From a virus, in IMG/VR virus record IMGVR_UViG_3300024496_000043, positions 1-54,527 of that record: 54,527 nt of DNA. The stretch is one strand, 5' to 3'. Positions 1 through 54,527 of the stretch are shown here, piece after piece. The notes under the pieces were generated by a model that saw only the letters and a program-made list of their open reading frames with translations, ran no database searches and was not told where the DNA came from. The position numbers and the translations under genes were made by a program. Position 1 is the stretch's first letter; every line of letters starts with the position of its first letter.

Positions 1-1183
1 CTGGTGGTATATATTTTCTATATGTTTTAAATGCTTTTTCAGCACCATTAGCCAACATTTCTCCAGTAACAATAGCATTTGGATCTCTTTGTTTTATATA
101 ATTGTCACATATTTTTTTATATGCTTCCTTGTCTTCACTTTTTGTTAAATCTAAATCAGTAAAATCAATTGAGCCACCGGTTTTTACCGCTGGATCAATA
201 TATTGTTTAATATCTTCGCTAGTGATTCCCTTTGCTTTTAGATCGTCAACTAAACGATCTACCATTTCTTTGGTGATGGTTTCACCTCCATTGGAACCTG
301 AGACAGATGTAATTGATGGTGCACCGCTTATACCCTCTTTGTTAGAAACATGTAGATGGTTATAATGATTACCACCAGTATTTGTCTGCCATAGAACGGC
401 TTTAGGGTTACCACTTTCTGTATTCCAGCTATAACCCATGGAAACTAAGGCGTCCTTAACTCTGTCTCCGTATTCTTTAAATTTTTTATTTCCATAACCC
501 ACACCATTTAAAAGAGCAATATCAACAGCTGTACCGAAACCGTGTCTACTTAATTTACCACCTATTGTATATTTGCTGTGGCCAGTACTGGCAGTTGTAA
601 TTGTTATAACAACACCAGCCGCCTCGGCAGCAGATTGTAGGTCTGCTAATAATGCATCGTTTACTTCATCATGACGAGTATCGTAATCAACTTTAACATG
701 TGAATATGATTGATCTCCTATTTTTATAAAAGATTCTTCAATTTTTTCTACTATACTTTTGTCTTCTTTGTATTTTCTAACAGCTTCAGCCGTTTCGGGA
801 CCAAATAGTCCATCCGTACCAAATCTAGGTAATTGATAACCTAATATCTGAAGAGCGATTTGAACAGCTTCAACAGATTGTTGGTGTGTCATTGATCCAT
901 AGTCTTGTTGACTGACTGGTTCTTTAATGCTTTCTAGAATCTTATAAAAATCCTCTACATTATCTCCAATATAATCAGCTTTAGTTGTAATGTCCTCTGA
1001 TTTTTTAGTCACATCAACATCGCCACCTAAACCAGAAATAAAATCCTGTGCTGCTTTTACACCTTTTTCTAGATAAGATCCACCTTTTGATATCAAATCA
1101 TCTAAAAAATCTTCGTTTAGGCTTTCTTTCTCAAGTCTTTTCTTTAACCTTAATATTTGGTCTTCATTAAATACAAATCTCAT
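1..1183 (-). CDS. Peptidoglycan-binding M15 peptidase, partial (C-terminus beyond window)
   Basis: Reading from the start codon at 1183, the frame is open to the window edge (394 residues visible). Residues about 100-140 form a PG_binding_1 domain, recognisable from the ILGY and GTDGLFGPETAEAV stretches. Residues about 180-280 form an M15 (VanY/endolysin-like) peptidase: SRHGFGTAVDIAL gives zinc ligands H214 and D221, and NHLH gives H278. Such enzymes cut peptide cross-links in peptidoglycan; in phages they serve as endolysins or as virion-associated lysins. There is no signal peptide. The N-terminus is charged and probably helical, and about 100 residues of unknown type follow the peptidase, which may fit a virion-associated role better than a plain endolysin. 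A TATTTATA box lies just upstream of the start. The family call is firm; the stage of action is inferred. Confidence 0.85.
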   Translation of the reverse strand, partial: MRFVFNEDQILRLKKRLEKESLNEDFLDDLISKGGSYLEKGVKAAQDFISGLGGDVDVTKKSEDITTKADYIGDNVEDFYKILESIKEPVSQQDYGSMTHQQSVEAVQIALQILGYQLPRFGTDGLFGPETAEAVRKYKEDKSIVEKIEESFIKIGDQSYSHVKVDYDTRHDEVNDALLADLQSAAEAAGVVITITTASTGHSKYTIGGKLSRHGFGTAVDIALLNGVGYGNKKFKEYGDRVKDALVSMGYSWNTESGNPKAVLWQTNTGGNHYNHLHVSNKEGISGAPSITSVSGSNGGETITKEMVDRLVDDLKAKGITSEDIKQYIDPAVKTGGSIDFTDLDLTKSEDKEAYKKICDNYIKQRDPNAIVTGEMLANGAEKAFKTYRKYIPP

Positions 1184-1201
1184 AATTTATAAATATCACA
1201 T

Positions 1202-1600
1202 TTACCCAACTTTTATCCATTTTTGGGTTGAATCTAGTTTAAATGAACCGATATATTTTTGTTTCCATTGTTCTGGGGGAATTAGGGATAGAAAGGTTGT
1301 ATCATCGTTTCTCATATACAGATGATAAGTTTCGTTCATTACAGGAACAAAACTATAACTCGATGAATAAACGAGCTCATTCCAATTAACCTCATCAACA
1401 AGTTTGCGAAACTCTTCTTTAAGTTCTTCATATTTTGTTTGAAACTGTTTGTTTGCCACATTTGCTTGCATTTTTTTCCATCCGCCAACATCCTCTAACT
1501 TAATAGCCGGGGCGCCAACGTTTGAGCCATAGGTTAATTCTTTTGAATAATAACCCTTCTCCTCATCCCATACAACTAAATCTGGCTTTTTCTTTTTCAT
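1202..1600 (-). CDS. DUF2452-like protein
   Basis: This 132-residue soluble protein has the pattern I associate with DUF2452: an N-terminal KKPDLVVWDEE stretch, then VGAPAIK, a central TKYEELKEEF helix, and a C-terminal ETYHLY ... FLSLIPP ... GSFKLDS stretch. DUF2452 has no known function and is found mostly in Bacteroidota, which supports a host of that phylum. It overlaps the upstream small membrane gene by four bases (ATGA), so the two are translationally coupled. Family assignment is from memory of the motif pattern. Confidence 0.75.
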   Translation of the reverse strand: MKKKKPDLVVWDEEKGYYSKELTYGSNVGAPAIKLEDVGGWKKMQANVANKQFQTKYEELKEEFRKLVDEVNWNELVYSSSYSFVPVMNETYHLYMRNDDTTFLSLIPPEQWKQKYIGSFKLDSTQKWIKVG

Positions 1601-1800
1601 ACACCTCCTTCGGTATGTGCTTTATTGTCATCCCACTTTTCATTCTCCTCCCAAGGCGCTGTCTCTTCGCCCCAGTTTAAAAAATCTTCACCCTTATAAT
1701 CCGGATGATGTGTGTTCATGTAGTCAATACCTCTAACCCAGAAGTATGAAACGATTGCGGAAACAAATAGGGAAATCCCGATTGCGATTAAGTAGTTCAT
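1597..1800 (-). CDS. Small single-pass membrane protein
   Basis: This 67-residue protein has one N-terminal transmembrane helix (about residues 3-22) followed by a short acidic, Trp-rich cytoplasmic or periplasmic tail (NWGEETAPWEENEKW). No family is recognised. The start is preceded by AAAACAATATG, the A/T-rich leader used throughout this genome. It overlaps the DUF2452-like gene downstream by four bases. Confidence 0.6.
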   Translation of the reverse strand: MNYLIAIGISLFVSAIVSYFWVRGIDYMNTHHPDYKGEDFLNWGEETAPWEENEKWDDNKAHTEGGV

Positions 1801-1806
1801 ATTGTT

Positions 1807-2403
1807 TTATATTAAAAATTTTAAAATCTTTTCTTTGATCCCACTCTGCTTAATCCCTTCTGATCCAAAAGGTGTCTCAACAAAATTGTCTAAACCCCAA
1901 TCGTGCACAAAGGGAACACTATAATCAAGTCCAGTTTTACCCATTCTCAAATCATCAATCGATACCCAATGAGTTATTTCAGGGTGATCAATAAGATATT
2001 GTCTAATCTCAATTGATCTGGTCTGTTCCAATTCCCATTCACGTGACCACATAAATCCGCCAGGATAAGCCTCAATAATCCAATCACATTGTCCTAGGTT
2101 AGGTGTGAAATCGATAGGTTTTTTAATGATCCCCTGTTGTTCATAGTATTCGCCCATTTGCTCAACATTCGCCCATCTCTTCCAATCAGAACTAACAACA
2201 ATTTCAGCACCAGTCTCTTCCAATATTGAATTAAGAACTTTAATCGCTTTATCATCGAAGTCATCAAAACGATATTCCAAAGGAATCTCATCGTTACTCA
2301 TAGACAACTTACGCCCTCCCCACTTTTTTTGTTTCTTGAAACGTCCACCCCAGTTATTGGATAAACAAATCACACCATCATGGTCTAGAAATATTACCTT
2401 CAT
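1807..2403 (-). CDS. HAD-like hydrolase
   Basis: The N-terminus FLDHDGV (D7, D9) is the HAD motif I nucleophile and general acid pair. VVSSDW supplies the motif II serine, and SIDD near residue 150 is the motif IV acidic pair. At 198 residues with little room for a cap, it resembles the small HAD proteins common in Bacteroidota genomes and phages (the HAD domain family related to Swiss Army Knife RNA repair proteins). The substrate is likely a phosphate ester on a nucleotide, sugar or nucleic acid end, but nothing in the sequence decides which. It ends in FLI, six bases before the next start. Confidence 0.75.
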   Translation of the reverse strand: MKVIFLDHDGVICLSNNWGGRFKKQKKWGGRKLSMSNDEIPLEYRFDDFDDKAIKVLNSILEETGAEIVVSSDWKRWANVEQMGEYYEQQGIIKKPIDFTPNLGQCDWIIEAYPGGFMWSREWELEQTRSIEIRQYLIDHPEITHWVSIDDLRMGKTGLDYSVPFVHDWGLDNFVETPFGSEGIKQSGIKEKILKFLI

Positions 2404-2716
2404 TTTTTCTTCTTTTAAGTAGTAAATTAAATGTACTTAAAATTCCTAAAAACATGAAGACTTGAACTGGCCAATATGGCAAGTTTTGTAGCTCATGTAA
2501 CATCCAAAAGATGTTCATAAAAAGCCAAGATAAAAGAACCAAGTTAGAATCTTTAGATTCTTTATCCGTTATAAAAATATAGATAGCCAATAATGCTGTT
2601 GGTAAAACCATAGTCGTCGCCATCCAAGTCCACTTTAATGTCCAAAAGATATCCTTAAGCAGCCACGAAATTACATGGATTTCATGAATATTCAAAATTT
2701 TTTTATGAATTTTCAT
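2378..2716 (-). CDS. Integral membrane protein, Bacteroidota-type
   Basis: I use the start at 2716, which lies in a TATATTAATG context and gives 112 residues; an upstream in-frame ATG at 2746 would overlap the preceding gene more deeply. The protein has three hydrophobic segments with the recognisable pattern HVISWLLKDIFW ... MVLPTALLAIYIF ... NIFWMLHEL. I associate this with a small family of conserved Bacteroidota membrane proteins of unknown function. A basic C-terminal tail (LLKRRKNEG) is probably cytoplasmic. The 3' end overlaps the HAD gene start by 26 bases. Confidence 0.65.
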   Translation of the reverse strand: MKIHKKILNIHEIHVISWLLKDIFWTLKWTWMATTMVLPTALLAIYIFITDKESKDSNLVLLSWLFMNIFWMLHELQNLPYWPVQVFMFLGILSTFNLLLKRRKNEGNISRP

Positions 2717-3128
2717 TAATATATTCCAGTTGTGGGTTCCAAACACCTTCAGATGTTATTTTAGGTGCACCATTTCTGTCAATCATAACCCATTCATATT
2801 TCACAATACCCCAAGATTCAAACTGTTCTAATACGTCTTCTAGGGTAAAGCATTTGCATGAGTAGATATCAAACTGAGCCATAGCTGGATTATAATGATC
2901 CCAAATATGGATTGATGCATGCGACGTTGCTAATGTTACGGTACCTGTTAAACCCTCATTTCCTGGGTAATCGACATAAACACTAGTTGGTCCAGCCACC
3001 ACTTCCATTCTTACTTTGTGTACTAAATCAACAAACCATTTATTGAGAACTTCCACGTCTTTCGGTGGGTTTTGAATCCAAATCTTCATTAAAAGATGTT
3101 GGTGATAAGGGACAAACTCTTCTTGCAT
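2703..3128 (-). CDS. speD: S-adenosylmethionine decarboxylase-like protein
   Basis: This 141-residue protein matches the bacterial AdoMet decarboxylase (SpeH/SpeD) fold around residues 62-92: LATSHASIHIW followed by AQFDIYSC. The pyruvoyl-forming serine would be S69, the processing histidine H74 and the catalytic cysteine C91. The family makes decarboxylated AdoMet, the aminopropyl donor for spermidine, after self-cleavage before the serine. One difference is visible: the usual Glu-Ser cleavage site is Thr-Ser here. Phage-encoded versions are known, and polyamines can neutralise packaged DNA. There is no spermidine synthase in the window. The start at 3128 has a CATATTAATG context. Confidence 0.75.
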   Translation of the reverse strand: MQEEFVPYHQHLLMKIWIQNPPKDVEVLNKWFVDLVHKVRMEVVAGPTSVYVDYPGNEGLTGTVTLATSHASIHIWDHYNPAMAQFDIYSCKCFTLEDVLEQFESWGIVKYEWVMIDRNGAPKITSEGVWNPQLEYINENS

Positions 3129-3175
3129 TAATATGTAATTTTACATTACATATATATCATGGAAATTGTAATATT

Positions 3176-3529
3176 CTAAGAATTTGCACTAAAATATATT
3201 TTAACCGGGAATTCACCAAAAACAAACTTGGTGACATCACAAAGCCAAAGTCTTAATGAGTAGGGGACACCTCTAAACTCGTTTAAACAATACCATGCAC
3301 CTTCGCCATATTCTGGACCTTCTAGTAACCCCTGACACTCATAATGTAATGTATCTGACCCTTCAAATTGATTCTTTGATAAGGTTACATAAACATTATC
3401 TTCACCTTGTGATAATATGTCTAAGAATGTATCGGCTCCCATAACCATTTGTAAATCGCTTTTATCTCCTTCCCATCCAGGCAGATCTATGAACCACCCA
3501 TCATCTTTATAAAATCGATAAATTCTCAT
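3176..3529 (-). CDS. Hypothetical protein, DUF6717-like
   Basis: This 117-residue soluble protein contains RFYKDDGWFIDLPGW ... KSDLQMVMGADTFLD in its first 35 residues and LRLWLCDVTKFVFG near its end. The first pattern resembles what I recall of DUF6717, a family of unknown function; that name is a guess. The start overlaps the metallopeptidase gene end by four bases (ATGA), so it is the second gene of a coupled pair. No catalytic motif is visible. Confidence 0.6.
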   Translation of the reverse strand: MRIYRFYKDDGWFIDLPGWEGDKSDLQMVMGADTFLDILSQGEDNVYVTLSKNQFEGSDTLHYECQGLLEGPEYGEGAWYCLNEFRGVPYSLRLWLCDVTKFVFGEFPVKIYFSANS

Positions 3530-4206
3530 TTATTATATTTTTTAAAGTTGTTGATAAAATCTTTTTCATATCTGCTAAGCTCTTTGGTATCTAAACCATT
3601 ATATAACCCAGTAGACATGAATGCTTGGATCTCATCATCAATTATTTTCTTATCATTGTTATAACCCATCTTCACAATCTTTTTTGTTAACTTATCATAG
3701 TGTGATGGTTTTATATTTGAAATTAATTCGTTACAATTTTTTTTATATTCTTTGTTTGTGTAATATAAGCCATGTGCAATTTCATGATCCATAGTCTTAG
3801 ATTTAAAACTATCTGCACCAATCAAATACCATTTAGTTCTCGGCTTATTATATCTAAGAGGGTAGTTTTCGCAGTGATACCAAATATCACTCATGATTTC
3901 ATCATATGGCCCCTTGTCCTTATTGAATGCATTCAATCCTTTTTCTACCACGTTTGATGGGATGTTAAAGCCACTCCAATCTTCTGGGTATGTGAATAAG
4001 TTTTTCTTCCACCTATTCCTATAGACCACCATATATTTTTCCCAGCTAAAAAATTTACCCCTTATTTCTTCATAAGGAGATTCGTAAAATTCTTGATACC
4101 TACAGAACAACATTGTTCGTTGGTAATTATCTTTTATTGATACCGCAAATATCTGTGGTCTTATTTGTTTAACTTCACCGACTACGAAGTCATTTTTAAT
4201 TTTCAT
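3526..4206 (-). CDS. Putative HExxH zinc metallopeptidase
   Basis: The 226-residue protein contains a clear gluzincin signature: H141-E142-I-A-H145 followed by GLYY, and an acidic DDEIQAF stretch (E192) about 50 residues later that could supply the third zinc ligand. No signal peptide or membrane segment is present, so it would act in the host cytoplasm. The first half (residues 1-130) is rich in aromatic residues and matches nothing I recognise. Phage peptidases of this kind could act on host regulators or on virion proteins, but the target cannot be read from the sequence. Its start overlaps the upstream acidic protein gene by 11 bases. Confidence 0.65.
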   Translation of the reverse strand: MKIKNDFVVGEVKQIRPQIFAVSIKDNYQRTMLFCRYQEFYESPYEEIRGKFFSWEKYMVVYRNRWKKNLFTYPEDWSGFNIPSNVVEKGLNAFNKDKGPYDEIMSDIWYHCENYPLRYNKPRTKWYLIGADSFKSKTMDHEIAHGLYYTNKEYKKNCNELISNIKPSHYDKLTKKIVKMGYNNDKKIIDDEIQAFMSTGLYNGLDTKELSRYEKDFINNFKKYNK

Positions 4207-4465
4207 AAATAAATTTTTTACCGATTTTCATAATCACCTCTTCTTCTTCAGGTGTTAATCTATGGTACTTACCATGTATAGCGTTAAGATGTTCTTCAAA
4301 CATCTTTTCACCTAATGATAGTGTTGGTGATGGTGTGGTATCACTCTTGTTAATATACCCGTCTTCAACCAGGGCTTTTATCAAATCTTCTTTTTCGCTT
4401 TCAGAGCATGCGGAAAGGAACTCATCAACATCGATGTCTACATCGTCTACATAAAATGATGGCAT
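4196..4465 (-). CDS. Small acidic hypothetical protein
   Basis: An 89-residue acidic protein, probably all helical, beginning PSFYVDDVDIDVDEF and containing LTPEEEEVIMKIGKKF near its end. I do not recognise a family. The pattern of an N-terminal Asp-rich strand and a C-terminal charged helix is typical of small phage accessory proteins. Its end overlaps the start of the metallopeptidase gene, so they are probably co-translated. Confidence 0.5.
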   Translation of the reverse strand: MPSFYVDDVDIDVDEFLSACSESEKEDLIKALVEDGYINKSDTTPSPTLSLGEKMFEEHLNAIHGKYHRLTPEEEEVIMKIGKKFIYEN

Positions 4466-4471
4466 AGCTTT

Positions 4472-4807
4472 TTAATTTAAAAGATTTCTAACAATTATTG
4501 TTAGGGATATTACTATCCAAATAGTATTAAAAATAATTAGGGTTGGTAATGACTTTCTCATACTTGCCCAGATCAATAGTGAAGAGGTCGCAAGTGTTAA
4601 AAAATGAAAATACCATAGCTCAATACCAAATATTAAACCGGGTACAATAATAATGGCTTTAGCCATCCAGGAAGTAAACTCTATTATATTGTAATCGGTC
4701 CAATACTTTTTATCTTTGAACATTATTAAACGTTCCCAGATTTTTCCAAATCCAATAAACGCGTAGAGAGCTGTAATAAATGTTGCGTAAACTATAAAAT
4801 AAATCAT
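4472..4807 (-). CDS. Four-helix integral membrane protein
   Basis: This 111-residue protein contains four hydrophobic helices (about residues 2-20, 44-60, 62-82 and 88-107), separated by a charged loop KIWERLIMFKDKKYW. There is no recognisable family. It sits seven bases before the acidic protein gene and begins in an AATATAAACTATG-type leader. Its size and topology would allow a transporter fragment or a holin-like role, but no lysis gene is adjacent. Confidence 0.5.
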   Translation of the reverse strand: MIYFIVYATFITALYAFIGFGKIWERLIMFKDKKYWTDYNIIEFTSWMAKAIIIVPGLIFGIELWYFHFLTLATSSLLIWASMRKSLPTLIIFNTIWIVISLTIIVRNLLN

Positions 4808-4842
4808 AGTTTAATATAAGAAAAAAAAGTGAAATAAAAAAA

Positions 4843-5172
4843 TTATAATGCAAAACTTTCGCCGCATCCACAAGTTCGAGATGCGTTAGGGTTAACCCAA
4901 TGAAACCCTTTCCCGTTTAATCCATCTGAATAGTCTAACTGAGTACCGAAAAGATATAAAACGGATTTTTTATCTATGACAACTTTTAGTGCACCAAGAT
5001 CAATAATATCATCAGTCGCCTCAACAGTATCATCAAAGTCCATTACATATGATAAACCGCTACATCCACCACCCTTAACACCAACTCTAAGATGATGAGT
5101 GTCTGGGGTAAGTCCCTCGTTTACCATTATTTCTAACAAATGATTTAATGCCTTTTCAGAAACCGTAACCAT
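4843..5172 (-). CDS. A-type iron-sulfur carrier (HesB/IscA/ErpA family)
   Basis: At 109 residues this is a full-length A-type carrier. The three conserved cysteines are present: C37 in GGGCSGL and C101/C103 in the terminal TCGCGESF. These proteins bind Fe-S clusters and hand them to apo-enzymes. Phage-encoded HesB-like proteins are known from marine phages. Here it could help mature the window's own Fe-S enzymes (two radical SAM proteins and a U32-like protein). Its start codon overlaps the upstream gene's stop (TAATG). Confidence 0.9.
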   Translation of the reverse strand: MVTVSEKALNHLLEIMVNEGLTPDTHHLRVGVKGGGCSGLSYVMDFDDTVEATDDIIDLGALKVVIDKKSVLYLFGTQLDYSDGLNGKGFHWVNPNASRTCGCGESFAL

Positions 5173-5357
5173 TATTTTAAATCTTTAATCTTTAGCAGGG
5201 AATCAATTGTTTTCTTATCTGCTTTTATTTCTTGAATAGTGTGAACTTCCTTTCTTAATTTAGCTAATTCCTTTTGTTGGAAATAACAAACAAGTAAAAG
5301 AGCCACAGCACCACCCATCGTTATATTTTTTTGGTTTTTTTTAAAAAATTCTATCAT
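5172..5357 (-). CDS. Small membrane-anchored coiled-coil protein
   Basis: The preferred start is at 5357, giving 61 residues: a short basic N-terminus, one membrane helix (ITMGGAVALLLVCYF) and a charged helical tail (LAKLRKEVHTIQEI). The topology resembles that of inner-membrane spanin subunits, but this is only resemblance. A TATTTATA box lies three bases upstream of the start. The stop overlaps the start of the Fe-S carrier gene. Confidence 0.5.
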   Translation of the reverse strand: MIEFFKKNQKNITMGGAVALLLVCYFQQKELAKLRKEVHTIQEIKADKKTIDSLLKIKDLK

Positions 5358-5370
5358 GATTATAAATATT

Positions 5371-5616
5371 TTAATCCAACAATTCGTCGGTATTGATGCT
5401 GTGATCGTCAAGAATTTCATATATCTTTTCAAAAACCATATCAAGTGCTTCGTACTTATCAAGCTCTTTGCCATCCATAGACCATTCTAAAGACTTCCTG
5501 GTGTTGTGTGTTATATCCCAAAGGGCTGATGCCATATCCAATGATTTGATAGCTCTGAAATGAGCTTTTCTATCATCGGGGTCATCCATATCAAATTTTA
5601 AGATTGCTTCCGCCAT
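5371..5616 (-). CDS. Small helical phage protein of unknown function
   Basis: An 81-residue acidic protein with the layout AILKFDMDDPDDR ... SALWDITHNTR ... VFEKIYEILDDHSIN. I recognise this as a type of small conserved phage protein (often beginning ILKFxL and containing an ALWDI core), but no function is known to me. The start lies inside the end of the upstream membrane gene (19-base overlap). Confidence 0.6.
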   Translation of the reverse strand: MAEAILKFDMDDPDDRKAHFRAIKSLDMASALWDITHNTRKSLEWSMDGKELDKYEALDMVFEKIYEILDDHSINTDELLD

Positions 5617-5750
5617 AAGTCACTTAATTTTCTTGCTGGTCTTTTTGTTATCAATTTGCCATCATCTTTTTCCTCCATCAATGGTGCCCTCCATATTTCA
5701 TAAGCCATCCATAATGTTGTGATGATTGCTACTAGGATTAGATATTTCAT
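5598..5750 (-). CDS. Tiny single-pass membrane protein
   Basis: Starting at 5750 (context CATTAATATGAAA, an exact TTAATATG leader), this 50-residue protein has one transmembrane helix (KYLILVAIITTLWMAYEIW) followed by a charged tail. The longer frame starting at 5807 would run deep into the neighbouring gene and is less likely. No family is recognised. Confidence 0.5.
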   Translation of the reverse strand: MKYLILVAIITTLWMAYEIWRAPLMEEKDDGKLITKRPARKLSDLWRKQS

Positions 5751-5761
5751 ATTAATGGTTT

Positions 5762-6091
5762 TTATTGCATTTGCATAAAATATTTTGTTTTCCAAAACTG
5801 CCACCATTTTCTTTTCACAATTGGTTTACATTCAGAAAATGGATTGTTCCCAAATGAAACCGTGTTTAGATATTTCGATGTTAATACATTTAAAAATATC
5901 TCGTGATATTTTTTGGGGATCTCATCAAAATCTGCTGTTATTTTAACATTCAAAAATTGTGGCCCGTCTTCGGAATGAACAATAAGCTGCTCATTCAATG
6001 TAATTACTGTACTTGCTTTAATGTTAACATATCCCGAATTACCTAGATTTAATTCTCCGGTAATATGTTTTTTAAATTCTTCATCTGACAT
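5762..6091 (-). CDS. Hypothetical protein
   Basis: This 109-residue protein has alternating hydrophobic stretches suggesting beta structure (NSGYVNIKASTVITLNEQL, LNVKITADF) and a Trp-rich basic C-terminus (RKWWQFWKTKYF) that could be amphipathic and membrane-seeking. I recognise no family. It starts one base after the upstream gene's stop (6093). Confidence 0.5.
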   Translation of the reverse strand: MSDEEFKKHITGELNLGNSGYVNIKASTVITLNEQLIVHSEDGPQFLNVKITADFDEIPKKYHEIFLNVLTSKYLNTVSFGNNPFSECKPIVKRKWWQFWKTKYFMQMQ

Positions 6092-6092
6092 A

Positions 6093-6395
6093 TTATTCTG
6101 TTTCGTGGTACATCCATTCTTCCATCTCTTTACCCAATTTAGGGTTAACTTCTTTAAGATGTTCTAATGTTAATTCGTATCTACCTGAGTTTGTTTTTTC
6201 AATAAACAATTCGTCATGTAGACTATCAATTCTGTTTTGCAATTCAGCTTTTTGAATGTCACCCCCAGAAATAAATCCGTTATCGGTTTGGCATTGTTTG
6301 AGCTCTTCTTTTTGATTTAAGTACTGGACTAGCAATGTTATAAATGCTAGGGTAACCAATACCAAATAAAATCTAACTTGTGTTAAAATTTTCAT
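6093..6395 (-). CDS. Membrane-anchored helical protein, spanin-like topology
   Basis: Of 100 residues, about 8-24 form one N-terminal membrane helix, and the rest is a charged helical region with a cysteine and a motif RYELTLEHLKEVNPKLGKEM. A second protein in this window (13202-13567) has the same order, a membrane anchor followed by an RYE...EHLKQTHP segment, so the two look like diverged paralogs. The layout resembles i-spanins, but no partner outer-membrane lipoprotein is evident. Its start overlaps the upstream gene by four bases. Confidence 0.55.
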   Translation of the reverse strand: MKILTQVRFYLVLVTLAFITLLVQYLNQKEELKQCQTDNGFISGGDIQKAELQNRIDSLHDELFIEKTNSGRYELTLEHLKEVNPKLGKEMEEWMYHETE

Positions 6396-6658
6396 AGTTT
6401 TTGTATTTCCATTAATAATTCTGTTACCTCTTCTTCAGAAAGATACCCTCTAACATCACCATGCGCCACTGGATTATCATAATGAAGCTCATCGTCAAAT
6501 AAAACAGCGAGTTCATACAACCCATCTTTGCCGCCATATGACATATCGTGAGAAACAACAGAAGCACCAAACCCATTTTCAAAATGAATCCTTGCTTTTT
6601 TACCTGACATAAGTGGAGATGTCATTGTCTCGAACTGAAGATCGTTAAATGTTTTCAT
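6392..6658 (-). CDS. Conserved phage hypothetical protein
   Basis: From the start at 6658 (MKTFNDLQF) this is 88 residues; an in-frame ATG at 6700 would add 14 residues and lies just after the previous gene's stop, so either start is possible. The pattern TFNDLQF ... KKARIHFENGFGASVV ... LYELAVLF is one I have seen in many phage and prophage proteins, where the F.NG.g.SVV core is conserved. Function is unknown. Confidence 0.6.
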   Translation of the reverse strand: MKTFNDLQFETMTSPLMSGKKARIHFENGFGASVVSHDMSYGGKDGLYELAVLFDDELHYDNPVAHGDVRGYLSEEEVTELLMEIQKL

Positions 6659-6702
6659 TTTTAGTTTTTTTACGAATGCTGAAATTAAATAATGATTCAT
6701 AA

Positions 6703-6867
6703 TTAAAAAATTTCCTCGGCGATGCCTAAGGCTTCGGCGATGATTAATAATGCTCCGGCAGACATATAATCACCATTCCATAGGGTTATACCTGCCGCAA
6801 TTCTAAAACCAGATTTAACTAAACTGATCCAGAAATGTGTACTTGACTTTGATTCTTTTTCTTGCAT
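6703..6867 (-). CDS. Small hydrophobic protein
   Basis: A 54-residue frame starting MQEKESKSSTHFW with two hydrophobic stretches (WISLVKSGFRIAAGITLW and MSAGALLIIAEALGI) ending in EEIF. It resembles small conserved membrane proteins of the type KS-x-R-x-AG ... AE-x-LGI-x-EEL seen in phages and bacteria. The stop lies two bases before the 6700 ATG of the downstream gene. Function is unknown. Confidence 0.55.
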   Translation of the reverse strand: MQEKESKSSTHFWISLVKSGFRIAAGITLWNGDYMSAGALLIIAEALGIAEEIF

Positions 6868-6903
6868 AATTCTAATATAAGATTATTTTTTGAAAATACC
6901 AAA

Positions 6904-7023
6904 TCACCTAACCAACATTGAAATTAAAACCAATTTAAGGTGTTTGATCCAGCCGGATAAAGTGTTTTCTCTTTGGTAATCTTTGTACTTTTCTTGGTAG
7001 TACTCTCTGCTATATTTTTTCAT
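6904..7023 (-). CDS. Very small basic protein
   Basis: A 39-residue frame, MKKYSREYYQEKYKDYQREN followed by a hydrophobic end (LVLISMLV). The start context CTTTAATATG is an exact match to the leader motif used by other genes here, which is the main support. No homolog is recognised; it could be a chance frame. Confidence 0.4.
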   Translation of the reverse strand: MKKYSREYYQEKYKDYQRENTLSGWIKHLKLVLISMLVR

Positions 7024-7097
7024 ATTAAAGCTGTTTAAATCCGAACGCTAATTTATGTAAAAATACTTAGAATGAAAAAATATTTTTTGATATTTTT

Positions 7098-8495
7098 TTA
7101 ACTAATTGATTTTGAATTAGTTATAATATCATATTTTTCTTTAATTGGGTTAACTTCTTTGTATTTCTCCATTTTAACACTGAAAATATCAACCGCATCA
7201 TCAAATTCTTTTGGTGGGGTGGAATTTGCTTTACCTCTGTGTTGATTTAGATGTCCCTTTCTATATTGAATGTTTATTCTCTTGTTGCCTAATGATATTG
7301 ATGCATGTATGTATAATGACCCAACATTAAATTGTTTGGCCATACAATTCTTCATTATCATGCCCTCAATCTTAAATTGGTCTTCTGTTAAAATTAGTGC
7401 CGGCTTAAAAATCTTACCGTTAAATTCGATCGGTTCCTCCAAATCTTTTACCATATCTTCTGGTAATGTATATTTTAACTTGTAACCGAGTTTAAAATGC
7501 TTTTTGTGTAGCTCCCAACTATCCTTTAACGAAATCAAATGATGGCAATTATTTGCTTTTATTTTTACATTTAATCCATTACTTTTTAAAAACTCTTTTA
7601 AAACAAATAATTCTTGTATTGTATTGAGTATACCATCACTGGTGATTGCATCAACTTCATTATATTTTTTTAAAGATCTTGCGAGTGCTTTCTTTTCAGA
7701 TTCATCTTCACAAACAAATAACTTATTTGTTTTCATGTATTCTAAACAAATAGTTTCCCAATCAAATTCTCTAATATAGTCGACATAGTTCTCACCAAAC
7801 AGTGTGCACAAAAATCTAACTGATTTAAAATTGATTTTGGGTATTGATGGTTTCCTACTTGATAAAGCGCCGACCAGGTATTTGCTTTTGATATTAAACT
7901 GTTCTAGCACAGCTGGGACAAACTTGTTGTCATTTGCTTTAAGATATTTCTTTTTAGGGTAAGCTTCACATATATCCCAATAAACACAATCGTGGCCTTT
8001 TATTCCTTTCATCTTTAAATGATAATCTAACAATATATCATATAAAGGATTTACCCTATGGTCTTTATCTTGTTGAATGTCGCTTAAGCCTAGATCCGCA
8101 ATAATTAATTTGTAGATATCTAAGCATGCTCTTTTATACTTAACACCCCAGAAATTATGTCTCTTCTCTCCAGTAAAAAAACCTCTGCTTGTTAATTCAA
8201 TTAACATATCAAAGTTGTTTCTTTTAGCCCTAATAATATTCCTATGAAGAACATAATTGTTCTCTTTCTTATTTATTAGCCTATATATAACATTGATATC
8301 TCCATTTGTTTTATTAACTGTTAATCCATGTTCATATGTTAGATAATTTTTTCTACCCAATCTAGCATATTCTATATAGAATTCTGAAGTGAATAAAAGA
8401 AAATCATTATCAGAAGCCAACTTTAGTTTACATAAATTTTTTAGTGGCTTATTCCTCTCAAACTTCTCTTGTTCATGATAAAATAAAACTTCCAT
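7098..8495 (-). CDS. PcfJ-like protein, diverged copy
   Basis: This 465-residue basic protein shows the PcfJ-like layout: a long variable N-terminus with an EAYPKKKYLKANDNKFVPAVL segment, and a C-terminal core with EGMIMKNCMA, then a beta-hairpin region and QHRGKANSTPP. The sister gene at 8547-10448 has the same elements (DAYPTKKFLKKNDNKLIASIL; EGSHMHHCVASY; FCNAVPPERF). In PcfJ (PF14284, from conjugative plasmid pCF10) the core is EG-x-x-x-HC-V; here the histidine before the cysteine is replaced by asparagine. Biochemical function is unknown for the family. The 51-base gap and shared layout suggest an old tandem duplication. Confidence 0.6.
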   Translation of the reverse strand: MEVLFYHEQEKFERNKPLKNLCKLKLASDNDFLLFTSEFYIEYARLGRKNYLTYEHGLTVNKTNGDINVIYRLINKKENNYVLHRNIIRAKRNNFDMLIELTSRGFFTGEKRHNFWGVKYKRACLDIYKLIIADLGLSDIQQDKDHRVNPLYDILLDYHLKMKGIKGHDCVYWDICEAYPKKKYLKANDNKFVPAVLEQFNIKSKYLVGALSSRKPSIPKINFKSVRFLCTLFGENYVDYIREFDWETICLEYMKTNKLFVCEDESEKKALARSLKKYNEVDAITSDGILNTIQELFVLKEFLKSNGLNVKIKANNCHHLISLKDSWELHKKHFKLGYKLKYTLPEDMVKDLEEPIEFNGKIFKPALILTEDQFKIEGMIMKNCMAKQFNVGSLYIHASISLGNKRINIQYRKGHLNQHRGKANSTPPKEFDDAVDIFSVKMEKYKEVNPIKEKYDIITNSKSIS

Positions 8496-8546
8496 CTACA
8501 TCTTAGTTTACCTAAAATATAGATGGAAATTATGAATTAATAAACC

Positions 8547-10448
8547 CTAAAATAATTCTAAAAGATTACCGAAAACATCAGGCTCTTTTATTTCTAATTG
8601 TACACCATTTATTACTAATGGCACTTTTTCTTTTGATGTAGATTTAATTGAACCTCTGAAAATCTTTATTCTATGTCTTGTTTTTTCTAGTGCAAATTCA
8701 AATCTTTCTGGAGGAACAGCATTGCAAAAATATTTTTCTTGTACACATGATTTGTCCCTGACATCAAATTCACAAGTGACTCTTTCGCTTCCGGTCGGAC
8801 TACCTTCTCTAACCGAAACAATGATTGAACGTTCTTTGTCAGCATAGCTTGCCACACAATGGTGCATGTGTGAACCTTCTTCAGTGTACTCACCATCAAT
8901 TTTTAGCAATACTGGATAATATGTTTCAATTATATTGTTGTGCTCATCTTTAATCAGTATAGGTTCCTCAATATGTTTGATGAGCCTATCTTCAAAGATA
9001 TATTTGATACTAAACCCCTTTCTTATTGCTCGATCAATACTTGAAAACTCTAAGTGCTCGGTGTGAAAATCTTTAAGATTGGATGCGGTCATTTCTATAT
9101 GAGGTAAGTGTGCCCTTATTTTCATTAACATGTCAAGGTGATCATTGAAAGTATTGAGTTGTATAAGTTGTGTATTTCCATAGAATGTCACAACGTTGCT
9201 TTCTTCGTACTTTATTTTTTCTTGACTAAAGAATTCGTTTATTAGTTTCAATAAACATTTTCTTTCGGAATCTTTAATATCATACTCATACTTGTTTGTT
9301 AACGATCCATAAATAGAATCATTCATAAGTTCATTACTTTTCTTTTTAGGATTAATGAAAAAATTTTCATTAATATTGTTAATGTACTTATACAAGTTTT
9401 TATATCCAAAATACCTCGCTAATAATAATAGTTTTTTTATATCGATATCAGGATATTTGTGTAATAGTTTTATTGTTATTTTAGATTTAATAGACAACCT
9501 ATCAAGAATGCTAGCGATTAGCTTGTTATCATTCTTCTTTAAGAATTTCTTTGTTGGGTAAGCATCCATGATTAGCTTCTCATAGTCATTTGGAACTTTA
9601 ATTTTATTTGTTTCAACAAACACTCGCATGATCATAGATAAAACTTTAGATCCAATATTAGTATGATCTTTTGAATCAATCGTTTCGATGTATGGTAGCT
9701 TAGATAAAATAGAATGTGACAAACATTTAATAAATTCGCTATCATCAAAAATCTTTTTAGCTTCAAGATTTAAAGGATGTTCGTCTTTAGGATTATTGCT
9801 CCATGTGTGAATAACATTACCTGAAGTTCTACTAAAGAAATTAAATAAAACTTGCATTAAGTGTTTGAAGTTATTCTGTCTAATTTTGGGGGTTTTAACA
9901 CCTTCATAACTCATTACATTACCGGTTCTAAAGTTAATTTTAAACCCAAATGCTGAGCGGCTTTTCTTGAAGAATTTACTGTTTACTGTTCTGGCTTTCC
10001 TATGTATATAAAATCTAACAGAAATGGTGTCACCATCTATTGATATGTTTCTTTCGTGAATTTCTGTGGACACAGAACTAAAAGCTCTACCATAATGCTT
10101 TAATAAATGACGTTCTTTTGTTGTATAAAAGGTTTGAATACGGTTAGACCAATTGTCTAGCTTAATCATTTCTCCACCTTTTTCGTTGCTGTAGAAATAT
10201 TTTGTATTCTTTTTTTTATATTCCTTTTTGTTGTGAAGCATTATTTTAAACTTACCCCTAAGAAGTCTTCCAAGCTCTTCGCCATTTGCTACCCTAACCA
10301 CTTCTGGTGAAAAGAAATCAACATTATCTAGTTCTAAGTTTAAATCCTCGTGAACCTGGTTTTCCAGCTTTGATTCGATAGTTGAGTAATCTTTATATGG
10401 TTCGATAGTATAGAACTGAAATCTTTGGGTAAGTATCGTCTTTTTCAT
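8547..10448 (-). CDS. PcfJ-like protein
   Basis: A 633-residue basic protein with a PcfJ-type C-terminal core (about residues 520-600): YTEEGSHMHHCVASYADKE, then IIVSVREG, a cysteine-containing strand and YFCNAVPPERFEFAL. The N-terminal 150 residues are lysine-rich and tyrosine-rich, and DAYPTKKFLKKNDNKLIASI near the middle is shared with the adjacent paralog. PcfJ proteins accompany mobile elements and phages, but their activity is not established. Conserved His-Cys in the core suggests a catalytic or metal site. The gene begins in an AATTAATAGCTAATG leader and is divergent from the small basic gene at 10523. Confidence 0.65.
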   Translation of the reverse strand: MKKTILTQRFQFYTIEPYKDYSTIESKLENQVHEDLNLELDNVDFFSPEVVRVANGEELGRLLRGKFKIMLHNKKEYKKKNTKYFYSNEKGGEMIKLDNWSNRIQTFYTTKERHLLKHYGRAFSSVSTEIHERNISIDGDTISVRFYIHRKARTVNSKFFKKSRSAFGFKINFRTGNVMSYEGVKTPKIRQNNFKHLMQVLFNFFSRTSGNVIHTWSNNPKDEHPLNLEAKKIFDDSEFIKCLSHSILSKLPYIETIDSKDHTNIGSKVLSMIMRVFVETNKIKVPNDYEKLIMDAYPTKKFLKKNDNKLIASILDRLSIKSKITIKLLHKYPDIDIKKLLLLARYFGYKNLYKYINNINENFFINPKKKSNELMNDSIYGSLTNKYEYDIKDSERKCLLKLINEFFSQEKIKYEESNVVTFYGNTQLIQLNTFNDHLDMLMKIRAHLPHIEMTASNLKDFHTEHLEFSSIDRAIRKGFSIKYIFEDRLIKHIEEPILIKDEHNNIIETYYPVLLKIDGEYTEEGSHMHHCVASYADKERSIIVSVREGSPTGSERVTCEFDVRDKSCVQEKYFCNAVPPERFEFALEKTRHRIKIFRGSIKSTSKEKVPLVINGVQLEIKEPDVFGNLLELF

Positions 10449-10522
10449 TAGCTATTAATTTTTTGTTCCAAAACAAATATATAAAAAATTTCGGAATAAT
10501 TATAAAAATAAAGAAAAATATT

Positions 10523-10657
10523 ATGGCAAAAGCAAAAGGTTCATCAACCGCATCTAAAAAAGTTTCTTTCGGTAAAAAAGGTAAGGGTAAAGCTAGAAAA
10601 TCTTATGGCCCAAAAGACCAAAAACCAAAAAGATACAGAGGTCAAGGTAGAGCTTAA
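10523..10657 (+). CDS. Small highly basic protein
   Basis: A 44-residue protein (MAKAKGSSTASKKVSFGKK ... KRYRGQGRA) in which about a third of residues are Lys or Arg. It is the only plus-strand gene among the first 14 kb. Start choice: the ATG at 10523 follows AAAAATATT, while a longer frame from 10463 would begin with unrelated residues. Its composition suggests binding to DNA, RNA or the ribosome. I recall similar tiny proteins ending Y-R/K-GQGR in other large phages but know no function. Its stop codon overlaps the opposite gene's stop inside a small hairpin. Confidence 0.65.
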   Translation: MAKAKGSSTASKKVSFGKKGKGKARKSYGPKDQKPKRYRGQGRA

Positions 10658-10666
10658 TTTTTAAGC
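10652..10666. terminator. Compact hairpin holding two convergent stop codons
   Basis: GCTTAA-TTT-TTAAGC forms a perfect six-base-pair stem with a three-base loop. The stop codon of the plus-strand basic gene and that of the minus-strand NlpC/P60 gene both lie in it. It has only a short T run on either side, so terminator function is plausible but weak. Confidence 0.4.
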
Positions 10667-11136
10667 CTACCCCCTCCTCGGTACGATTTTAGATACTTGG
10701 GTTCTTTTAGTGAACTCACCTTAACACCCTCAAATTTATTTGCAGCGTGAACGAAATAAGTGTTTCCAATGTAAGCACCGCAATGCCACCCAGATGGGGA
10801 CTGTCTGCTACGAAAGAATACTAAATCACCTATTTGTAAACTATCACGTTTAACCCTTATAGTTTGGTTCCATTGTTTATATGCCACATTCTGTAGATCT
10901 AGATTATAAACATCTTTATACAATCTTTTAGTAAACTGTGAACAATCAATCCCCTTTTCGGTTTTACCTCCTAGTTTATATGGTTTACCTAACCATTTTA
11001 AAATAAAACTATTTAAAATACTATCTTCAACAAAAACCCCATCATCAAATTTTTCAAGGGGTATTTGTGCAATAGAGGCGGTCGATAATAATAATGATCC
11101 AATCATTACTATTAGCTTTAATTTGTTTTTTTTCAT
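10654..11136 (-). CDS. Secreted NlpC/P60 cell-wall hydrolase
   Basis: This 160-residue protein has a signal peptide (basic KKNKLK, hydrophobic core, cut near residue 23 after STASIA) and an NlpC/P60 domain: catalytic C65 in GIDCSQFTKRLY, H118 in WHCGAYIG, and H130 in VHAAN as the third residue. Such enzymes cleave gamma-D-glutamyl bonds in the peptidoglycan stem peptide. A signal-peptide endolysin would be exported by the host Sec system and act in the periplasm without a classical holin. The overlapping upstream membrane gene (11133-11438) makes a lysis pair plausible but unproven. Confidence 0.85.
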   Translation of the reverse strand: MKKNKLKLIVMIGSLLLSTASIAQIPLEKFDDGVFVEDSILNSFILKWLGKPYKLGGKTEKGIDCSQFTKRLYKDVYNLDLQNVAYKQWNQTIRVKRDSLQIGDLVFFRSRQSPSGWHCGAYIGNTYFVHAANKFEGVKVSSLKEPKYLKSYRGGGRLKN

Positions 11137-11438
11137 AATAAGCCTAATAAATAATAAGAAAGTTTGTAACCAGTAAACGCCCCTAACGCTGATGGTATAG
11201 GGAAGACAATAAGTTTACCTAAATCTGTTACATATTTCGGTCTGTTGACAATCTTACCCATGAAAAAATAATAAGTAAGATATCCAAGTAAAACTGCAAT
11301 GTCGGTTCTGGTGGCAATAAAAACAACTAATGTTGCCCCAATAAAACCAAATGTAAAATTATCTCTTATTCCCTCCCAAATCTCAAACCATGTTGCATCT
11401 TTCCATTCTTTATATATTTTCTGTGTTTTTTTTCTCAT
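11133..11438 (-). CDS. Small membrane protein beside the NlpC/P60 gene (holin candidate)
   Basis: A 101-residue protein with a charged amphipathic N-terminus (KKTQKIYKEWKDATWFEIW) and three hydrophobic segments (FTFGFIGATLVVFIAT, IAVLLGYLTYYFFMG, LIVFPIPSALGAFTGY). Its end overlaps the hydrolase start by four bases, so the two are coupled. Size, topology and partner fit a holin or pinholin, but there is no family match to support that. An ordinary membrane protein is equally possible. Confidence 0.5.
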   Translation of the reverse strand: MRKKTQKIYKEWKDATWFEIWEGIRDNFTFGFIGATLVVFIATRTDIAVLLGYLTYYFFMGKIVNRPKYVTDLGKLIVFPIPSALGAFTGYKLSYYLLGLL

Positions 11439-11454
11439 TAGTTTTTCTCCTAAC

Positions 11455-12570
11455 TTAATTACTTAGTGGTGCTTTGATCTTTGGATGGGACTGATAGTTT
11501 AATAATTCAAAACAATCAGGTCTGTAACTTAATATTTTTTGTTCGAATGTTTTTTCACCCAAGTGAGCCTTAACAGCTTCGTGTTGATACCAATTACGTT
11601 CTGTGATTTGTACTGTAGGTAATTGAAATGGCTCTCTGCTAATTTGTTCTTTTGCTTGTTCAGTGTGATTTGAGTATAAGTGTACATCACCTAAATTACC
11701 AATCAATTCATCAGGAACCATGTTTACTTCTCTTGCAATAATTTCTAATAATAAACCATAAGAAGCAATGTTAAATGGTAAACCTAAAAATGTATCCACA
11801 CTTCTTTGATTCCACATTAATGAAATTGCACGCTTTGGTGTGTTTCGTTTATCACACAACGCATCAGTAACCGTGTCACCAATATTAAAATTGCCTATGT
11901 TAACTCTCTCCATTAATGTTAATTCTCTCGTATAAACTTGAAATCCATAATGACAAGGTGGTAAAACCATTTGATCTAGCTGACCGACGTTCCATGCGCT
12001 CACCAACAATCTTCTACTATCTGGATTTGTTTTTAGATCTTTAATTAGGTTTGATATTTGGTCTATCCATTCATCACCCTCAACGTAAGTGTCGTTTCCG
12101 GTCAATGGGTCTTTTAGTGTTGTTTTAATTAACTTTTTTGTGTGCCACTCTCTCCATTGCGCTCCGTATATAGGCCCTAGCTCACCCCATTCATCTGCAA
12201 AGTCTTGATTCTCGCGAATCATTTGTTCAAATTGAGTAATATCCGCAACGTCACCCCCACCATCATATTGTTTAATAATAGATTTGGTATTTCTATAATT
12301 TTTATAAGCGTCGCCGCTCCAGATATGACAATCGTAATCCAATAAAAATTTGATATTAGTATCACCACGTAAAAACCATAGCAATTCTGTTACCATTGTT
12401 TTCCACGCCATCTTTTTTGTTGTAAGTAAAGGAAACCCTTCACTCATTTTATGACGAATCTGTCTACCAAAAACTGAAATAGTTCCAGTCCCTGTCCTGT
12501 CTTTCTTTTCAATTCCGTTATCCAGAATATCTTGTAAAAGTTCTTGATAATGTTTATCTATATTATTCAT
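11455..12570 (-). CDS. thyA: Thymidylate synthase
   Basis: Classical folate-dependent thymidylate synthase, which makes dTMP from dUMP. Diagnostic stretches are DRTGTGT (dUMP phosphate arginine R25), LLWFLRGDTNI, LGPIYGAQWREW, the catalytic LPPCHYGFQVY (C206), RSVDTFLGLPFNIASYGLL and GDVHLYSNH. At 371 residues it is about 100 longer than E. coli ThyA (264). Extra residues lie between residues 92 and 130 and between 142 and 172, as in some phage and Bacteroidota enzymes. All active-site motifs are intact, so it should be active and serve phage DNA synthesis. Confidence 0.97.
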   Translation of the reverse strand: MNNIDKHYQELLQDILDNGIEKKDRTGTGTISVFGRQIRHKMSEGFPLLTTKKMAWKTMVTELLWFLRGDTNIKFLLDYDCHIWSGDAYKNYRNTKSIIKQYDGGGDVADITQFEQMIRENQDFADEWGELGPIYGAQWREWHTKKLIKTTLKDPLTGNDTYVEGDEWIDQISNLIKDLKTNPDSRRLLVSAWNVGQLDQMVLPPCHYGFQVYTRELTLMERVNIGNFNIGDTVTDALCDKRNTPKRAISLMWNQRSVDTFLGLPFNIASYGLLLEIIAREVNMVPDELIGNLGDVHLYSNHTEQAKEQISREPFQLPTVQITERNWYQHEAVKAHLGEKTFEQKILSYRPDCFELLNYQSHPKIKAPLSN

Positions 12571-12573
12571 TTA

Positions 12574-13209
12574 TTAAATAATTTTAATTTTTCTATCTGA
12601 ACGATAGTAGTTTAATAATATCTCAGATAACTGTTTTTGGCCATTTTCACTAAAATGCACATCGTTTATTTCATTATCTGTTTCGTCTCTTATTGTCTCT
12701 AGATTATTAACATATATAGAAGTTAATCTATTATCAAATGCATTCCAATGAATCACATCGACATTTTTTATCATGTTATTAATCATTTTTATCCAACTGT
12801 TTACTTCTTCCACATAAAGTTTGTTATCACGGTTTAATAATATTTCTTTTAAAGTATTTGATGTGACATTTTCTAAATTATTGAAAAAGTCGACATCCAC
12901 ACTTGGTAAAATGCTACACCACTTTTTTTTGTTATTCACCATCCTAAATCTAATTGGTGAGCTCCACCCAAAAATTAATAAATCACCTTCTTTAATTTTA
13001 TTTGAAACATTACAAAAACTTTGAAGTATTGAATAATTGTCCGAACTACCAACCCCCAAATTATTTAGATTAAAACCTAAAATTTGTGATATATTGTCTC
13101 CATATACATTAGGTTTATAACCTTTCCAATCAATGTATTTTTTTGACCATTGATATGCTTCATCAAATGATGCGGTTAGACTATCACCAAATGTCCATAG
13201 ATTATTCAT
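12574..13209 (-). CDS. SGNH/GDSL-like hydrolase
   Basis: The protein (211 residues) begins NNLWTFGDSLTASF, giving the GDSL nucleophile S10. NLGVGSSDN is the second block, and DVHFSENGQKQLSE near the end supplies the Asp-His pair. These folds act as esterases or acetyl-transferring enzymes, often on carbohydrate. It is one of four such proteins in the window (others at 42054, 51606 and 53734) and is closest in layout to 53734-54414, which shares NNV/NLGxGSS and WSxxxRFRxVNNK patterns. It ends in KIKII, similar to the C-terminal tag seen further right. Confidence 0.75.
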   Translation of the reverse strand: MNNLWTFGDSLTASFDEAYQWSKKYIDWKGYKPNVYGDNISQILGFNLNNLGVGSSDNYSILQSFCNVSNKIKEGDLLIFGWSSPIRFRMVNNKKKWCSILPSVDVDFFNNLENVTSNTLKEILLNRDNKLYVEEVNSWIKMINNMIKNVDVIHWNAFDNRLTSIYVNNLETIRDETDNEINDVHFSENGQKQLSEILLNYYRSDRKIKII

Positions 13210-13567
13210 AAGATTTTAATCTTTTTTTGTTTTCTCTTTCACATTCACGAGAATATTTTTCTTTATACCCAATGATTCTATGGAACTCTCTATATGCGTC
13301 AGGATGTGTTTGTTTAAGGTGTTCTATTCCGTATTCATATTCAAAAAGAATATTTTCATAACGATTTTCTTTATTATCCCACCCATCCGATTCACTCTTG
13401 TATTCTATCTCTAAGTCATTAATAACTTTAGCTAAAGAATCTTCTTTACAAACATTATGAGCCTGTGGCGCAATCATGTCATGTGGCTTACGGATCGCAA
13501 TAATAGTTAACACCACTATTACTACTGCGCCAATACTAAGTCTAATTGCAGTATCTTTATTCTCCAT
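13202..13567 (-). CDS. Membrane-anchored helical protein, paralog of 6093-6395
   Basis: A 121-residue protein with one N-terminal membrane helix (about residues 9-26, LSIGAVVIVVLTIIAI) and a charged helical domain ending in RECERENKKRLKSYE. The segment NRYENIL ... YGIEHLKQTHPDAYREF matches the RYE...EHLKEVNP segment of the protein at 6093-6395, so they appear to share ancestry. A spanin-like topology is visible; the role is unknown. It overlaps the SGNH gene start by eight bases. Confidence 0.55.
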   Translation of the reverse strand: MENKDTAIRLSIGAVVIVVLTIIAIRKPHDMIAPQAHNVCKEDSLAKVINDLEIEYKSESDGWDNKENRYENILFEYEYGIEHLKQTHPDAYREFHRIIGYKEKYSRECERENKKRLKSYE

Positions 13568-13772
13568 TTTTATAATAAGCGTTTCTTTGGAATTGAATCC
13601 CCATAAAAAATGTTAGCCACCGTACACTAAGTCCAATAGCGGGAGTGGTTATTCCTGTCTCAAAAAAGACATCTTTTCTATAGAAAAAAACAACAGTTGG
13701 TATTATAAACCAATGGTGTTTCTTTTTATAAATAAAAAAATCTGTTAGGTACTTCGGTTCTTTATTCGTCAT
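13557..13772 (-). CDS. Small hypothetical protein with hydrophobic segments
   Basis: A 71-residue aromatic-rich protein with two hydrophobic stretches (HHWFIIPTVVFFY and LSVRWLTFFMGIQF). No family is recognised. It overlaps both neighbours by about 11 bases, typical for this operon, which is the main reason to believe it. Confidence 0.45.
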   Translation of the reverse strand: MTNKEPKYLTDFFIYKKKHHWFIIPTVVFFYRKDVFFETGITTPAIGLSVRWLTFFMGIQFQRNAYYKNGE

Positions 13773-14034
13773 AATTTCCTGTTGTTCTTCTTAAAAGTTT
13801 ATCTACATCGTCTTCACGTTCTTTAAGTTCCACCATACGAATATAGTAGCTATCTGCATTAGCTTCTGGCTGATTAGCTTTTACGTTTTTTTCAAACCAT
13901 TTGCTAAACCATTTTCCTTTGTACACAAGCACTTGACATCTTTCACGAAACTCTTCCGCGTCAGATTCATCTAATAAATCTTCTTCAACTAGTTTATTAA
14001 GAACTATGTCCTTCACCTTGTTGTAGTTCTCCAT
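13762..14034 (-). CDS. Small acidic helical protein
   Basis: From the start at 14034 it has 90 residues (MENYNKVKDIVLNKLVEEDLL ...); an ATG at 14052 would add six residues. It is charged and mostly helical, with the segment ADSYYIRMVELKEREDDVDKLLRRTTGN at its end. Unknown function. It overlaps its neighbours on both sides. Confidence 0.5.
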   Translation of the reverse strand: MENYNKVKDIVLNKLVEEDLLDESDAEEFRERCQVLVYKGKWFSKWFEKNVKANQPEANADSYYIRMVELKEREDDVDKLLRRTTGNYDE

Positions 14035-14236
14035 TTCCGATGTTAGATCCATTTTCTTTAAGTTTTTTTAAGCATTTAAAAATAACGTGGCTTTCCACGA
14101 TTGAGAATCTGTCATTACAGCCATCCAAAGCTATTTCTAATAGCTTGATAGCCAATGTTTTATCCATCTTATCTAAGACGGCGTCTAGGTCATTTTCATC
14201 CCTAAATTCCAATAAATCGTTAAAAATTGCTGGCAT
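13997..14236 (-). CDS. Small helical hypothetical protein
   Basis: I take the ATG at 14236 (MPAIFNDLLEFRDENDLD), which yields 79 residues. The longer frame reaching 14392 would run antisense through the DUF192 gene and is not credible. The sequence DAVLDKMDKTLAIKLLEIALDG then FSIVESHVIFKCLKKL suggests a helical bundle. It is the first gene of the minus-strand block and is divergent from the DUF192 gene, with 52 bases between them. Confidence 0.5.
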   Translation of the reverse strand: MPAIFNDLLEFRDENDLDAVLDKMDKTLAIKLLEIALDGCNDRFSIVESHVIFKCLKKLKENGSNIGNGELQQGEGHSS

Positions 14237-14269
14237 ATAGCTAAGATATGCAAAAAAAATTAAAAAACC

Positions 14270-14286
14270 AAATAAAGTATTTATTA
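14270..14286 (+). promoter_or_regulatory. A/T dyad before the DUF192 gene
   Basis: AAATAAAGTATTTATT sits three to four bases before the start at 14289. It is a near-perfect dyad (AAATAAA/TTTATTa). A nearly identical element occurs at 14696. It may be an operator or a promoter element. AT-rich DNA makes chance matches possible. Confidence 0.35.
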
Positions 14287-14288
14287 TT

Positions 14289-14645
14289 ATGAATCTAAGA
14301 ATTTCAAACCAGGAGTTTCCGGTAGAGATGCAAACAACCCCAGAAGAAATCCAAAGAGGTATGTCTGGTAGAGACATCCTAGATGGTTGCATGGGGTTTA
14401 AACTTAAGAAGGGGTACCATACATTTTGGATGAAGGATTGTTTGATTCCTTTAGATATAGTGTTTGTATTGAATGGTAAAATATCTAAAATTTTTAGAGA
14501 CTGTCAACCATGTTCTGAAGAAAATTGTCAAAGATTTGTTGGTCCTGCTGATCATGTATTTGAGTTCCCATCTGGTACTTGCGAAAATTTTAAAGAGGGT
14601 GATAGTGCAAATCTTTATTTAGGTACAAAATTTAATCCCGCATAA
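14289..14645 (+). CDS. DUF192 family protein
   Basis: A 118-residue protein with the DUF192 signature: an N-terminal strand, MSGRDIL, then the central HTFWMKDCLIPLDIVFV and a C-terminal PSGTCENFKEGDS. Most DUF192 proteins are exported or lipid-anchored and of unknown function; this copy lacks a signal peptide and has an extra pair of cysteines (CQPCSEENC), so it may bind metal. It starts the plus-strand block. Phage copies are not unusual. Confidence 0.85.
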   Translation: MNLRISNQEFPVEMQTTPEEIQRGMSGRDILDGCMGFKLKKGYHTFWMKDCLIPLDIVFVLNGKISKIFRDCQPCSEENCQRFVGPADHVFEFPSGTCENFKEGDSANLYLGTKFNPA

Positions 14646-14695
14646 GCTTTAACTTTTCAATTTTTTTACTTATATTTTCCCTATACTAATTTGTG

Positions 14696-14712
14696 AAATA
14701 AACTATTTATTT
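14696..14712 (+). promoter_or_regulatory. A/T dyad before the MGCGC gene
   Basis: AAATAAACTATTTATTT is a perfect seven-base dyad with a three-base centre, 15 bases before the start at 14727. It matches the element at 14270-14285 at 15 of 16 positions. An operator for the nearby ribbon-helix-helix protein, or a promoter, is possible. Confidence 0.35.
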
Positions 14713-14726
14713 TTAAAAGCAATACT

Positions 14727-14897
14727 ATGGGATGCGGATGCAAAAAAAAGACTAACGAAAATGTTCAGACCACAGAAGGTCAAGCAACAGCTACAGTGGT
14801 TTCTAACGACCAAACAACTCAACAAGAACAGACACAAGAGCAAATTGTGCAAGTAGCAGTCGCTCTCCGTGAGATGATCGAAAATAAGGAACTGTAA
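14727..14897 (+). CDS. Small Cys/Lys-headed protein (MGCGCKKK)
   Basis: A 56-residue protein beginning MGCGCKKKTNENV, with a Thr/Gln-rich middle and a C-terminal helix (QVAVALREMIENKEL). I recall similar tiny proteins with a CxC-KKK head in other large marine phages; no function is known. The two cysteines could bind metal. It is followed directly by an intrinsic terminator, so it is the end of a short plus-strand transcript. Confidence 0.65.
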   Translation: MGCGCKKKTNENVQTTEGQATATVVSNDQTTQQEQTQEQIVQVAVALREMIENKEL

Positions 14898-14900
14898 TAT

Positions 14901-14940
14901 AAAAATAACGGGTATATTTTTTTTATCCGTTATTTTATTG
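14901..14940 (+). terminator. Intrinsic terminator
   Basis: AAAATAACGG at 14902-14911 pairs with CCGTTATTTT at 14927-14936 (10 base pairs), with a T-rich loop and a T-rich end. It lies just after the stop at 14897 and separates the MGCGC gene from the sugar island. Confidence 0.8.
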
Positions 14941-14974
14941 CCCTAGTTCTATATAAAGATATATATATTCAAAT

Positions 14975-15172
14975 ATGAAATCGAATACTAAACTAACGAG
15001 TGTGAACATCCTGGATGATGTTTACAAGAAATTTAAAATTAAATCTATAGAAGGCTCAATTAATTTACAAAAGCTTGTTAATCGTTCTTTAGATTTATAT
15101 AACAAAGATGAAAACTTTAGAAACATAATAAATAATCATAACGGATTAGCATCTAGCGGATCAAAGTTTTAA
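14975..15172 (+). CDS. Ribbon-helix-helix-like DNA-binding protein
   Basis: This 65-residue protein has a short strand (KLTSVNILDDVYKKFK) followed by two helices (NLQKLVNRSLDLYNKD and NFRNIIN), the order seen in MetJ/Arc-type repressors. The family would bind DNA as a dimer of dimers at repeated or dyad operators. It precedes the glycosyltransferase genes by four bases and could regulate them or the nearby dyads at 14270 and 14696. The fold is inferred from pattern only. Confidence 0.6.
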   Translation: MKSNTKLTSVNILDDVYKKFKIKSIEGSINLQKLVNRSLDLYNKDENFRNIINNHNGLASSGSKF

Positions 15173-15176
15173 TTTA

Positions 15177-16535
15177 ATGAAGAAGAAAATATTATTATTA
15201 TCAGATGATTTAAGAATGTCGTCCGGTATCGCCACAATGTCTAAAGAGATTGTTATGGGCACCGTACACAAATATGATTGGGTACAATTAGGTGCCGCAA
15301 TTAAACATCCAGAATTTGGTAAGATTGTCGACATTAATGATGACATAAGAAAAAGAACAGGTGTTAAAAATGCCAATCTTAAAATTATACCTTACAATGG
15401 ATATGGTGATATAGGTATTTTAAGAAAGCTAATTGCAGAAGAAAAACCAGACGCAATTCTTCACTTTACTGATCCACATTATTGGCAATGGTTATATGAT
15501 AATGAACATGAAATTAGACAGCATGTTCCATTGTTATTCTACCATATATGGGATGATTTGCCAGATCCATTATATAATAGAAACTATTATGAGAGTTGCG
15601 ATTGGTTGGGTTGTATTTCTAAACAAACATATGGTATTGTACATAGAGTAGGTAAAATGAAAAACGGTTCCACGTGGAAACCGTTACAAGACTGGCAAAT
15701 AAAATATGTTCCTCACGGTATTAATCCTGAAACATTTAAACCATTGGATAAAGTATCTGATGAAATAAAAAGTTTAATACATGGAAATAAACAATATGAT
15801 TTTGTTTTGTTCTATAACAATAGAAACATAAGAAGAAAACAGCCATCAGATGTGATCTATTCTTTTAAACTATTTTGTGATCAACTACCAAAAGAAAAAG
15901 CAGAAAAATGTTTGTTACTAATGCATACAGCTGCTGTTGATGAAAATGGTACAGACTTACCTGCTGTAATTGAAGCGCTTTGCCCGTACGATGTTAAATT
16001 CACGGGGCTTAAATTAGAACAAGATAAGTTAAATGAGATCTATAATACCGTTGATTGCACAATTAATATTGCAAACAATGAAGGGTTTGGTTTAACTACT
16101 GCGGAATCTTTAATGGCTGGAACACCAATCATAGCAAATGTTACAGGCGGATTACAAGATCAAATGGGATTCGATCTTAGTGAAGATGATTACATAACAA
16201 TAGGATCATTACATCATAAAGGTAAATCAAAACACTTGGTTCAGGAGGGTGAATGGGTTGAAGCCATTTGGCCAGCCGCAATTAACTTAAACGGATCAGT
16301 GCCTACGCCGTATATTTTTGATGATAGGGTGAATGATGACGAAGTTGCTAACGCTATTATGAAAATGTACAAGTATGGTAAAAAGAAAAGAAAAGCGAAA
16401 GGGTTAAAAGGTAGAGAGTTTATGATGAACAATCTATCCAATAAAATAATGTGTGATAAAATGATTGAGGGTATTGAAACTACTCTTGAAAATTGGGAAC
16501 CTAAAAAAAGATTTGATTTATATAAAATAGTATGA
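15177..16535 (+). CDS. Glycosyltransferase, GT4-like (GT-B fold)
   Basis: A 452-residue protein with a GT-B layout: an N-terminal domain (KILLLSDDLRMSSGIATMS) and a C-terminal nucleotide-sugar domain with NEGFGLTTAESLMAGTPIIA, the E-x7-E motif of GT4 retaining enzymes. YVPHGINPETF is also typical. It would transfer a sugar from a nucleotide donor to a glycan or protein. It is the first of a run of sugar genes and overlaps the next glycosyltransferase by four bases. Confidence 0.88.
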   Translation: MKKKILLLSDDLRMSSGIATMSKEIVMGTVHKYDWVQLGAAIKHPEFGKIVDINDDIRKRTGVKNANLKIIPYNGYGDIGILRKLIAEEKPDAILHFTDPHYWQWLYDNEHEIRQHVPLLFYHIWDDLPDPLYNRNYYESCDWLGCISKQTYGIVHRVGKMKNGSTWKPLQDWQIKYVPHGINPETFKPLDKVSDEIKSLIHGNKQYDFVLFYNNRNIRRKQPSDVIYSFKLFCDQLPKEKAEKCLLLMHTAAVDENGTDLPAVIEALCPYDVKFTGLKLEQDKLNEIYNTVDCTINIANNEGFGLTTAESLMAGTPIIANVTGGLQDQMGFDLSEDDYITIGSLHHKGKSKHLVQEGEWVEAIWPAAINLNGSVPTPYIFDDRVNDDEVANAIMKMYKYGKKKRKAKGLKGREFMMNNLSNKIMCDKMIEGIETTLENWEPKKRFDLYKIV

Positions 16536-17791
16536 GTAAACCATTTTTATTATTCAGAGGACCGGTACAAACAAGAAGCGGTTACGGAGCACACGCTAGA
16601 GACTTACTGCAAGCGTTATATAAAATGAATTTATATGATATTAAAATTGATAGTTGTCCTTGGGGATCGACACCAATGACTGCTCTTGAGAAAGATAATG
16701 TATTCCACAAATGGATTGAAGCTAATATCATAACAACACTATCTATTCAACCAGATGTGTATGTTCAAGTAACAGTACCAAATGAATTTCAGAGAGTTGG
16801 TAAAATAAACATAGGGATAACTGCAGGGATTGAAACTACGGTTGCACCTAAGTCTTGGGTTGATGGGTGTAATAAAATGGATATGATCATTACCACCTCA
16901 CAATTTTCAAGCGAAGTGTTGATGAGTACAGTTTATAATGAAACAGATAATGTTAGTGGTAAACTAATTAAGCAACACAAAATTGAAAAGCCTATCAAAG
17001 TATTATTCGAGGGTGTACATACAGATATTTTTAATAATGTGTATACTGGTATTGATTTGGATGTGAAAGAAGATTTTGCATTTCTTTTTGTAGGCCATTG
17101 GTTAAAGGGAAATGTTGGGCAAGATAGAAAAGATGTATCAATGTTGATTAAATGTTTTGTTGAAGCTTTTAAAGATACAGAAAATGCACCTGCACTTGTT
17201 TTAAAAACGTCAGCAGCCACATTCTCAATTAAGCAAAGAGAAGAACTTAGAAAAAGGATTAGTGAATTAGTTAAAGGTGTTGAAAATCCGCCATCAATTT
17301 ATTTGTTGTTTGGTGAATTAACTGATAAAGAGATGAATGAACTTTATAATCACCCGAAAGTAAAAGCAATGGTTTCTTTAACCAAGGGTGAAGGTTTTGG
17401 TAGACCTTTACTTGAGTTCACTATGACAGGTAAACCTGTGATTGCTTCAAACTGGTCAGGACACAAAGATTTTTTACCAATGGATAAAGGTATAATGATT
17501 GGAGGTAAACTAACAGATGTAGATGATAGTGCTGTAGATGACTTTATTTTAAAAGGATCTAAATGGTTTACTGCAAACTATAATGAAGCCGCAGAGGTAA
17601 TGAAAATTGTGAGAAACGAATATGAGAATTTCACTGAGAGAGCAGAGAATCTTAGAATTGAAAATTCAAATAAATTTAGTTTTGATAATATGGTTGTCGA
17701 ATTTCAAAAGCTTTTACCGACAACACTTTCTACAGAAGATGTTCCAAAACAAAAGCCAATTAATTTACCTAAGTTGAATAAAATTAAATAA
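16532..17791 (+). CDS. Glycosyltransferase, GT4-like (GT-B fold)
   Basis: A 419-residue protein with a GT-B fold: N-terminal LLFRGPVQTRSGYGAHARD and C-terminal TKGEGFGRPLLEFTMTGKPV, which carries the E-x7-E acidic pair. VLFEGVHTDIFN corresponds to the HGVD-type motif of family 4 enzymes. It is coupled to the preceding gene by an ATGA overlap, suggesting the two act on the same glycan. The acceptor is unknown. Confidence 0.87.
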   Translation: MSKPFLLFRGPVQTRSGYGAHARDLLQALYKMNLYDIKIDSCPWGSTPMTALEKDNVFHKWIEANIITTLSIQPDVYVQVTVPNEFQRVGKINIGITAGIETTVAPKSWVDGCNKMDMIITTSQFSSEVLMSTVYNETDNVSGKLIKQHKIEKPIKVLFEGVHTDIFNNVYTGIDLDVKEDFAFLFVGHWLKGNVGQDRKDVSMLIKCFVEAFKDTENAPALVLKTSAATFSIKQREELRKRISELVKGVENPPSIYLLFGELTDKEMNELYNHPKVKAMVSLTKGEGFGRPLLEFTMTGKPVIASNWSGHKDFLPMDKGIMIGGKLTDVDDSAVDDFILKGSKWFTANYNEAAEVMKIVRNEYENFTERAENLRIENSNKFSFDNMVVEFQKLLPTTLSTEDVPKQKPINLPKLNKIK

Positions 17792-17792
17792 G

Positions 17793-18086
17793 ATGGCAAA
17801 GAGTAAAAAAAAGACAAGTGATCAGCCGAATGAAATGTTGAGACTTAGTGCCCCAGTAAGTAATAGCTTATTTATTAACCCTACTAATGGAAATTATAAA
17901 GATTGTGAATGGTGTTTTCAGTTTGATGATAATGAACCATATGTGTTCGCAGCAACCAAACCATTTTATGAAGGCGATAGCGCTAAGATAACATTCACAC
18001 TTACTAACCAAACAAACACAAACATAGTCTTTAAAGACTCTAAAACAGGGAAAGAATTTAAATTATTTGTAAGAGAAAAAGTATGA
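17793..18086 (+). CDS. Hypothetical protein, likely beta-rich
   Basis: A 97-residue protein with a basic N-terminus (AKSKKKTSDQPNEM) and a strand-rich remainder (EPYVFAATKPFYEGDSAKITFTL ... KEFKLFVREKV pattern). It could be a small virion or carbohydrate-binding protein, but I recognise no family. It lies one base after the upstream gene and overlaps the next by four bases. Confidence 0.5.
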   Translation: MAKSKKKTSDQPNEMLRLSAPVSNSLFINPTNGNYKDCEWCFQFDDNEPYVFAATKPFYEGDSAKITFTLTNQTNTNIVFKDSKTGKEFKLFVREKV

Positions 18087-18706
18087 AAATTAGTTTCGCA
18101 ATCACAGTATGTAACGAGTATGAAGAAATCAAGCAATTGGTTCCATTCTTAATTAAGAATAAAAGAATTAATGACGAGATTGTTATTTTATATGACAATA
18201 AAAACGGAGATGAAAAGGTCCTTGACTTTTTATTAGAATTTAATAAATTACCTAATGTACAAACTTGGAGATCATTTGATTTTAATAATGATTTTGCTGA
18301 GTGGAAGAACAAATTAAATGAATATTGCACAGGCGATTATATATTTCAATTAGATGCTGATGAATTAATAAGCGAGTATTTGATTAAAAATATTCACGAG
18401 ATCATTGAAATGAATTCAGAAATTGATTTATTCTTTGTTCCTAGAATCAATACTGTGAAGGGTTTAACTGATGAACATGTTAAAAAATGGAGATGGAATG
18501 TGGATGCGAATGGTAGAGTTAACTATCCAGACTACCAGGGAAGAATTTACAAATCAAATTTAAAATGGGGAGGCAAAGTCCATGAAAAAATTGTTGGGGC
18601 TAAATTTTATTCATTACTTCCAATGGAAGAAGAGTACTCATTATCTCACCACAAAACAATAACTAGACAAGAAAAACAAAATGATTATTATGAAAACATT
18701 AAATGA
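18083..18706 (+). CDS. Glycosyltransferase family 2-like
   Basis: This 207-residue protein starts KISFAITVCNEYEEIKQLV and has FQLDADE near residue 93, which is the GT-A D-x-D metal/nucleotide-sugar motif. The order, with a C-terminal GRIYKSNLKWGGKVHEKI segment, is that of WaaE-like or SunS-like GT2 proteins that act on lipids or peptides. The 3' end overlaps the methyltransferase gene by 17 bases. Confidence 0.82.
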   Translation: MKISFAITVCNEYEEIKQLVPFLIKNKRINDEIVILYDNKNGDEKVLDFLLEFNKLPNVQTWRSFDFNNDFAEWKNKLNEYCTGDYIFQLDADELISEYLIKNIHEIIEMNSEIDLFFVPRINTVKGLTDEHVKKWRWNVDANGRVNYPDYQGRIYKSNLKWGGKVHEKIVGAKFYSLLPMEEEYSLSHHKTITRQEKQNDYYENIK

Positions 18707-19232
18707 GATATATGAACGATACCAATCACCAGAAGGACATGGTGATAAGGGTACTGCCCATACATATATTGAAGAATACGAGAGATTATTATCTCCTTAT
18801 AGAAAAAATTCGGTCTTTCTTGAGATTGGTTTGTGTGAGGGGGAATCATTAAGAATGTGGGAAGAGTATTTTATTGATTCTAAAGTAATTGGTATTGATA
18901 TTACAAGTAAATTCTTAACCCATTTAATTAATGAACCGGGGCATAATATTATTATCGGTGATGCAACGGAGGACGATATCGTAGAAAAAATCGATGAGAA
19001 ATTTTTTGATGTTATAATTGATGACGGTAGTCATAGACTCGCCGATCAAATAAAAACATTTGATATTTTTAAATCAAAAATGAAACCTGGGGGGATATAC
19101 ATTATTGAGGATGTTGTTTCAATAGATAATGTTAAAAAAATATTTTCTGGGCTTCACAATAACATAGAAATTATCGATAATAGACATATAAAGCATAGAG
19201 ACGATGATGTTCTAATAATATATAAATTTTAA
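18690..19232 (+). CDS. Class I SAM-dependent methyltransferase
   Basis: The preferred start at 18690 (MKTLNEIYERYQSPEGHGDKG) gives 180 residues. FLEIGLCEGESLRMW is the SAM-binding motif I, VIGIDIT carries the acidic residue of motif II, and IDDGSH follows. The N-terminal GDKGT...HTYIEEYERL pattern resembles the sugar O-methyltransferases of the MycE/cephalosporin-hydroxylase-like group. In this island a sugar O-methyltransferase role is a reasonable inference. Confidence 0.78.
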   Translation: MKTLNEIYERYQSPEGHGDKGTAHTYIEEYERLLSPYRKNSVFLEIGLCEGESLRMWEEYFIDSKVIGIDITSKFLTHLINEPGHNIIIGDATEDDIVEKIDEKFFDVIIDDGSHRLADQIKTFDIFKSKMKPGGIYIIEDVVSIDNVKKIFSGLHNNIEIIDNRHIKHRDDDVLIIYKF

Positions 19233-19235
19233 ATT

Positions 19236-20231
19236 ATGAAAGTTTTAATTACAGGTATAGCAGGTTTATTAGGTTCAAGATTAACAGATTATATCATTGA
19301 AAACCACAAGGATGTTGAAATTGTAGGTATAGATGATTTAAGTGGTGGGTACTATGAGAATGTAAATTCTAAAGTTAGTGAATTAAGGGTGTTAAATCTT
19401 GTTACAGGAAATTTAGAAGAGTGTTTTAATGAGCATAAATTTGATTATGTTTTTCACTTTGCAGCTTATGCAGCTGAAGGTTTGTCACCATTTATTAGAC
19501 AATACAATTATGAGAATAATTTAGTAGCAACAGCAAGAATAGTGAATCAATGTATTAAACATGATGTAAAAAGATTAGTATTCACATCAACAATGGCTGT
19601 TTATGGACACGGAAATGGTAATGTGTTTGATGAATCTCAGATACCCCAACCAATTGATCCATATGGTATTGCAAAATACGCATGTGAAATGGATATTAAG
19701 GTTGCGGGAGAACAACATGGCTTGGACTGGTGTATAATTAGACCACACAACGTATATGGTATTAAACAAAACATATGGGATAAATATAGAAACGTATTAG
19801 GTATCTGGATGTATCAACATATGAATGGTCAACCAATGACAATATTTGGAGACGGTGAACAAAAAAGAGCATTCAGTTATATTGATGATTGTTTAGAGGG
19901 CCTATGGAAAGCATCACAACTTCCAGAATGTTCAAAAGAAATTATTAATTTGGGTGGAACAAAACATTACACAATTAATGAGGCAAATAAAATTTTACGA
20001 GATGTTATAGCTGGCGGTGATACTGTTTATAAAGAACAGAGACATGAAGTTAAAACTGCTGTACCTACCTGGGCTAAGTCAGTTAAGTTATTAGGATATG
20101 AGGATAAAACATCTTTATATGATGGCTTAAAGACAATGTGGGAGTGGGCACAAAAGCAACCAAACAGAGATAGATTCGTTTGGGAGACATACGAATTAGA
20201 TAAAGGAATTTATAGTTTTTGGAAAAAATAA
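19236..20231 (+). CDS. NAD-dependent sugar epimerase/dehydratase (GalE-like)
   Basis: This 331-residue extended short-chain dehydrogenase has the Rossmann motif TGIAGLLG (residues 6-13), FTSTMAVYG with S118/T119 and the catalytic pair Y143-x3-K147 (YGIAK). HNVYG and RAFSYIDD are typical of UDP-glucose 4-epimerase relatives. It would supply an activated sugar isomer to the neighbouring glycosyltransferases. The exact sugar cannot be read from the sequence. Confidence 0.88.
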   Translation: MKVLITGIAGLLGSRLTDYIIENHKDVEIVGIDDLSGGYYENVNSKVSELRVLNLVTGNLEECFNEHKFDYVFHFAAYAAEGLSPFIRQYNYENNLVATARIVNQCIKHDVKRLVFTSTMAVYGHGNGNVFDESQIPQPIDPYGIAKYACEMDIKVAGEQHGLDWCIIRPHNVYGIKQNIWDKYRNVLGIWMYQHMNGQPMTIFGDGEQKRAFSYIDDCLEGLWKASQLPECSKEIINLGGTKHYTINEANKILRDVIAGGDTVYKEQRHEVKTAVPTWAKSVKLLGYEDKTSLYDGLKTMWEWAQKQPNRDRFVWETYELDKGIYSFWKK

Positions 20232-20235
20232 GCAT

Positions 20236-20817
20236 ATGAAAAAAATAGAATTTATTATCCCAACTTACAACAGACCTGAAAAGTTAATGGTTATGTTGTC
20301 TTCAATAAAAGCACAATCAGTTGATTTGTGGAAAGTTCATGTTGTTGCAGATGCACTATATGATGGATATCAAGAAGTCAAAGATTATTTTAAAAATGAT
20401 GAAAGATTTAAGTTTTCAGAATTAAATGGCCCACATAAAGATTGGGGGCATACTGCTAGAAATTATGGGCTAGAAAGAGCAGAGGAAGAGTGGGTGGTAA
20501 TGTCTGGAGATGACAACTATTATGTTCCAGTTTTTGTAGAAGAGTTCTTAAATTCTGTAAAGTATAGAAAGGATGCTAACTTTGTGCACTGCAACTTGGT
20601 ACATAATTGGATTAATAATGATTATATTGGTTTAATGTCGAGACCACAGTTACATGGTATTGATATCGGTAACTTTATGACCAAAACAAAATTCGCAAAG
20701 CAAATGAGATTAGATGTCACCAAGGTTGATGCTGATGGTTTATTTGTAGAGGAGTACATCGATAAATTTAAGGGGGGTATCATTCACATTCAGAAAATAT
20801 TATATGTCCACAACTAA
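20236..20817 (+). CDS. Glycosyltransferase family 2-like, short
   Basis: A 193-residue GT-A protein: KIEFIIPTYNRPEKLMVML at the N-terminus, WGHTARNYGLERA, and VVMSGDDNYYVP which provides the D-x-D equivalent. It is shorter than most GT2 enzymes but appears complete. Its 3' end overlaps the next glycosyltransferase by 14 bases, whose ATG lies in the ATATTATATG leader. Confidence 0.82.
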   Translation: MKKIEFIIPTYNRPEKLMVMLSSIKAQSVDLWKVHVVADALYDGYQEVKDYFKNDERFKFSELNGPHKDWGHTARNYGLERAEEEWVVMSGDDNYYVPVFVEEFLNSVKYRKDANFVHCNLVHNWINNDYIGLMSRPQLHGIDIGNFMTKTKFAKQMRLDVTKVDADGLFVEEYIDKFKGGIIHIQKILYVHN

Positions 20818-21922
20818 TGTTACATTTGTTTTAGCAGTTTTAAATAAATTAGATCTAACCGAGAATTGCTATTCACGGATAAGAGAAATATATCCAACAG
20901 TACCATTTGTAATAAGCAGTGGCGGATCGACAGATGGTACCAAGGAATGGCTTGTAAGTATGGCTGAGAAAGACCCAAACCTAACTATCTTTCATGATGA
21001 TGATAGATTAGCATTTTCAGAAACATATAATTCTGGGATAAAATTAGTCGATACGGATAAGCTGGTATTAATTCATAATGATATGATCATCGGAGAAGGG
21101 TTTTTAGAGGCCATAGAGAGGCTCTTAGAGCCAAATATGGTATTATCATATACAACCATAGAGCCGCCGATTTTTAAGGGTCATAGAAGGCCTGGTAAGG
21201 TATTATTAGATTTAGGTTCATCATTCGAAAATTTTGATTATTTTAATTTTAATCAATATGTAGAGGAACATAAAAGTAATGATGAATTATATGACGGCGC
21301 CGTATTCTTTATGAGCGGATATAAAAAAATGTTCGAAGATGTTGGTTTCTTTGATGGCTTTAGTTTTGTCCCATGTTTTTGTGAAGACGATGATTTTCTT
21401 ATAAGAGCAAAGTTAAAAGGTTATGATCTTAAAACTTGTGAATCTGCTATTGTATATCACTTTGTTTCACAGACATCAAGATTTAGCGAAGACTTTAAGA
21501 AAGATAGGGCGTTACATGAAATCTCATCTGGTAGAAACTTTGTTAGAAAATGGGGTATACCTATAATTGTTTTTAATGAGTTGCGTTATTGGGAAGAAAA
21601 GAATTTTATCTATAAAACCTTTTCAATGGGATTGATAACCAGAAATAAGAAAAGACTCATGCAAGTAGAACCATTCTTTGATAAGATAGATCTTGGCGAG
21701 GTTCCAGAAGATTATATTAGTAATGAGCAAAAAAGAACTAGGTACGATCTTAGAAGTAAGTTTACATTAACAGATACTGTAGATGTAACGGTAACAGAAT
21801 TGGAAGAATTCACAGATGATGATTTGCAAACGTTATATCGTTTAAGGTTATCTATACCATACTATGAACCGGGTGAATACCAATTAGGTAATATGTTAAT
21901 ACAAATAAAAAAGGAGCTTTAA
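20804..21922 (+). CDS. Glycosyltransferase family 2-like with C-terminal extension
   Basis: A 372-residue protein with GT2 core TFVLAVLNKLDLTENC, ISSGGSTDGTKEW and VLIHNDMIIGEGFL (D-x-D equivalent is HND). GFFDGFSFVPCFCEDDDFLIR carries the acceptor-side ED motif. The last 90 residues (from about DKIDLGEVPEDYI) are an acidic extension not typical of GT2 and may anchor it to a partner. It ends the plus-strand island inside a terminator. Confidence 0.82.
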   Translation: MSTTNVTFVLAVLNKLDLTENCYSRIREIYPTVPFVISSGGSTDGTKEWLVSMAEKDPNLTIFHDDDRLAFSETYNSGIKLVDTDKLVLIHNDMIIGEGFLEAIERLLEPNMVLSYTTIEPPIFKGHRRPGKVLLDLGSSFENFDYFNFNQYVEEHKSNDELYDGAVFFMSGYKKMFEDVGFFDGFSFVPCFCEDDDFLIRAKLKGYDLKTCESAIVYHFVSQTSRFSEDFKKDRALHEISSGRNFVRKWGIPIIVFNELRYWEEKNFIYKTFSMGLITRNKKRLMQVEPFFDKIDLGEVPEDYISNEQKRTRYDLRSKFTLTDTVDVTVTELEEFTDDDLQTLYRLRLSIPYYEPGEYQLGNMLIQIKKEL

Positions 21923-21941
21923 AAGCTCCTTATTTTTTATT
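21911..21941. terminator. Bidirectional intrinsic terminator
   Basis: AAGGAGCT at 21911-21918 pairs with AGCTCCTT at 21924-21931, with a five-base loop, A-rich on the left and T-rich on the right. It includes the stop of the last glycosyltransferase and lies before the opposite gene ending at 21937, so it can serve both transcripts. Confidence 0.8.
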
Positions 21942-22404
21942 CTTTTGTTTCCTTTTTAATTAGTCTAAATAAAACCTGGTATTTGTCCTTAGATTTTCCA
22001 GCTTCTTTTAAATCTTCTTTTGTGATCTCAGGATATTCTAGATCTATTTCGGTATTTAAAAGCTCACCATATTCTTTATCGAACTCAACATACTTCGGAT
22101 TAATCACCCTACTAATTACGTTACCCTCATCATCTTTAACTTCATTAAACATCTTAACTAAGATACCACCTTTTTCATCTTCCTCACCATGTTTTTTGAT
22201 AAGATCATCTCTTAGTCCATCTACTTTTCTTCTTTCTTTAGATAAGACTTCACTAAGTTCTGTTAACTCATATTTTAGAATAATAGATAAATTTTGCTTC
22301 AAAAATCCCTCATAAATTTTTTCTCCGGTTTCTTGGTTTACGAACCCGTTAATTTCGCTCTCAAGTTGAAGCACATCACCTAATTTAAATTTACTTTTTT
22401 CCAT
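21937..22404 (-). CDS. Coiled-coil phage protein, DUF1617-like
   Basis: A 155-residue acidic protein: FKLGDVLQLESEINGFVNQ, then YELTELSEVLSKERRKVDGLRDDLIKK pattern forming a long helix, then NPKYVEFDKEYGELLNTEIDL. The order of a helical region, a GEEDEKGG turn and an EYGELLN segment resembles DUF1617-type phage proteins of unknown function, often encoded near tail genes. That match is from memory and is tentative. Confidence 0.55.
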   Translation of the reverse strand: MEKSKFKLGDVLQLESEINGFVNQETGEKIYEGFLKQNLSIILKYELTELSEVLSKERRKVDGLRDDLIKKHGEEDEKGGILVKMFNEVKDDEGNVISRVINPKYVEFDKEYGELLNTEIDLEYPEITKEDLKEAGKSKDKYQVLFRLIKKETKE

Positions 22405-22457
22405 AATTTTAATTCTTATTTTATAATATATATGTTATTTTTTAAAAAGTGAATAGT

Positions 22458-23462
22458 TTATAGGATGGTTAAAATTGCAAAAGTTATCATAATTGATATC
22501 CAAACAATCAATGCTTTCAAATATGTCATAAATCCAGTATGAAAGTACTTTTGACCTATTGGTAAACATTTATGAGATGGAGATATTAGATAAGCTGAAT
22601 ACTCTAATGTAAAGAATAATACAAAATATTCCATGCCAAACACTGTTGTTAATAAGCTAACAATACTTGCATATTTTGCTGATGATCCAAGTAAGAAAGA
22701 AGCCATAAAGCCAAGCATGGAAACAATCAAGATACTCTCTGGATTTTTATATTGTTTTATATAGTTTTCAATATCAGAATAGTAGCTGTTGGCTACGTTC
22801 CCTAATATGATTACTGTGGCAACTATTAATACTAAATCCCAATTTATATAGGCTAATAGTTTATTCCATAACTTAGAATAACCAATCAAATAAATTGTGA
22901 ATAATGTAAATGCACCAAAGTAATATTCCGTAAAACAACTAATTAATATTGTTCCTAAGAATGGTAAAACAACATGGGTGATATTCTTCCAATTAATTGG
23001 TTCATCTTTAACATCAATATCGATCTCATCGTCTTCTAATGATAAAATATAATATGTGATATAAAGACCGGTAATTAATAACAGTGGCCACACATATAAC
23101 ATAAACTTTGAGTATGTTAATCCTAATACAGCCATAGGAATAATTACAGTCTTTTCTAAAGGTGACCACAGATAATAATGATGTGTAGCAAGATAATCAA
23201 TGATACCAAACTTCTTGCGCTTCTTATTATCAACTGGGGCAATGCTATTGAGCATTGATGCAGATAGCGCTACTCTACCAGGAATTGGTAGAACGCCACC
23301 AAATAATGATACCAAGAAAACAACCATCTTCTTGGATTTAACTTTTTGTTCAAGTAGTCTGAAGATGTCCATAAGGTATCCTCTTTCTTTGAGGATACCT
23401 GTGATGAACATAATGAATATTAAGTAGACAAGGAATTCTTGTCCTTTGATTAAAATCTCCAT
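22458..23462 (-). CDS. Inner-membrane permease, DUF401/ion-transporter-superfamily-like
   Basis: A 334-residue polytopic membrane protein (about nine or ten helices). Two conserved-looking loops break the helices: GGVLPIPGRVALSASML at residues 55-71 and LISPSHKCLPIGQ near 300. They lie in equivalent places in the two halves, as in the ion-transporter (IT) superfamily with inverted repeats; the motif resembles DUF401 members. The substrate is unknown, probably an anion or organic acid. The start overlaps the end of the outer-membrane barrel gene by 13 bases, so the two proteins are made together, suggesting a two-membrane uptake or efflux route. Confidence 0.65.
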   Translation of the reverse strand: MEILIKGQEFLVYLIFIMFITGILKERGYLMDIFRLLEQKVKSKKMVVFLVSLFGGVLPIPGRVALSASMLNSIAPVDNKKRKKFGIIDYLATHHYYLWSPLEKTVIIPMAVLGLTYSKFMLYVWPLLLITGLYITYYILSLEDDEIDIDVKDEPINWKNITHVVLPFLGTILISCFTEYYFGAFTLFTIYLIGYSKLWNKLLAYINWDLVLIVATVIILGNVANSYYSDIENYIKQYKNPESILIVSMLGFMASFLLGSSAKYASIVSLLTTVFGMEYFVLFFTLEYSAYLISPSHKCLPIGQKYFHTGFMTYLKALIVWISIMITFAILTIL

Positions 23463-24331
23463 CCGAATATAATTAAGGTTCTTGATTGTTTTGCGTCTTG
23501 ATTTAAGCCTGGCATGTGCTCAATGTTTAGATAACCTTTGTTACTAAAACGATATTGAACTAGTGGTCCTAGATACCATTCTTGTGAACCCCCTTCATAG
23601 TCGTTATATCTAAACATGTGTGAGACACCAACGGATAAATCATTGTTAATGATGTTAGCATAGGATGCTGTATATGCGTACTCTGGTTCTCTTTCTTCTT
23701 TAGTGCTAGCAAGATTACCCTCATAGATTGCATTGAATCCCCATACACCCCTTTCACCAATTCTATCGCCTAATAATAATTTAGGCTCAATACCCCAACG
23801 ACCATCTAACATTTTCATCTCATAATAAAGTGTTGGGTTACCCCAGATTTTACCCCAATCTGCTAAAGCGTATCTAAGTTCCCAAGAGAACCCTCTCCAT
23901 TTAAAGGTTTTAGCGCCATCTAAGCCGTCATAAACTGTATGAGAGTATAAATCCAATTGAAGTCGTTTACCTAGCCCAAATGTAAATTCATCTCTCATTC
24001 TGATTTGTGCTGGTCCGTTTCTTCTTTGTCTAATATCGAACCATTTCTCATACATCGCTGTACCTGGAGGGTTCATAACATAGACTCTTGTGGATGGAAA
24101 CATTCTGATGGTAGTCCAAAGCGGTTGACCGTATGGCCCTACTTTGGTCATCAATGGAACTTTTTTAGCGGTTACAACAATTTCTTGTAACTCATTTTTA
24201 GTTGTGTCCTGAGATTTAAGGGTTTGCTCAGATCCCTGTTTGATCGCGCTGTTACTATATTGACCGAATGACAATGTAGTAACAAACAAAGCTGCTAACA
24301 TTAGCGATAGCATTTTCATTGTTTTCTTCAT
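23450..24331 (-). CDS. Outer-membrane beta-barrel protein with TonB-box-like segment
   Basis: A 293-residue protein with a signal peptide (residues 1-23, cut after SFG/Q), a short linker, then ELQEIVVTAKK (47-57), the segment that begins many Bacteroidota TonB-dependent receptors, and a series of amphipathic strands ending in IIFGWRF. The aromatic last residue is typical of BamA-assembled barrels. It is too short for a full TonB-dependent receptor (no separate plug), so a small porin-like barrel is likely. In a phage it may import a nutrient with the adjacent permease or alter the host surface to block superinfection. Confidence 0.75.
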   Translation of the reverse strand: MKKTMKMLSLMLAALFVTTLSFGQYSNSAIKQGSEQTLKSQDTTKNELQEIVVTAKKVPLMTKVGPYGQPLWTTIRMFPSTRVYVMNPPGTAMYEKWFDIRQRRNGPAQIRMRDEFTFGLGKRLQLDLYSHTVYDGLDGAKTFKWRGFSWELRYALADWGKIWGNPTLYYEMKMLDGRWGIEPKLLLGDRIGERGVWGFNAIYEGNLASTKEEREPEYAYTASYANIINNDLSVGVSHMFRYNDYEGGSQEWYLGPLVQYRFSNKGYLNIEHMPGLNQDAKQSRTLIIFGWRF

Positions 24332-24399
24332 TTGTTTTTTGTTTTTAAAGAAAGTTTATTATTGTCTCTAATATAAACAAAAAAACTCAAAAAAAGAAG

Positions 24400-25065
24400 T
24401 TATTTACCGATTAAAAATACACCTAATCCGTTCCAAAAATCGTCCGGATCTTCACCTGATGTGAATATTTGTTTAGAATGAAAAAGATTTAATTTGTTTT
24501 TATCTAAGAATTGTTCAAAGGCTCCACTATCCCAGTTCCAATCATCCATAATTAAAATCGTCTCATCAGAAATAATTGGTAACATGTTTGTTAGTGCTGT
24601 GTATTGATCGTGGAATTTTGTTTCACCATCATAGAATATAATATCAACATTTGGCAAGGAGCTAAAGTCAAATGTTTGATAATCAGTTTTATATACTGAT
24701 ATCTTATCTACGTTACCGAATTTTTTAACGTTATTTAAAAATTCTTCTTGCGGAATAACGTCAATATTATGTTTATAATAGTTACCAATCTTTTGACTAA
24801 CGCCTCTCGGGGTTAAATTTGGGGACATGAAATTATCGACCGCAATGGAATAAATGTTGTTACCATATATAGCAGAACAAAATGTTGCGCCACGAAAGAC
24901 GCCAACTTCAAGATATGTTGCGCCTTCGATATCACAAATATTGTTTAAAAAAGATTTGACTTTGTTACTTGTAATTCCATGTATATCTAAAATGTCCTGT
25001 GTTAGTTTAGATACTTCAAGTCTACCCCACTCAATAGATTCGTCGATATGTTTAATTAAGTCCAT
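24400..25065 (-). CDS. Class I SAM-dependent methyltransferase-like
   Basis: The start at 25065 (MDLIKHIDESIEWGRL) gives 221 residues. ATYLEVGVFRGATFCSAI is the SAM-binding glycine motif, IAVDNF the acidic strand end and VDIIFYDGE the later acidic loop. The layout fits the Methyltransf_24 group. The upstream U32-like gene overlaps its start by 14 bases, linking it to the radical SAM unit. The substrate is unknown. Confidence 0.7.
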   Translation of the reverse strand: MDLIKHIDESIEWGRLEVSKLTQDILDIHGITSNKVKSFLNNICDIEGATYLEVGVFRGATFCSAIYGNNIYSIAVDNFMSPNLTPRGVSQKIGNYYKHNIDVIPQEEFLNNVKKFGNVDKISVYKTDYQTFDFSSLPNVDIIFYDGETKFHDQYTALTNMLPIISDETILIMDDWNWDSGAFEQFLDKNKLNLFHSKQIFTSGEDPDDFWNGLGVFLIGK

Positions 25066-26089
25066 ATGCTTTTTTCTTATGACCAGCAACAATGTCACAG
25101 TAATTACAATCCCAACATTGGAACTTACATTTCTTAATTTTATTTCTCCAACCTTTTAACTCTTCATGTGGTATGCCATCCAAATATATTTCTGATGTCT
25201 TAGATAATATTTCTTTACCTTGAACATATGAGTCAACAATTTCAATAGTTTCATCTAATCTATTAAAGCTGTCTCTTCCATGCATTTTAAAGACATCAAT
25301 ATATTCCAGGAATTCATCGAACTCTTCTTTGAATGGTGGGATTGTTCCGGTTTTGAAAAAGAATGCATTGATATCTTTTTCCCACTTGTGTTCGCAGGTT
25401 ACCTTAGATATCTCGTGATGAAAATATGGTAACTCGTTGTTTGTTCTTAGGTTATTATAAGAATAATGCTCATCCATCACTGGGCACCTACCTAAACAAC
25501 CTTCATTAACAAGCAATGATAGTTTTACATATCTACCTTTTTCTTCGTAGTATTTTAATTGTGCTCGTTTAATGTTTTTTAATTCCTCAACGTCCCTCAT
25601 TAGAATTCGATCAAGATTAATGTAATCAAATCCTTGATCAGCATTGTACCAAAAATCTTGACCGGTTGCAACCTTTCTTAAAATGGTATTTTTAATTTCC
25701 ATTTCAGGGAAGTGTTTCTTTAGTCCCATTGCAACCCAATGTCCATGAGGTACTGTCATGCACCTTAAACCTTTTTCATATAATGGTTTAAGATTATCAA
25801 CAAACAATTTATAGTTATCAAATCTAGGTGAAACATTTGTATTATTGAATGTTGCACTCACAGTAATCCCTAAAGCTTTTTGCACAATCATTGCATTATC
25901 AAAAACAACATCTCTAAATTCATCAGAGAATGTTGATCCCATTGCATCTTGTGTAAATGGTGGTATTCTACAAGTAAAATAAACATCATATATCCACTCT
26001 TTATTTCTTTCTAAGAAAGGATAAAATTTGTTCACAAATACTTCTTCCGAAAGCATTGGATTAAAAGGGATTGAAAATATTTTTTTCAT
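25052..26089 (-). CDS. U32-peptidase-like Fe-S protein
   Basis: Start at 26089 (TAATG overlap with the radical SAM gene) gives 345 residues; a longer frame to 26131 is unlikely. The protein has a TIM-barrel-like layout with ADQGFDYINLDRILMRD and SLLVNEGCLGRCPVMDEH (C198, C202), the U32/UbiU-type cysteine block, plus a C-terminal cluster CKFQCWDCNYC (about residues 326-336). U32 relatives bind a 4Fe-4S cluster and act in hydroxylation or RNA modification. Pairing with a radical SAM enzyme suggests a joint modification step. Confidence in the U32 link is moderate. Confidence 0.55.
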   Translation of the reverse strand: MKKIFSIPFNPMLSEEVFVNKFYPFLERNKEWIYDVYFTCRIPPFTQDAMGSTFSDEFRDVVFDNAMIVQKALGITVSATFNNTNVSPRFDNYKLFVDNLKPLYEKGLRCMTVPHGHWVAMGLKKHFPEMEIKNTILRKVATGQDFWYNADQGFDYINLDRILMRDVEELKNIKRAQLKYYEEKGRYVKLSLLVNEGCLGRCPVMDEHYSYNNLRTNNELPYFHHEISKVTCEHKWEKDINAFFFKTGTIPPFKEEFDEFLEYIDVFKMHGRDSFNRLDETIEIVDSYVQGKEILSKTSEIYLDGIPHEELKGWRNKIKKCKFQCWDCNYCDIVAGHKKKAYGLN

Positions 26090-27090
26090 TACTTTGATCC
26101 TTCTAAACAACCACCACATATTCCATTGCATTCGTTCTTATAGAATACGCAATCCATACAACCTTGTGGTATTGTATAATTTTTATGATTTATGGTATAT
26201 AGTTCATCGAACTTGTCCCTTAGTCCTAATATACCGTTTTTTCCTGAAATTTCCAAAACATTGTCAATCTTTACTTTATCTTGTAATGGGTAACAATGAA
26301 TTGAACTTCCGTCAGGAAAAACATCTAGTGGCATAAATCCACATATGGTATCATATTCAGGTATTTTAAATGTTGCAAAATTTAAAGAATTCTCCAACAC
26401 CGCTTTCTTTGTTTTACCTTCCCATAAACAAGGGGGCACCTGACAATCAGATGTAATCTTAACCTTATTATATAAACCAAATTTAAGAATCTTAGTTATT
26501 TCAGCGCCCATTTCTTTATTATTAATCAAATAGGTACCAGTAAGATCTAAACCAACTCTAATTGCATTTACTTTACCATCTAATTCATGGTATAACCATT
26601 TTATGTAATCATAAAAGTTTCTATCCTTCCAATCTTTTGACATGGTTATCGCCAAATAAAGTCTTGGGTTTGTATCAAACCCCCATGTGTTAGCATAAGC
26701 TTTATAAAATTCTAGATAGTTCTTTTTAAAAACGACCATCCTGTTTTTTTCATTTAGCTCAGCTGCATTTGGAAATACCCATCTGATATTCTTTATGTTA
26801 TCAATTAGATAATCTCTGGTTGCTTTGCCAAACAGAAAATTACTAACAAGATTTATCTTCATATTCTTGCTGAAAATATAATCAAGGATCTCAATAAAGT
26901 TTGGGTGCTGTGTTGGTTCACCGCCAAGTATAGTTACTTCTTCATGAGGCGAATCTAAATGATAATGGTTGATAACTTTATCAACCATTTCTATTGTCAT
27001 GTTACCTAAAGTGTGTTTTAATCTTGCGTCTTCTTTTGTAAAGCAAAATGAACATCCCTTAGCGCACGTTCCGTTAATTGCTAAATTCAT
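26089..27090 (-). CDS. Radical SAM enzyme with SPASM-like C-terminus
   Basis: A 333-residue radical SAM protein: C9-x3-C13-x2-C16 in GTCAKGCSFCFTKED binds the 4Fe-4S cluster, and ILGGEPTQHP is the GGE motif for SAM. The end, CMDCVFYKNECNGICGGC, has the cysteine spacing of SPASM/twitch auxiliary clusters, often found in peptide-modifying enzymes. It is coupled to the U32-like gene (TAATG) and starts one base from the upstream gene's end. The substrate is unknown; a ribosomal peptide, protein or sugar are all possible. Confidence 0.85.
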   Translation of the reverse strand: MNLAINGTCAKGCSFCFTKEDARLKHTLGNMTIEMVDKVINHYHLDSPHEEVTILGGEPTQHPNFIEILDYIFSKNMKINLVSNFLFGKATRDYLIDNIKNIRWVFPNAAELNEKNRMVVFKKNYLEFYKAYANTWGFDTNPRLYLAITMSKDWKDRNFYDYIKWLYHELDGKVNAIRVGLDLTGTYLINNKEMGAEITKILKFGLYNKVKITSDCQVPPCLWEGKTKKAVLENSLNFATFKIPEYDTICGFMPLDVFPDGSSIHCYPLQDKVKIDNVLEISGKNGILGLRDKFDELYTINHKNYTIPQGCMDCVFYKNECNGICGGCLEGSK

Positions 27091-27830
27091 TAAAAGTCCA
27101 TTTTCAATGTCAAAGGAGTAAATGGCACATTTTCATCTTCTTTTTGTTGCTTACTCATGGCCACACCAAATTTCTCGTGTTTCAATCTATGGCAATCAGC
27201 AATAGTTTGACAAGCTTTAATTCTTTCTTCTAACAATTGCTGTTCTAATAATAAGTTTGCTAACTTAGTATTATATGAGGTTACATTGTTAATAATTTTT
27301 TGAACAAATGTAGCTTTATCAATTCCTCTACCTGTAGATAGTGCATCAATGATTGGTGTTTGATAATCGCTATCTGCTGTCCAACCAAACGCTTCTCTCT
27401 TTTGTTCTTCCCAAGTATCTTTTTCTAATATTGACGCATCAACCATTAGCTCTTTATATCTTTCTGAAAATCTATCTGCAACAACTTTTTTCATTACAGC
27501 TTTGTTGAATGCAATGCCAGCTGCTCTATCTTCGTCAGTTAAAAAGTGTTTCACTTTTTGTTCATCAGTTTCACCAGACTCAGCAAGCTGTGGTATTTCA
27601 TCCATAATGTGTGAGTTTGTTCTCACGCTAATATAATCTTTATAGATGTCAGCAAATACAAATCCTCTAGCAACTTCAGGCGGAATAATGCTTGCTCCTA
27701 AACGATTCAATTCAACTCTCATATCATTGTATTCGTCTGCAATTCTGCCATAATTGTAGTTTAGGTACATACCTATAACCTGAATATAACCCGGGACGTT
27801 ACCCTGTAGTTTAAAAATAATGTGCGTCAT
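27090..27830 (-). CDS. Putative tail-fibre-associated protein
   Basis: This 246-residue protein shows a C-terminal helical section (TPIIDALSTGRGIDKATFVQK ... LLLEQQLLEERIKAC) like those in small proteins encoded beside phage tail-fibre genes. It may be an assembly factor or virion component. No catalytic motif is visible. Position directly after the fibre cluster in transcription order (the cluster is read right to left) supports this. The family is not identified. Confidence 0.5.
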   Translation of the reverse strand: MTHIIFKLQGNVPGYIQVIGMYLNYNYGRIADEYNDMRVELNRLGASIIPPEVARGFVFADIYKDYISVRTNSHIMDEIPQLAESGETDEQKVKHFLTDEDRAAGIAFNKAVMKKVVADRFSERYKELMVDASILEKDTWEEQKREAFGWTADSDYQTPIIDALSTGRGIDKATFVQKIINNVTSYNTKLANLLLEQQLLEERIKACQTIADCHRLKHEKFGVAMSKQQKEDENVPFTPLTLKMDF

Positions 27831-28591
27831 TATAATAATTTTTCTGTTTGAATATTATTTGGTTTATCTAACTTCAATTGGTTTTTTAATGATTCCTCAA
27901 TTGAAAAATGATTTGTTGTTGCTTGTGACATTAATTGATTAATATTTCTATCAATTGATATTGTGTATGATGAAGCTAAAGATAGAACTTGTTTTTGTTG
28001 TTCTGGGTCCATCATTAAAATCGAATCTAAGTTACCAGTTCCTATTCTTCCGTAAGATATCATATCCAGCATAGCTTGCTTAGCCATACGAACTGTCCAA
28101 TATTCATGCTCATATTTTTCTTCTAGTTCTGGATTACCAAATACATCGATAAGTTTTGTACCATCTGGTAAGATAGCATCATCGGTTTCTAAAAATTCTT
28201 TAATAAGTTCAATAAATCCTTGTCTTTCTCTATAAGCATCTTTAAGATTTCTTTTGAATTTTCTTAAATCAATCAACTTGTCAGCGATTGTTAAATCAAC
28301 CATTTCCCTTCTTTTAGGATCTGTAATGAATTCTTTACTTTCTTCGTCCATTTGAATCTCAAGCTCAGCTTTTCTAACAGTATACTCTAGATGTTCTACT
28401 GCGTCCTCTCTACCTCTTAATTCTAATAACCATTGTTTTAATTTTGCGTATGAGGTTATTTGAGCGCCACCAACGAAATTATATGCTTTATACTTTGGTA
28501 ATGCGAATGACATTGATTCTGATATTTTCATCAGCTTTTCGTCAAATGGGTTATTTAAGCTTTTTGATCTGTCATATTTGTAACCTTCCAT
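27830..28591 (-). CDS. Putative virion structural protein
   Basis: I choose the start at 28591 (MEGYKYDRSKSLN, leader ATTTTATTTATG), giving 253 residues; the frame extends to 28660 but would overlap the adhesin. The protein is charged, mostly helical, with KYKAYNFVGGAQITSYAKLKQW and MDPEQQKQVLSLASSYTISI. It resembles uncharacterised structural proteins from large myoviruses as I recall them. It sits between fibre genes and a fibre-associated gene. Confidence 0.5.
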   Translation of the reverse strand: MEGYKYDRSKSLNNPFDEKLMKISESMSFALPKYKAYNFVGGAQITSYAKLKQWLLELRGREDAVEHLEYTVRKAELEIQMDEESKEFITDPKRREMVDLTIADKLIDLRKFKRNLKDAYRERQGFIELIKEFLETDDAILPDGTKLIDVFGNPELEEKYEHEYWTVRMAKQAMLDMISYGRIGTGNLDSILMMDPEQQKQVLSLASSYTISIDRNINQLMSQATTNHFSIEESLKNQLKLDKPNNIQTEKLL

Positions 28592-28641
28592 AAATAAAAT
28601 TGTTTTTGTTGTAATATAAGTAAAATTTTTCAAATTGTCAA

Positions 28642-29754
28642 CTATTGTCTCCATCCACAATGGCCAGAAGAAGTTCCCCCGTTTACACCCGGATTTAACC
28701 CCGTTACACTGCTGCTTCCGCTATCAGTGGCATAGTAAAATTTCCAGCTGCCATTGTTTTGTGTGCCATCATAATTCCCTAACATATATTGCCAATCTTG
28801 CCCCATTGTAAAATTCTCTTCTCCACAGTTAGCATATGGTTTGGCTACGTTACCAATATTAGTATCGTTAGCGTTGCTCCATCTTCTCAAGTTATATCCT
28901 CCATTATATGATCCTTCATTACCAGCATAACCTTTCCCCACTTTTGAGCTAATACCTTTTTGTTGTGCGTGATTACCCCATTGAGTGGACGAACTTGCTG
29001 TGTCGTTTGAGAAATTAAATTTTATTCCTGCACTAGATGTCCAACCGTATCCAAAATTTTCATCAGAAAATGCTGCTCCGCCGTCACTACCATTGATTGT
29101 TGTTAATGCGAAGCCAGTAACTAAACTCTCATTTGATAAATTAAATTTTTCCATTGTGGTGGAACCACCTGAAAATAAATAAGCCATCTCGGTTTCTTTA
29201 TGCATTGTACCTAGATCACTTCTAGATATTGCAATATTAAATTTAGATTGGTTGGTATATCTTGTATCAGTAACCATGTTAATCGCTGATGTAAATGTGC
29301 CATATACATCGCCAGCATATTTCATGCCACCATCACTGTTTACTGACCATACGAAAAAAATACTTTTGTTACACGCTCCTGATGTATAAGATGCAGGGTA
29401 GTCTAATAATTCACCGATATGTGTTGTTTGATCAATTAGATTTGTTGTTTTATGAACATTTTTCCATGGTGACCCATCTTTATAGCCTCCTGCCAAATAT
29501 GAGTAATTAATTATTTGTCTATATCTAAATGTAGTTGGTTGTGTTTCTTGCGCTGCTATTCTTTCCCATCCGTCATCAATGTTAGAAACGCCCGTATATA
29601 ACATCAAATAACTACTACCGCTAGTTGATGTTTCAAGATATAATGATCCTGAACGTGGGTTAGACGGTCTGCTTGCTCTAGGCCCTCTAGGAGGTCTATT
29701 AACAACCCTATCCGATCTTAAACTGCCACTAACTTCTAAATTCTCGTATATCAT
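28642..29754 (-). CDS. Fibre-associated adhesin-like protein, copy 3
   Basis: A 370-residue, Gly/Ser/Asn-rich protein. Its N-terminus ENLEVSGSLRSDRV matches the start of the giant fibre (PQISGSLSVSGSG), followed by PPRGPRASRPSNPRSGSLYL, a linker module. The remainder is a globular domain with SYLAGGYKDGSPWKNVH, LGELLDYPASYTSGAC and a C-terminal GTSSGHCGWR. Two more copies follow upstream (29769 and 30894), very similar throughout. The layout suits receptor-binding tips or side fibres that attach through a common N-terminus. Confidence 0.7.
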   Translation of the reverse strand: MIYENLEVSGSLRSDRVVNRPPRGPRASRPSNPRSGSLYLETSTSGSSYLMLYTGVSNIDDGWERIAAQETQPTTFRYRQIINYSYLAGGYKDGSPWKNVHKTTNLIDQTTHIGELLDYPASYTSGACNKSIFFVWSVNSDGGMKYAGDVYGTFTSAINMVTDTRYTNQSKFNIAISRSDLGTMHKETEMAYLFSGGSTTMEKFNLSNESLVTGFALTTINGSDGGAAFSDENFGYGWTSSAGIKFNFSNDTASSSTQWGNHAQQKGISSKVGKGYAGNEGSYNGGYNLRRWSNANDTNIGNVAKPYANCGEENFTMGQDWQYMLGNYDGTQNNGSWKFYYATDSGSSSVTGLNPGVNGGTSSGHCGWRQ

Positions 29755-29768
29755 TTTTTATAATTATT

Positions 29769-30875
29769 TTAACCTCTCCAACCACAGTGTCCTGATGATG
29801 TACCACCATTAACACCTGGGGCTAATCCACTTACACTTGTTGTTCCAGTATCTGTTGCGTAGAAGAATTTCCAACTTGTATTATTCTGTGCACCGTCATA
29901 GTTACCTAACATATATTGATGGTCCTGTCCCATTGTAAAGTTTTCCTCCCCACAGTTAGGGTGTGGTTTAGCAACGTTACCAATATTGGTATCATTAGCG
30001 TTGCTCCATCTTCTTAGATTATAACCACCACTATACGAACCTTCGTTACCGGCATACCCCTTCCCTACTTTGGAACTAATGCCTTTTTGTTGTGAGTGTG
30101 CTCCCCACATACCAGTAGATGTGAATGTTTCGGATGCAAAGCTAAATTTAATTCCGGCAGCAGATGTCCAACCATATCCAAAATTTTCATCTGAAAAAGC
30201 AGAACCACCATCGCTACCATTGATTGTTGTTAAATTAAAACCTGTCATAATGGTTTCATTACTCAAATCAAATTTTTCAACAGTTGAGCTACCACCGGTA
30301 AACATATATGCAAACTCGGTTTCTTTGTGCATAGTACCTAAATCACTTCTTGCTGTGGTAATATTAAATCTAACACTATGTGCATAGTTGGTATCATTGG
30401 CCATATTAATTGCTGATGTTCTTGTACCATCTACAGTATCAGGGCCTTTAAATGCCCCATCGGTATTAACTGACCAAACAAAGAAAATATATCTACTACA
30501 AGCGCCAGATGTATATGAAGCTGGGTAATCTAATAATTCACCGATATGAGAAGTCTGATCTGTTGAATTAATTGTTTTGTGAACATTTTTCCATGGCGAT
30601 GAATTTTTATAACCACCGGCGAGATATGAAACAGCAATAATTTGTCTAAATTTAAATCCAACGTTTGAATTAACTTGTGATGATACTCTAACCCAACCAT
30701 TGTCACCATTATCTAAACCAGTATATACCATGAGAAAGCTACCACTACTAGCTTGTTCTAGATACAATGAGCCTGTCACTGGACTGGCTGGTCTGTTCGC
30801 TCTAGATCCTGCTGGTGGTTTTGCTACCCCTTGAGTTCTTAACGATCCACTAATTTCTATATTATCGTGACGCAT
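29769..30875 (-). CDS. Fibre-associated adhesin-like protein, copy 2
   Basis: A 368-residue paralog of the two flanking proteins. NIEISGSLRTQGV is the attachment-like start, then PPAGSRANRPASPVTGSLYL; the globular part has SYLAGGYKNSSPWKNVH, ELLDYPASYTSGAC, FTMGQDHQYMLGNYDG and the same GTSSGHCGWR end. It is closest to copy 3 in the central loops (DRY-type insert ETEFAYMFTGGSST). A TATTTATA box lies just upstream of the start, so it may also have its own promoter. Confidence 0.7.
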   Translation of the reverse strand: MRHDNIEISGSLRTQGVAKPPAGSRANRPASPVTGSLYLEQASSGSFLMVYTGLDNGDNGWVRVSSQVNSNVGFKFRQIIAVSYLAGGYKNSSPWKNVHKTINSTDQTSHIGELLDYPASYTSGACSRYIFFVWSVNTDGAFKGPDTVDGTRTSAINMANDTNYAHSVRFNITTARSDLGTMHKETEFAYMFTGGSSTVEKFDLSNETIMTGFNLTTINGSDGGSAFSDENFGYGWTSAAGIKFSFASETFTSTGMWGAHSQQKGISSKVGKGYAGNEGSYSGGYNLRRWSNANDTNIGNVAKPHPNCGEENFTMGQDHQYMLGNYDGAQNNTSWKFFYATDTGTTSVSGLAPGVNGGTSSGHCGWRG

Positions 30876-30893
30876 ATTTTATAAATACATTTT

Positions 30894-32027
30894 TTAATTT
30901 CTCCAACCACAATGTCCTGATGAAGTTCCACCATTAACACCTGGAGCTAATCCAGATGGATTTACAGTACCTGTATCAGTCGCATAGATAAATTTCCAAC
31001 TGGTATTATTTTGTAAACCATCATAGTTTCCTAACATATACTGGTGATCTTGCCCCATTGTAAAGTTTTCTTCCCCACAGTTTCCATGCGGCTTTGCTAC
31101 GTTACCAATATTGGTTTCATTAAATACGTTCCATCTTCTTAGGTTATATCCTCCGTTGTATGTTCCTTCATTACCCGCATATCCTTTACCCCATTTAGAG
31201 CTAATTCCTTTTTGTTGACCGCTAGCTCCCCATTGTTGGTTATTTGTGAATGTATCTGTAGCAAAAAATAATTTATTGCCACTTTCAGACCCGTAACCAT
31301 AACCATAGTTCTCATCAGAAAACCCAGAACAACCTAATGAACTGGTAATAGATGTTTTTAATGTTAAGTATGGTTGCATATTTGGATAATATACACTGTA
31401 CATAACTTCATTGGTTAAATTAAATTTTTCAACGGTTGCTACACCACCGCCAAATACCCAAGCAAATTCTGTTTCTTGAAACAAGGTACCTAGATCGTCT
31501 CTAGCGTTTGCTAAATCCCATTTGGATTGGTGGGCATACGCGGTTTCGTTTACCATATGGACACCTGTGGTCCAGGTCGAATGAATTTGTGTTGCGGATT
31601 TCCACGCACCATCTGTATTTGTTGACCAAACAAATAATATTGATTTACTACAAGCCCCAGATGTATACGATGCGGGATAGTCCATTAACTCACCTAAGTG
31701 AACAGTTTGATCTGTTGCATTGGTTGTTCTATGAACATTTTTCCACGGAGATGCGTCTTTGTAACCACCTGCCAAATATGAGTAGTTAATTATTTGTCTA
31801 TATAAAAAGCCGATTCTATCTGTGTTTTGTGAACCAACAGGCTCCCAACCATCATCTCTATTTAGTACCCCCGTATATGTTGCAACAAAACTTCCACTGC
31901 TAGATTCTTCAAGATAAAGAGACCCTATTTCTGGATTAGCCGGTCTATTAGCTCTTGGTCCTCTAGGTATTATATATTGTCCGCTAACATCTAAAGAGCC
32001 ACTAACAATTACATTTTCTCTTAACAT
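30894..32027 (-). CDS. Fibre-associated adhesin-like protein, copy 1
   Basis: A 377-residue paralog of copies 2 and 3, directly after the giant fibre. NVIVSGSLDVSGQY opens it; the last 80 residues are nearly the same as in the other two, ending GTSSGHCGWRN. It differs most in the middle (VMYSVYYPNMQPYLTLKTS and SSLGCSGFSDENYGYGYG), where it is about 10 residues longer. The variable middle against a constant end and start suggests selection on a binding surface. Confidence 0.7.
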   Translation of the reverse strand: MLRENVIVSGSLDVSGQYIIPRGPRANRPANPEIGSLYLEESSSGSFVATYTGVLNRDDGWEPVGSQNTDRIGFLYRQIINYSYLAGGYKDASPWKNVHRTTNATDQTVHLGELMDYPASYTSGACSKSILFVWSTNTDGAWKSATQIHSTWTTGVHMVNETAYAHQSKWDLANARDDLGTLFQETEFAWVFGGGVATVEKFNLTNEVMYSVYYPNMQPYLTLKTSITSSLGCSGFSDENYGYGYGSESGNKLFFATDTFTNNQQWGASGQQKGISSKWGKGYAGNEGTYNGGYNLRRWNVFNETNIGNVAKPHGNCGEENFTMGQDHQYMLGNYDGLQNNTSWKFIYATDTGTVNPSGLAPGVNGGTSSGHCGWRN

Positions 32028-32044
32028 ACTTTAATATAAGATTT

Positions 32045-35000
32045 TTATCTCAAAACAACAACCCTTCCGGTTCTATTTGCTGCAAAAGTTATTGTCACTA
32101 CGTTTGTATTTGTTGTTACAATTGAAGATGGCCAGAACATCTCATCGTTACTATCATATACCATAACCATAACATCTTTTGATCCTAGGTTATGTGTAAC
32201 AGTTACCGATGATACATTACTAAATGATGTTGCATATGTTGAGTTACCAAAATCTTTAACAAGGTTACCACTTCTAGCATAAATTGCACCGCCGCTTGTT
32301 ACATATGCAACAGTTGAGCCTGCAGATTGGAAATTAACCAAAGTAGCTTGTCCACCTCCGGATACGGTGTTAGAGTTAATATCAATTCTACCAGCTCTGA
32401 TTTCCATGAAATCTTCTTGGTCGTTTTCAACTCTAATTGTTAGTTTTGCCCTCTCTGATGTACCGCCGCTATTATTTTCATAATAAATTTGAGCGCCATC
32501 AGAAGGGTAGTTGTTACCCGATCTAAAATCAATACCACAATAACCTGTGGCATCACTTGCAGAAGATGTTAAAACAATGTTAGCATTTGCAATACCATAG
32601 GTACTTCTTCCAGTTGCTACACCATTACCAACTGTTAAACCTCCAAATGTTGGCGTTGCTGTTGTTGTTACACTCTGGTTCATAGCAGCGGCATTCGCAT
32701 ATAATGTGGTATCCATAAGTCTACCTCCACCATTACTACTATCTATATAACCCTCAACAGTACCTGCAACATTTCTGAAGTAAATTGTTCCGTTGGTATC
32801 CAAATAAATTCCACCAGAACTCGTTCTTATGTGTAAATTGTTTGCAGCATCTCTTGGTCTAAACCATGCGGTTCCACCAACATCCTGTAAACCAAATGAT
32901 GTTGTGTTTGGTGTGGTTAAGTTACCACCAAACGCTACTGTTTGACTTGAGTTAATTGTGATAGCGGCAACACCATTTGTTGCTAGGTACAAACTATTTG
33001 CACCTTCAGCATGTAATGTTAAACCACCAGCTAAATTTGAATAAACATAACCACCACTTGCTCTATATTGCCCAGACGCTGTAAAAGTACTACCTAATAA
33101 AGCAATACCCGCGCCATTTGTTGTTTGGTCATTACCCATACAAACATTTGAGTTTGATGATGCCGTGGTATTTCTAAATGTAGCACTTGTTGCACCACCA
33201 TTAACTGTTAATCCACCAAATGTTGGTGACGCCCCTGTATGAATATTCTGTGGTAATGATAATGTCACACCTCCTGTTGATGCGCTAGCGGTAACTTGGT
33301 TTGCTGTACCTGTGATTGATGTTACACCAGAGTTTGTTACTGTAACTGATCCAGTTGTGGTATCAACACTTATTCCTGTTCCAGCATTTACAGCAGTAAC
33401 TTTAGCTGCAGTATATGTTGTAGAAATAGATGATCCATTCCAAGTACCTGAAGTGATTGTTCCACCCGATACTGATAAACCATTAATACTACCTGAAAAT
33501 GTTGCACCACCAAAATCTAATGTTAAGTAATCCTTATATGTCGAATCGTCTCTAAAAGCTCCAAACACAAATCTAGCACTTGTGCCGTTTAAACCATTTC
33601 TTACTAAACGAATATCTCCTAATACTCTACCACTACCAATAGACCCACCTGGATTAATTTGTAATGTTATGTTTGAATATTGACCAGCAGCGTTTGTTGT
33701 ATCAGTGTTTTGCATAACAAAGAAACGACCTGCATCTGTTGGATCAGTATTTGCTGTAAATGTTTGTGTTGAACCGGTTTGAACTGTTAACACGCCTCTA
33801 CTATCGCTTCCACCTATTTGTACTCTACCTGTAGAGGTTAGACCGGCAAATGTTGGTGTTGCAGCTGTATGAATATTTTGTGGTAATGAGAATGTTACAG
33901 CACCTGTACTTGCGCTCACATTAACTTGATTCGTTGTTCCGGCAACCGATGTTATTTTTGCATCAGTATATGCTGTTCCTATTGAAGTACCATTCCATAC
34001 ACCTGTTGTTACGGTACCCATATAAACAGTACCATCACCATAAATTCTAAATAAATGATCTGCTCCCCAATGACCTAATGATACATAGTTACTGTTTGAT
34101 CCGGCGCCTGCCCAGTTATAACCAATATAACCAGAGTTTTTAGTACTACCAGCAGAACCAACAACTATAATGTTTGTTTGACCAGCAGTCATGTTTGCGC
34201 TAAATGCTTCTATCGAATGGTTAAATGTTGCTGCACTAGAGTTATTAACTTTTAATGTTGCGGCATTACCAGTACCTGTAGATCCAATAATTAATTGTCC
34301 GGTCATAGTGTCACCAGCCTTCTGTACAAATGATGATGTAAGTTGTGCTGAACCTGAAACCGTACCTGTTCCACTTAATATTGTTGCTGCAGTTATGGAA
34401 CCGCCAAGTGATATACTATTACCCGCAATTGAAATAGAACTATTTGTAAGTGATGAGTTTCCAATATTGCTTAATGTATTGGAAGCACCGCTAATTGTTT
34501 TGTTTGTTAATGTTTGTGATGTTGTTCTTAGTACAACATCGTCTTCAGCACCTAATGGCCCTGCTATCCATTTATCATTTGTTGTGTCCCATAATAATGA
34601 GCCCGATGTAAGATTTGCTGCTGTTGCATCTCTAACAACAAGACCAGCATTTGTAGCCCCAGTACCATTCAATTGAATAATATTATCCGCAATATTAACT
34701 GTTGTTGAGTTTACAGTTGTTGTTGTTCCTGATACTGTAAAGTTACCTCTAACAGTTACGTCAGCGCCACTCAAACTAAATGCACTATTGAATGAGCTTG
34801 TAAATGTATTCAAACTACTTGTTGCGGTATTAATTGCACTAATAGCTGTATTGTTTGAACTAGTGTACGAATTTAGTGAACTTGTTGCAGTCTCAATTGC
34901 GTTTAATCTACTAGAAGCACTACTTGTAAAGCTATTTAAACTACTAGTTGCAGTATGAATAGCATTTATATTTGTTGTATTAGAACTTGTGTAGCTATTT

Positions 35001-38000
35001 AAAGATCCAGATGTTGATTCTAACGAATTTAATCTTCCAGCAGCACTGCTTGTAAATGTATTTAAACTTGCTGTAGTTGATTCAATAACACCTAATCTTG
35101 TATTAGTAGAAGATGTGTACGAGTTTAAACTACTTGTTGCGGTATGAATTGCATTAATGTTCGTTGTATTAGAACTTGTATATGAATTCAATGAACTTGT
35201 TGTAGATTCTAATGATGTTAATCTACTAGCTGCGCTACTTGTAAATGTATTCAAACTACTTGTTGCAGTATGAATAGCATTTATGTTAATGGTGTTAGAA
35301 CTTGTATAAGAGTTTAGTGAGCTTGTTGTTGACTCAATTACCCCCAATCTTGTATTGGTACTTGATGTGTAAGAATTTAAAGAACTGGTTGCTGTTTCAA
35401 TTACCCCCAATCTTGTATTGGTACTTGATGTATAAGAATTTAAACTACTAGTTGCTGTATGAATTGCATTTATATTTGTTGTGTTAGAACTTGTATAGGT
35501 ATTTAAAGAACCTGTTGTTGTTTCTAACGATGCTAACCTACTATTCTGTGTTGTGTTAGTACTATTATTTGAACTTGTGTAACTATTAAAATCTGTTCTA
35601 ATACTACTACTTGCACTTTCTAAAGAATTTAATCTACTATTAGCACTACTTGTAAATGTATTTAAAGAACTAGTGGCTGTTTCAATTACACCTAATCTTG
35701 TATTTGTACTTGAGGTGTATGAATTTAAAGAGCTTGTTGTCGACTCAATTGCATCTAATCTTGTATTTGTACTTGAGGTGTATGAATTTAAAGACGATGT
35801 AGATACTTCAACATTACCAATTCTAGTTACTGCGTTATTAAATTCTGTTTCTCTTACAATTCTTTGTTCTGAACCTAATTGACCGGCGATCCAATAATCG
35901 TTAACCGCATCCCATAATAAAGAACCTGAAATCTGACTAGGTGCAGTTGTATCTTTAACTCTTAAACCAGCAAATGTTGCACCTGTACCATTTAAATTAA
36001 TTAAGTTATTATCAACATCAAGCGTTGTTGTATTTACGTTTGTTGTTGTACCCTTAACTAATAAGTTTCCTTTAACAGTTAAGTTAGAACCAGTCAATTC
36101 AATTGCCGATAATACTGAAGATGTAAAACTATTTAAACTTCCAGTTGCAATTTGAATTGCTGTTATATTTGGACTTGATATATTTTGGGTAACAACAAGT
36201 GTTCCAGTGATTTCAGTATTTGAATTAATTGATACTTTCGTTCCAGTGTCTGTGATATTACTATCACCTAGATGTTCATCATTTAATGATTTTATAATTC
36301 TGTTTACTGTTGGACTAGCTTCATTACCAACGTTATTAAACGTTTGTGGCCCCATCAAAATAATTGATGATGTTATTGAAGATTGATTTTGATGAATAAA
36401 AATCCATTGATTATTAACAGAATCAAATAACATTGAGCCAGAAACTTGTGGTGATGAGCCACTATCGATAACAGCCAATCCACCAAATCTTGTTGATGGA
36501 TTCTGAGCGTTTACTGTGATTAAGTTTGTACCAATGTTTAATGTACTTTGTGAAACAAAGTTGATTGAAGATGATCCGCCGATTATTAAATTTTGTGAAA
36601 CAAATAATGAACCGGTAATTGTTTGATTTCCTTGGAAGATGTTGCTACCGGTTGTTGCGTAACTACCGGTCTTTCCTTCTAATGAACTTAATCTACTGTC
36701 CTGCCCCGCATCTGTTGTTGCTAAAGAAGAACTAAATGTAGAATAACCAGTTGTACTTGCTAAACTTACTTGTGCGGAACCGGATATAACACCTTCAGCA
36801 TTAAGTCTATTCTTAATTGTTGTGTTAATTGAATTTGTGAAAGAATTCAATGATGATGTTGCAGTTTCAATTGCATTTAATCTACCGTTAGTGCTACTTG
36901 TATAAGAATTCAAGGAACCAGTTGTAGATTCAATTACCCCTAATCTTGTATTGTTAGAAGACGTATATGAATTTAACGAAGCTGTAGTAGAGTTAAGGCT
37001 ACTATTAATTGTATTTTGAGAACTAGTATATGTGTTCAGTGAGCTAGTAGCGGTTTCAATCGCAGCTAGTCTATTATTTTGAGTTGAAACTGTTGAATTA
37101 TTTGAACTTGTGTAACTATTAAAATCGGTTCTAATAGATGAACTTGCAGATTCTAAACTATTAAGCCTACTTATAGCACTACTTGTAAATGTATTTAAAG
37201 AACTCGTACTCGTTTCGATCACACCTAATCTTGTGTTAGTAGAAGATGTATATGAATTTAAACTTGCGGTTGTACTTTCAATAACACCTAATCTCGTGTT
37301 GGTGCTTGATGTATATGAATTTAATGAACCTGTTGTTGATTCAATAACCCCTAATCTTGTATTGTTAGAAGACGTATATGAATTTAATGAACTTGTGGTA
37401 GATTCAATAACACCAAGTCTTGTGTTGTTACTTGAAGTATATGAATTTAATGAAGACGTAGTTGATTCAATTACACCTAGTCTCGTATTATTTGACGATG
37501 TATAAGTATTAAAATCGGTTCTAATAGATGAACTCGCAGATTCTAAGGAACTCATTCTACCGTTTGCGCTAGAAGTAAAATTATTTAAACTTCCTGTACT
37601 TGTTTCAATTATACCTAATCTTGTGTTAGTAGAAGATGTATATGAATTCAATGAAGATGTTGCTGTGTGAATAGCTGTTAAGCTATTATTTACACTGCTT
37701 GTAAATGTATTTAAAGATCCTGTTGTAGATTCAATTACACTTAATCTCGTATTATTTGATGAAGTATATGAATTTAACGAACTTGTTGAGGCTTCGATCG
37801 TGTTTAATCTATTGTTAGTAGAGGAAGTATATGAATTTAAACTTCCCGTAGAAGCTTCAATTGAGTTAAATCTACTATTTGCACTTGATGTAAATGTATT
37901 TAAACTTGATGTTGTGGATTCAATTACACCTAATCTTGTATTGTTACTAGCCGTATATAAATTCAAACTAGCAGTCGAGCCTTGAATGCTTATTGCTCTA

Positions 38001-39730
38001 GAATCTATTGATGTTGAAAAAGTATTATACTCATCAAACAAAATAATTCTTTCTTCGCTTCCTAATTTACCAGCCTTCCAATAATCAAGTGTACTATCCC
38101 ATAATAATGAACCAGAAATTGTGCTTGCTCCTGTTGGGTCTTGCACAACTAATCCACCGTTATTTGTACCAGTACCATTTAATTGAATTATGTTGTCTCC
38201 AATATTAACTGTGGTTGAATCTATCTGTGTTGTTGTTCCTTTAACTAATAAGTTACCCTTAACAGTTAGATTTGATCCGGTAATTTCCACCGCACCCAAT
38301 ACTGAAGAACTAAATGTATTTAAACTACTTGTTGCAGTATGAATAGCATTTATATTAACTGTATTCGAACTGGTATAAGAATTAATACTACTGCTAGCAC
38401 TTTCAAGAGAATTCAATCTACTATTTTGAGTACTATTTGTTGAGTCGTTTGAAGATGTATAAGTGTTAAAATCTGTTCTTATACTACCGCTAGCGGATTC
38501 TAATGATGTTAATCTATTATTTTGAGTACTATTTGTTGAGTCGTTTGAAGAAGTGTAGGTATTAAAATCTGTCCTGATGCTACTACTTGCACTTTCAAGA
38601 GAATTTAATCTGCTATTTGCACTACCAGTAAAGGTATTAAGCGAGGATGTGGTTAATTCTAACGAATTTACTTTTTCGTTAATACTACTTGTAAAGCCAT
38701 ATATACTACCACTAAATTGTTCAATTGAATTTGTAAAAACATTTAAAGAACCAGTTGATACTTCTAAAGCAGATACTCTACCATCATTTGATGAAGTATA
38801 TGAATTGAATACTGTTTCATCTAGTTTACCAGTACCAATCGGTTGTCCATTTAATGAAATAGAACCCGTAATATTAACAGATCCGGTAACAGATAAAGAT
38901 CCACTAACTATTTGTGAGCCTGTAAGTGAATTTGAACCAGTTGTAGCAATTCTAGCTGGATCAATATATACAATGTTTCTATCAGCTTCAAGATTTAATA
39001 TGTCTGAAACAACAGATATACTATTACCCATACCAGGGTGCGCGGTACAGTAATAGTACAAGGTTGTAGGGGTGTTGTCGGTTACCTGAATTTGAATATA
39101 GTCTGGTGTTGATCCTATTGTTACGCCTGTAGAATAAATCGTACCTCCATTGTGTGAACCATCATTTGTAGTTGAGAACCTAAATGGATGTGCCCCTATA
39201 TTTGGAAATAGAAATCTATATGTAAACCCTTTAACTAATGTTAGAGGTGGGTTTTTAACACCATCTATGTAATATTTTCCACCTAAATCAGTTACAGACA
39301 CAGTAACCAAAGAATTGGTGCCGACATTTATATTATTAACCTTTAAATTACCTGTAATTTCGGTATTTGTGTTAATTAATAAGCCATTTGCTTGTGAAAT
39401 AGATGCGGTTGCTGATCCTTGAGATATTTGACTTAAATTAAGCCCGGTTACCCCACTAGCGGGAATATTAGATAAGCCAGCCCCATTACCACTAAAAGAT
39501 CCAGTAAATGAACCTGTGGAATAGGATGCTGTAAAGTTATTAAAGCTATTCGTGTGAGCATGGAAGCTTGATGTTAGGGTATATGCTGCGGCGTGTGATG
39601 CTGAAACAGCATTTTCTGCTGTACCAGAAATGGTAGCAAATAATGTACCTAAGACCGTTAAATCACCCGAAATCTGGCCGGAGCCTGAAACCGACAGGGA
39701 ACCCGATATTTGTGGATCAAAAATATTCAT
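32045..39730 (-). CDS. Giant tail fibre protein with coiled-coil shaft
   Basis: A 2561-residue protein, the longest in the window. Residues 1-130 are an attachment-like beta region (SGSLSVSGSGQISGDLTVLG, GSFTGSFSGNGAGLSNIPAS). Residues about 141-242 are a cupredoxin-like domain. From about 315 to 1000 and 1270 to 1640 lie many 21-residue repeats (LNSYTSSNNTRLGVIESTTSS type), three heptads long, suggesting a trimeric coiled coil. Four beta modules ending SGSLLWD-x5-W interrupt the shaft. The last third has modules with LPQNIHTAATPTFAGLT and a final domain VMVMVYDSNDEMFWPSS ... RTGRVVVLR. No S74 chaperone is seen. It would reach far from the virion and place the receptor-binding part at the tip. 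Confidence 0.88.
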   Translation of the reverse strand: MNIFDPQISGSLSVSGSGQISGDLTVLGTLFATISGTAENAVSASHAAAYTLTSSFHAHTNSFNNFTASYSTGSFTGSFSGNGAGLSNIPASGVTGLNLSQISQGSATASISQANGLLINTNTEITGNLKVNNINVGTNSLVTVSVTDLGGKYYIDGVKNPPLTLVKGFTYRFLFPNIGAHPFRFSTTNDGSHNGGTIYSTGVTIGSTPDYIQIQVTDNTPTTLYYYCTAHPGMGNSISVVSDILNLEADRNIVYIDPARIATTGSNSLTGSQIVSGSLSVTGSVNITGSISLNGQPIGTGKLDETVFNSYTSSNDGRVSALEVSTGSLNVFTNSIEQFSGSIYGFTSSINEKVNSLELTTSSLNTFTGSANSRLNSLESASSSIRTDFNTYTSSNDSTNSTQNNRLTSLESASGSIRTDFNTYTSSNDSTNSTQNSRLNSLESASSSINSYTSSNTVNINAIHTATSSLNTFSSSVLGAVEITGSNLTVKGNLLVKGTTTQIDSTTVNIGDNIIQLNGTGTNNGGLVVQDPTGASTISGSLLWDSTLDYWKAGKLGSEERIILFDEYNTFSTSIDSRAISIQGSTASLNLYTASNNTRLGVIESTTSSLNTFTSSANSRFNSIEASTGSLNSYTSSTNNRLNTIEASTSSLNSYTSSNNTRLSVIESTTGSLNTFTSSVNNSLTAIHTATSSLNSYTSSTNTRLGIIETSTGSLNNFTSSANGRMSSLESASSSIRTDFNTYTSSNNTRLGVIESTTSSLNSYTSSNNTRLGVIESTTSSLNSYTSSNNTRLGVIESTTGSLNSYTSSTNTRLGVIESTTASLNSYTSSTNTRLGVIETSTSSLNTFTSSAISRLNSLESASSSIRTDFNSYTSSNNSTVSTQNNRLAAIETATSSLNTYTSSQNTINSSLNSTTASLNSYTSSNNTRLGVIESTTGSLNSYTSSTNGRLNAIETATSSLNSFTNSINTTIKNRLNAEGVISGSAQVSLASTTGYSTFSSSLATTDAGQDSRLSSLEGKTGSYATTGSNIFQGNQTITGSLFVSQNLIIGGSSSINFVSQSTLNIGTNLITVNAQNPSTRFGGLAVIDSGSSPQVSGSMLFDSVNNQWIFIHQNQSSITSSIILMGPQTFNNVGNEASPTVNRIIKSLNDEHLGDSNITDTGTKVSINSNTEITGTLVVTQNISSPNITAIQIATGSLNSFTSSVLSAIELTGSNLTVKGNLLVKGTTTNVNTTTLDVDNNLINLNGTGATFAGLRVKDTTAPSQISGSLLWDAVNDYWIAGQLGSEQRIVRETEFNNAVTRIGNVEVSTSSLNSYTSSTNTRLDAIESTTSSLNSYTSSTNTRLGVIETATSSLNTFTSSANSRLNSLESASSSIRTDFNSYTSSNNSTNTTQNSRLASLETTTGSLNTYTSSNTTNINAIHTATSSLNSYTSSTNTRLGVIETATSSLNSYTSSTNTRLGVIESTTSSLNSYTSSNTININAIHTATSSLNTFTSSAASRLTSLESTTSSLNSYTSSNTTNINAIHTATSSLNSYTSSTNTRLGVIESTTASLNTFTSSAAGRLNSLESTSGSLNSYTSSNTTNINAIHTATSSLNSFTSSASSRLNAIETATSSLNSYTSSNNTAISAINTATSSLNTFTSSFNSAFSLSGADVTVRGNFTVSGTTTTVNSTTVNIADNIIQLNGTGATNAGLVVRDATAANLTSGSLLWDTTNDKWIAGPLGAEDDVVLRTTSQTLTNKTISGASNTLSNIGNSSLTNSSISIAGNSISLGGSITAATILSGTGTVSGSAQLTSSFVQKAGDTMTGQLIIGSTGTGNAATLKVNNSSAATFNHSIEAFSANMTAGQTNIIVVGSAGSTKNSGYIGYNWAGAGSNSNYVSLGHWGADHLFRIYGDGTVYMGTVTTGVWNGTSIGTAYTDAKITSVAGTTNQVNVSASTGAVTFSLPQNIHTAATPTFAGLTSTGRVQIGGSDSRGVLTVQTGSTQTFTANTDPTDAGRFFVMQNTDTTNAAGQYSNITLQINPGGSIGSGRVLGDIRLVRNGLNGTSARFVFGAFRDDSTYKDYLTLDFGGATFSGSINGLSVSGGTITSGTWNGSSISTTYTAAKVTAVNAGTGISVDTTTGSVTVTNSGVTSITGTANQVTASASTGGVTLSLPQNIHTGASPTFGGLTVNGGATSATFRNTTASSNSNVCMGNDQTTNGAGIALLGSTFTASGQYRASGGYVYSNLAGGLTLHAEGANSLYLATNGVAAITINSSQTVAFGGNLTTPNTTSFGLQDVGGTAWFRPRDAANNLHIRTSSGGIYLDTNGTIYFRNVAGTVEGYIDSSNGGGRLMDTTLYANAAAMNQSVTTTATPTFGGLTVGNGVATGRSTYGIANANIVLTSSASDATGYCGIDFRSGNNYPSDGAQIYYENNSGGTSERAKLTIRVENDQEDFMEIRAGRIDINSNTVSGGGQATLVNFQSAGSTVAYVTSGGAIYARSGNLVKDFGNSTYATSFSNVSSVTVTHNLGSKDVMVMVYDSNDEMFWPSSIVTTNTNVVTITFAANRTGRVVVLR
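34790..38830 (-). repeat. 21-residue (63-base) coiled-coil repeats of the fibre shaft
   Basis: Two blocks (about 36800-38830 and 34790-35810) of imperfect 63-base units with consensus SLNSYTSSNTRLGVIE plus a STTS link. Leu, Tyr, Leu and Ile fall at heptad-like positions. All units are in frame, and variants (AIHTATSSLN, SLESASSSIRTDFN) form second and third unit types. This is protein repetition, not a CRISPR array. Confidence 0.85.
39005..39310 (-). other. Cupredoxin-like domain inside the fibre gene
   Basis: Fibre residues 141-242: strands LVTVSVTDLGGKYYIDG, LTLVKGFTYRFLF and IQIQVTDNT, with GAHPFRF (H181) and YYYCTAHPGMGN (C228, H231, M234). The His plus Cys-x2-His-x2-Met set and spacing are those of type 1 copper sites in plastocyanin-like proteins. 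Copper binding is inferred. Confidence 0.65.
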
Positions 39731-39757
39731 CTAAATATTGTGTTATTTTATTTAGAT
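39729..39757 (-). promoter_or_regulatory. Stem-loop at the fibre gene start
   Basis: ATCTAAATA (39729-39737) is inverted-repeated as TATTTAGAT (39749-39757) with an 11-base loop, right at the fibre start codon (39728-39730). It could mask the start in mRNA or mark a binding site. The stem is all A/T except one pair. Confidence 0.35.
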
Positions 39758-39762
39758 AAATA
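39755..39762 (-). promoter_or_regulatory. TATTTAT box upstream of the fibre gene
   Basis: TATTTATC on the minus strand, about 25 bases upstream of the fibre start. Similar TATTTAT boxes precede other leaders (1188, 5361, 14278, 14704, 30880, 44546). It is a candidate promoter element only. Confidence 0.3.
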
Positions 39763-39793
39763 TCCCAACTAAGTTATTCAATACCACCAAATT

Positions 39794-40852
39794 TTAGATG
39801 ATCGACTTCTTTTTTAAATCGATAAATTCATGCAAGTTGTGGAATATATATGGATCGGTACCAATCTTGGCAAATTCTTTTAAAAATTCAGCGTGTTCTG
39901 GGTGGTTTGTGTCCCATATTTTAATTTTTTCAAACTCTTGAATACTGTATGTTCCCCAGTTATTGATTCTACCAAAAAATATTCTAGCCTTTTCTTTCAA
40001 TATTTTTTTCATAGTATCCGCAAATAGCCCCATTTCTTTATAATTCTGAGATTGTACAACAAATGAAACTTTTATCTTTCTTATGGAAGGTATCGTATAT
40101 ATAAATTCAAGATTGTTTAACAAATTTCCCCAATTCCCACCCAGTCTAGTGATATTTTCATATGTGTATTGTGTACCAGCATCTATACTTATTTCACAAG
40201 ACTCTACATATTTGTGAATATTAGGCATACTTTCCCACATACCCTTATTCCATAAGCTAGCATTAGTATGTAAATGTATATTTTTTAATTTTGGGTATTT
40301 TCCTGGGGTGAAATTTCTAAGATAATTTCTATAAGATACCGAAGCGAATGGATCGGCGGTACCCGAGCAATATATAGTTTCTATAGAATCAGAATAAGCC
40401 TCCTCAAATTCATATATTTTTCTATCTATTTCTTTTATCTCTTCACTGCTTGCCACAATCATTTTAATTCTACAGGAAGGACATTTATAATTACAAGTCC
40501 TATCAAATGACATTTGGAATATCTTTGGGCCGTAATCAACATAACCAGATTTTAAATTTAATATTTTTTCAGATACGTCTTTTCGATGTTGTATTGGACC
40601 AATAAATCCACCATCAAATGTTAATAATTGAGATAAAAATGGACATTGGTGTTTATCACAAAATCTATATGATCCGTCTAATACAGATTCTCTAATTTCT
40701 ACCGCCTCATTTGAATTCCATAAATCTTTTAATGGTACATCATTAGGTAATTCTTTTAATAGCCAACTAGCACAACACATAAAGTTTTTATTTCCATGTA
40801 TTTCTAAAGCCTGGAAAGGAACTGTACATATATAGTTTTTTAAGCCAACCAT
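39794..40852 (-). CDS. Radical SAM enzyme with N-terminal cysteine cluster
   Basis: A 352-residue protein whose radical SAM motif is C120-x3-C124-x2-C127 in DRTCNYKCPSC. IYCSGTADPFAS takes the place of the GGE motif, and LHTNASLW follows. Cysteines at 9, 26, 27, 65 and 70 before the core look like a SPASM-type auxiliary cluster moved to the N-terminus, as in some sugar- or peptide-acting enzymes. It ends KKKSII, one of seven proteins in this part with a Ser-(Ile/Leu)-Ile end; here no start codon overlaps that tail. The substrate is unknown. Confidence 0.85.
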   Translation of the reverse strand: MVGLKNYICTVPFQALEIHGNKNFMCCASWLLKELPNDVPLKDLWNSNEAVEIRESVLDGSYRFCDKHQCPFLSQLLTFDGGFIGPIQHRKDVSEKILNLKSGYVDYGPKIFQMSFDRTCNYKCPSCRIKMIVASSEEIKEIDRKIYEFEEAYSDSIETIYCSGTADPFASVSYRNYLRNFTPGKYPKLKNIHLHTNASLWNKGMWESMPNIHKYVESCEISIDAGTQYTYENITRLGGNWGNLLNNLEFIYTIPSIRKIKVSFVVQSQNYKEMGLFADTMKKILKEKARIFFGRINNWGTYSIQEFEKIKIWDTNHPEHAEFLKEFAKIGTDPYIFHNLHEFIDLKKKSII

Positions 40853-41506
40853 TTAAATTAAACTTTTACTTTTTGTGGGTATTCTTACTATTTTATGTGG
40901 GGCATCTATCCATAATTTAATACATTTTTCGTATTTTCTTAATCCCAAATATTCGTTTAGTTGATTAATTTTTACAGTATCTTTTTTAATAAAAATATCT
41001 TCATACGTAAACAACGGAAATCCATTTTTAGAAATAGTATCAAGCACTTTTGCTTCGGCTTTTAAATCTTTTTCAAGTTTCTGGATATTTTTCTCATCTT
41101 CAACGGATAGTTCGTAGTATCTTGGTTTATGCCAATTTATGGGTATTTTAGAGTTGTTTGATAATTTTTCGTGAAAGATAATACTTTCGGCTTGCAGTCT
41201 TTTATTCTCTCTTTCCAGTAATATTATTTTGTCAAAAAACGTTTGAAGCCATTTTAAATAATCATCATAATTGTTAAACGATTCGTAAGGGTATCCATCA
41301 TCATCTAAAAAAGTCTTTATAAGTATATTTTTTTTATCTATAATTTTATCTATATTTTTATGTTTATTCTCACTATCTGATGTTCTAAAATTAAATGGCT
41401 CGAACATAACATCAAATTTTTTATTTTCTGAAGTTAAACAACAATTTATATAATTAAATAGTGATGTAGAACCACTTCTAGCGTTACATAATATTGCGAT
41501 CCTCAT
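40853..41506 (-). CDS. Sulfotransferase family protein
   Basis: A 217-residue protein with RIAILCNARSGSTSLFNYI at its N-terminus: RSGSTS (10-15) is the PAPS 5'-phosphate-binding loop. VMFEPFNF follows at the place where such enzymes have the acceptor base. FTYEDIF near residue 166 and the LNEYLGL segment fit the C-terminal part of sulfotransferases. It would move sulfate from PAPS to a sugar or tyrosine. It ends SKSLI, with stop TAA directly followed by the next ATG. Confidence 0.75.
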   Translation of the reverse strand: MRIAILCNARSGSTSLFNYINCCLTSENKKFDVMFEPFNFRTSDSENKHKNIDKIIDKKNILIKTFLDDDGYPYESFNNYDDYLKWLQTFFDKIILLERENKRLQAESIIFHEKLSNNSKIPINWHKPRYYELSVEDEKNIQKLEKDLKAEAKVLDTISKNGFPLFTYEDIFIKKDTVKINQLNEYLGLRKYEKCIKLWIDAPHKIVRIPTKSKSLI

Positions 41507-42057
41507 ATTAATTTTTTTTCTTTGTCTAGTTTGTAATAATTAAAATCGGTATCGTTAATCCAAATATTAAGTGCGCATCTAAGTCCGTTAAACACTGGCA
41601 TAACCCCATGGTATATTTTATTACCCTCAAATGTAACCCCCTCACCAATATTTAAATGAACTTTAACATCTGAATCTTTTATGTTAACACTTTTTCTAGA
41701 TAAACAAAAATCGCCATCTTCATAACCATCCGAAAGAGATATTACAGTAGTATAATTGGAGGTTTTATCTAAATGTAGATCGAGATATCTTCCATCATAA
41801 TATCTAGTTAAACTTATATTAACATTCTTTATGTTAAACTCACCATAATTAAACCAGAATTCAATTTTTTTTTCTAAATAAAGTTCCTTGATTTTATTTA
41901 TTACCCTATTCTTAAAATTTTCATCATAAATTCTTCTACAATCCCAACTGTTTAATTCGTGCTTATAGTATGAAAATACTTCACCGTTTTGCATTGAAAA
42001 ATCAATTAAATAATCACACTCGTCTTTATCAAAAAATTTATTTACTGAATATTTCAT
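41503..42057 (-). CDS. 2OG-Fe(II) oxygenase, prolyl-4-hydroxylase-like
   Basis: This 184-residue enzyme has the double-stranded beta-helix core of 2-oxoglutarate oxygenases: iron ligands H95 and D97 in LDLHLDKTSNY, H150 in NKIYHGVMP, and 2OG-binding R160 in GLRCALNIW. Such enzymes hydroxylate (or otherwise oxidise) amino acid side chains or small molecules. It ends EKKLI and overlaps the next gene by four bases. Confidence 0.85.
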   Translation of the reverse strand: MKYSVNKFFDKDECDYLIDFSMQNGEVFSYYKHELNSWDCRRIYDENFKNRVINKIKELYLEKKIEFWFNYGEFNIKNVNISLTRYYDGRYLDLHLDKTSNYTTVISLSDGYEDGDFCLSRKSVNIKDSDVKVHLNIGEGVTFEGNKIYHGVMPVFNGLRCALNIWINDTDFNYYKLDKEKKLI

Positions 42058-42875
42058 ATAATATAAGAATTAGGTATAGATGCTTTTTCTAATAATCCGT
42101 TTTTTAAAATAAAACTATATAACTCATCAGCAATTAATTTATAACCATTTTTGTTTGGGTGTTTACCGGCCGTATTTTCTGTCCAATAATTTCCATCCTC
42201 CCAAACATCACTTCTTTTCGTGTCTATCAAAAAGTCTGCAAATGTTTTATCTTTAAATCCCCAATATCTATTTTTATCTATATGTCTTGTATTGTCAACT
42301 TCTTCTATAATATCACTACTTATCATTCCATCAAAAGCATCACAGAAAAGATATCTTATACCCATTCCTTTAAACATAAATTGAAGATATAGTATATAAT
42401 TTTGATTTACTATGTCATAATACGTGTTAGTAAAAAGATCCGTAACATAAAAATCTCTAAAATTTTTCTCTATCCTATTGTATTCGAAGTTTGAATCACT
42501 ATCTTTTTCAAACAAATACCTATATAAAAATCTTTTGTTTTTATATCTTTTACCCCATAAATTAAAATTATTATCTTTTGGAAAGAATGGTAAATTGTCT
42601 CTCAATGATGAGGACCACATTATAACAACAAAATCATCTTTGCCGATGATTTTATTTTTTAATCTTGAACAAATTGAATCGAATATAACATGATTACAAA
42701 AACCACCGACGCCGTCATTTTGAAATTCACATTTAAGTAAATCGGAAAGATGTTTTGGCCAACAATATTTGTGTCTTATAATTGTTCTTTCTTCTGGGAC
42801 TTCAGTTGTTTTTTCTTCATTTATATTTCCACCCACACCTTCGGTCCAGCTGTCACCATAAGCAAACAATTTCAT
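42054..42875 (-). CDS. SGNH/GDSL-like hydrolase
   Basis: A 273-residue protein starting KLFAYGDSWTEGVGG (S9 nucleophile), with FQNDGVGGFCNHV as the Gly block and KHPNKNGYKLIADEL as the C-terminal Asp/Lys-His block (H in KHPNKNG). It is the longest of the four SGNH paralogs here and lies between the oxygenase and the Hint gene. It may act on carbohydrate acyl groups. It ends PNSYII. Confidence 0.75.
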   Translation of the reverse strand: MKLFAYGDSWTEGVGGNINEEKTTEVPEERTIIRHKYCWPKHLSDLLKCEFQNDGVGGFCNHVIFDSICSRLKNKIIGKDDFVVIMWSSSLRDNLPFFPKDNNFNLWGKRYKNKRFLYRYLFEKDSDSNFEYNRIEKNFRDFYVTDLFTNTYYDIVNQNYILYLQFMFKGMGIRYLFCDAFDGMISSDIIEEVDNTRHIDKNRYWGFKDKTFADFLIDTKRSDVWEDGNYWTENTAGKHPNKNGYKLIADELYSFILKNGLLEKASIPNSYII

Positions 42876-42879
42876 AGGT

Positions 42880-43020
42880 TTATCCTAAATGCTTATTTTT
42901 TATTGCGTTAACTACTTCTTGAAATGCTGCTGAAACTTTTGTTTTAAGTTCATTTGATATTGGGGCGATAATTGGTTTAATCACCTGCGCCGGTCTTTCT
43001 ATTCTTTCTTTTTGTGCCAT
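42880..43020 (-). CDS. Small helical protein next to the Hint gene
   Basis: A 46-residue frame: MAQKERIERPAQVIKPIIAP then NELKTKVSAAFQEVVNAIKN. It lies 23 bases after the Hint gene and four bases before the SGNH start, in the same direction. It is amphipathic and helical, with no cysteine. Function unknown; the position makes it a possible partner or structural gene. Confidence 0.5.
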   Translation of the reverse strand: MAQKERIERPAQVIKPIIAPISNELKTKVSAAFQEVVNAIKNKHLG

Positions 43021-43043
43021 TTTTATGTGATTTATATTTTTTA

Positions 43044-44528
43044 TTAAAGTTTACTTTGTCCGCCGCTACAACTTGGACAATACCAACTATTGCACCAGTG
43101 GCCGCAATAGTTCCATGGACACCAGCAAGAGTTGTGCATAACGCTAAAATCACCGTCACCTATATCAACTAAGAATAAATCGGACGGTTCAAAATCTAAA
43201 GTATAAATTGTCTTTTGAGCGTGTTCCATTTCCAGGCTAGCAATCTCTACTTTAGTTAGTTGATTGGTATTTGAATCTGTTATAACTAACTTGTCACCAA
43301 CATACATTTTATTAACTCTTTCGAATTTGGTTGCTGTTGAATCTTTTTCTTCAATATAGTACACACAAGATGGTGCATCTATCCAGCTTCTGCCATCAAC
43401 TAATGTTATTCTAATATATATGGTGTCAACTAAAGATGATACTTTGTTTTGAAGTGTTGTACCTGTTTGAATTAGTGTTTCATTATCCCTTACCAAATTA
43501 CTATCCCATCCAAAAACTTCAACCTTACCCTCTTCAAATTTGGCTGCATGGTTATCGTTAAAATCAACATAGTCGATTGATCTCATGAAATCACCCAATT
43601 GAATGGTATCCACATCAGCCAATGTTCCGTCATATTTTAATATTTGACTATCGTCATCTGTATGATAATCATTTATGGTTGACTCGCCAATTTCTTTGGT
43701 AATATATTTAAATCTACTTTTTTGGTTTAATCTATTAGTACCGGCTACATATTCATCGGCATAGAAAGATAATGGTAAAATCGTAGATTGTGTATATCCC
43801 CCCATGTTTATAATATCTAAATTAGGCCCGTATATAATATCGATACTTCTAATAATTGAATATCTACCTTCAACTAGGTTATCCTCTGAGAATATAAACT
43901 CTTGAGCTAAACAATCTGACTCTACTGATGACTTTAACGTGCTTAATTCATTTGAATCGCTAACTTTATGAATAGCTGGATATGTTAAAACGTTATATTG
44001 TGGAGATTTTGATTTTATTAAAACGTTAGGTGCGGTGCTACTAAAATCAACATCATCCAAAGTATCAAGGCTCAATTGAGGTGAGTTAAAATAGGTTTTT
44101 GGCGAATAGGTTGACCCGCTCATTAGTGAGAAAAACTCAAATTTATCTGCACAATATGTTTCATCAACCAGGGCAGTGGTATCAAAAGACTGCCTTAATA
44201 TAAACTTATTTGGGGCGTCTTCAATGTAAGGAACAGTAACAGAATTCATGGGAACAACATATTCATTAAAAGTAATATTGTTTTCCAAGCATTTTTCCTG
44301 TAGTATTTTTTTAAATTTAAATGGTTCCATCATTGGCTTATAGGAATCGCCCTGTGTCCAAATAAAGTGGAATTCTGTTATGTTGTTAGCATTTAAAACA
44401 CTAAAAAGTGGATCGTAGTCCAACAATTCAGCACCTGCATTATAAATTGTGGTGTTTGTATTTATTTCTAAAAACTTAACCGTATCATCTTTCTGTAGTA
44501 AATCACTACCAATTATTGTTGCTTTCAT
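43044..44528 (-). CDS. ATP-grasp-like protein fused to a Hint domain and a Cys/Trp-rich tail
   Basis: A 494-residue protein in three parts. Residues 1-280 resemble an ATP-grasp enzyme (FLEINTNT; FILRQSFDTT; ADKFEFFSLM; VLIKSKS). Residues about 290-466 resemble a Hint (intein-like) domain: DDSQILKYDGTLADVDTI then LGDFMRSIDY, later MYVGDKLVITDSN, IYTLDFEPSDLFLVD, and a final MHN (H465-N466) before S467. The usual N-terminal Cys/Ser nucleophile is not apparent, so C-terminal cleavage without splicing is likely. The last 28 residues (467-494) hold six cysteines (C-x-C-x4-C-x3-C-x4-C-x2-C) and four tryptophans. Release by Asn cyclisation would free that peptide. No comparable protein is known to me. 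Confidence 0.6.
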   Translation of the reverse strand: MKATIIGSDLLQKDDTVKFLEINTNTTIYNAGAELLDYDPLFSVLNANNITEFHFIWTQGDSYKPMMEPFKFKKILQEKCLENNITFNEYVVPMNSVTVPYIEDAPNKFILRQSFDTTALVDETYCADKFEFFSLMSGSTYSPKTYFNSPQLSLDTLDDVDFSSTAPNVLIKSKSPQYNVLTYPAIHKVSDSNELSTLKSSVESDCLAQEFIFSEDNLVEGRYSIIRSIDIIYGPNLDIINMGGYTQSTILPLSFYADEYVAGTNRLNQKSRFKYITKEIGESTINDYHTDDDSQILKYDGTLADVDTIQLGDFMRSIDYVDFNDNHAAKFEEGKVEVFGWDSNLVRDNETLIQTGTTLQNKVSSLVDTIYIRITLVDGRSWIDAPSCVYYIEEKDSTATKFERVNKMYVGDKLVITDSNTNQLTKVEIASLEMEHAQKTIYTLDFEPSDLFLVDIGDGDFSVMHNSCWCPWNYCGHWCNSWYCPSCSGGQSKL

Positions 44529-44545
44529 AATTTTTTTTGTACTAA

Positions 44546-44553
44546 TATAAATA
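44546..44553 (-). promoter_or_regulatory. TATTTATA box in the Hint gene leader
   Basis: On the minus strand TATTTATA, 18 bases upstream of the start at 44528, in an 83-base A/T-rich leader. Candidate promoter element; in AT-rich DNA, chance is hard to exclude. Confidence 0.3.
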
Positions 44554-44611
44554 TACCATTCAGACTATTATTTGTAAAGTATTATTGCTAATAAATATAT
44601 ATACATATATA

Positions 44612-44899
44612 TCAAATTATAGATTTGTTATCCTTAGTTGGTAATAAATCTATATAATTTTGGTCCACGATTTCCCATTTTTTTTGTGTACAGGGATTAT
44701 AGAAGTTTGAAAAAACCTTTTTATTTAGTGGGCATCCGCAATCGGCGCAATATGCTGACCACTTGACCCCCTTTAGAACTTCTTTTCTATAATTACACCC
44801 CAAGCATATTTGCAGTCTTTCTTGTGCTAGTTTTTCTTGCTCAACTGATGGGTTGAATGAGATTTTCCAAGCTTCAAATATTTCCTTATAATCGATCAT
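44612..44899 (-). CDS. Zinc-ribbon protein
   Basis: This 95-residue protein has a helical N-terminus and a four- to six-cysteine ribbon: C32-x2-C35, C51-x2-C54 with C56, and C70. The C-x2-C-G-C-P-L-N-K-K pattern is one I have seen in small phage zinc proteins. It may bind a nucleic acid or partner enzyme. It ends DNKSII, followed by 83 bases with no start, so its end motif is not due to an overlapping start codon. Confidence 0.7.
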   Translation of the reverse strand: MIDYKEIFEAWKISFNPSVEQEKLAQERLQICLGCNYRKEVLKGVKWSAYCADCGCPLNKKVFSNFYNPCTQKKWEIVDQNYIDLLPTKDNKSII

Positions 44900-45687
44900 A
44901 TTATGCTATTATCCATTTTGGGTAAATCGTAATAATCATAAATAGTATTGTATCTTTTTACAAATTCATCATCAAAACTAATTTTACATTCAATATGCTT
45001 ACTTGAATTAACAGACTGAAGTTTGAAGGGTTTATTTAGGGTTTCTGATACCCAATTTTCTAATTTATCCATTTCATTGAAATCAAACCAAATTATATCT
45101 TTATCATTATTAGTCCAAAAAGATATGGGGGTTAATAAAATGTCGATCATATTGATCACATACGCCTTTGTATTTTTTTTAAAATACTCCTCTTCTGATT
45201 TCTTAAACTTTGAGGTTACTGATATGTTGATTTTTTTATCTAGTAATTTTAAATCAACTAAGTAATTGGAAATAGCTTCCCATCTACTTCGTTTTGTTAT
45301 TAAATCATCCTTAGAAAAGAAAAATAATCCGTCTAAATCCAGATTCGAAAAAACATCGTGTATATCATTATGACCCATTCTTTTCAGGTCAAATAACACA
45401 TGCTTATATAAGGAAAAAAATCTTTCGTGTCGCTGTCTTTTAACAGAAATAACTGGGTAATTGTATCCAAATTTACCTTTTAATTCACCTATAGACTCAT
45501 GCCCATGGTATATGAAATCCATGATCTTAGATTTATCAACTAATGTAAAATCAATATCATTATTTGCTATTTCCCACTCACCATTATATGTTTGTACTTT
45601 AATGTTATTAAGAATACAAGAATAATTGAACGATGTGGAAGCGCATCTAGGTAAACTTAAGTATAGGAATTTATTTTCAACTAGCAT
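44896..45687 (-). CDS. Sulfotransferase family protein
   Basis: I choose the ATG at 45687 (TAATG with the oxygenase stop), giving 263 residues; a frame to 45723 adds 12 residues overlapping the upstream gene. FLYLSLPRCASTSFNY has the PAPS-binding loop, and VKRQRHERFFSLYKHVL matches the 3'-phosphate loop with its Arg and the RFFSLY feature. It belongs to the family-2-type sulfotransferases acting on glycans. It ends MDNSII and overlaps the zinc-ribbon gene by four bases. Confidence 0.78.
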   Translation of the reverse strand: MLVENKFLYLSLPRCASTSFNYSCILNNIKVQTYNGEWEIANNDIDFTLVDKSKIMDFIYHGHESIGELKGKFGYNYPVISVKRQRHERFFSLYKHVLFDLKRMGHNDIHDVFSNLDLDGLFFFSKDDLITKRSRWEAISNYLVDLKLLDKKINISVTSKFKKSEEEYFKKNTKAYVINMIDILLTPISFWTNNDKDIIWFDFNEMDKLENWVSETLNKPFKLQSVNSSKHIECKISFDDEFVKRYNTIYDYYDLPKMDNSII

Positions 45688-46256
45688 TATATTAAACTTT
45701 TTTTTATCTTTTTTCTTGGCCAAACATTTAAAGAAAATCTTTCCCCAAATGTTACTTTATCTACAGAGTGTTGTATGTTAGAATCAAATATAAAAACACT
45801 ACCTTGTTTTTTTTCAACAAAATGCTCGTCTTCATTTAACATATATTTGACATAACCATCTGTATAATCGTCATTAAGTTGAACAATATATGTGATTGTT
45901 GCGCCATTTAATACTTCGTGGTTATCTGAATGCCAATCTAAAAAATCCCCCTCACAATATTGATTAAAAGAATAGCTAACAATATCTTCATATGTTACCC
46001 CATTAAATGGATTAATCTGGTTGGATAATTCTATTATTTTTTTAGATAGATTTTTTAATACGGGGGTATCAAGTGTATCGCCTATAAAATAACAACCAGT
46101 TCTTTTATTATTGTCATATTCAACATTTTGTTCAACAAGTTTACCATTAACAAATCGCGAAGATTTCATTCTTAATAATTCACTCGACTTACCCAACTGT
46201 ATTATTTCTTCACATTCGTCTTTTGTAAGAAACCCTTCAACATATTTTGTAAACAT
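45687..46256 (-). CDS. 2OG-Fe(II) oxygenase, prolyl-4-hydroxylase-like
   Basis: A 189-residue oxygenase with iron ligands H109-x-D111 (DWHSDNHE), H163 (IQHSVDKV) and the 2OG arginine R173 (GERFSLNVW). N-terminal EGFLTKDECEEIIQL is typical of P4Hc proteins. It is directly after a second oxygenase and next to the tryptophan halogenase, an arrangement that has been seen in cyanophages. It ends KKSLI with a TAATG overlap. Confidence 0.87.
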   Translation of the reverse strand: MFTKYVEGFLTKDECEEIIQLGKSSELLRMKSSRFVNGKLVEQNVEYDNNKRTGCYFIGDTLDTPVLKNLSKKIIELSNQINPFNGVTYEDIVSYSFNQYCEGDFLDWHSDNHEVLNGATITYIVQLNDDYTDGYVKYMLNEDEHFVEKKQGSVFIFDSNIQHSVDKVTFGERFSLNVWPRKKIKKSLI

Positions 46257-46257
46257 A

Positions 46258-46911
46258 TTAAATAATCGATTTTTCTTTCTTTATATACTCAAACCCCACA
46301 TTACCAGCCATAACGATTCTGTCTATTGTTGATTTAGGAGCATTATTAGGTGCGTGTGGCATATCGCCCGGCATTATAATTATATCATCCTCTTCTGGTC
46401 TAATCCAGTATTCTTTATTATTATTACCCTTAAAATATAAAACACCATCGTAATCTTCCATCACATCTGGCATTTGAATATAATAAACATAAGTAAAATC
46501 TGGAACAAACGACCCCATTTGCTTATTGATGTCAGTGTGAACATGGTATTTGTCAACATCTTTTAATTCCCCGTGTTTAAATTGGATTTGGACTGGGTCT
46601 TGAGAGCGAACAACATTCACCCATGCATCGGTGTTAATTTTATTATATATTTTGTTTTTATCTTGATAAATCTCTTTACAAAGATCAATCCCCATTTGAA
46701 CTATTACATCTAGATTTGTTTCTATATTAATTTCACCAATAAAATTCAAATTATTGTTCCATTCTTTTTTGTAACCAAATCCATCTGTTTTCACATCTGG
46801 TTGGGAATCTATTACTGAATACGCTTCTTTTAATAAAATGGATTTATAGTCAACCTTATTTAATTTAGTTTTCCATATACATGTAGATTCATCAAAGTAA
46901 ATTTTTTCCAT
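46258..46911 (-). CDS. 2OG-Fe(II) oxygenase-like
   Basis: A 217-residue protein with KYHVHTDINKQMGSF (H125, D127), PEEDDIIIMPGDMPHAPN (H186) and IDRIVMAGNV (R198), which give the facial triad and 2OG arginine. The first 100 residues are an extra domain with conserved-looking aromatic positions. It lies between the halogenase and the other oxygenase and overlaps the halogenase end by 20 bases, so joint action is plausible. It ends KKEKSII. Confidence 0.8.
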   Translation of the reverse strand: MEKIYFDESTCIWKTKLNKVDYKSILLKEAYSVIDSQPDVKTDGFGYKKEWNNNLNFIGEINIETNLDVIVQMGIDLCKEIYQDKNKIYNKINTDAWVNVVRSQDPVQIQFKHGELKDVDKYHVHTDINKQMGSFVPDFTYVYYIQMPDVMEDYDGVLYFKGNNNKEYWIRPEEDDIIIMPGDMPHAPNNAPKSTIDRIVMAGNVGFEYIKKEKSII

Positions 46912-48118
46912 CAGTAATTAATTTTCTATTTTTAATCCCATTGTTTATGATGTTCCAAGCATCTATTGGGAAAATTTCTAAGAATTTCCACACCTCATTT
47001 ATCTTTATATCGCTCTTAATGTTATCCTGATTATCAATGATATCTAGTAATCTTTTTGGTTTATTTTTTCTAGATTCCATTACTTTTTTCCAAAAGAATG
47101 TCGTGTCTTTGTTTCCAAAATAATGGTAATAAATGAACAACATATTTTGGTTGTTTACTTCGTGAACTAAGTCATTATAATTTTCAGGTGTTTTGTTTTT
47201 CATTGTCATATTATAAAAAACAATAAGCTGGATCACCGTAGTCATAATTGATGTTGCTTCTAACGGTTCTAAAAACCCACCACTTAAACCTATCGCTATA
47301 CAATTTTTAATCCACACTTTTTCATAACAACCAGGTTCAAACTTTATTAATTTATTAAATTCTACGTTATGCCCCAAAAATTTGATCACCTCTTGTTTTG
47401 CTTCTTCTTCTGTGATTTCATTCATGTCGAATATATAACCACATCCCTTTCTGGTTTGCAAAGGTATTTGCCACATCCATCCATGATTCATAGCAATTGA
47501 ACGAGTTTTGGTGTATAATTCGTTTGTATTCTCATGTATGAAAAATGGGATCGCTGCATTAACTTTTAAATGCTCAGAATATGATTTCCATTTTGACTTA
47601 TAATGATTTCCAATTAACAGTCGTCTAAATCCAGTACAGTCAATCACAAAATCAGATGGAACGATAGTTTCACCTACTTTTAATCCAACTATTTCATCAT
47701 TATCATTTGTAATTGGTTTTTCTACTATTCCTTCGACCCAAATAACGCCTCTTTCGAGTGAAACCTTTTTCAAATATTTGGCAAATAGGCGAGCGTTAAA
47801 ATGAAATGCATGAATAGGTATTTTGCCTAGTTTGTTATATTGTAATGGATGAAAATAGCTATCGTTTTCATTCGTCCAATTTTCAAAATCTATACCAACC
47901 TTGAATGTTGCATCACAATTTTCTATTAAATCATTATCTGTTATCCCCAACTCATTTAATATGGTTTTTAGATTTGCAGTAGATCCTTCACCAGCCCCGA
48001 GTATACCAATTTCGTCCGACTCAATTAATGTAATATTTGAATTTTTAAATTTATCATTCAGATATAACGCACTTAGCCACCCAGCGGTACCTCCACCTAT
48101 AATGACAATATTATTCAT
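46892..48118 (-). CDS. Flavin-dependent tryptophan halogenase
   Basis: Starting at 48118 (TAATG overlap), this 408-residue enzyme has the FAD motif GGGTAGW (8-14), the family-defining W-x-W-x-I-P at 214-219 (GWMWQIPL), a lysine at K73 in TFKVGIDFENW that matches the catalytic K79 of PrnA, and E287 in GFLEPLEATS matching the catalytic Glu. It should chlorinate or brominate an indole or similar ring using reduced FAD, O2 and halide. No flavin reductase is nearby, so the host's would be needed. Phage halogenases are known but their substrates are not; tryptophans of a phage or peptide product are possible. Confidence 0.9.
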   Translation of the reverse strand: MNNIVIIGGGTAGWLSALYLNDKFKNSNITLIESDEIGILGAGEGSTANLKTILNELGITDNDLIENCDATFKVGIDFENWTNENDSYFHPLQYNKLGKIPIHAFHFNARLFAKYLKKVSLERGVIWVEGIVEKPITNDNDEIVGLKVGETIVPSDFVIDCTGFRRLLIGNHYKSKWKSYSEHLKVNAAIPFFIHENTNELYTKTRSIAMNHGWMWQIPLQTRKGCGYIFDMNEITEEEAKQEVIKFLGHNVEFNKLIKFEPGCYEKVWIKNCIAIGLSGGFLEPLEATSIMTTVIQLIVFYNMTMKNKTPENYNDLVHEVNNQNMLFIYYHYFGNKDTTFFWKKVMESRKNKPKRLLDIIDNQDNIKSDIKINEVWKFLEIFPIDAWNIINNGIKNRKLITDGKNLL

Positions 48119-48333
48119 TATTTGTTTTTGTTTATTAAGCCAAATTTTATCCATTTATACCACACCCTTTCGTGTAAAAAATATATTACTGGTTTTAAAA
48201 TTAATTCACCAATCCCAACCATGCCAGCCCATTTTAATGGGAGTCCAGCTGAGACTGTTAATATAATTGTTGTTAAAGTCCCAATTAATCTATAACTGAT
48301 ACTTTTAGCTATGTGTCTTTTTACCAGTGGCAT
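48118..48333 (-). CDS. DUF2061 membrane protein
   Basis: A 71-residue protein with RHIAKSISYRLIGTLTTIIL and ELILKPVIYFLHERVWYKW, the hallmarks of DUF2061 (two membrane helices ending in HERVW). DUF2061 genes occur beside sulfate activation genes in Bacteroidota. Its position next to APS kinase fits that habit. It shares bases with both neighbours (TAATG and a 29-base overlap). Confidence 0.88.
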   Translation of the reverse strand: MPLVKRHIAKSISYRLIGTLTTIILTVSAGLPLKWAGMVGIGELILKPVIYFLHERVWYKWIKFGLINKNK

Positions 48334-48670
48334 CTATTTCTCCTTTTCTAATTTTAGTTCCGCTTATTTCCGCAATTTCATTTGGTGGCTCATGATAAAT
48401 AACATCATATCCAACGCCCCTACCATAATTTACCGATTCAATATCTGGGATAATTGATACAAAAAGTTTATCCCAATTTTGTTGGAAGAAAGGCTCATTT
48501 TGTAGCATTGTTAAAACTTCATGCGCTGTTTTTGGGTTATTCTCATCAACTTTAACGTCTCTGATTGCTACCCAAACATTTTTACCTTTATCTAATTGTT
48601 GGCGAATAAGCCATTCATGGCCAGCGTGCCAATTTTGCCATCTTCCGATGTACATTGCATATTTCTTCAT
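48305..48670 (-). CDS. HxGH nucleotidyltransferase
   Basis: A 121-residue protein with the class-I nucleotidyltransferase motif H15-A-G-H18 in GRWQNWHAGHEW and a late ISGTKIRKGEID, the ISxTxIR motif. The family joins nucleotides to phosphates (NMN, phosphopantetheine, glycerol phosphate); ATP sulfurylase is a distant relative. It overlaps the APS kinase gene by four bases, which hints at a role in sulfate or nucleotide activation, although it is far too short for a classical ATP sulfurylase. Confidence 0.72.
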   Translation of the reverse strand: MKKYAMYIGRWQNWHAGHEWLIRQQLDKGKNVWVAIRDVKVDENNPKTAHEVLTMLQNEPFFQQNWDKLFVSIIPDIESVNYGRGVGYDVIYHEPPNEIAEISGTKIRKGEIDATGKKTHS

Positions 48671-49101
48671 AAGAAAAGTGTATTAAGTAATTTATTAGTG
48701 GATTCTTCTACTGATTGATCTGTTGTATTCATATCAAGATACCTTTCTGTTGGTGGTTCATAGTCATCAACAGCAAAATGCTCTCTACCTCTTGTTTCAG
48801 TGGTATGCACATATATTTCTACAACAGAATTCTCTGATTTAAATTTATCTCTCTGGTCTTTATATGGAGAAACCAAAGACACAACTACTGAATACCCTTT
48901 AGTATTCAAGAACTTAGCAATGTCTTGTGCTCTTTCGATATTCTTTCTGCGTCCAGCTTCTGAATAATCTTTATTTTTAAATACATCTCTTAGATGGTCA
49001 CCATCTATATGTATCGTTGTTGCTGCTGGGAGATGTTTCATTAATTCTAAAGCCAGCGTAGTTTTACCCGATCCGGGTTGTCCTGTAAACCAATATATCA
49101 T
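48667..49101 (-). CDS. cysC: Adenylylsulfate (APS) kinase
   Basis: A 144-residue P-loop kinase: GQPGSGKT (7-14), IDGDHLRDVF (D33-G-D35), DYSEAGRRKNIERAQD and VVSLVSPYKDQR are all APS kinase features. The end HFAVDDYEPPTERYLDM matches the substrate-closing region. It is shorter than the 200 residues of E. coli CysC but has the full set of motifs. It would phosphorylate APS to PAPS, the donor for the two sulfotransferases at 40853 and 44896. It has its own A/T-rich leader. Confidence 0.88.
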   Translation of the reverse strand: MIYWFTGQPGSGKTTLALELMKHLPAATTIHIDGDHLRDVFKNKDYSEAGRRKNIERAQDIAKFLNTKGYSVVVSLVSPYKDQRDKFKSENSVVEIYVHTTETRGREHFAVDDYEPPTERYLDMNTTDQSVEESTNKLLNTLFL

Positions 49102-49129
49102 GCATATAATATAAGGTTTTTTTCTTGGA

Positions 49130-50074
49130 TTACAAAATGTTTGGGGTGTTTTTTAACCAATCAATTTCGGCTTTTAATTCTTGTATTTTCTTTTCTCTAA
49201 TTTCTGGATACATCTTTAAATCATATTTAGAAAACCACACATGTTCGTATTCTAAATTTTCAACATGGTCAATTCTATCTGGGTCTTTTACCCAAAATAA
49301 TGCTCTACCTGGTGCTCCCTCGCTAGCTGAATCAACCTCAGCATATGACATGTAAATTCTATTCTCAATTGATTCAACTTTTGATTTTAATTTTCTTGCG
49401 CTGTAACCTAAAATACCTTGATCTGCAATCAACCAAAGCCACTCTGGAACATAATCATACTTTCTTGTGATAATATCTAAATGCTTCTTTAAGTAGTCAT
49501 TCCTTAGTTCTTCATTATTCATGAAAACAAAAGAAGTATTAGGTACCATCATATTTTGATTAAAATCTTCAATACCGCCGATTTCACGTATTTGTTCTTC
49601 AAATACAAAAAATTCACCTCTTTGAACTTCCCATTGAGTATGTACTAGATCATAATTTGTGATCCAAGACGGTAGTTTGCTTCTTACTATGAAATCTAAA
49701 TCAATAAAAAGATATGGAATTGGTTCTTTACCTATAACAATAGATTTACCTGTTGTCCAAAATCTACCTGGATTAACTTCAGAATATTCTTTGTTAAAAG
49801 ATTCTAATGTATCAACATCAATCTCATCCCATAAATCGATCATATTGTTCTTTTTGTAAAATTCGTAACCAACATTATCTGTATACAATTTAGTTGGTCC
49901 GATATGTCTTTTTGCTCTTCTTACTGCAGTTTCTTGTATTAATAATTCGTAATCTACAATTTCATAAGTTTCATTACTTAAATCAACTAATTTTAGTTTA
50001 TTATACCCCTGCGCGTCTTCCTTAAAGAAATATGGTTTTGTCCAGTTTACAAAAATGACTTTAATGTTATTCAT
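49130..50074 (-). CDS. Glycosyltransferase-like protein (GT-A)
   Basis: A 314-residue protein: KVIFVNWTKPYFFKE opens it, and PYLFIDLDFIVRSKLP contains a D-x-D that suits a GT-A nucleotide-sugar site. SFVFMNNEELRNDYL and DQGILGYSARKL sit where acceptor-site residues are expected. It resembles DUF6734-like proteins as I recall them. The 3' end is followed by the APS kinase gene in the same direction. Confidence 0.6.
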   Translation of the reverse strand: MNNIKVIFVNWTKPYFFKEDAQGYNKLKLVDLSNETYEIVDYELLIQETAVRRAKRHIGPTKLYTDNVGYEFYKKNNMIDLWDEIDVDTLESFNKEYSEVNPGRFWTTGKSIVIGKEPIPYLFIDLDFIVRSKLPSWITNYDLVHTQWEVQRGEFFVFEEQIREIGGIEDFNQNMMVPNTSFVFMNNEELRNDYLKKHLDIITRKYDYVPEWLWLIADQGILGYSARKLKSKVESIENRIYMSYAEVDSASEGAPGRALFWVKDPDRIDHVENLEYEHVWFSKYDLKMYPEIREKKIQELKAEIDWLKNTPNIL

Positions 50075-50846
50075 GTATGAAATATAAGTTTTTTTTAATT
50101 AATTTTGAAATAAATTTATTTAAATCTTTCTGATTGAAATGTGTTTCGTATTTGGCATCACAAACTAAAGGCTCAAATCTATAAACATACTCTTCTAATG
50201 TACTAACAAGCTTTTTTGTATATTCAACAAAAGCCATTTCTTCTGTTGCTATTCCTATTTCATGTTCATAACTAATTGATATTAAATCATTTATGATGCT
50301 GGCGTTGCTACAATATATGAAACCAGCATTGGGGGTAACAAAACTATTGCCCCATTCATAGTGATGTTTTTGTAAAAATATTTGTTGCTTTAATACATAT
50401 TTTTTACGCTCACTATCTAACAACTCACCCCATTCGTTTAAAATAATGTCAGAATAATTTTTTGGATACAGATAAAGTGGCATTTGTATCTCTTGATCTT
50501 GAAGTTTGAGTAAATAAAAAAAATCTTTATCTATGGGTTTTAATTGTTTGCAATCCCAGTCTAAAAAAATAACCTCTTCAAACATTTTTATACCCATCTT
50601 AATAGCCTCTAATTTATGAATCATATATGTACTTGAGTTATACAAATAATGATCCCCATATTCAGTGGGGTTGTCACTCATTAGTATCGTTTCATAACCA
50701 AGTGATTTAATAAATTTGTTGTTTTCTACTCCCCAAACATAAACCATTTCATTTAAATTTTTATTTTTAGAAACTTCAATAATTTCATGTTTGTGTCTCT
50801 CGTTGAAGTTACTCAAATCCCCCCAAAATGCTCTTATAAATTTCAT
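50067..50846 (-). CDS. Glycosyltransferase-like protein (GT-A)
   Basis: A 259-residue protein related to the next one (50852-51619). Both have RxFWGD near the start, LNEMVYVWG, an EVIFLDWDxK motif (D-x-D) and PNxGFIYC. The D-x-D in a hydrophobic strand points to a nucleotide-sugar transferase fold similar to GT8. The start uses an exact TTAATATG leader. Specificity is unknown. Confidence 0.6.
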   Translation of the reverse strand: MKFIRAFWGDLSNFNERHKHEIIEVSKNKNLNEMVYVWGVENNKFIKSLGYETILMSDNPTEYGDHYLYNSSTYMIHKLEAIKMGIKMFEEVIFLDWDCKQLKPIDKDFFYLLKLQDQEIQMPLYLYPKNYSDIILNEWGELLDSERKKYVLKQQIFLQKHHYEWGNSFVTPNAGFIYCSNASIINDLISISYEHEIGIATEEMAFVEYTKKLVSTLEEYVYRFEPLVCDAKYETHFNQKDLNKFISKLIKKNLYFIHE

Positions 50847-50851
50847 ATTAA

Positions 50852-51619
50852 TTACTTGTGTTTAAAATAAACATCTTTAATAATGTACGCTTTTTTATAA
50901 TCCATCAATTTTTGTTCTTCATTGTCCCACCAATCATACCCAGATTCTTTAGTACCAATAACCATCGGTTCAATATACATTACATATTCGTTAACTTTAA
51001 AATTTTTATAATGATACGCAACTGATAATTCATCAGGGACACTTTCCATATTTTGCTCTTGAATAATTGCCAACAATCTATCGGCTATTTTTATATCGTT
51101 ACAATATATAAATCCGGTATTTGGTAATATAAAATTATCACCTAAATTATAGGCATATTTTCTAATAGACTTTTCTAAAACATTAAAAAAATTAACCATC
51201 TTATAATCATGTGTGGATTCCTTTAAAAATGTGAATGCGTTGCTTGGATAAACATATAATGGAACCTGTAATGAAGAACCCTTTGATTTTATTAAGTCAT
51301 AAAAATTGTCATCTAATTCTTTGACTTTTCTAACGTCCCAATCTAAAAATATGACTTCTTTATATTGTTCTAATGCTATCTTTAATCCAACTATTTTATG
51401 TGTTAAACTTCGGTAATCAACAAATGTATGGCCAGAAGCAATTGTATAATCGTAACTATTTTCATTAATTAGGTAACATTCATAACCCATTTCATTTAAT
51501 ATTGTATAGTTTTCTTTACCCCACACATAAACCATTTCATTTAGGTTATCTTCTTTAGCTTCTTTAATTTGATTATGATACCTATTAATGTCCCCCCAAA
51601 ATATTCTAACAAATCTCAT
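50852..51619 (-). CDS. Glycosyltransferase-like protein (GT-A), paralog
   Basis: A 255-residue paralog of 50067-50846, with FVRIFWGDINRY, LNEMVYVWGKEN, EVIFLDWDVRKV (D-x-D) and PNTGFIYCND. The two are tandem and about a third identical by eye, so an older duplication is likely. It overlaps the SGNH gene end by 14 bases. Confidence 0.6.
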   Translation of the reverse strand: MRFVRIFWGDINRYHNQIKEAKEDNLNEMVYVWGKENYTILNEMGYECYLINENSYDYTIASGHTFVDYRSLTHKIVGLKIALEQYKEVIFLDWDVRKVKELDDNFYDLIKSKGSSLQVPLYVYPSNAFTFLKESTHDYKMVNFFNVLEKSIRKYAYNLGDNFILPNTGFIYCNDIKIADRLLAIIQEQNMESVPDELSVAYHYKNFKVNEYVMYIEPMVIGTKESGYDWWDNEEQKLMDYKKAYIIKDVYFKHK

Positions 51620-52307
51620 TCTCTAAATAATTTATAATTCTATCCGCAATATGTGTGTGGCCAGTTTCATTAGGGTGCTTATCGTTTTTGTCTGACCCTT
51701 TATTACTATCTGATAATGTTAATTTATTCTCCGACACATATTCAATTATAGCATAGTTTTTATCATTAGTTGATGTGGGAAAATTAATTTTGTTTAGACT
51801 TTCAAATCGATCAAACTTGTTGTCTAAGAAAAGATATACATACTTTATTCCAATCTTTTTTTCTAATAATTGCATCAAATGATTAACTTTTCTAAATTTA
51901 AAATCTAATGTATAATCCCCCCAGTTATTAATATAATCAATTAATATTTCAATTTGATTGTCGGTCATAGGATATTTTTCTCTGCCGCCACCCCAAGCAT
52001 TAAAGACATCAACAGTTTCCCTTACTGTTTTGCCAATACCAGCAGATGTATAATAAAAATTATTATCTAATATATAACCCTCTCTATTACCTGAAGTAAA
52101 TTGATATATGATTAAATCGTTTTTGTTGAATTCTAACGAATCAATCAGCAATTTTTCATATATTAAATTATGGCACATTGCTGGAAAAGAATTGTTTTTA
52201 TATTCAACGTTTAAGTGTCTGGCTATTTTATTTGTATATGTTTCGTTTTCATCAATCCAAAAATTGTATGAAAATGAACAACCGTATGTATAGATTTTAT
52301 TTATCAT
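51606..52307 (-). CDS. SGNH-like protein, GCS variant
   Basis: A 233-residue protein with KIYTYGCSFSYNF in place of GDS (S11 still present), ENSFPAMCHN-like second block and DKHPNETGHTHIADRI at the end (the D-x2-H block). It is a paralog of 42054, 53734 and 12574. The Asp-to-Cys change beside the nucleophile occurs in 53734 too. It may be an esterase on carbohydrate; activity is not certain. Confidence 0.65.
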   Translation of the reverse strand: MINKIYTYGCSFSYNFWIDENETYTNKIARHLNVEYKNNSFPAMCHNLIYEKLLIDSLEFNKNDLIIYQFTSGNREGYILDNNFYYTSAGIGKTVRETVDVFNAWGGGREKYPMTDNQIEILIDYINNWGDYTLDFKFRKVNHLMQLLEKKIGIKYVYLFLDNKFDRFESLNKINFPTSTNDKNYAIIEYVSENKLTLSDSNKGSDKNDKHPNETGHTHIADRIINYLENEIC

Positions 52308-52310
52308 TTA

Positions 52311-52880
52311 TTATATTGAGCATTTTTTTAATGCATATGATAAAGCGATTCCTTCGGCATTATCATAGCTAGGATATGTTGGATTTTTTAATGACATCTT
52401 TCTGAACAATGGTTGAATATTTTTAAGATGTTTAACTAAGCAATTAGCGTCAATATCTTTAGAAAAGAATAATTCTGTTTCTCTGATTGCCACTAATTCT
52501 GTGTAATCTATATCCGGTTCTGACCAATCTTCTATTAATGGATTAAAAAATTCATATTGAAGATAGTCTTTGAGGTGATTACCAAACGGCCAATGCGATT
52601 TAAAATAAAATTTATTTGTTTTTACAAAATCGAAATTAACCTCAGATGTCTTAGTTATGTCAACATAAAAAACATCCCTTTTGAATTTATTGACCATATT
52701 CAAGCTGAAGTATAGTTTATCAAAATATGAAAATTTATCATTCATATATTTCTCGTAATAAAAAATATTTTTAGTTTCAATATCGCTTAATAAGCATATG
52801 TCATATGATTTAAAAAAATCTAACGCTTCTTTTAATTTATCATTATAATGCTCCCCAACTGAAACTAATGCTATTATCAT
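52311..52880 (-). CDS. Putative glycosyltransferase-related protein
   Basis: A 189-residue protein, IIALVSVGEHYNDKLKEAL at the start and VFYVDITKTSEV near residue 70, which looks like a GT-A strand with a single Asp. It lacks an obvious D-x-D, so may be inactive or only structurally related. Its start is at an exact TTAATATGA junction with the oxygenase gene before it. Confidence 0.45.
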   Translation of the reverse strand: MIIALVSVGEHYNDKLKEALDFFKSYDICLLSDIETKNIFYYEKYMNDKFSYFDKLYFSLNMVNKFKRDVFYVDITKTSEVNFDFVKTNKFYFKSHWPFGNHLKDYLQYEFFNPLIEDWSEPDIDYTELVAIRETELFFSKDIDANCLVKHLKNIQPLFRKMSLKNPTYPSYDNAEGIALSYALKKCSI

Positions 52881-53617
52881 ATTAATGATTTTTTTGTAAT
52901 ATTATCACCATCTTGTATATTAAAGTTTATTACACATCTATGAGTTTTTCCATAAAATGGTTTAACAGAATGTACAATATCGTATGGCCATATCATTAAT
53001 AAACCCTTCTTAGGCTTTATAAAATGAGACATACCTCTAACATGAAACGTAAATACACCACTATATGGATGATCCGCGATTGGGTTACCATCACTGAGAT
53101 AATACCCACCTACAAAACTTAAACTAGTTTCTTCGTCCGGAGACCATCTACAATGATTATGTTGATTGTGTCCTCTACCTGATGTTGGGGCATAATATTG
53201 AATCCAGCTCTCAGTAATATTTGGATTATTATTATGTAAAAAATCTAATTTATTTAACATATCTATATAACCTTCTTCACATCTTTTACGGATAGTTTTA
53301 ATTGATTCTTCGGGTCTATCTAAGAAATCGTTAGGTGGAACAGCAAATCTGCTACCTATTGGGTTGAACTCTGTGGGTTCTACCCACATATCTCTATTAT
53401 TATAGTTTATCTCATATGTTGATTGTCGTTCAAAATCGTAAACTTCCGGTAACTCTTGTCCCATTCTTTTTTGTTCTTCGCTTAGTTCGTTAAACCCAAT
53501 ATTATATACTTCGTCATGCAGATCGTGGTCATCAAACTGTTTAACATATAAAGGTATAGGAGCTAAATGAAAAATGTTTTCCTGATGTGTGTTTATTATT
53601 GGATTTTTAAAATACAT
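52877..53617 (-). CDS. 2OG-Fe(II) oxygenase-like
   Basis: A 246-residue protein with a histidine-rich loop GHNQHNHCRW (150-157), FVGGYYLSDG, YDIVHSVKPFYGKTHRCVINF (H216, R227), the order of 2OG oxygenases in large phages. The exact first iron ligand among the 150-155 histidines is unclear. The first 140 residues are an N-terminal extension seen in T4-type phage relatives as I recall. It ends TKKSLI at an ATGA overlap. Confidence 0.78.
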   Translation of the reverse strand: MYFKNPIINTHQENIFHLAPIPLYVKQFDDHDLHDEVYNIGFNELSEEQKRMGQELPEVYDFERQSTYEINYNNRDMWVEPTEFNPIGSRFAVPPNDFLDRPEESIKTIRKRCEEGYIDMLNKLDFLHNNNPNITESWIQYYAPTSGRGHNQHNHCRWSPDEETSLSFVGGYYLSDGNPIADHPYSGVFTFHVRGMSHFIKPKKGLLMIWPYDIVHSVKPFYGKTHRCVINFNIQDGDNITKKSLI

Positions 53618-53620
53618 AAC

Positions 53621-53737
53621 TTAATGTTTATAAGTGAATGGATCTCGTTTTTTAAGTTCCTTTATTTTTTTTTCAAATCTTTTTTTCTTTTTATAGTCTT
53701 GAATTTTGTTTAAAATCCATTGAATTAGTCTTTTCAT
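53621..53737 (-). CDS. Very small basic protein
   Basis: A 38-residue frame: MKRLIQWILNKIQDYKKKK then KKIKELKKRDPFTYKH. The RDPF-x-YK end is a pattern I recall from tiny proteins of other large phages, which supports it being real. Start context AAACTAATATGAAA. It could bind nucleic acid or membranes. Confidence 0.6.
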   Translation of the reverse strand: MKRLIQWILNKIQDYKKKKRFEKKIKELKKRDPFTYKH

Positions 53738-54414
53738 ATTAGTTTCTTTTCTTTGTAGTTATATTTTATTTTTTCGTTTATTACATCTAAAAAATAATTA
53801 GCCTGCACTATGTGACCTTTAGTTGCAAAATGATAATCAACAATTTTACCGTTTGTTTCGTCAAAAATTCTTGTAGCGCCATGTTGCTCCCTTAATACCA
53901 TTAAAAAATTATCATGATTAGGTATTGTTTTATCAAATGACCATATTAATAATTTCATGCCGATTAGGTCACATATTTTTTTAATTAATTTTTCCCAACT
54001 AATAAGTTCATCAACCCATTTTTGTTCCATTCTATTAACAAGTATTTCTTCTATACTTTTCGAACATATACCATCTATTAATTTTTCTGGAATAAAACCA
54101 GGACCGACCCTCACAAAATCATTTATTTTATTATTAACTAGCCTAAATCTTTCTTTATATGACCATCCGATTATCACAACATCACCTTTTTTGAAGCTAT
54201 CAACGTTATCACAAAATGAATGAAATATTTCATAGTTTGATGATCCCCCAATAGCCACATTATTTAAGTTAAGACCTAATTTTTCTGAAAGTAATTCGGG
54301 CCATGTCTTAGGAAATTTACCACCATTATATTCCTTATATTGATCAAATTCTTTTCTGTCAGAACGTTCATAAAATGCTGTATATGAGCACCCAAAAGTG
54401 TGTAATGTATTCAT
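53734..54414 (-). CDS. SGNH-like protein, GCS variant
   Basis: A 226-residue paralog of 12574-13209, starting NTLHTFGCSYTAFY (S10), VAIGGSSNYEIFHSFCDN and ending VDYHFATKGHIVQANYF (Asp-His block). WSYKERFRLVNNKIN is shared with the paralog's WSSPIRFRMVNNKKK. GDS is replaced by GCS. It ends KEKKLI and overlaps the next small gene by four bases. Confidence 0.68.
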   Translation of the reverse strand: MNTLHTFGCSYTAFYERSDRKEFDQYKEYNGGKFPKTWPELLSEKLGLNLNNVAIGGSSNYEIFHSFCDNVDSFKKGDVVIIGWSYKERFRLVNNKINDFVRVGPGFIPEKLIDGICSKSIEEILVNRMEQKWVDELISWEKLIKKICDLIGMKLLIWSFDKTIPNHDNFLMVLREQHGATRIFDETNGKIVDYHFATKGHIVQANYFLDVINEKIKYNYKEKKLI

Positions 54415-54415
54415 T

Positions 54416-54526
54416 CTAAATTAATTTAATATTTTCTATAGTATGTAAATTAATTGGTAATGGCATTGAATTTATGATAGTTGTCCATTTTTTTACATAT
54501 TCATATGTGCTTTCATTTAAAGATAA
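54416..54526 (-). CDS. C-terminal fragment of a gene cut by the window edge
   Basis: The last 36 codons of a minus-strand frame, NESTYEYVKKWTTII then PINLHTIENIKLI, stop TAG one base before the SGNH start. It is open to the window edge. Its end IKLI resembles the other C-termini in this region. The family cannot be told. Confidence 0.45.
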   Translation of the reverse strand, partial: LSLNESTYEYVKKWTTIINSMPLPINLHTIENIKLI

Positions 54527-54527
54527 A

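Follow-up and report, generated by a model that had tools for sequence, protein, structure and literature searches.

We propose that the 494-aa protein encoded on the minus strand of this viral DNA is a self-processing precursor, in which a Hint domain has lost its N-terminal half-reaction and would carry out C-terminal cleavage only, freeing a short Cys/Trp-rich peptide within a dedicated gene module. Taken as a whole, with peptide release inside the module at its core, this explanation has in our judgment about an even chance of being right. In the window (the whole stretch of DNA analysed, 54,527 nucleotides), the ORF reads from 44528 to 43044, and the protein ends in ...FSVMHN followed by SCWCPWNYCGHWCNSWYCPSCSGGQSKL. 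Its parts are the following:

43044-44528, minus strand: ORF of 494 aa, ATP-grasp-like domain, Hint domain and Cys/Trp tail
43665-44528, minus strand: residues 1-288, permuted ATP-grasp-like domain of the glutathione synthetase/GshA type (AF2 model and Foldseek)
43131-43664, minus strand: residues 289-466, predicted Hint domain (AF2 model and Foldseek), with D293 at the nucleophile site and an invariant H465-N466
43131-43136, minus strand: H465-N466, predicted Asn-cyclisation cleavage site, invariant in 101 distinct complete proteins
43047-43130, minus strand: 28-residue conserved tail, predicted released peptide (pLDDT < 50)

Relatives of the protein are carried by at least 216 IMG/VR stretches (104 to 216 depending on the query), from which we inspected the loci most similar to the 494-aa protein. 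No relative was found among cultured phages (INPHARED, 50,697 records) or in GTDB species genomes. The gene is single-copy in each of 10/10 phage records, of 93-289 kb each. Searches of Pfam, NCBIfam and PDB sequences gave no significant match to the protein or its family, HMMER profile searches of the PDB left the family unmatched, and the best PHROGs match belongs to a single family member (E 0.0012) and leads to a family of unknown function. Because the baseplate protein of one carrier phage has its nearest cultured relatives in Microcystis phage Mel-JY01 and Flavobacterium phages, we guess that the hosts are Bacteroidota.

An AlphaFold (AF2) model of the protein, built on 51 family members, has a mean pLDDT of 76 and gives residues 289-466 a beta-rich fold. 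Foldseek returned 52 PDB matches to this region at E<=0.001 (best E 5.5e-8), with inteins, hedgehog and a BIL domain in the top rows at probability 1.00, and the best target-normalised TM is 0.82, against 4o1r. The Hint-like character noticed from the sequence is thus borne out by structure prediction, and since it is fold rather than a profile match that defines the superfamily, residues 289-466 as modelled are a member of the Hint (hedgehog/intein) superfamily, placed by fold only. A profile match to residues 290-466, which the sequence-only reading had looked to for support, did not emerge: the Hint/intein profiles of Pfam, the PDB and NCBIfam give none that is significant. Comparison with two intein sequences yielded no usable alignment to the protein, and it is therefore the structure model that carries the Hint claim.

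The residues kept and lost within this domain can be read against known mechanisms. C-terminal cleavage depends on the terminal Asn aided by the penultimate His, the +1 nucleophile serving the ligation steps (PMC7765530, PMC4031507); in inteins His G:6 and Asn G:7 drive the reaction, and His F:13 is dispensable in some (PMC4031507). A-type BIL domains also finish with His-Asn and are cut at their own C-terminus, with no +1 nucleophile required (PMC7765530); the 494-aa protein resembles them in its predicted fold, its His-Asn end and its free +1 position, and a cut by the Asn is predicted here too. Alignment of relatives shows the C-terminal His-Asn of inteins in 64/64, and every one of the 101 distinct proteins that are complete at the C-terminus has it too; two further relatives end at contig edges and fall outside these 101. 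Both synonymous codons are used at each position (His CAC 77/CAT 21, Asn AAC 62/AAT 36), and the conservation of HN together with the tail pattern is far beyond chance. The +1 position, Cys/Ser/Thr in inteins, is S or T in this family but also G, A, P, Q or N. What had been described as an HN-S junction is therefore better called 'HN-any': HN holds in 101/101, but Ser follows Asn in only 53/101.

At the other end of the domain, the absence of a Cys before DSQILKYDG was correctly noted. Residues 291-293 are DDD, in the context YHTDDDSQIL, and the nucleophile position, Cys/Ser in inteins, is Asp/Glu in 92/92 proteins where the motif could be located (D293 here). BIL domains retain their N-terminal Cys, and the A-type sits in hypervariable proteins, whereas the 494-aa family always has Asp/Glu at this position and conserved flanks. 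The block-B His of the intein TxxH motif is also missing, position 388 being C, A, S or T in relatives. Because HN is kept, the nucleophile and block-B His are lost and the +1 residue is free, a single cut after N466 is expected; the pattern looks like the signature of a Hint domain with C-terminal cleavage only. By motif reading, the block-F His (F:13) appears to be replaced by an invariant D450, so catalysis could be weak, which lowers our confidence in cleavage somewhat. Even so, we consider the predicted cleavage and release after N466 likely.

The tail itself has the spacing first described, C-x-C-x4-C-x3-C-x4-C-x2-C, with Cys at 468, 470, 475, 479, 484 and 487 and Trp at 469, 472, 478 and 482. 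It is unstructured in the AF2 model (pLDDT < 50) and near-invariant in sequence across relatives, and its standing as a conserved unit is upheld by the persistence of a Cys tail in all 101 distinct complete relatives. Six Cys is the rule, in 67 of 74 distinct tails; six other tails carry eight, and the remaining one carries nine. Cys471 and Cys480 occur together in all seven proteins with extra Cys, and since the two are always gained together, the tail cysteines are probably paired; on the family tree the pair was gained three independent times, too small a number to support statistics (sign test p 0.25), though it is the pattern expected of paired cysteines. Trp469, Trp472, Tyr474 and aromatic residues at 478 and 483 are largely conserved, and the protein's own end is K-[LIV] in most relatives.

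Modelled alone with AF2, the N-terminal domain (about residues 1-288) reaches a pLDDT of 84.5. Foldseek matches it to the gamma-glutamylcysteine ligase GshA (3k1t, E 2.1e-4, probability 1.00) and to a glutathione-synthetase-like protein (5oeu, E 2e-3, probability 0.96); the ATP-grasp matches are a handful of structures at a moderate TM of 0.42. No ATP-grasp sequence profile matches the 494-aa protein significantly, and the RimK profile reaches E 0.057 at best, in 3/51 family members. E21-x-N23, K172, Q209-E210-F211 and R227 are invariant in the family, and we take them to be the Mg/ATP residues of ATP-grasp, with QEF as the hinge and the E-x-N near the N-terminus presumably as in circularly permuted eukaryotic glutathione synthetase-type enzymes. 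By the model, the fold and the E-x-N would be shared with the glutathione-synthetase/GshA ligases (3k1t, 5oeu), but a sequence-level match is absent and, unlike those ligases, the domain is fused to Hint. The suggestion of an ATP-grasp-like N-terminal part finds some support in the model and the Foldseek matches: residues 1-288 resemble an ATP-grasp domain, with weaker support than the Hint fold has.

We compared module order and synteny across 88 loci and found gene order to be nearly constant. Upstream run an APS kinase, a nucleotidylyltransferase, a membrane protein, a 2OG oxygenase, the halogenase, a second 2OG oxygenase, sulfotransferase 1 and a 95-aa protein; from the 494-aa gene on come a 46-aa protein, an SGNH hydrolase, a 2OG oxygenase, sulfotransferase 2, and then radical SAM or other genes. 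The module members listed from the window, with their C-terminal residues where these matter below, are:

48667-49101, minus strand: APS kinase, source of PAPS for sulfotransferases, untagged; PF01583 E=5.7e-19
46892-48154, minus strand: flavin-dependent tryptophan-halogenase family protein, ends GKNLL; PF04820 E=3e-91
46258-46911, minus strand: 2OG-Fe(II) oxygenase-like protein, ends EKSII; PF13640 E=2.8e-4, under the curated cutoff
45687-46256, minus strand: 2OG-Fe(II) oxygenase, ends KKSLI; PF13640 E=4e-11
44896-45687, minus strand: sulfotransferase-like ST1, ends DNSII; homologue L078 matches PF03567 at E=3.6e-4, just under the curated cutoff
44612-44899, minus strand: 95-aa Cys-rich protein, CxxC...CxxCGC, ends NKSII
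42880-43020, minus strand: 46-aa conserved partner MAQKERIERPAQVIKPIIAPISNELKTKVSAAFQEVVNAIKNKHLG, directly downstream of the 494-aa gene in 80/80 loci, median gap 26 nt
42054-42875, minus strand: SGNH/GDSL-like hydrolase (DUF6071), ends NSYII; PF19547 E=1.9e-7
41503-42057, minus strand: 2OG-Fe(II) oxygenase, ends EKKLI; PF13640 E=1.8e-6
40853-41506, minus strand: sulfotransferase-like ST2, ends SKSLI; homologue L138 matches PF00685 at E=9.8e-5
39794-40852, minus strand: radical-SAM-like protein, ends KKSII; PF04055 E=0.005, weak

The halogenase and 2OG oxygenases reported earlier are indeed present, but the single sulfotransferase gives way to two sulfotransferase-like genes and an APS kinase. 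For ST1, the ORF list has an upstream TTG start at 45723. The association of the 494-aa gene with a halogenase, oxygenases and sulfotransferases is conserved across the 88 loci; overall, the earlier reading is partly borne out, in the fold, the lost N-terminal nucleophile with the conserved HN, the tail unit, the ATP-grasp-like domain and this association, though not in the HN-S junction. No members of the module are more constant than the 494-aa protein and its 46-aa partner, which lie at the module's centre. The partner is unannotated and consists of an (E)RPxxxIK motif and a helix-like stretch ending in KHL. Halogenase together with several 2OG oxygenases also occurs in cyanophage halogenase/2OG/carbamoyltransferase clusters, but these have no Hint-ATP-grasp protein and no tag on the homologues checked, and a sulfotransferase is not named in the paper (PMC7824862).

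The module enzymes end in a common tag, K-[ST]-[LI]-[IL]-COOH or close variants, in which [LI][IL] is nearly fixed in eleven unrelated families. In the window, nine of nine enzymes flanking the 494-aa gene are tagged or near-tagged (39794-48154; also 52877-54414). Across the loci, [STNK][LI][ILM] ends 637/1291 ORFs, compared with 1.05% of interior positions, and the tag is found in 89-100% of the main oxygenase, sulfotransferase and Cys4 families (100% for ST1). Under a strict tag pattern, a 289-kb phage has it in 7/11 module ORFs versus 8/361 elsewhere, and it ends 0/77 ORFs around halogenase homologues in three Kyanoviridae that lack the 494-aa protein. The synonymous codons of the tag vary and are near background at most positions; since the codons are background-like and [LI][ILM] is present in 210/213 genes that stop short of the following start codon, selection acts on the protein. 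The second count also led us to reject start/stop overlap as the cause, and we rejected a late-promoter origin because TATAAATA occurs less often in the window than chance predicts (5 vs 14 expected) and codons are near background. No PDZ reader of the tag was found in 10 phage records. Literature searches, which could not be run on the motif itself, gave no description of the tag, and it is apparently undescribed. That eleven unrelated enzyme families carry it points strongly to a recruiting mechanism, and we found none such described. The tag, the invariant 46-aa partner and the Cys-pair covariation go beyond what the sequence-only reading contained.

The steps that we infer are cleavage, Cys pairing, ligase activity, use of the tail as a substrate and a role for the tag, and they would fit together as follows. 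N466, aided by H465, would cyclise to a succinimide and cut the 466-467 bond, freeing a Trp/Tyr-rich peptide of ~25-33 residues with six (sometimes eight) Cys that are probably paired. The glutathione-synthetase-like ATP-grasp domain would be an ATP-dependent amide ligase whose substrate is either this peptide or some protein that the module encodes. The 494-aa protein and its 46-aa partner would stand at the heart of this modification module of the phage, whose enzymes the common tag would gather. The most economical reading is a RiPP-like pathway in which the freed peptide would be the product, or a carrier decorated by the tagged enzymes; the ATP-grasp domain and tagged enzymes probably act on the freed peptide or on some common target. 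That the module enzymes modify the tail is plausible, though less likely than not: the tail is near-invariant, unlike many RiPP cores, and sugars, lipids or virion proteins are equally conceivable targets of the module. In a proteusin system, a RiPP flavin brominase acts on the C-terminal peptide of a folded precursor, as proposed here, but there a leader directs the enzyme (PMC10858898); in the phage module the peptide would be freed by Hint, and the enzymes share a C-terminal tag. Only tentatively, then, do we suggest a new RiPP-like layout, with the precursor fused behind ATP-grasp and a cleavage-only Hint and with the tag, not a leader, recruiting tailoring enzymes. If the tail is released, the protein would be a naturally occurring phage Hint protease that cuts once and has a ligase-like domain attached, a combination kept in some two hundred uncultured phage contigs; if the module also modifies the tail, these phages would produce, in the course of infection, a ribosomal peptide that is then decorated.

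Other arrangements would account for parts of this evidence. The Hint domain might be catalytically dead, with HN structural and the tail a permanent metal- or disulfide-bearing mini-domain of the ATP-grasp enzyme, for example for docking or redox. Cleavage itself is read from sequence and model, D450 stands where a block-F His is usual, and many other Hint-strand residues are as invariant as HN in the family alignment. A purely structural role of HN is nevertheless disfavoured because the kept and lost residues follow function: the nucleophile and block-B His are gone, HN is present in 101/101, and the +1 position is free to the point of accepting Pro. We regard a dead domain as unlikely.

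Another arrangement keeps the release but makes the freed tail an effector or regulator, like the payloads that Hint domains release from polymorphic toxins, while the module decorates a virion adhesin, a surface glycan or a small molecule. In such toxins, for instance MafB (PMC4524018), a pretoxin-Hint directly precedes the C-terminal payload, as here, and for similar enzyme mixes in cyanophages, decoration of polysaccharide or synthesis of a small metabolite has been proposed (PMC7824862). The tail Trp is also independent of the halogenase: at least seven loci lack that gene and still have Trp469. Halogenase presence is therefore not supported as the explanation of the tail Trp, and a role as halogenase substrate leaves these residues unexplained. 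But the toxin tails are variable and this one, a short Cys/Trp peptide, is hardly so; the 494-aa protein has no secretion domain, and its N-terminal domain is ATP-grasp-like; the 46-aa downstream protein, which may be an immunity partner, is the sole candidate for one; and the 494-aa and 46-aa proteins are the most constant, central members of the module. We consider an effector tail rather unlikely. GSS-group ATP-grasp enzymes make amide bonds, and the tag could itself be the ATP-grasp substrate, an amine (perhaps the new N-terminus of the freed tail) being ligated to tagged C-termini in the manner of tubulin-tyrosine ligase or RimK. The carboxy-terminal position of the tag in eleven unrelated families and its 0/77 count in phages without the 494-aa protein fit such a role, but simple docking explains the tag equally well, and we consider ligation to it very unlikely.

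Some smaller observations concern the tail and the rest of the window. The halogenase-negative loci L067, L107, L121, L124, L125 and L137 mostly have S or G in place of P at 471 (CWCSW versus CWCPW); this shift falls largely in one clade of the tree, with L018 as the exception. Elsewhere in the window, at 28642-32027, lie three tandem paralogues of 370, 368 and 377 aa that all end in VNGGTSSGHCGWR plus one residue, and the two that were checked belong to phrog_1417. They adjoin a gene at 32045-39730 for a 2561-aa protein with degenerate SLNSYTSSNNTRLGVIESTT repeats, likely a long fibre.
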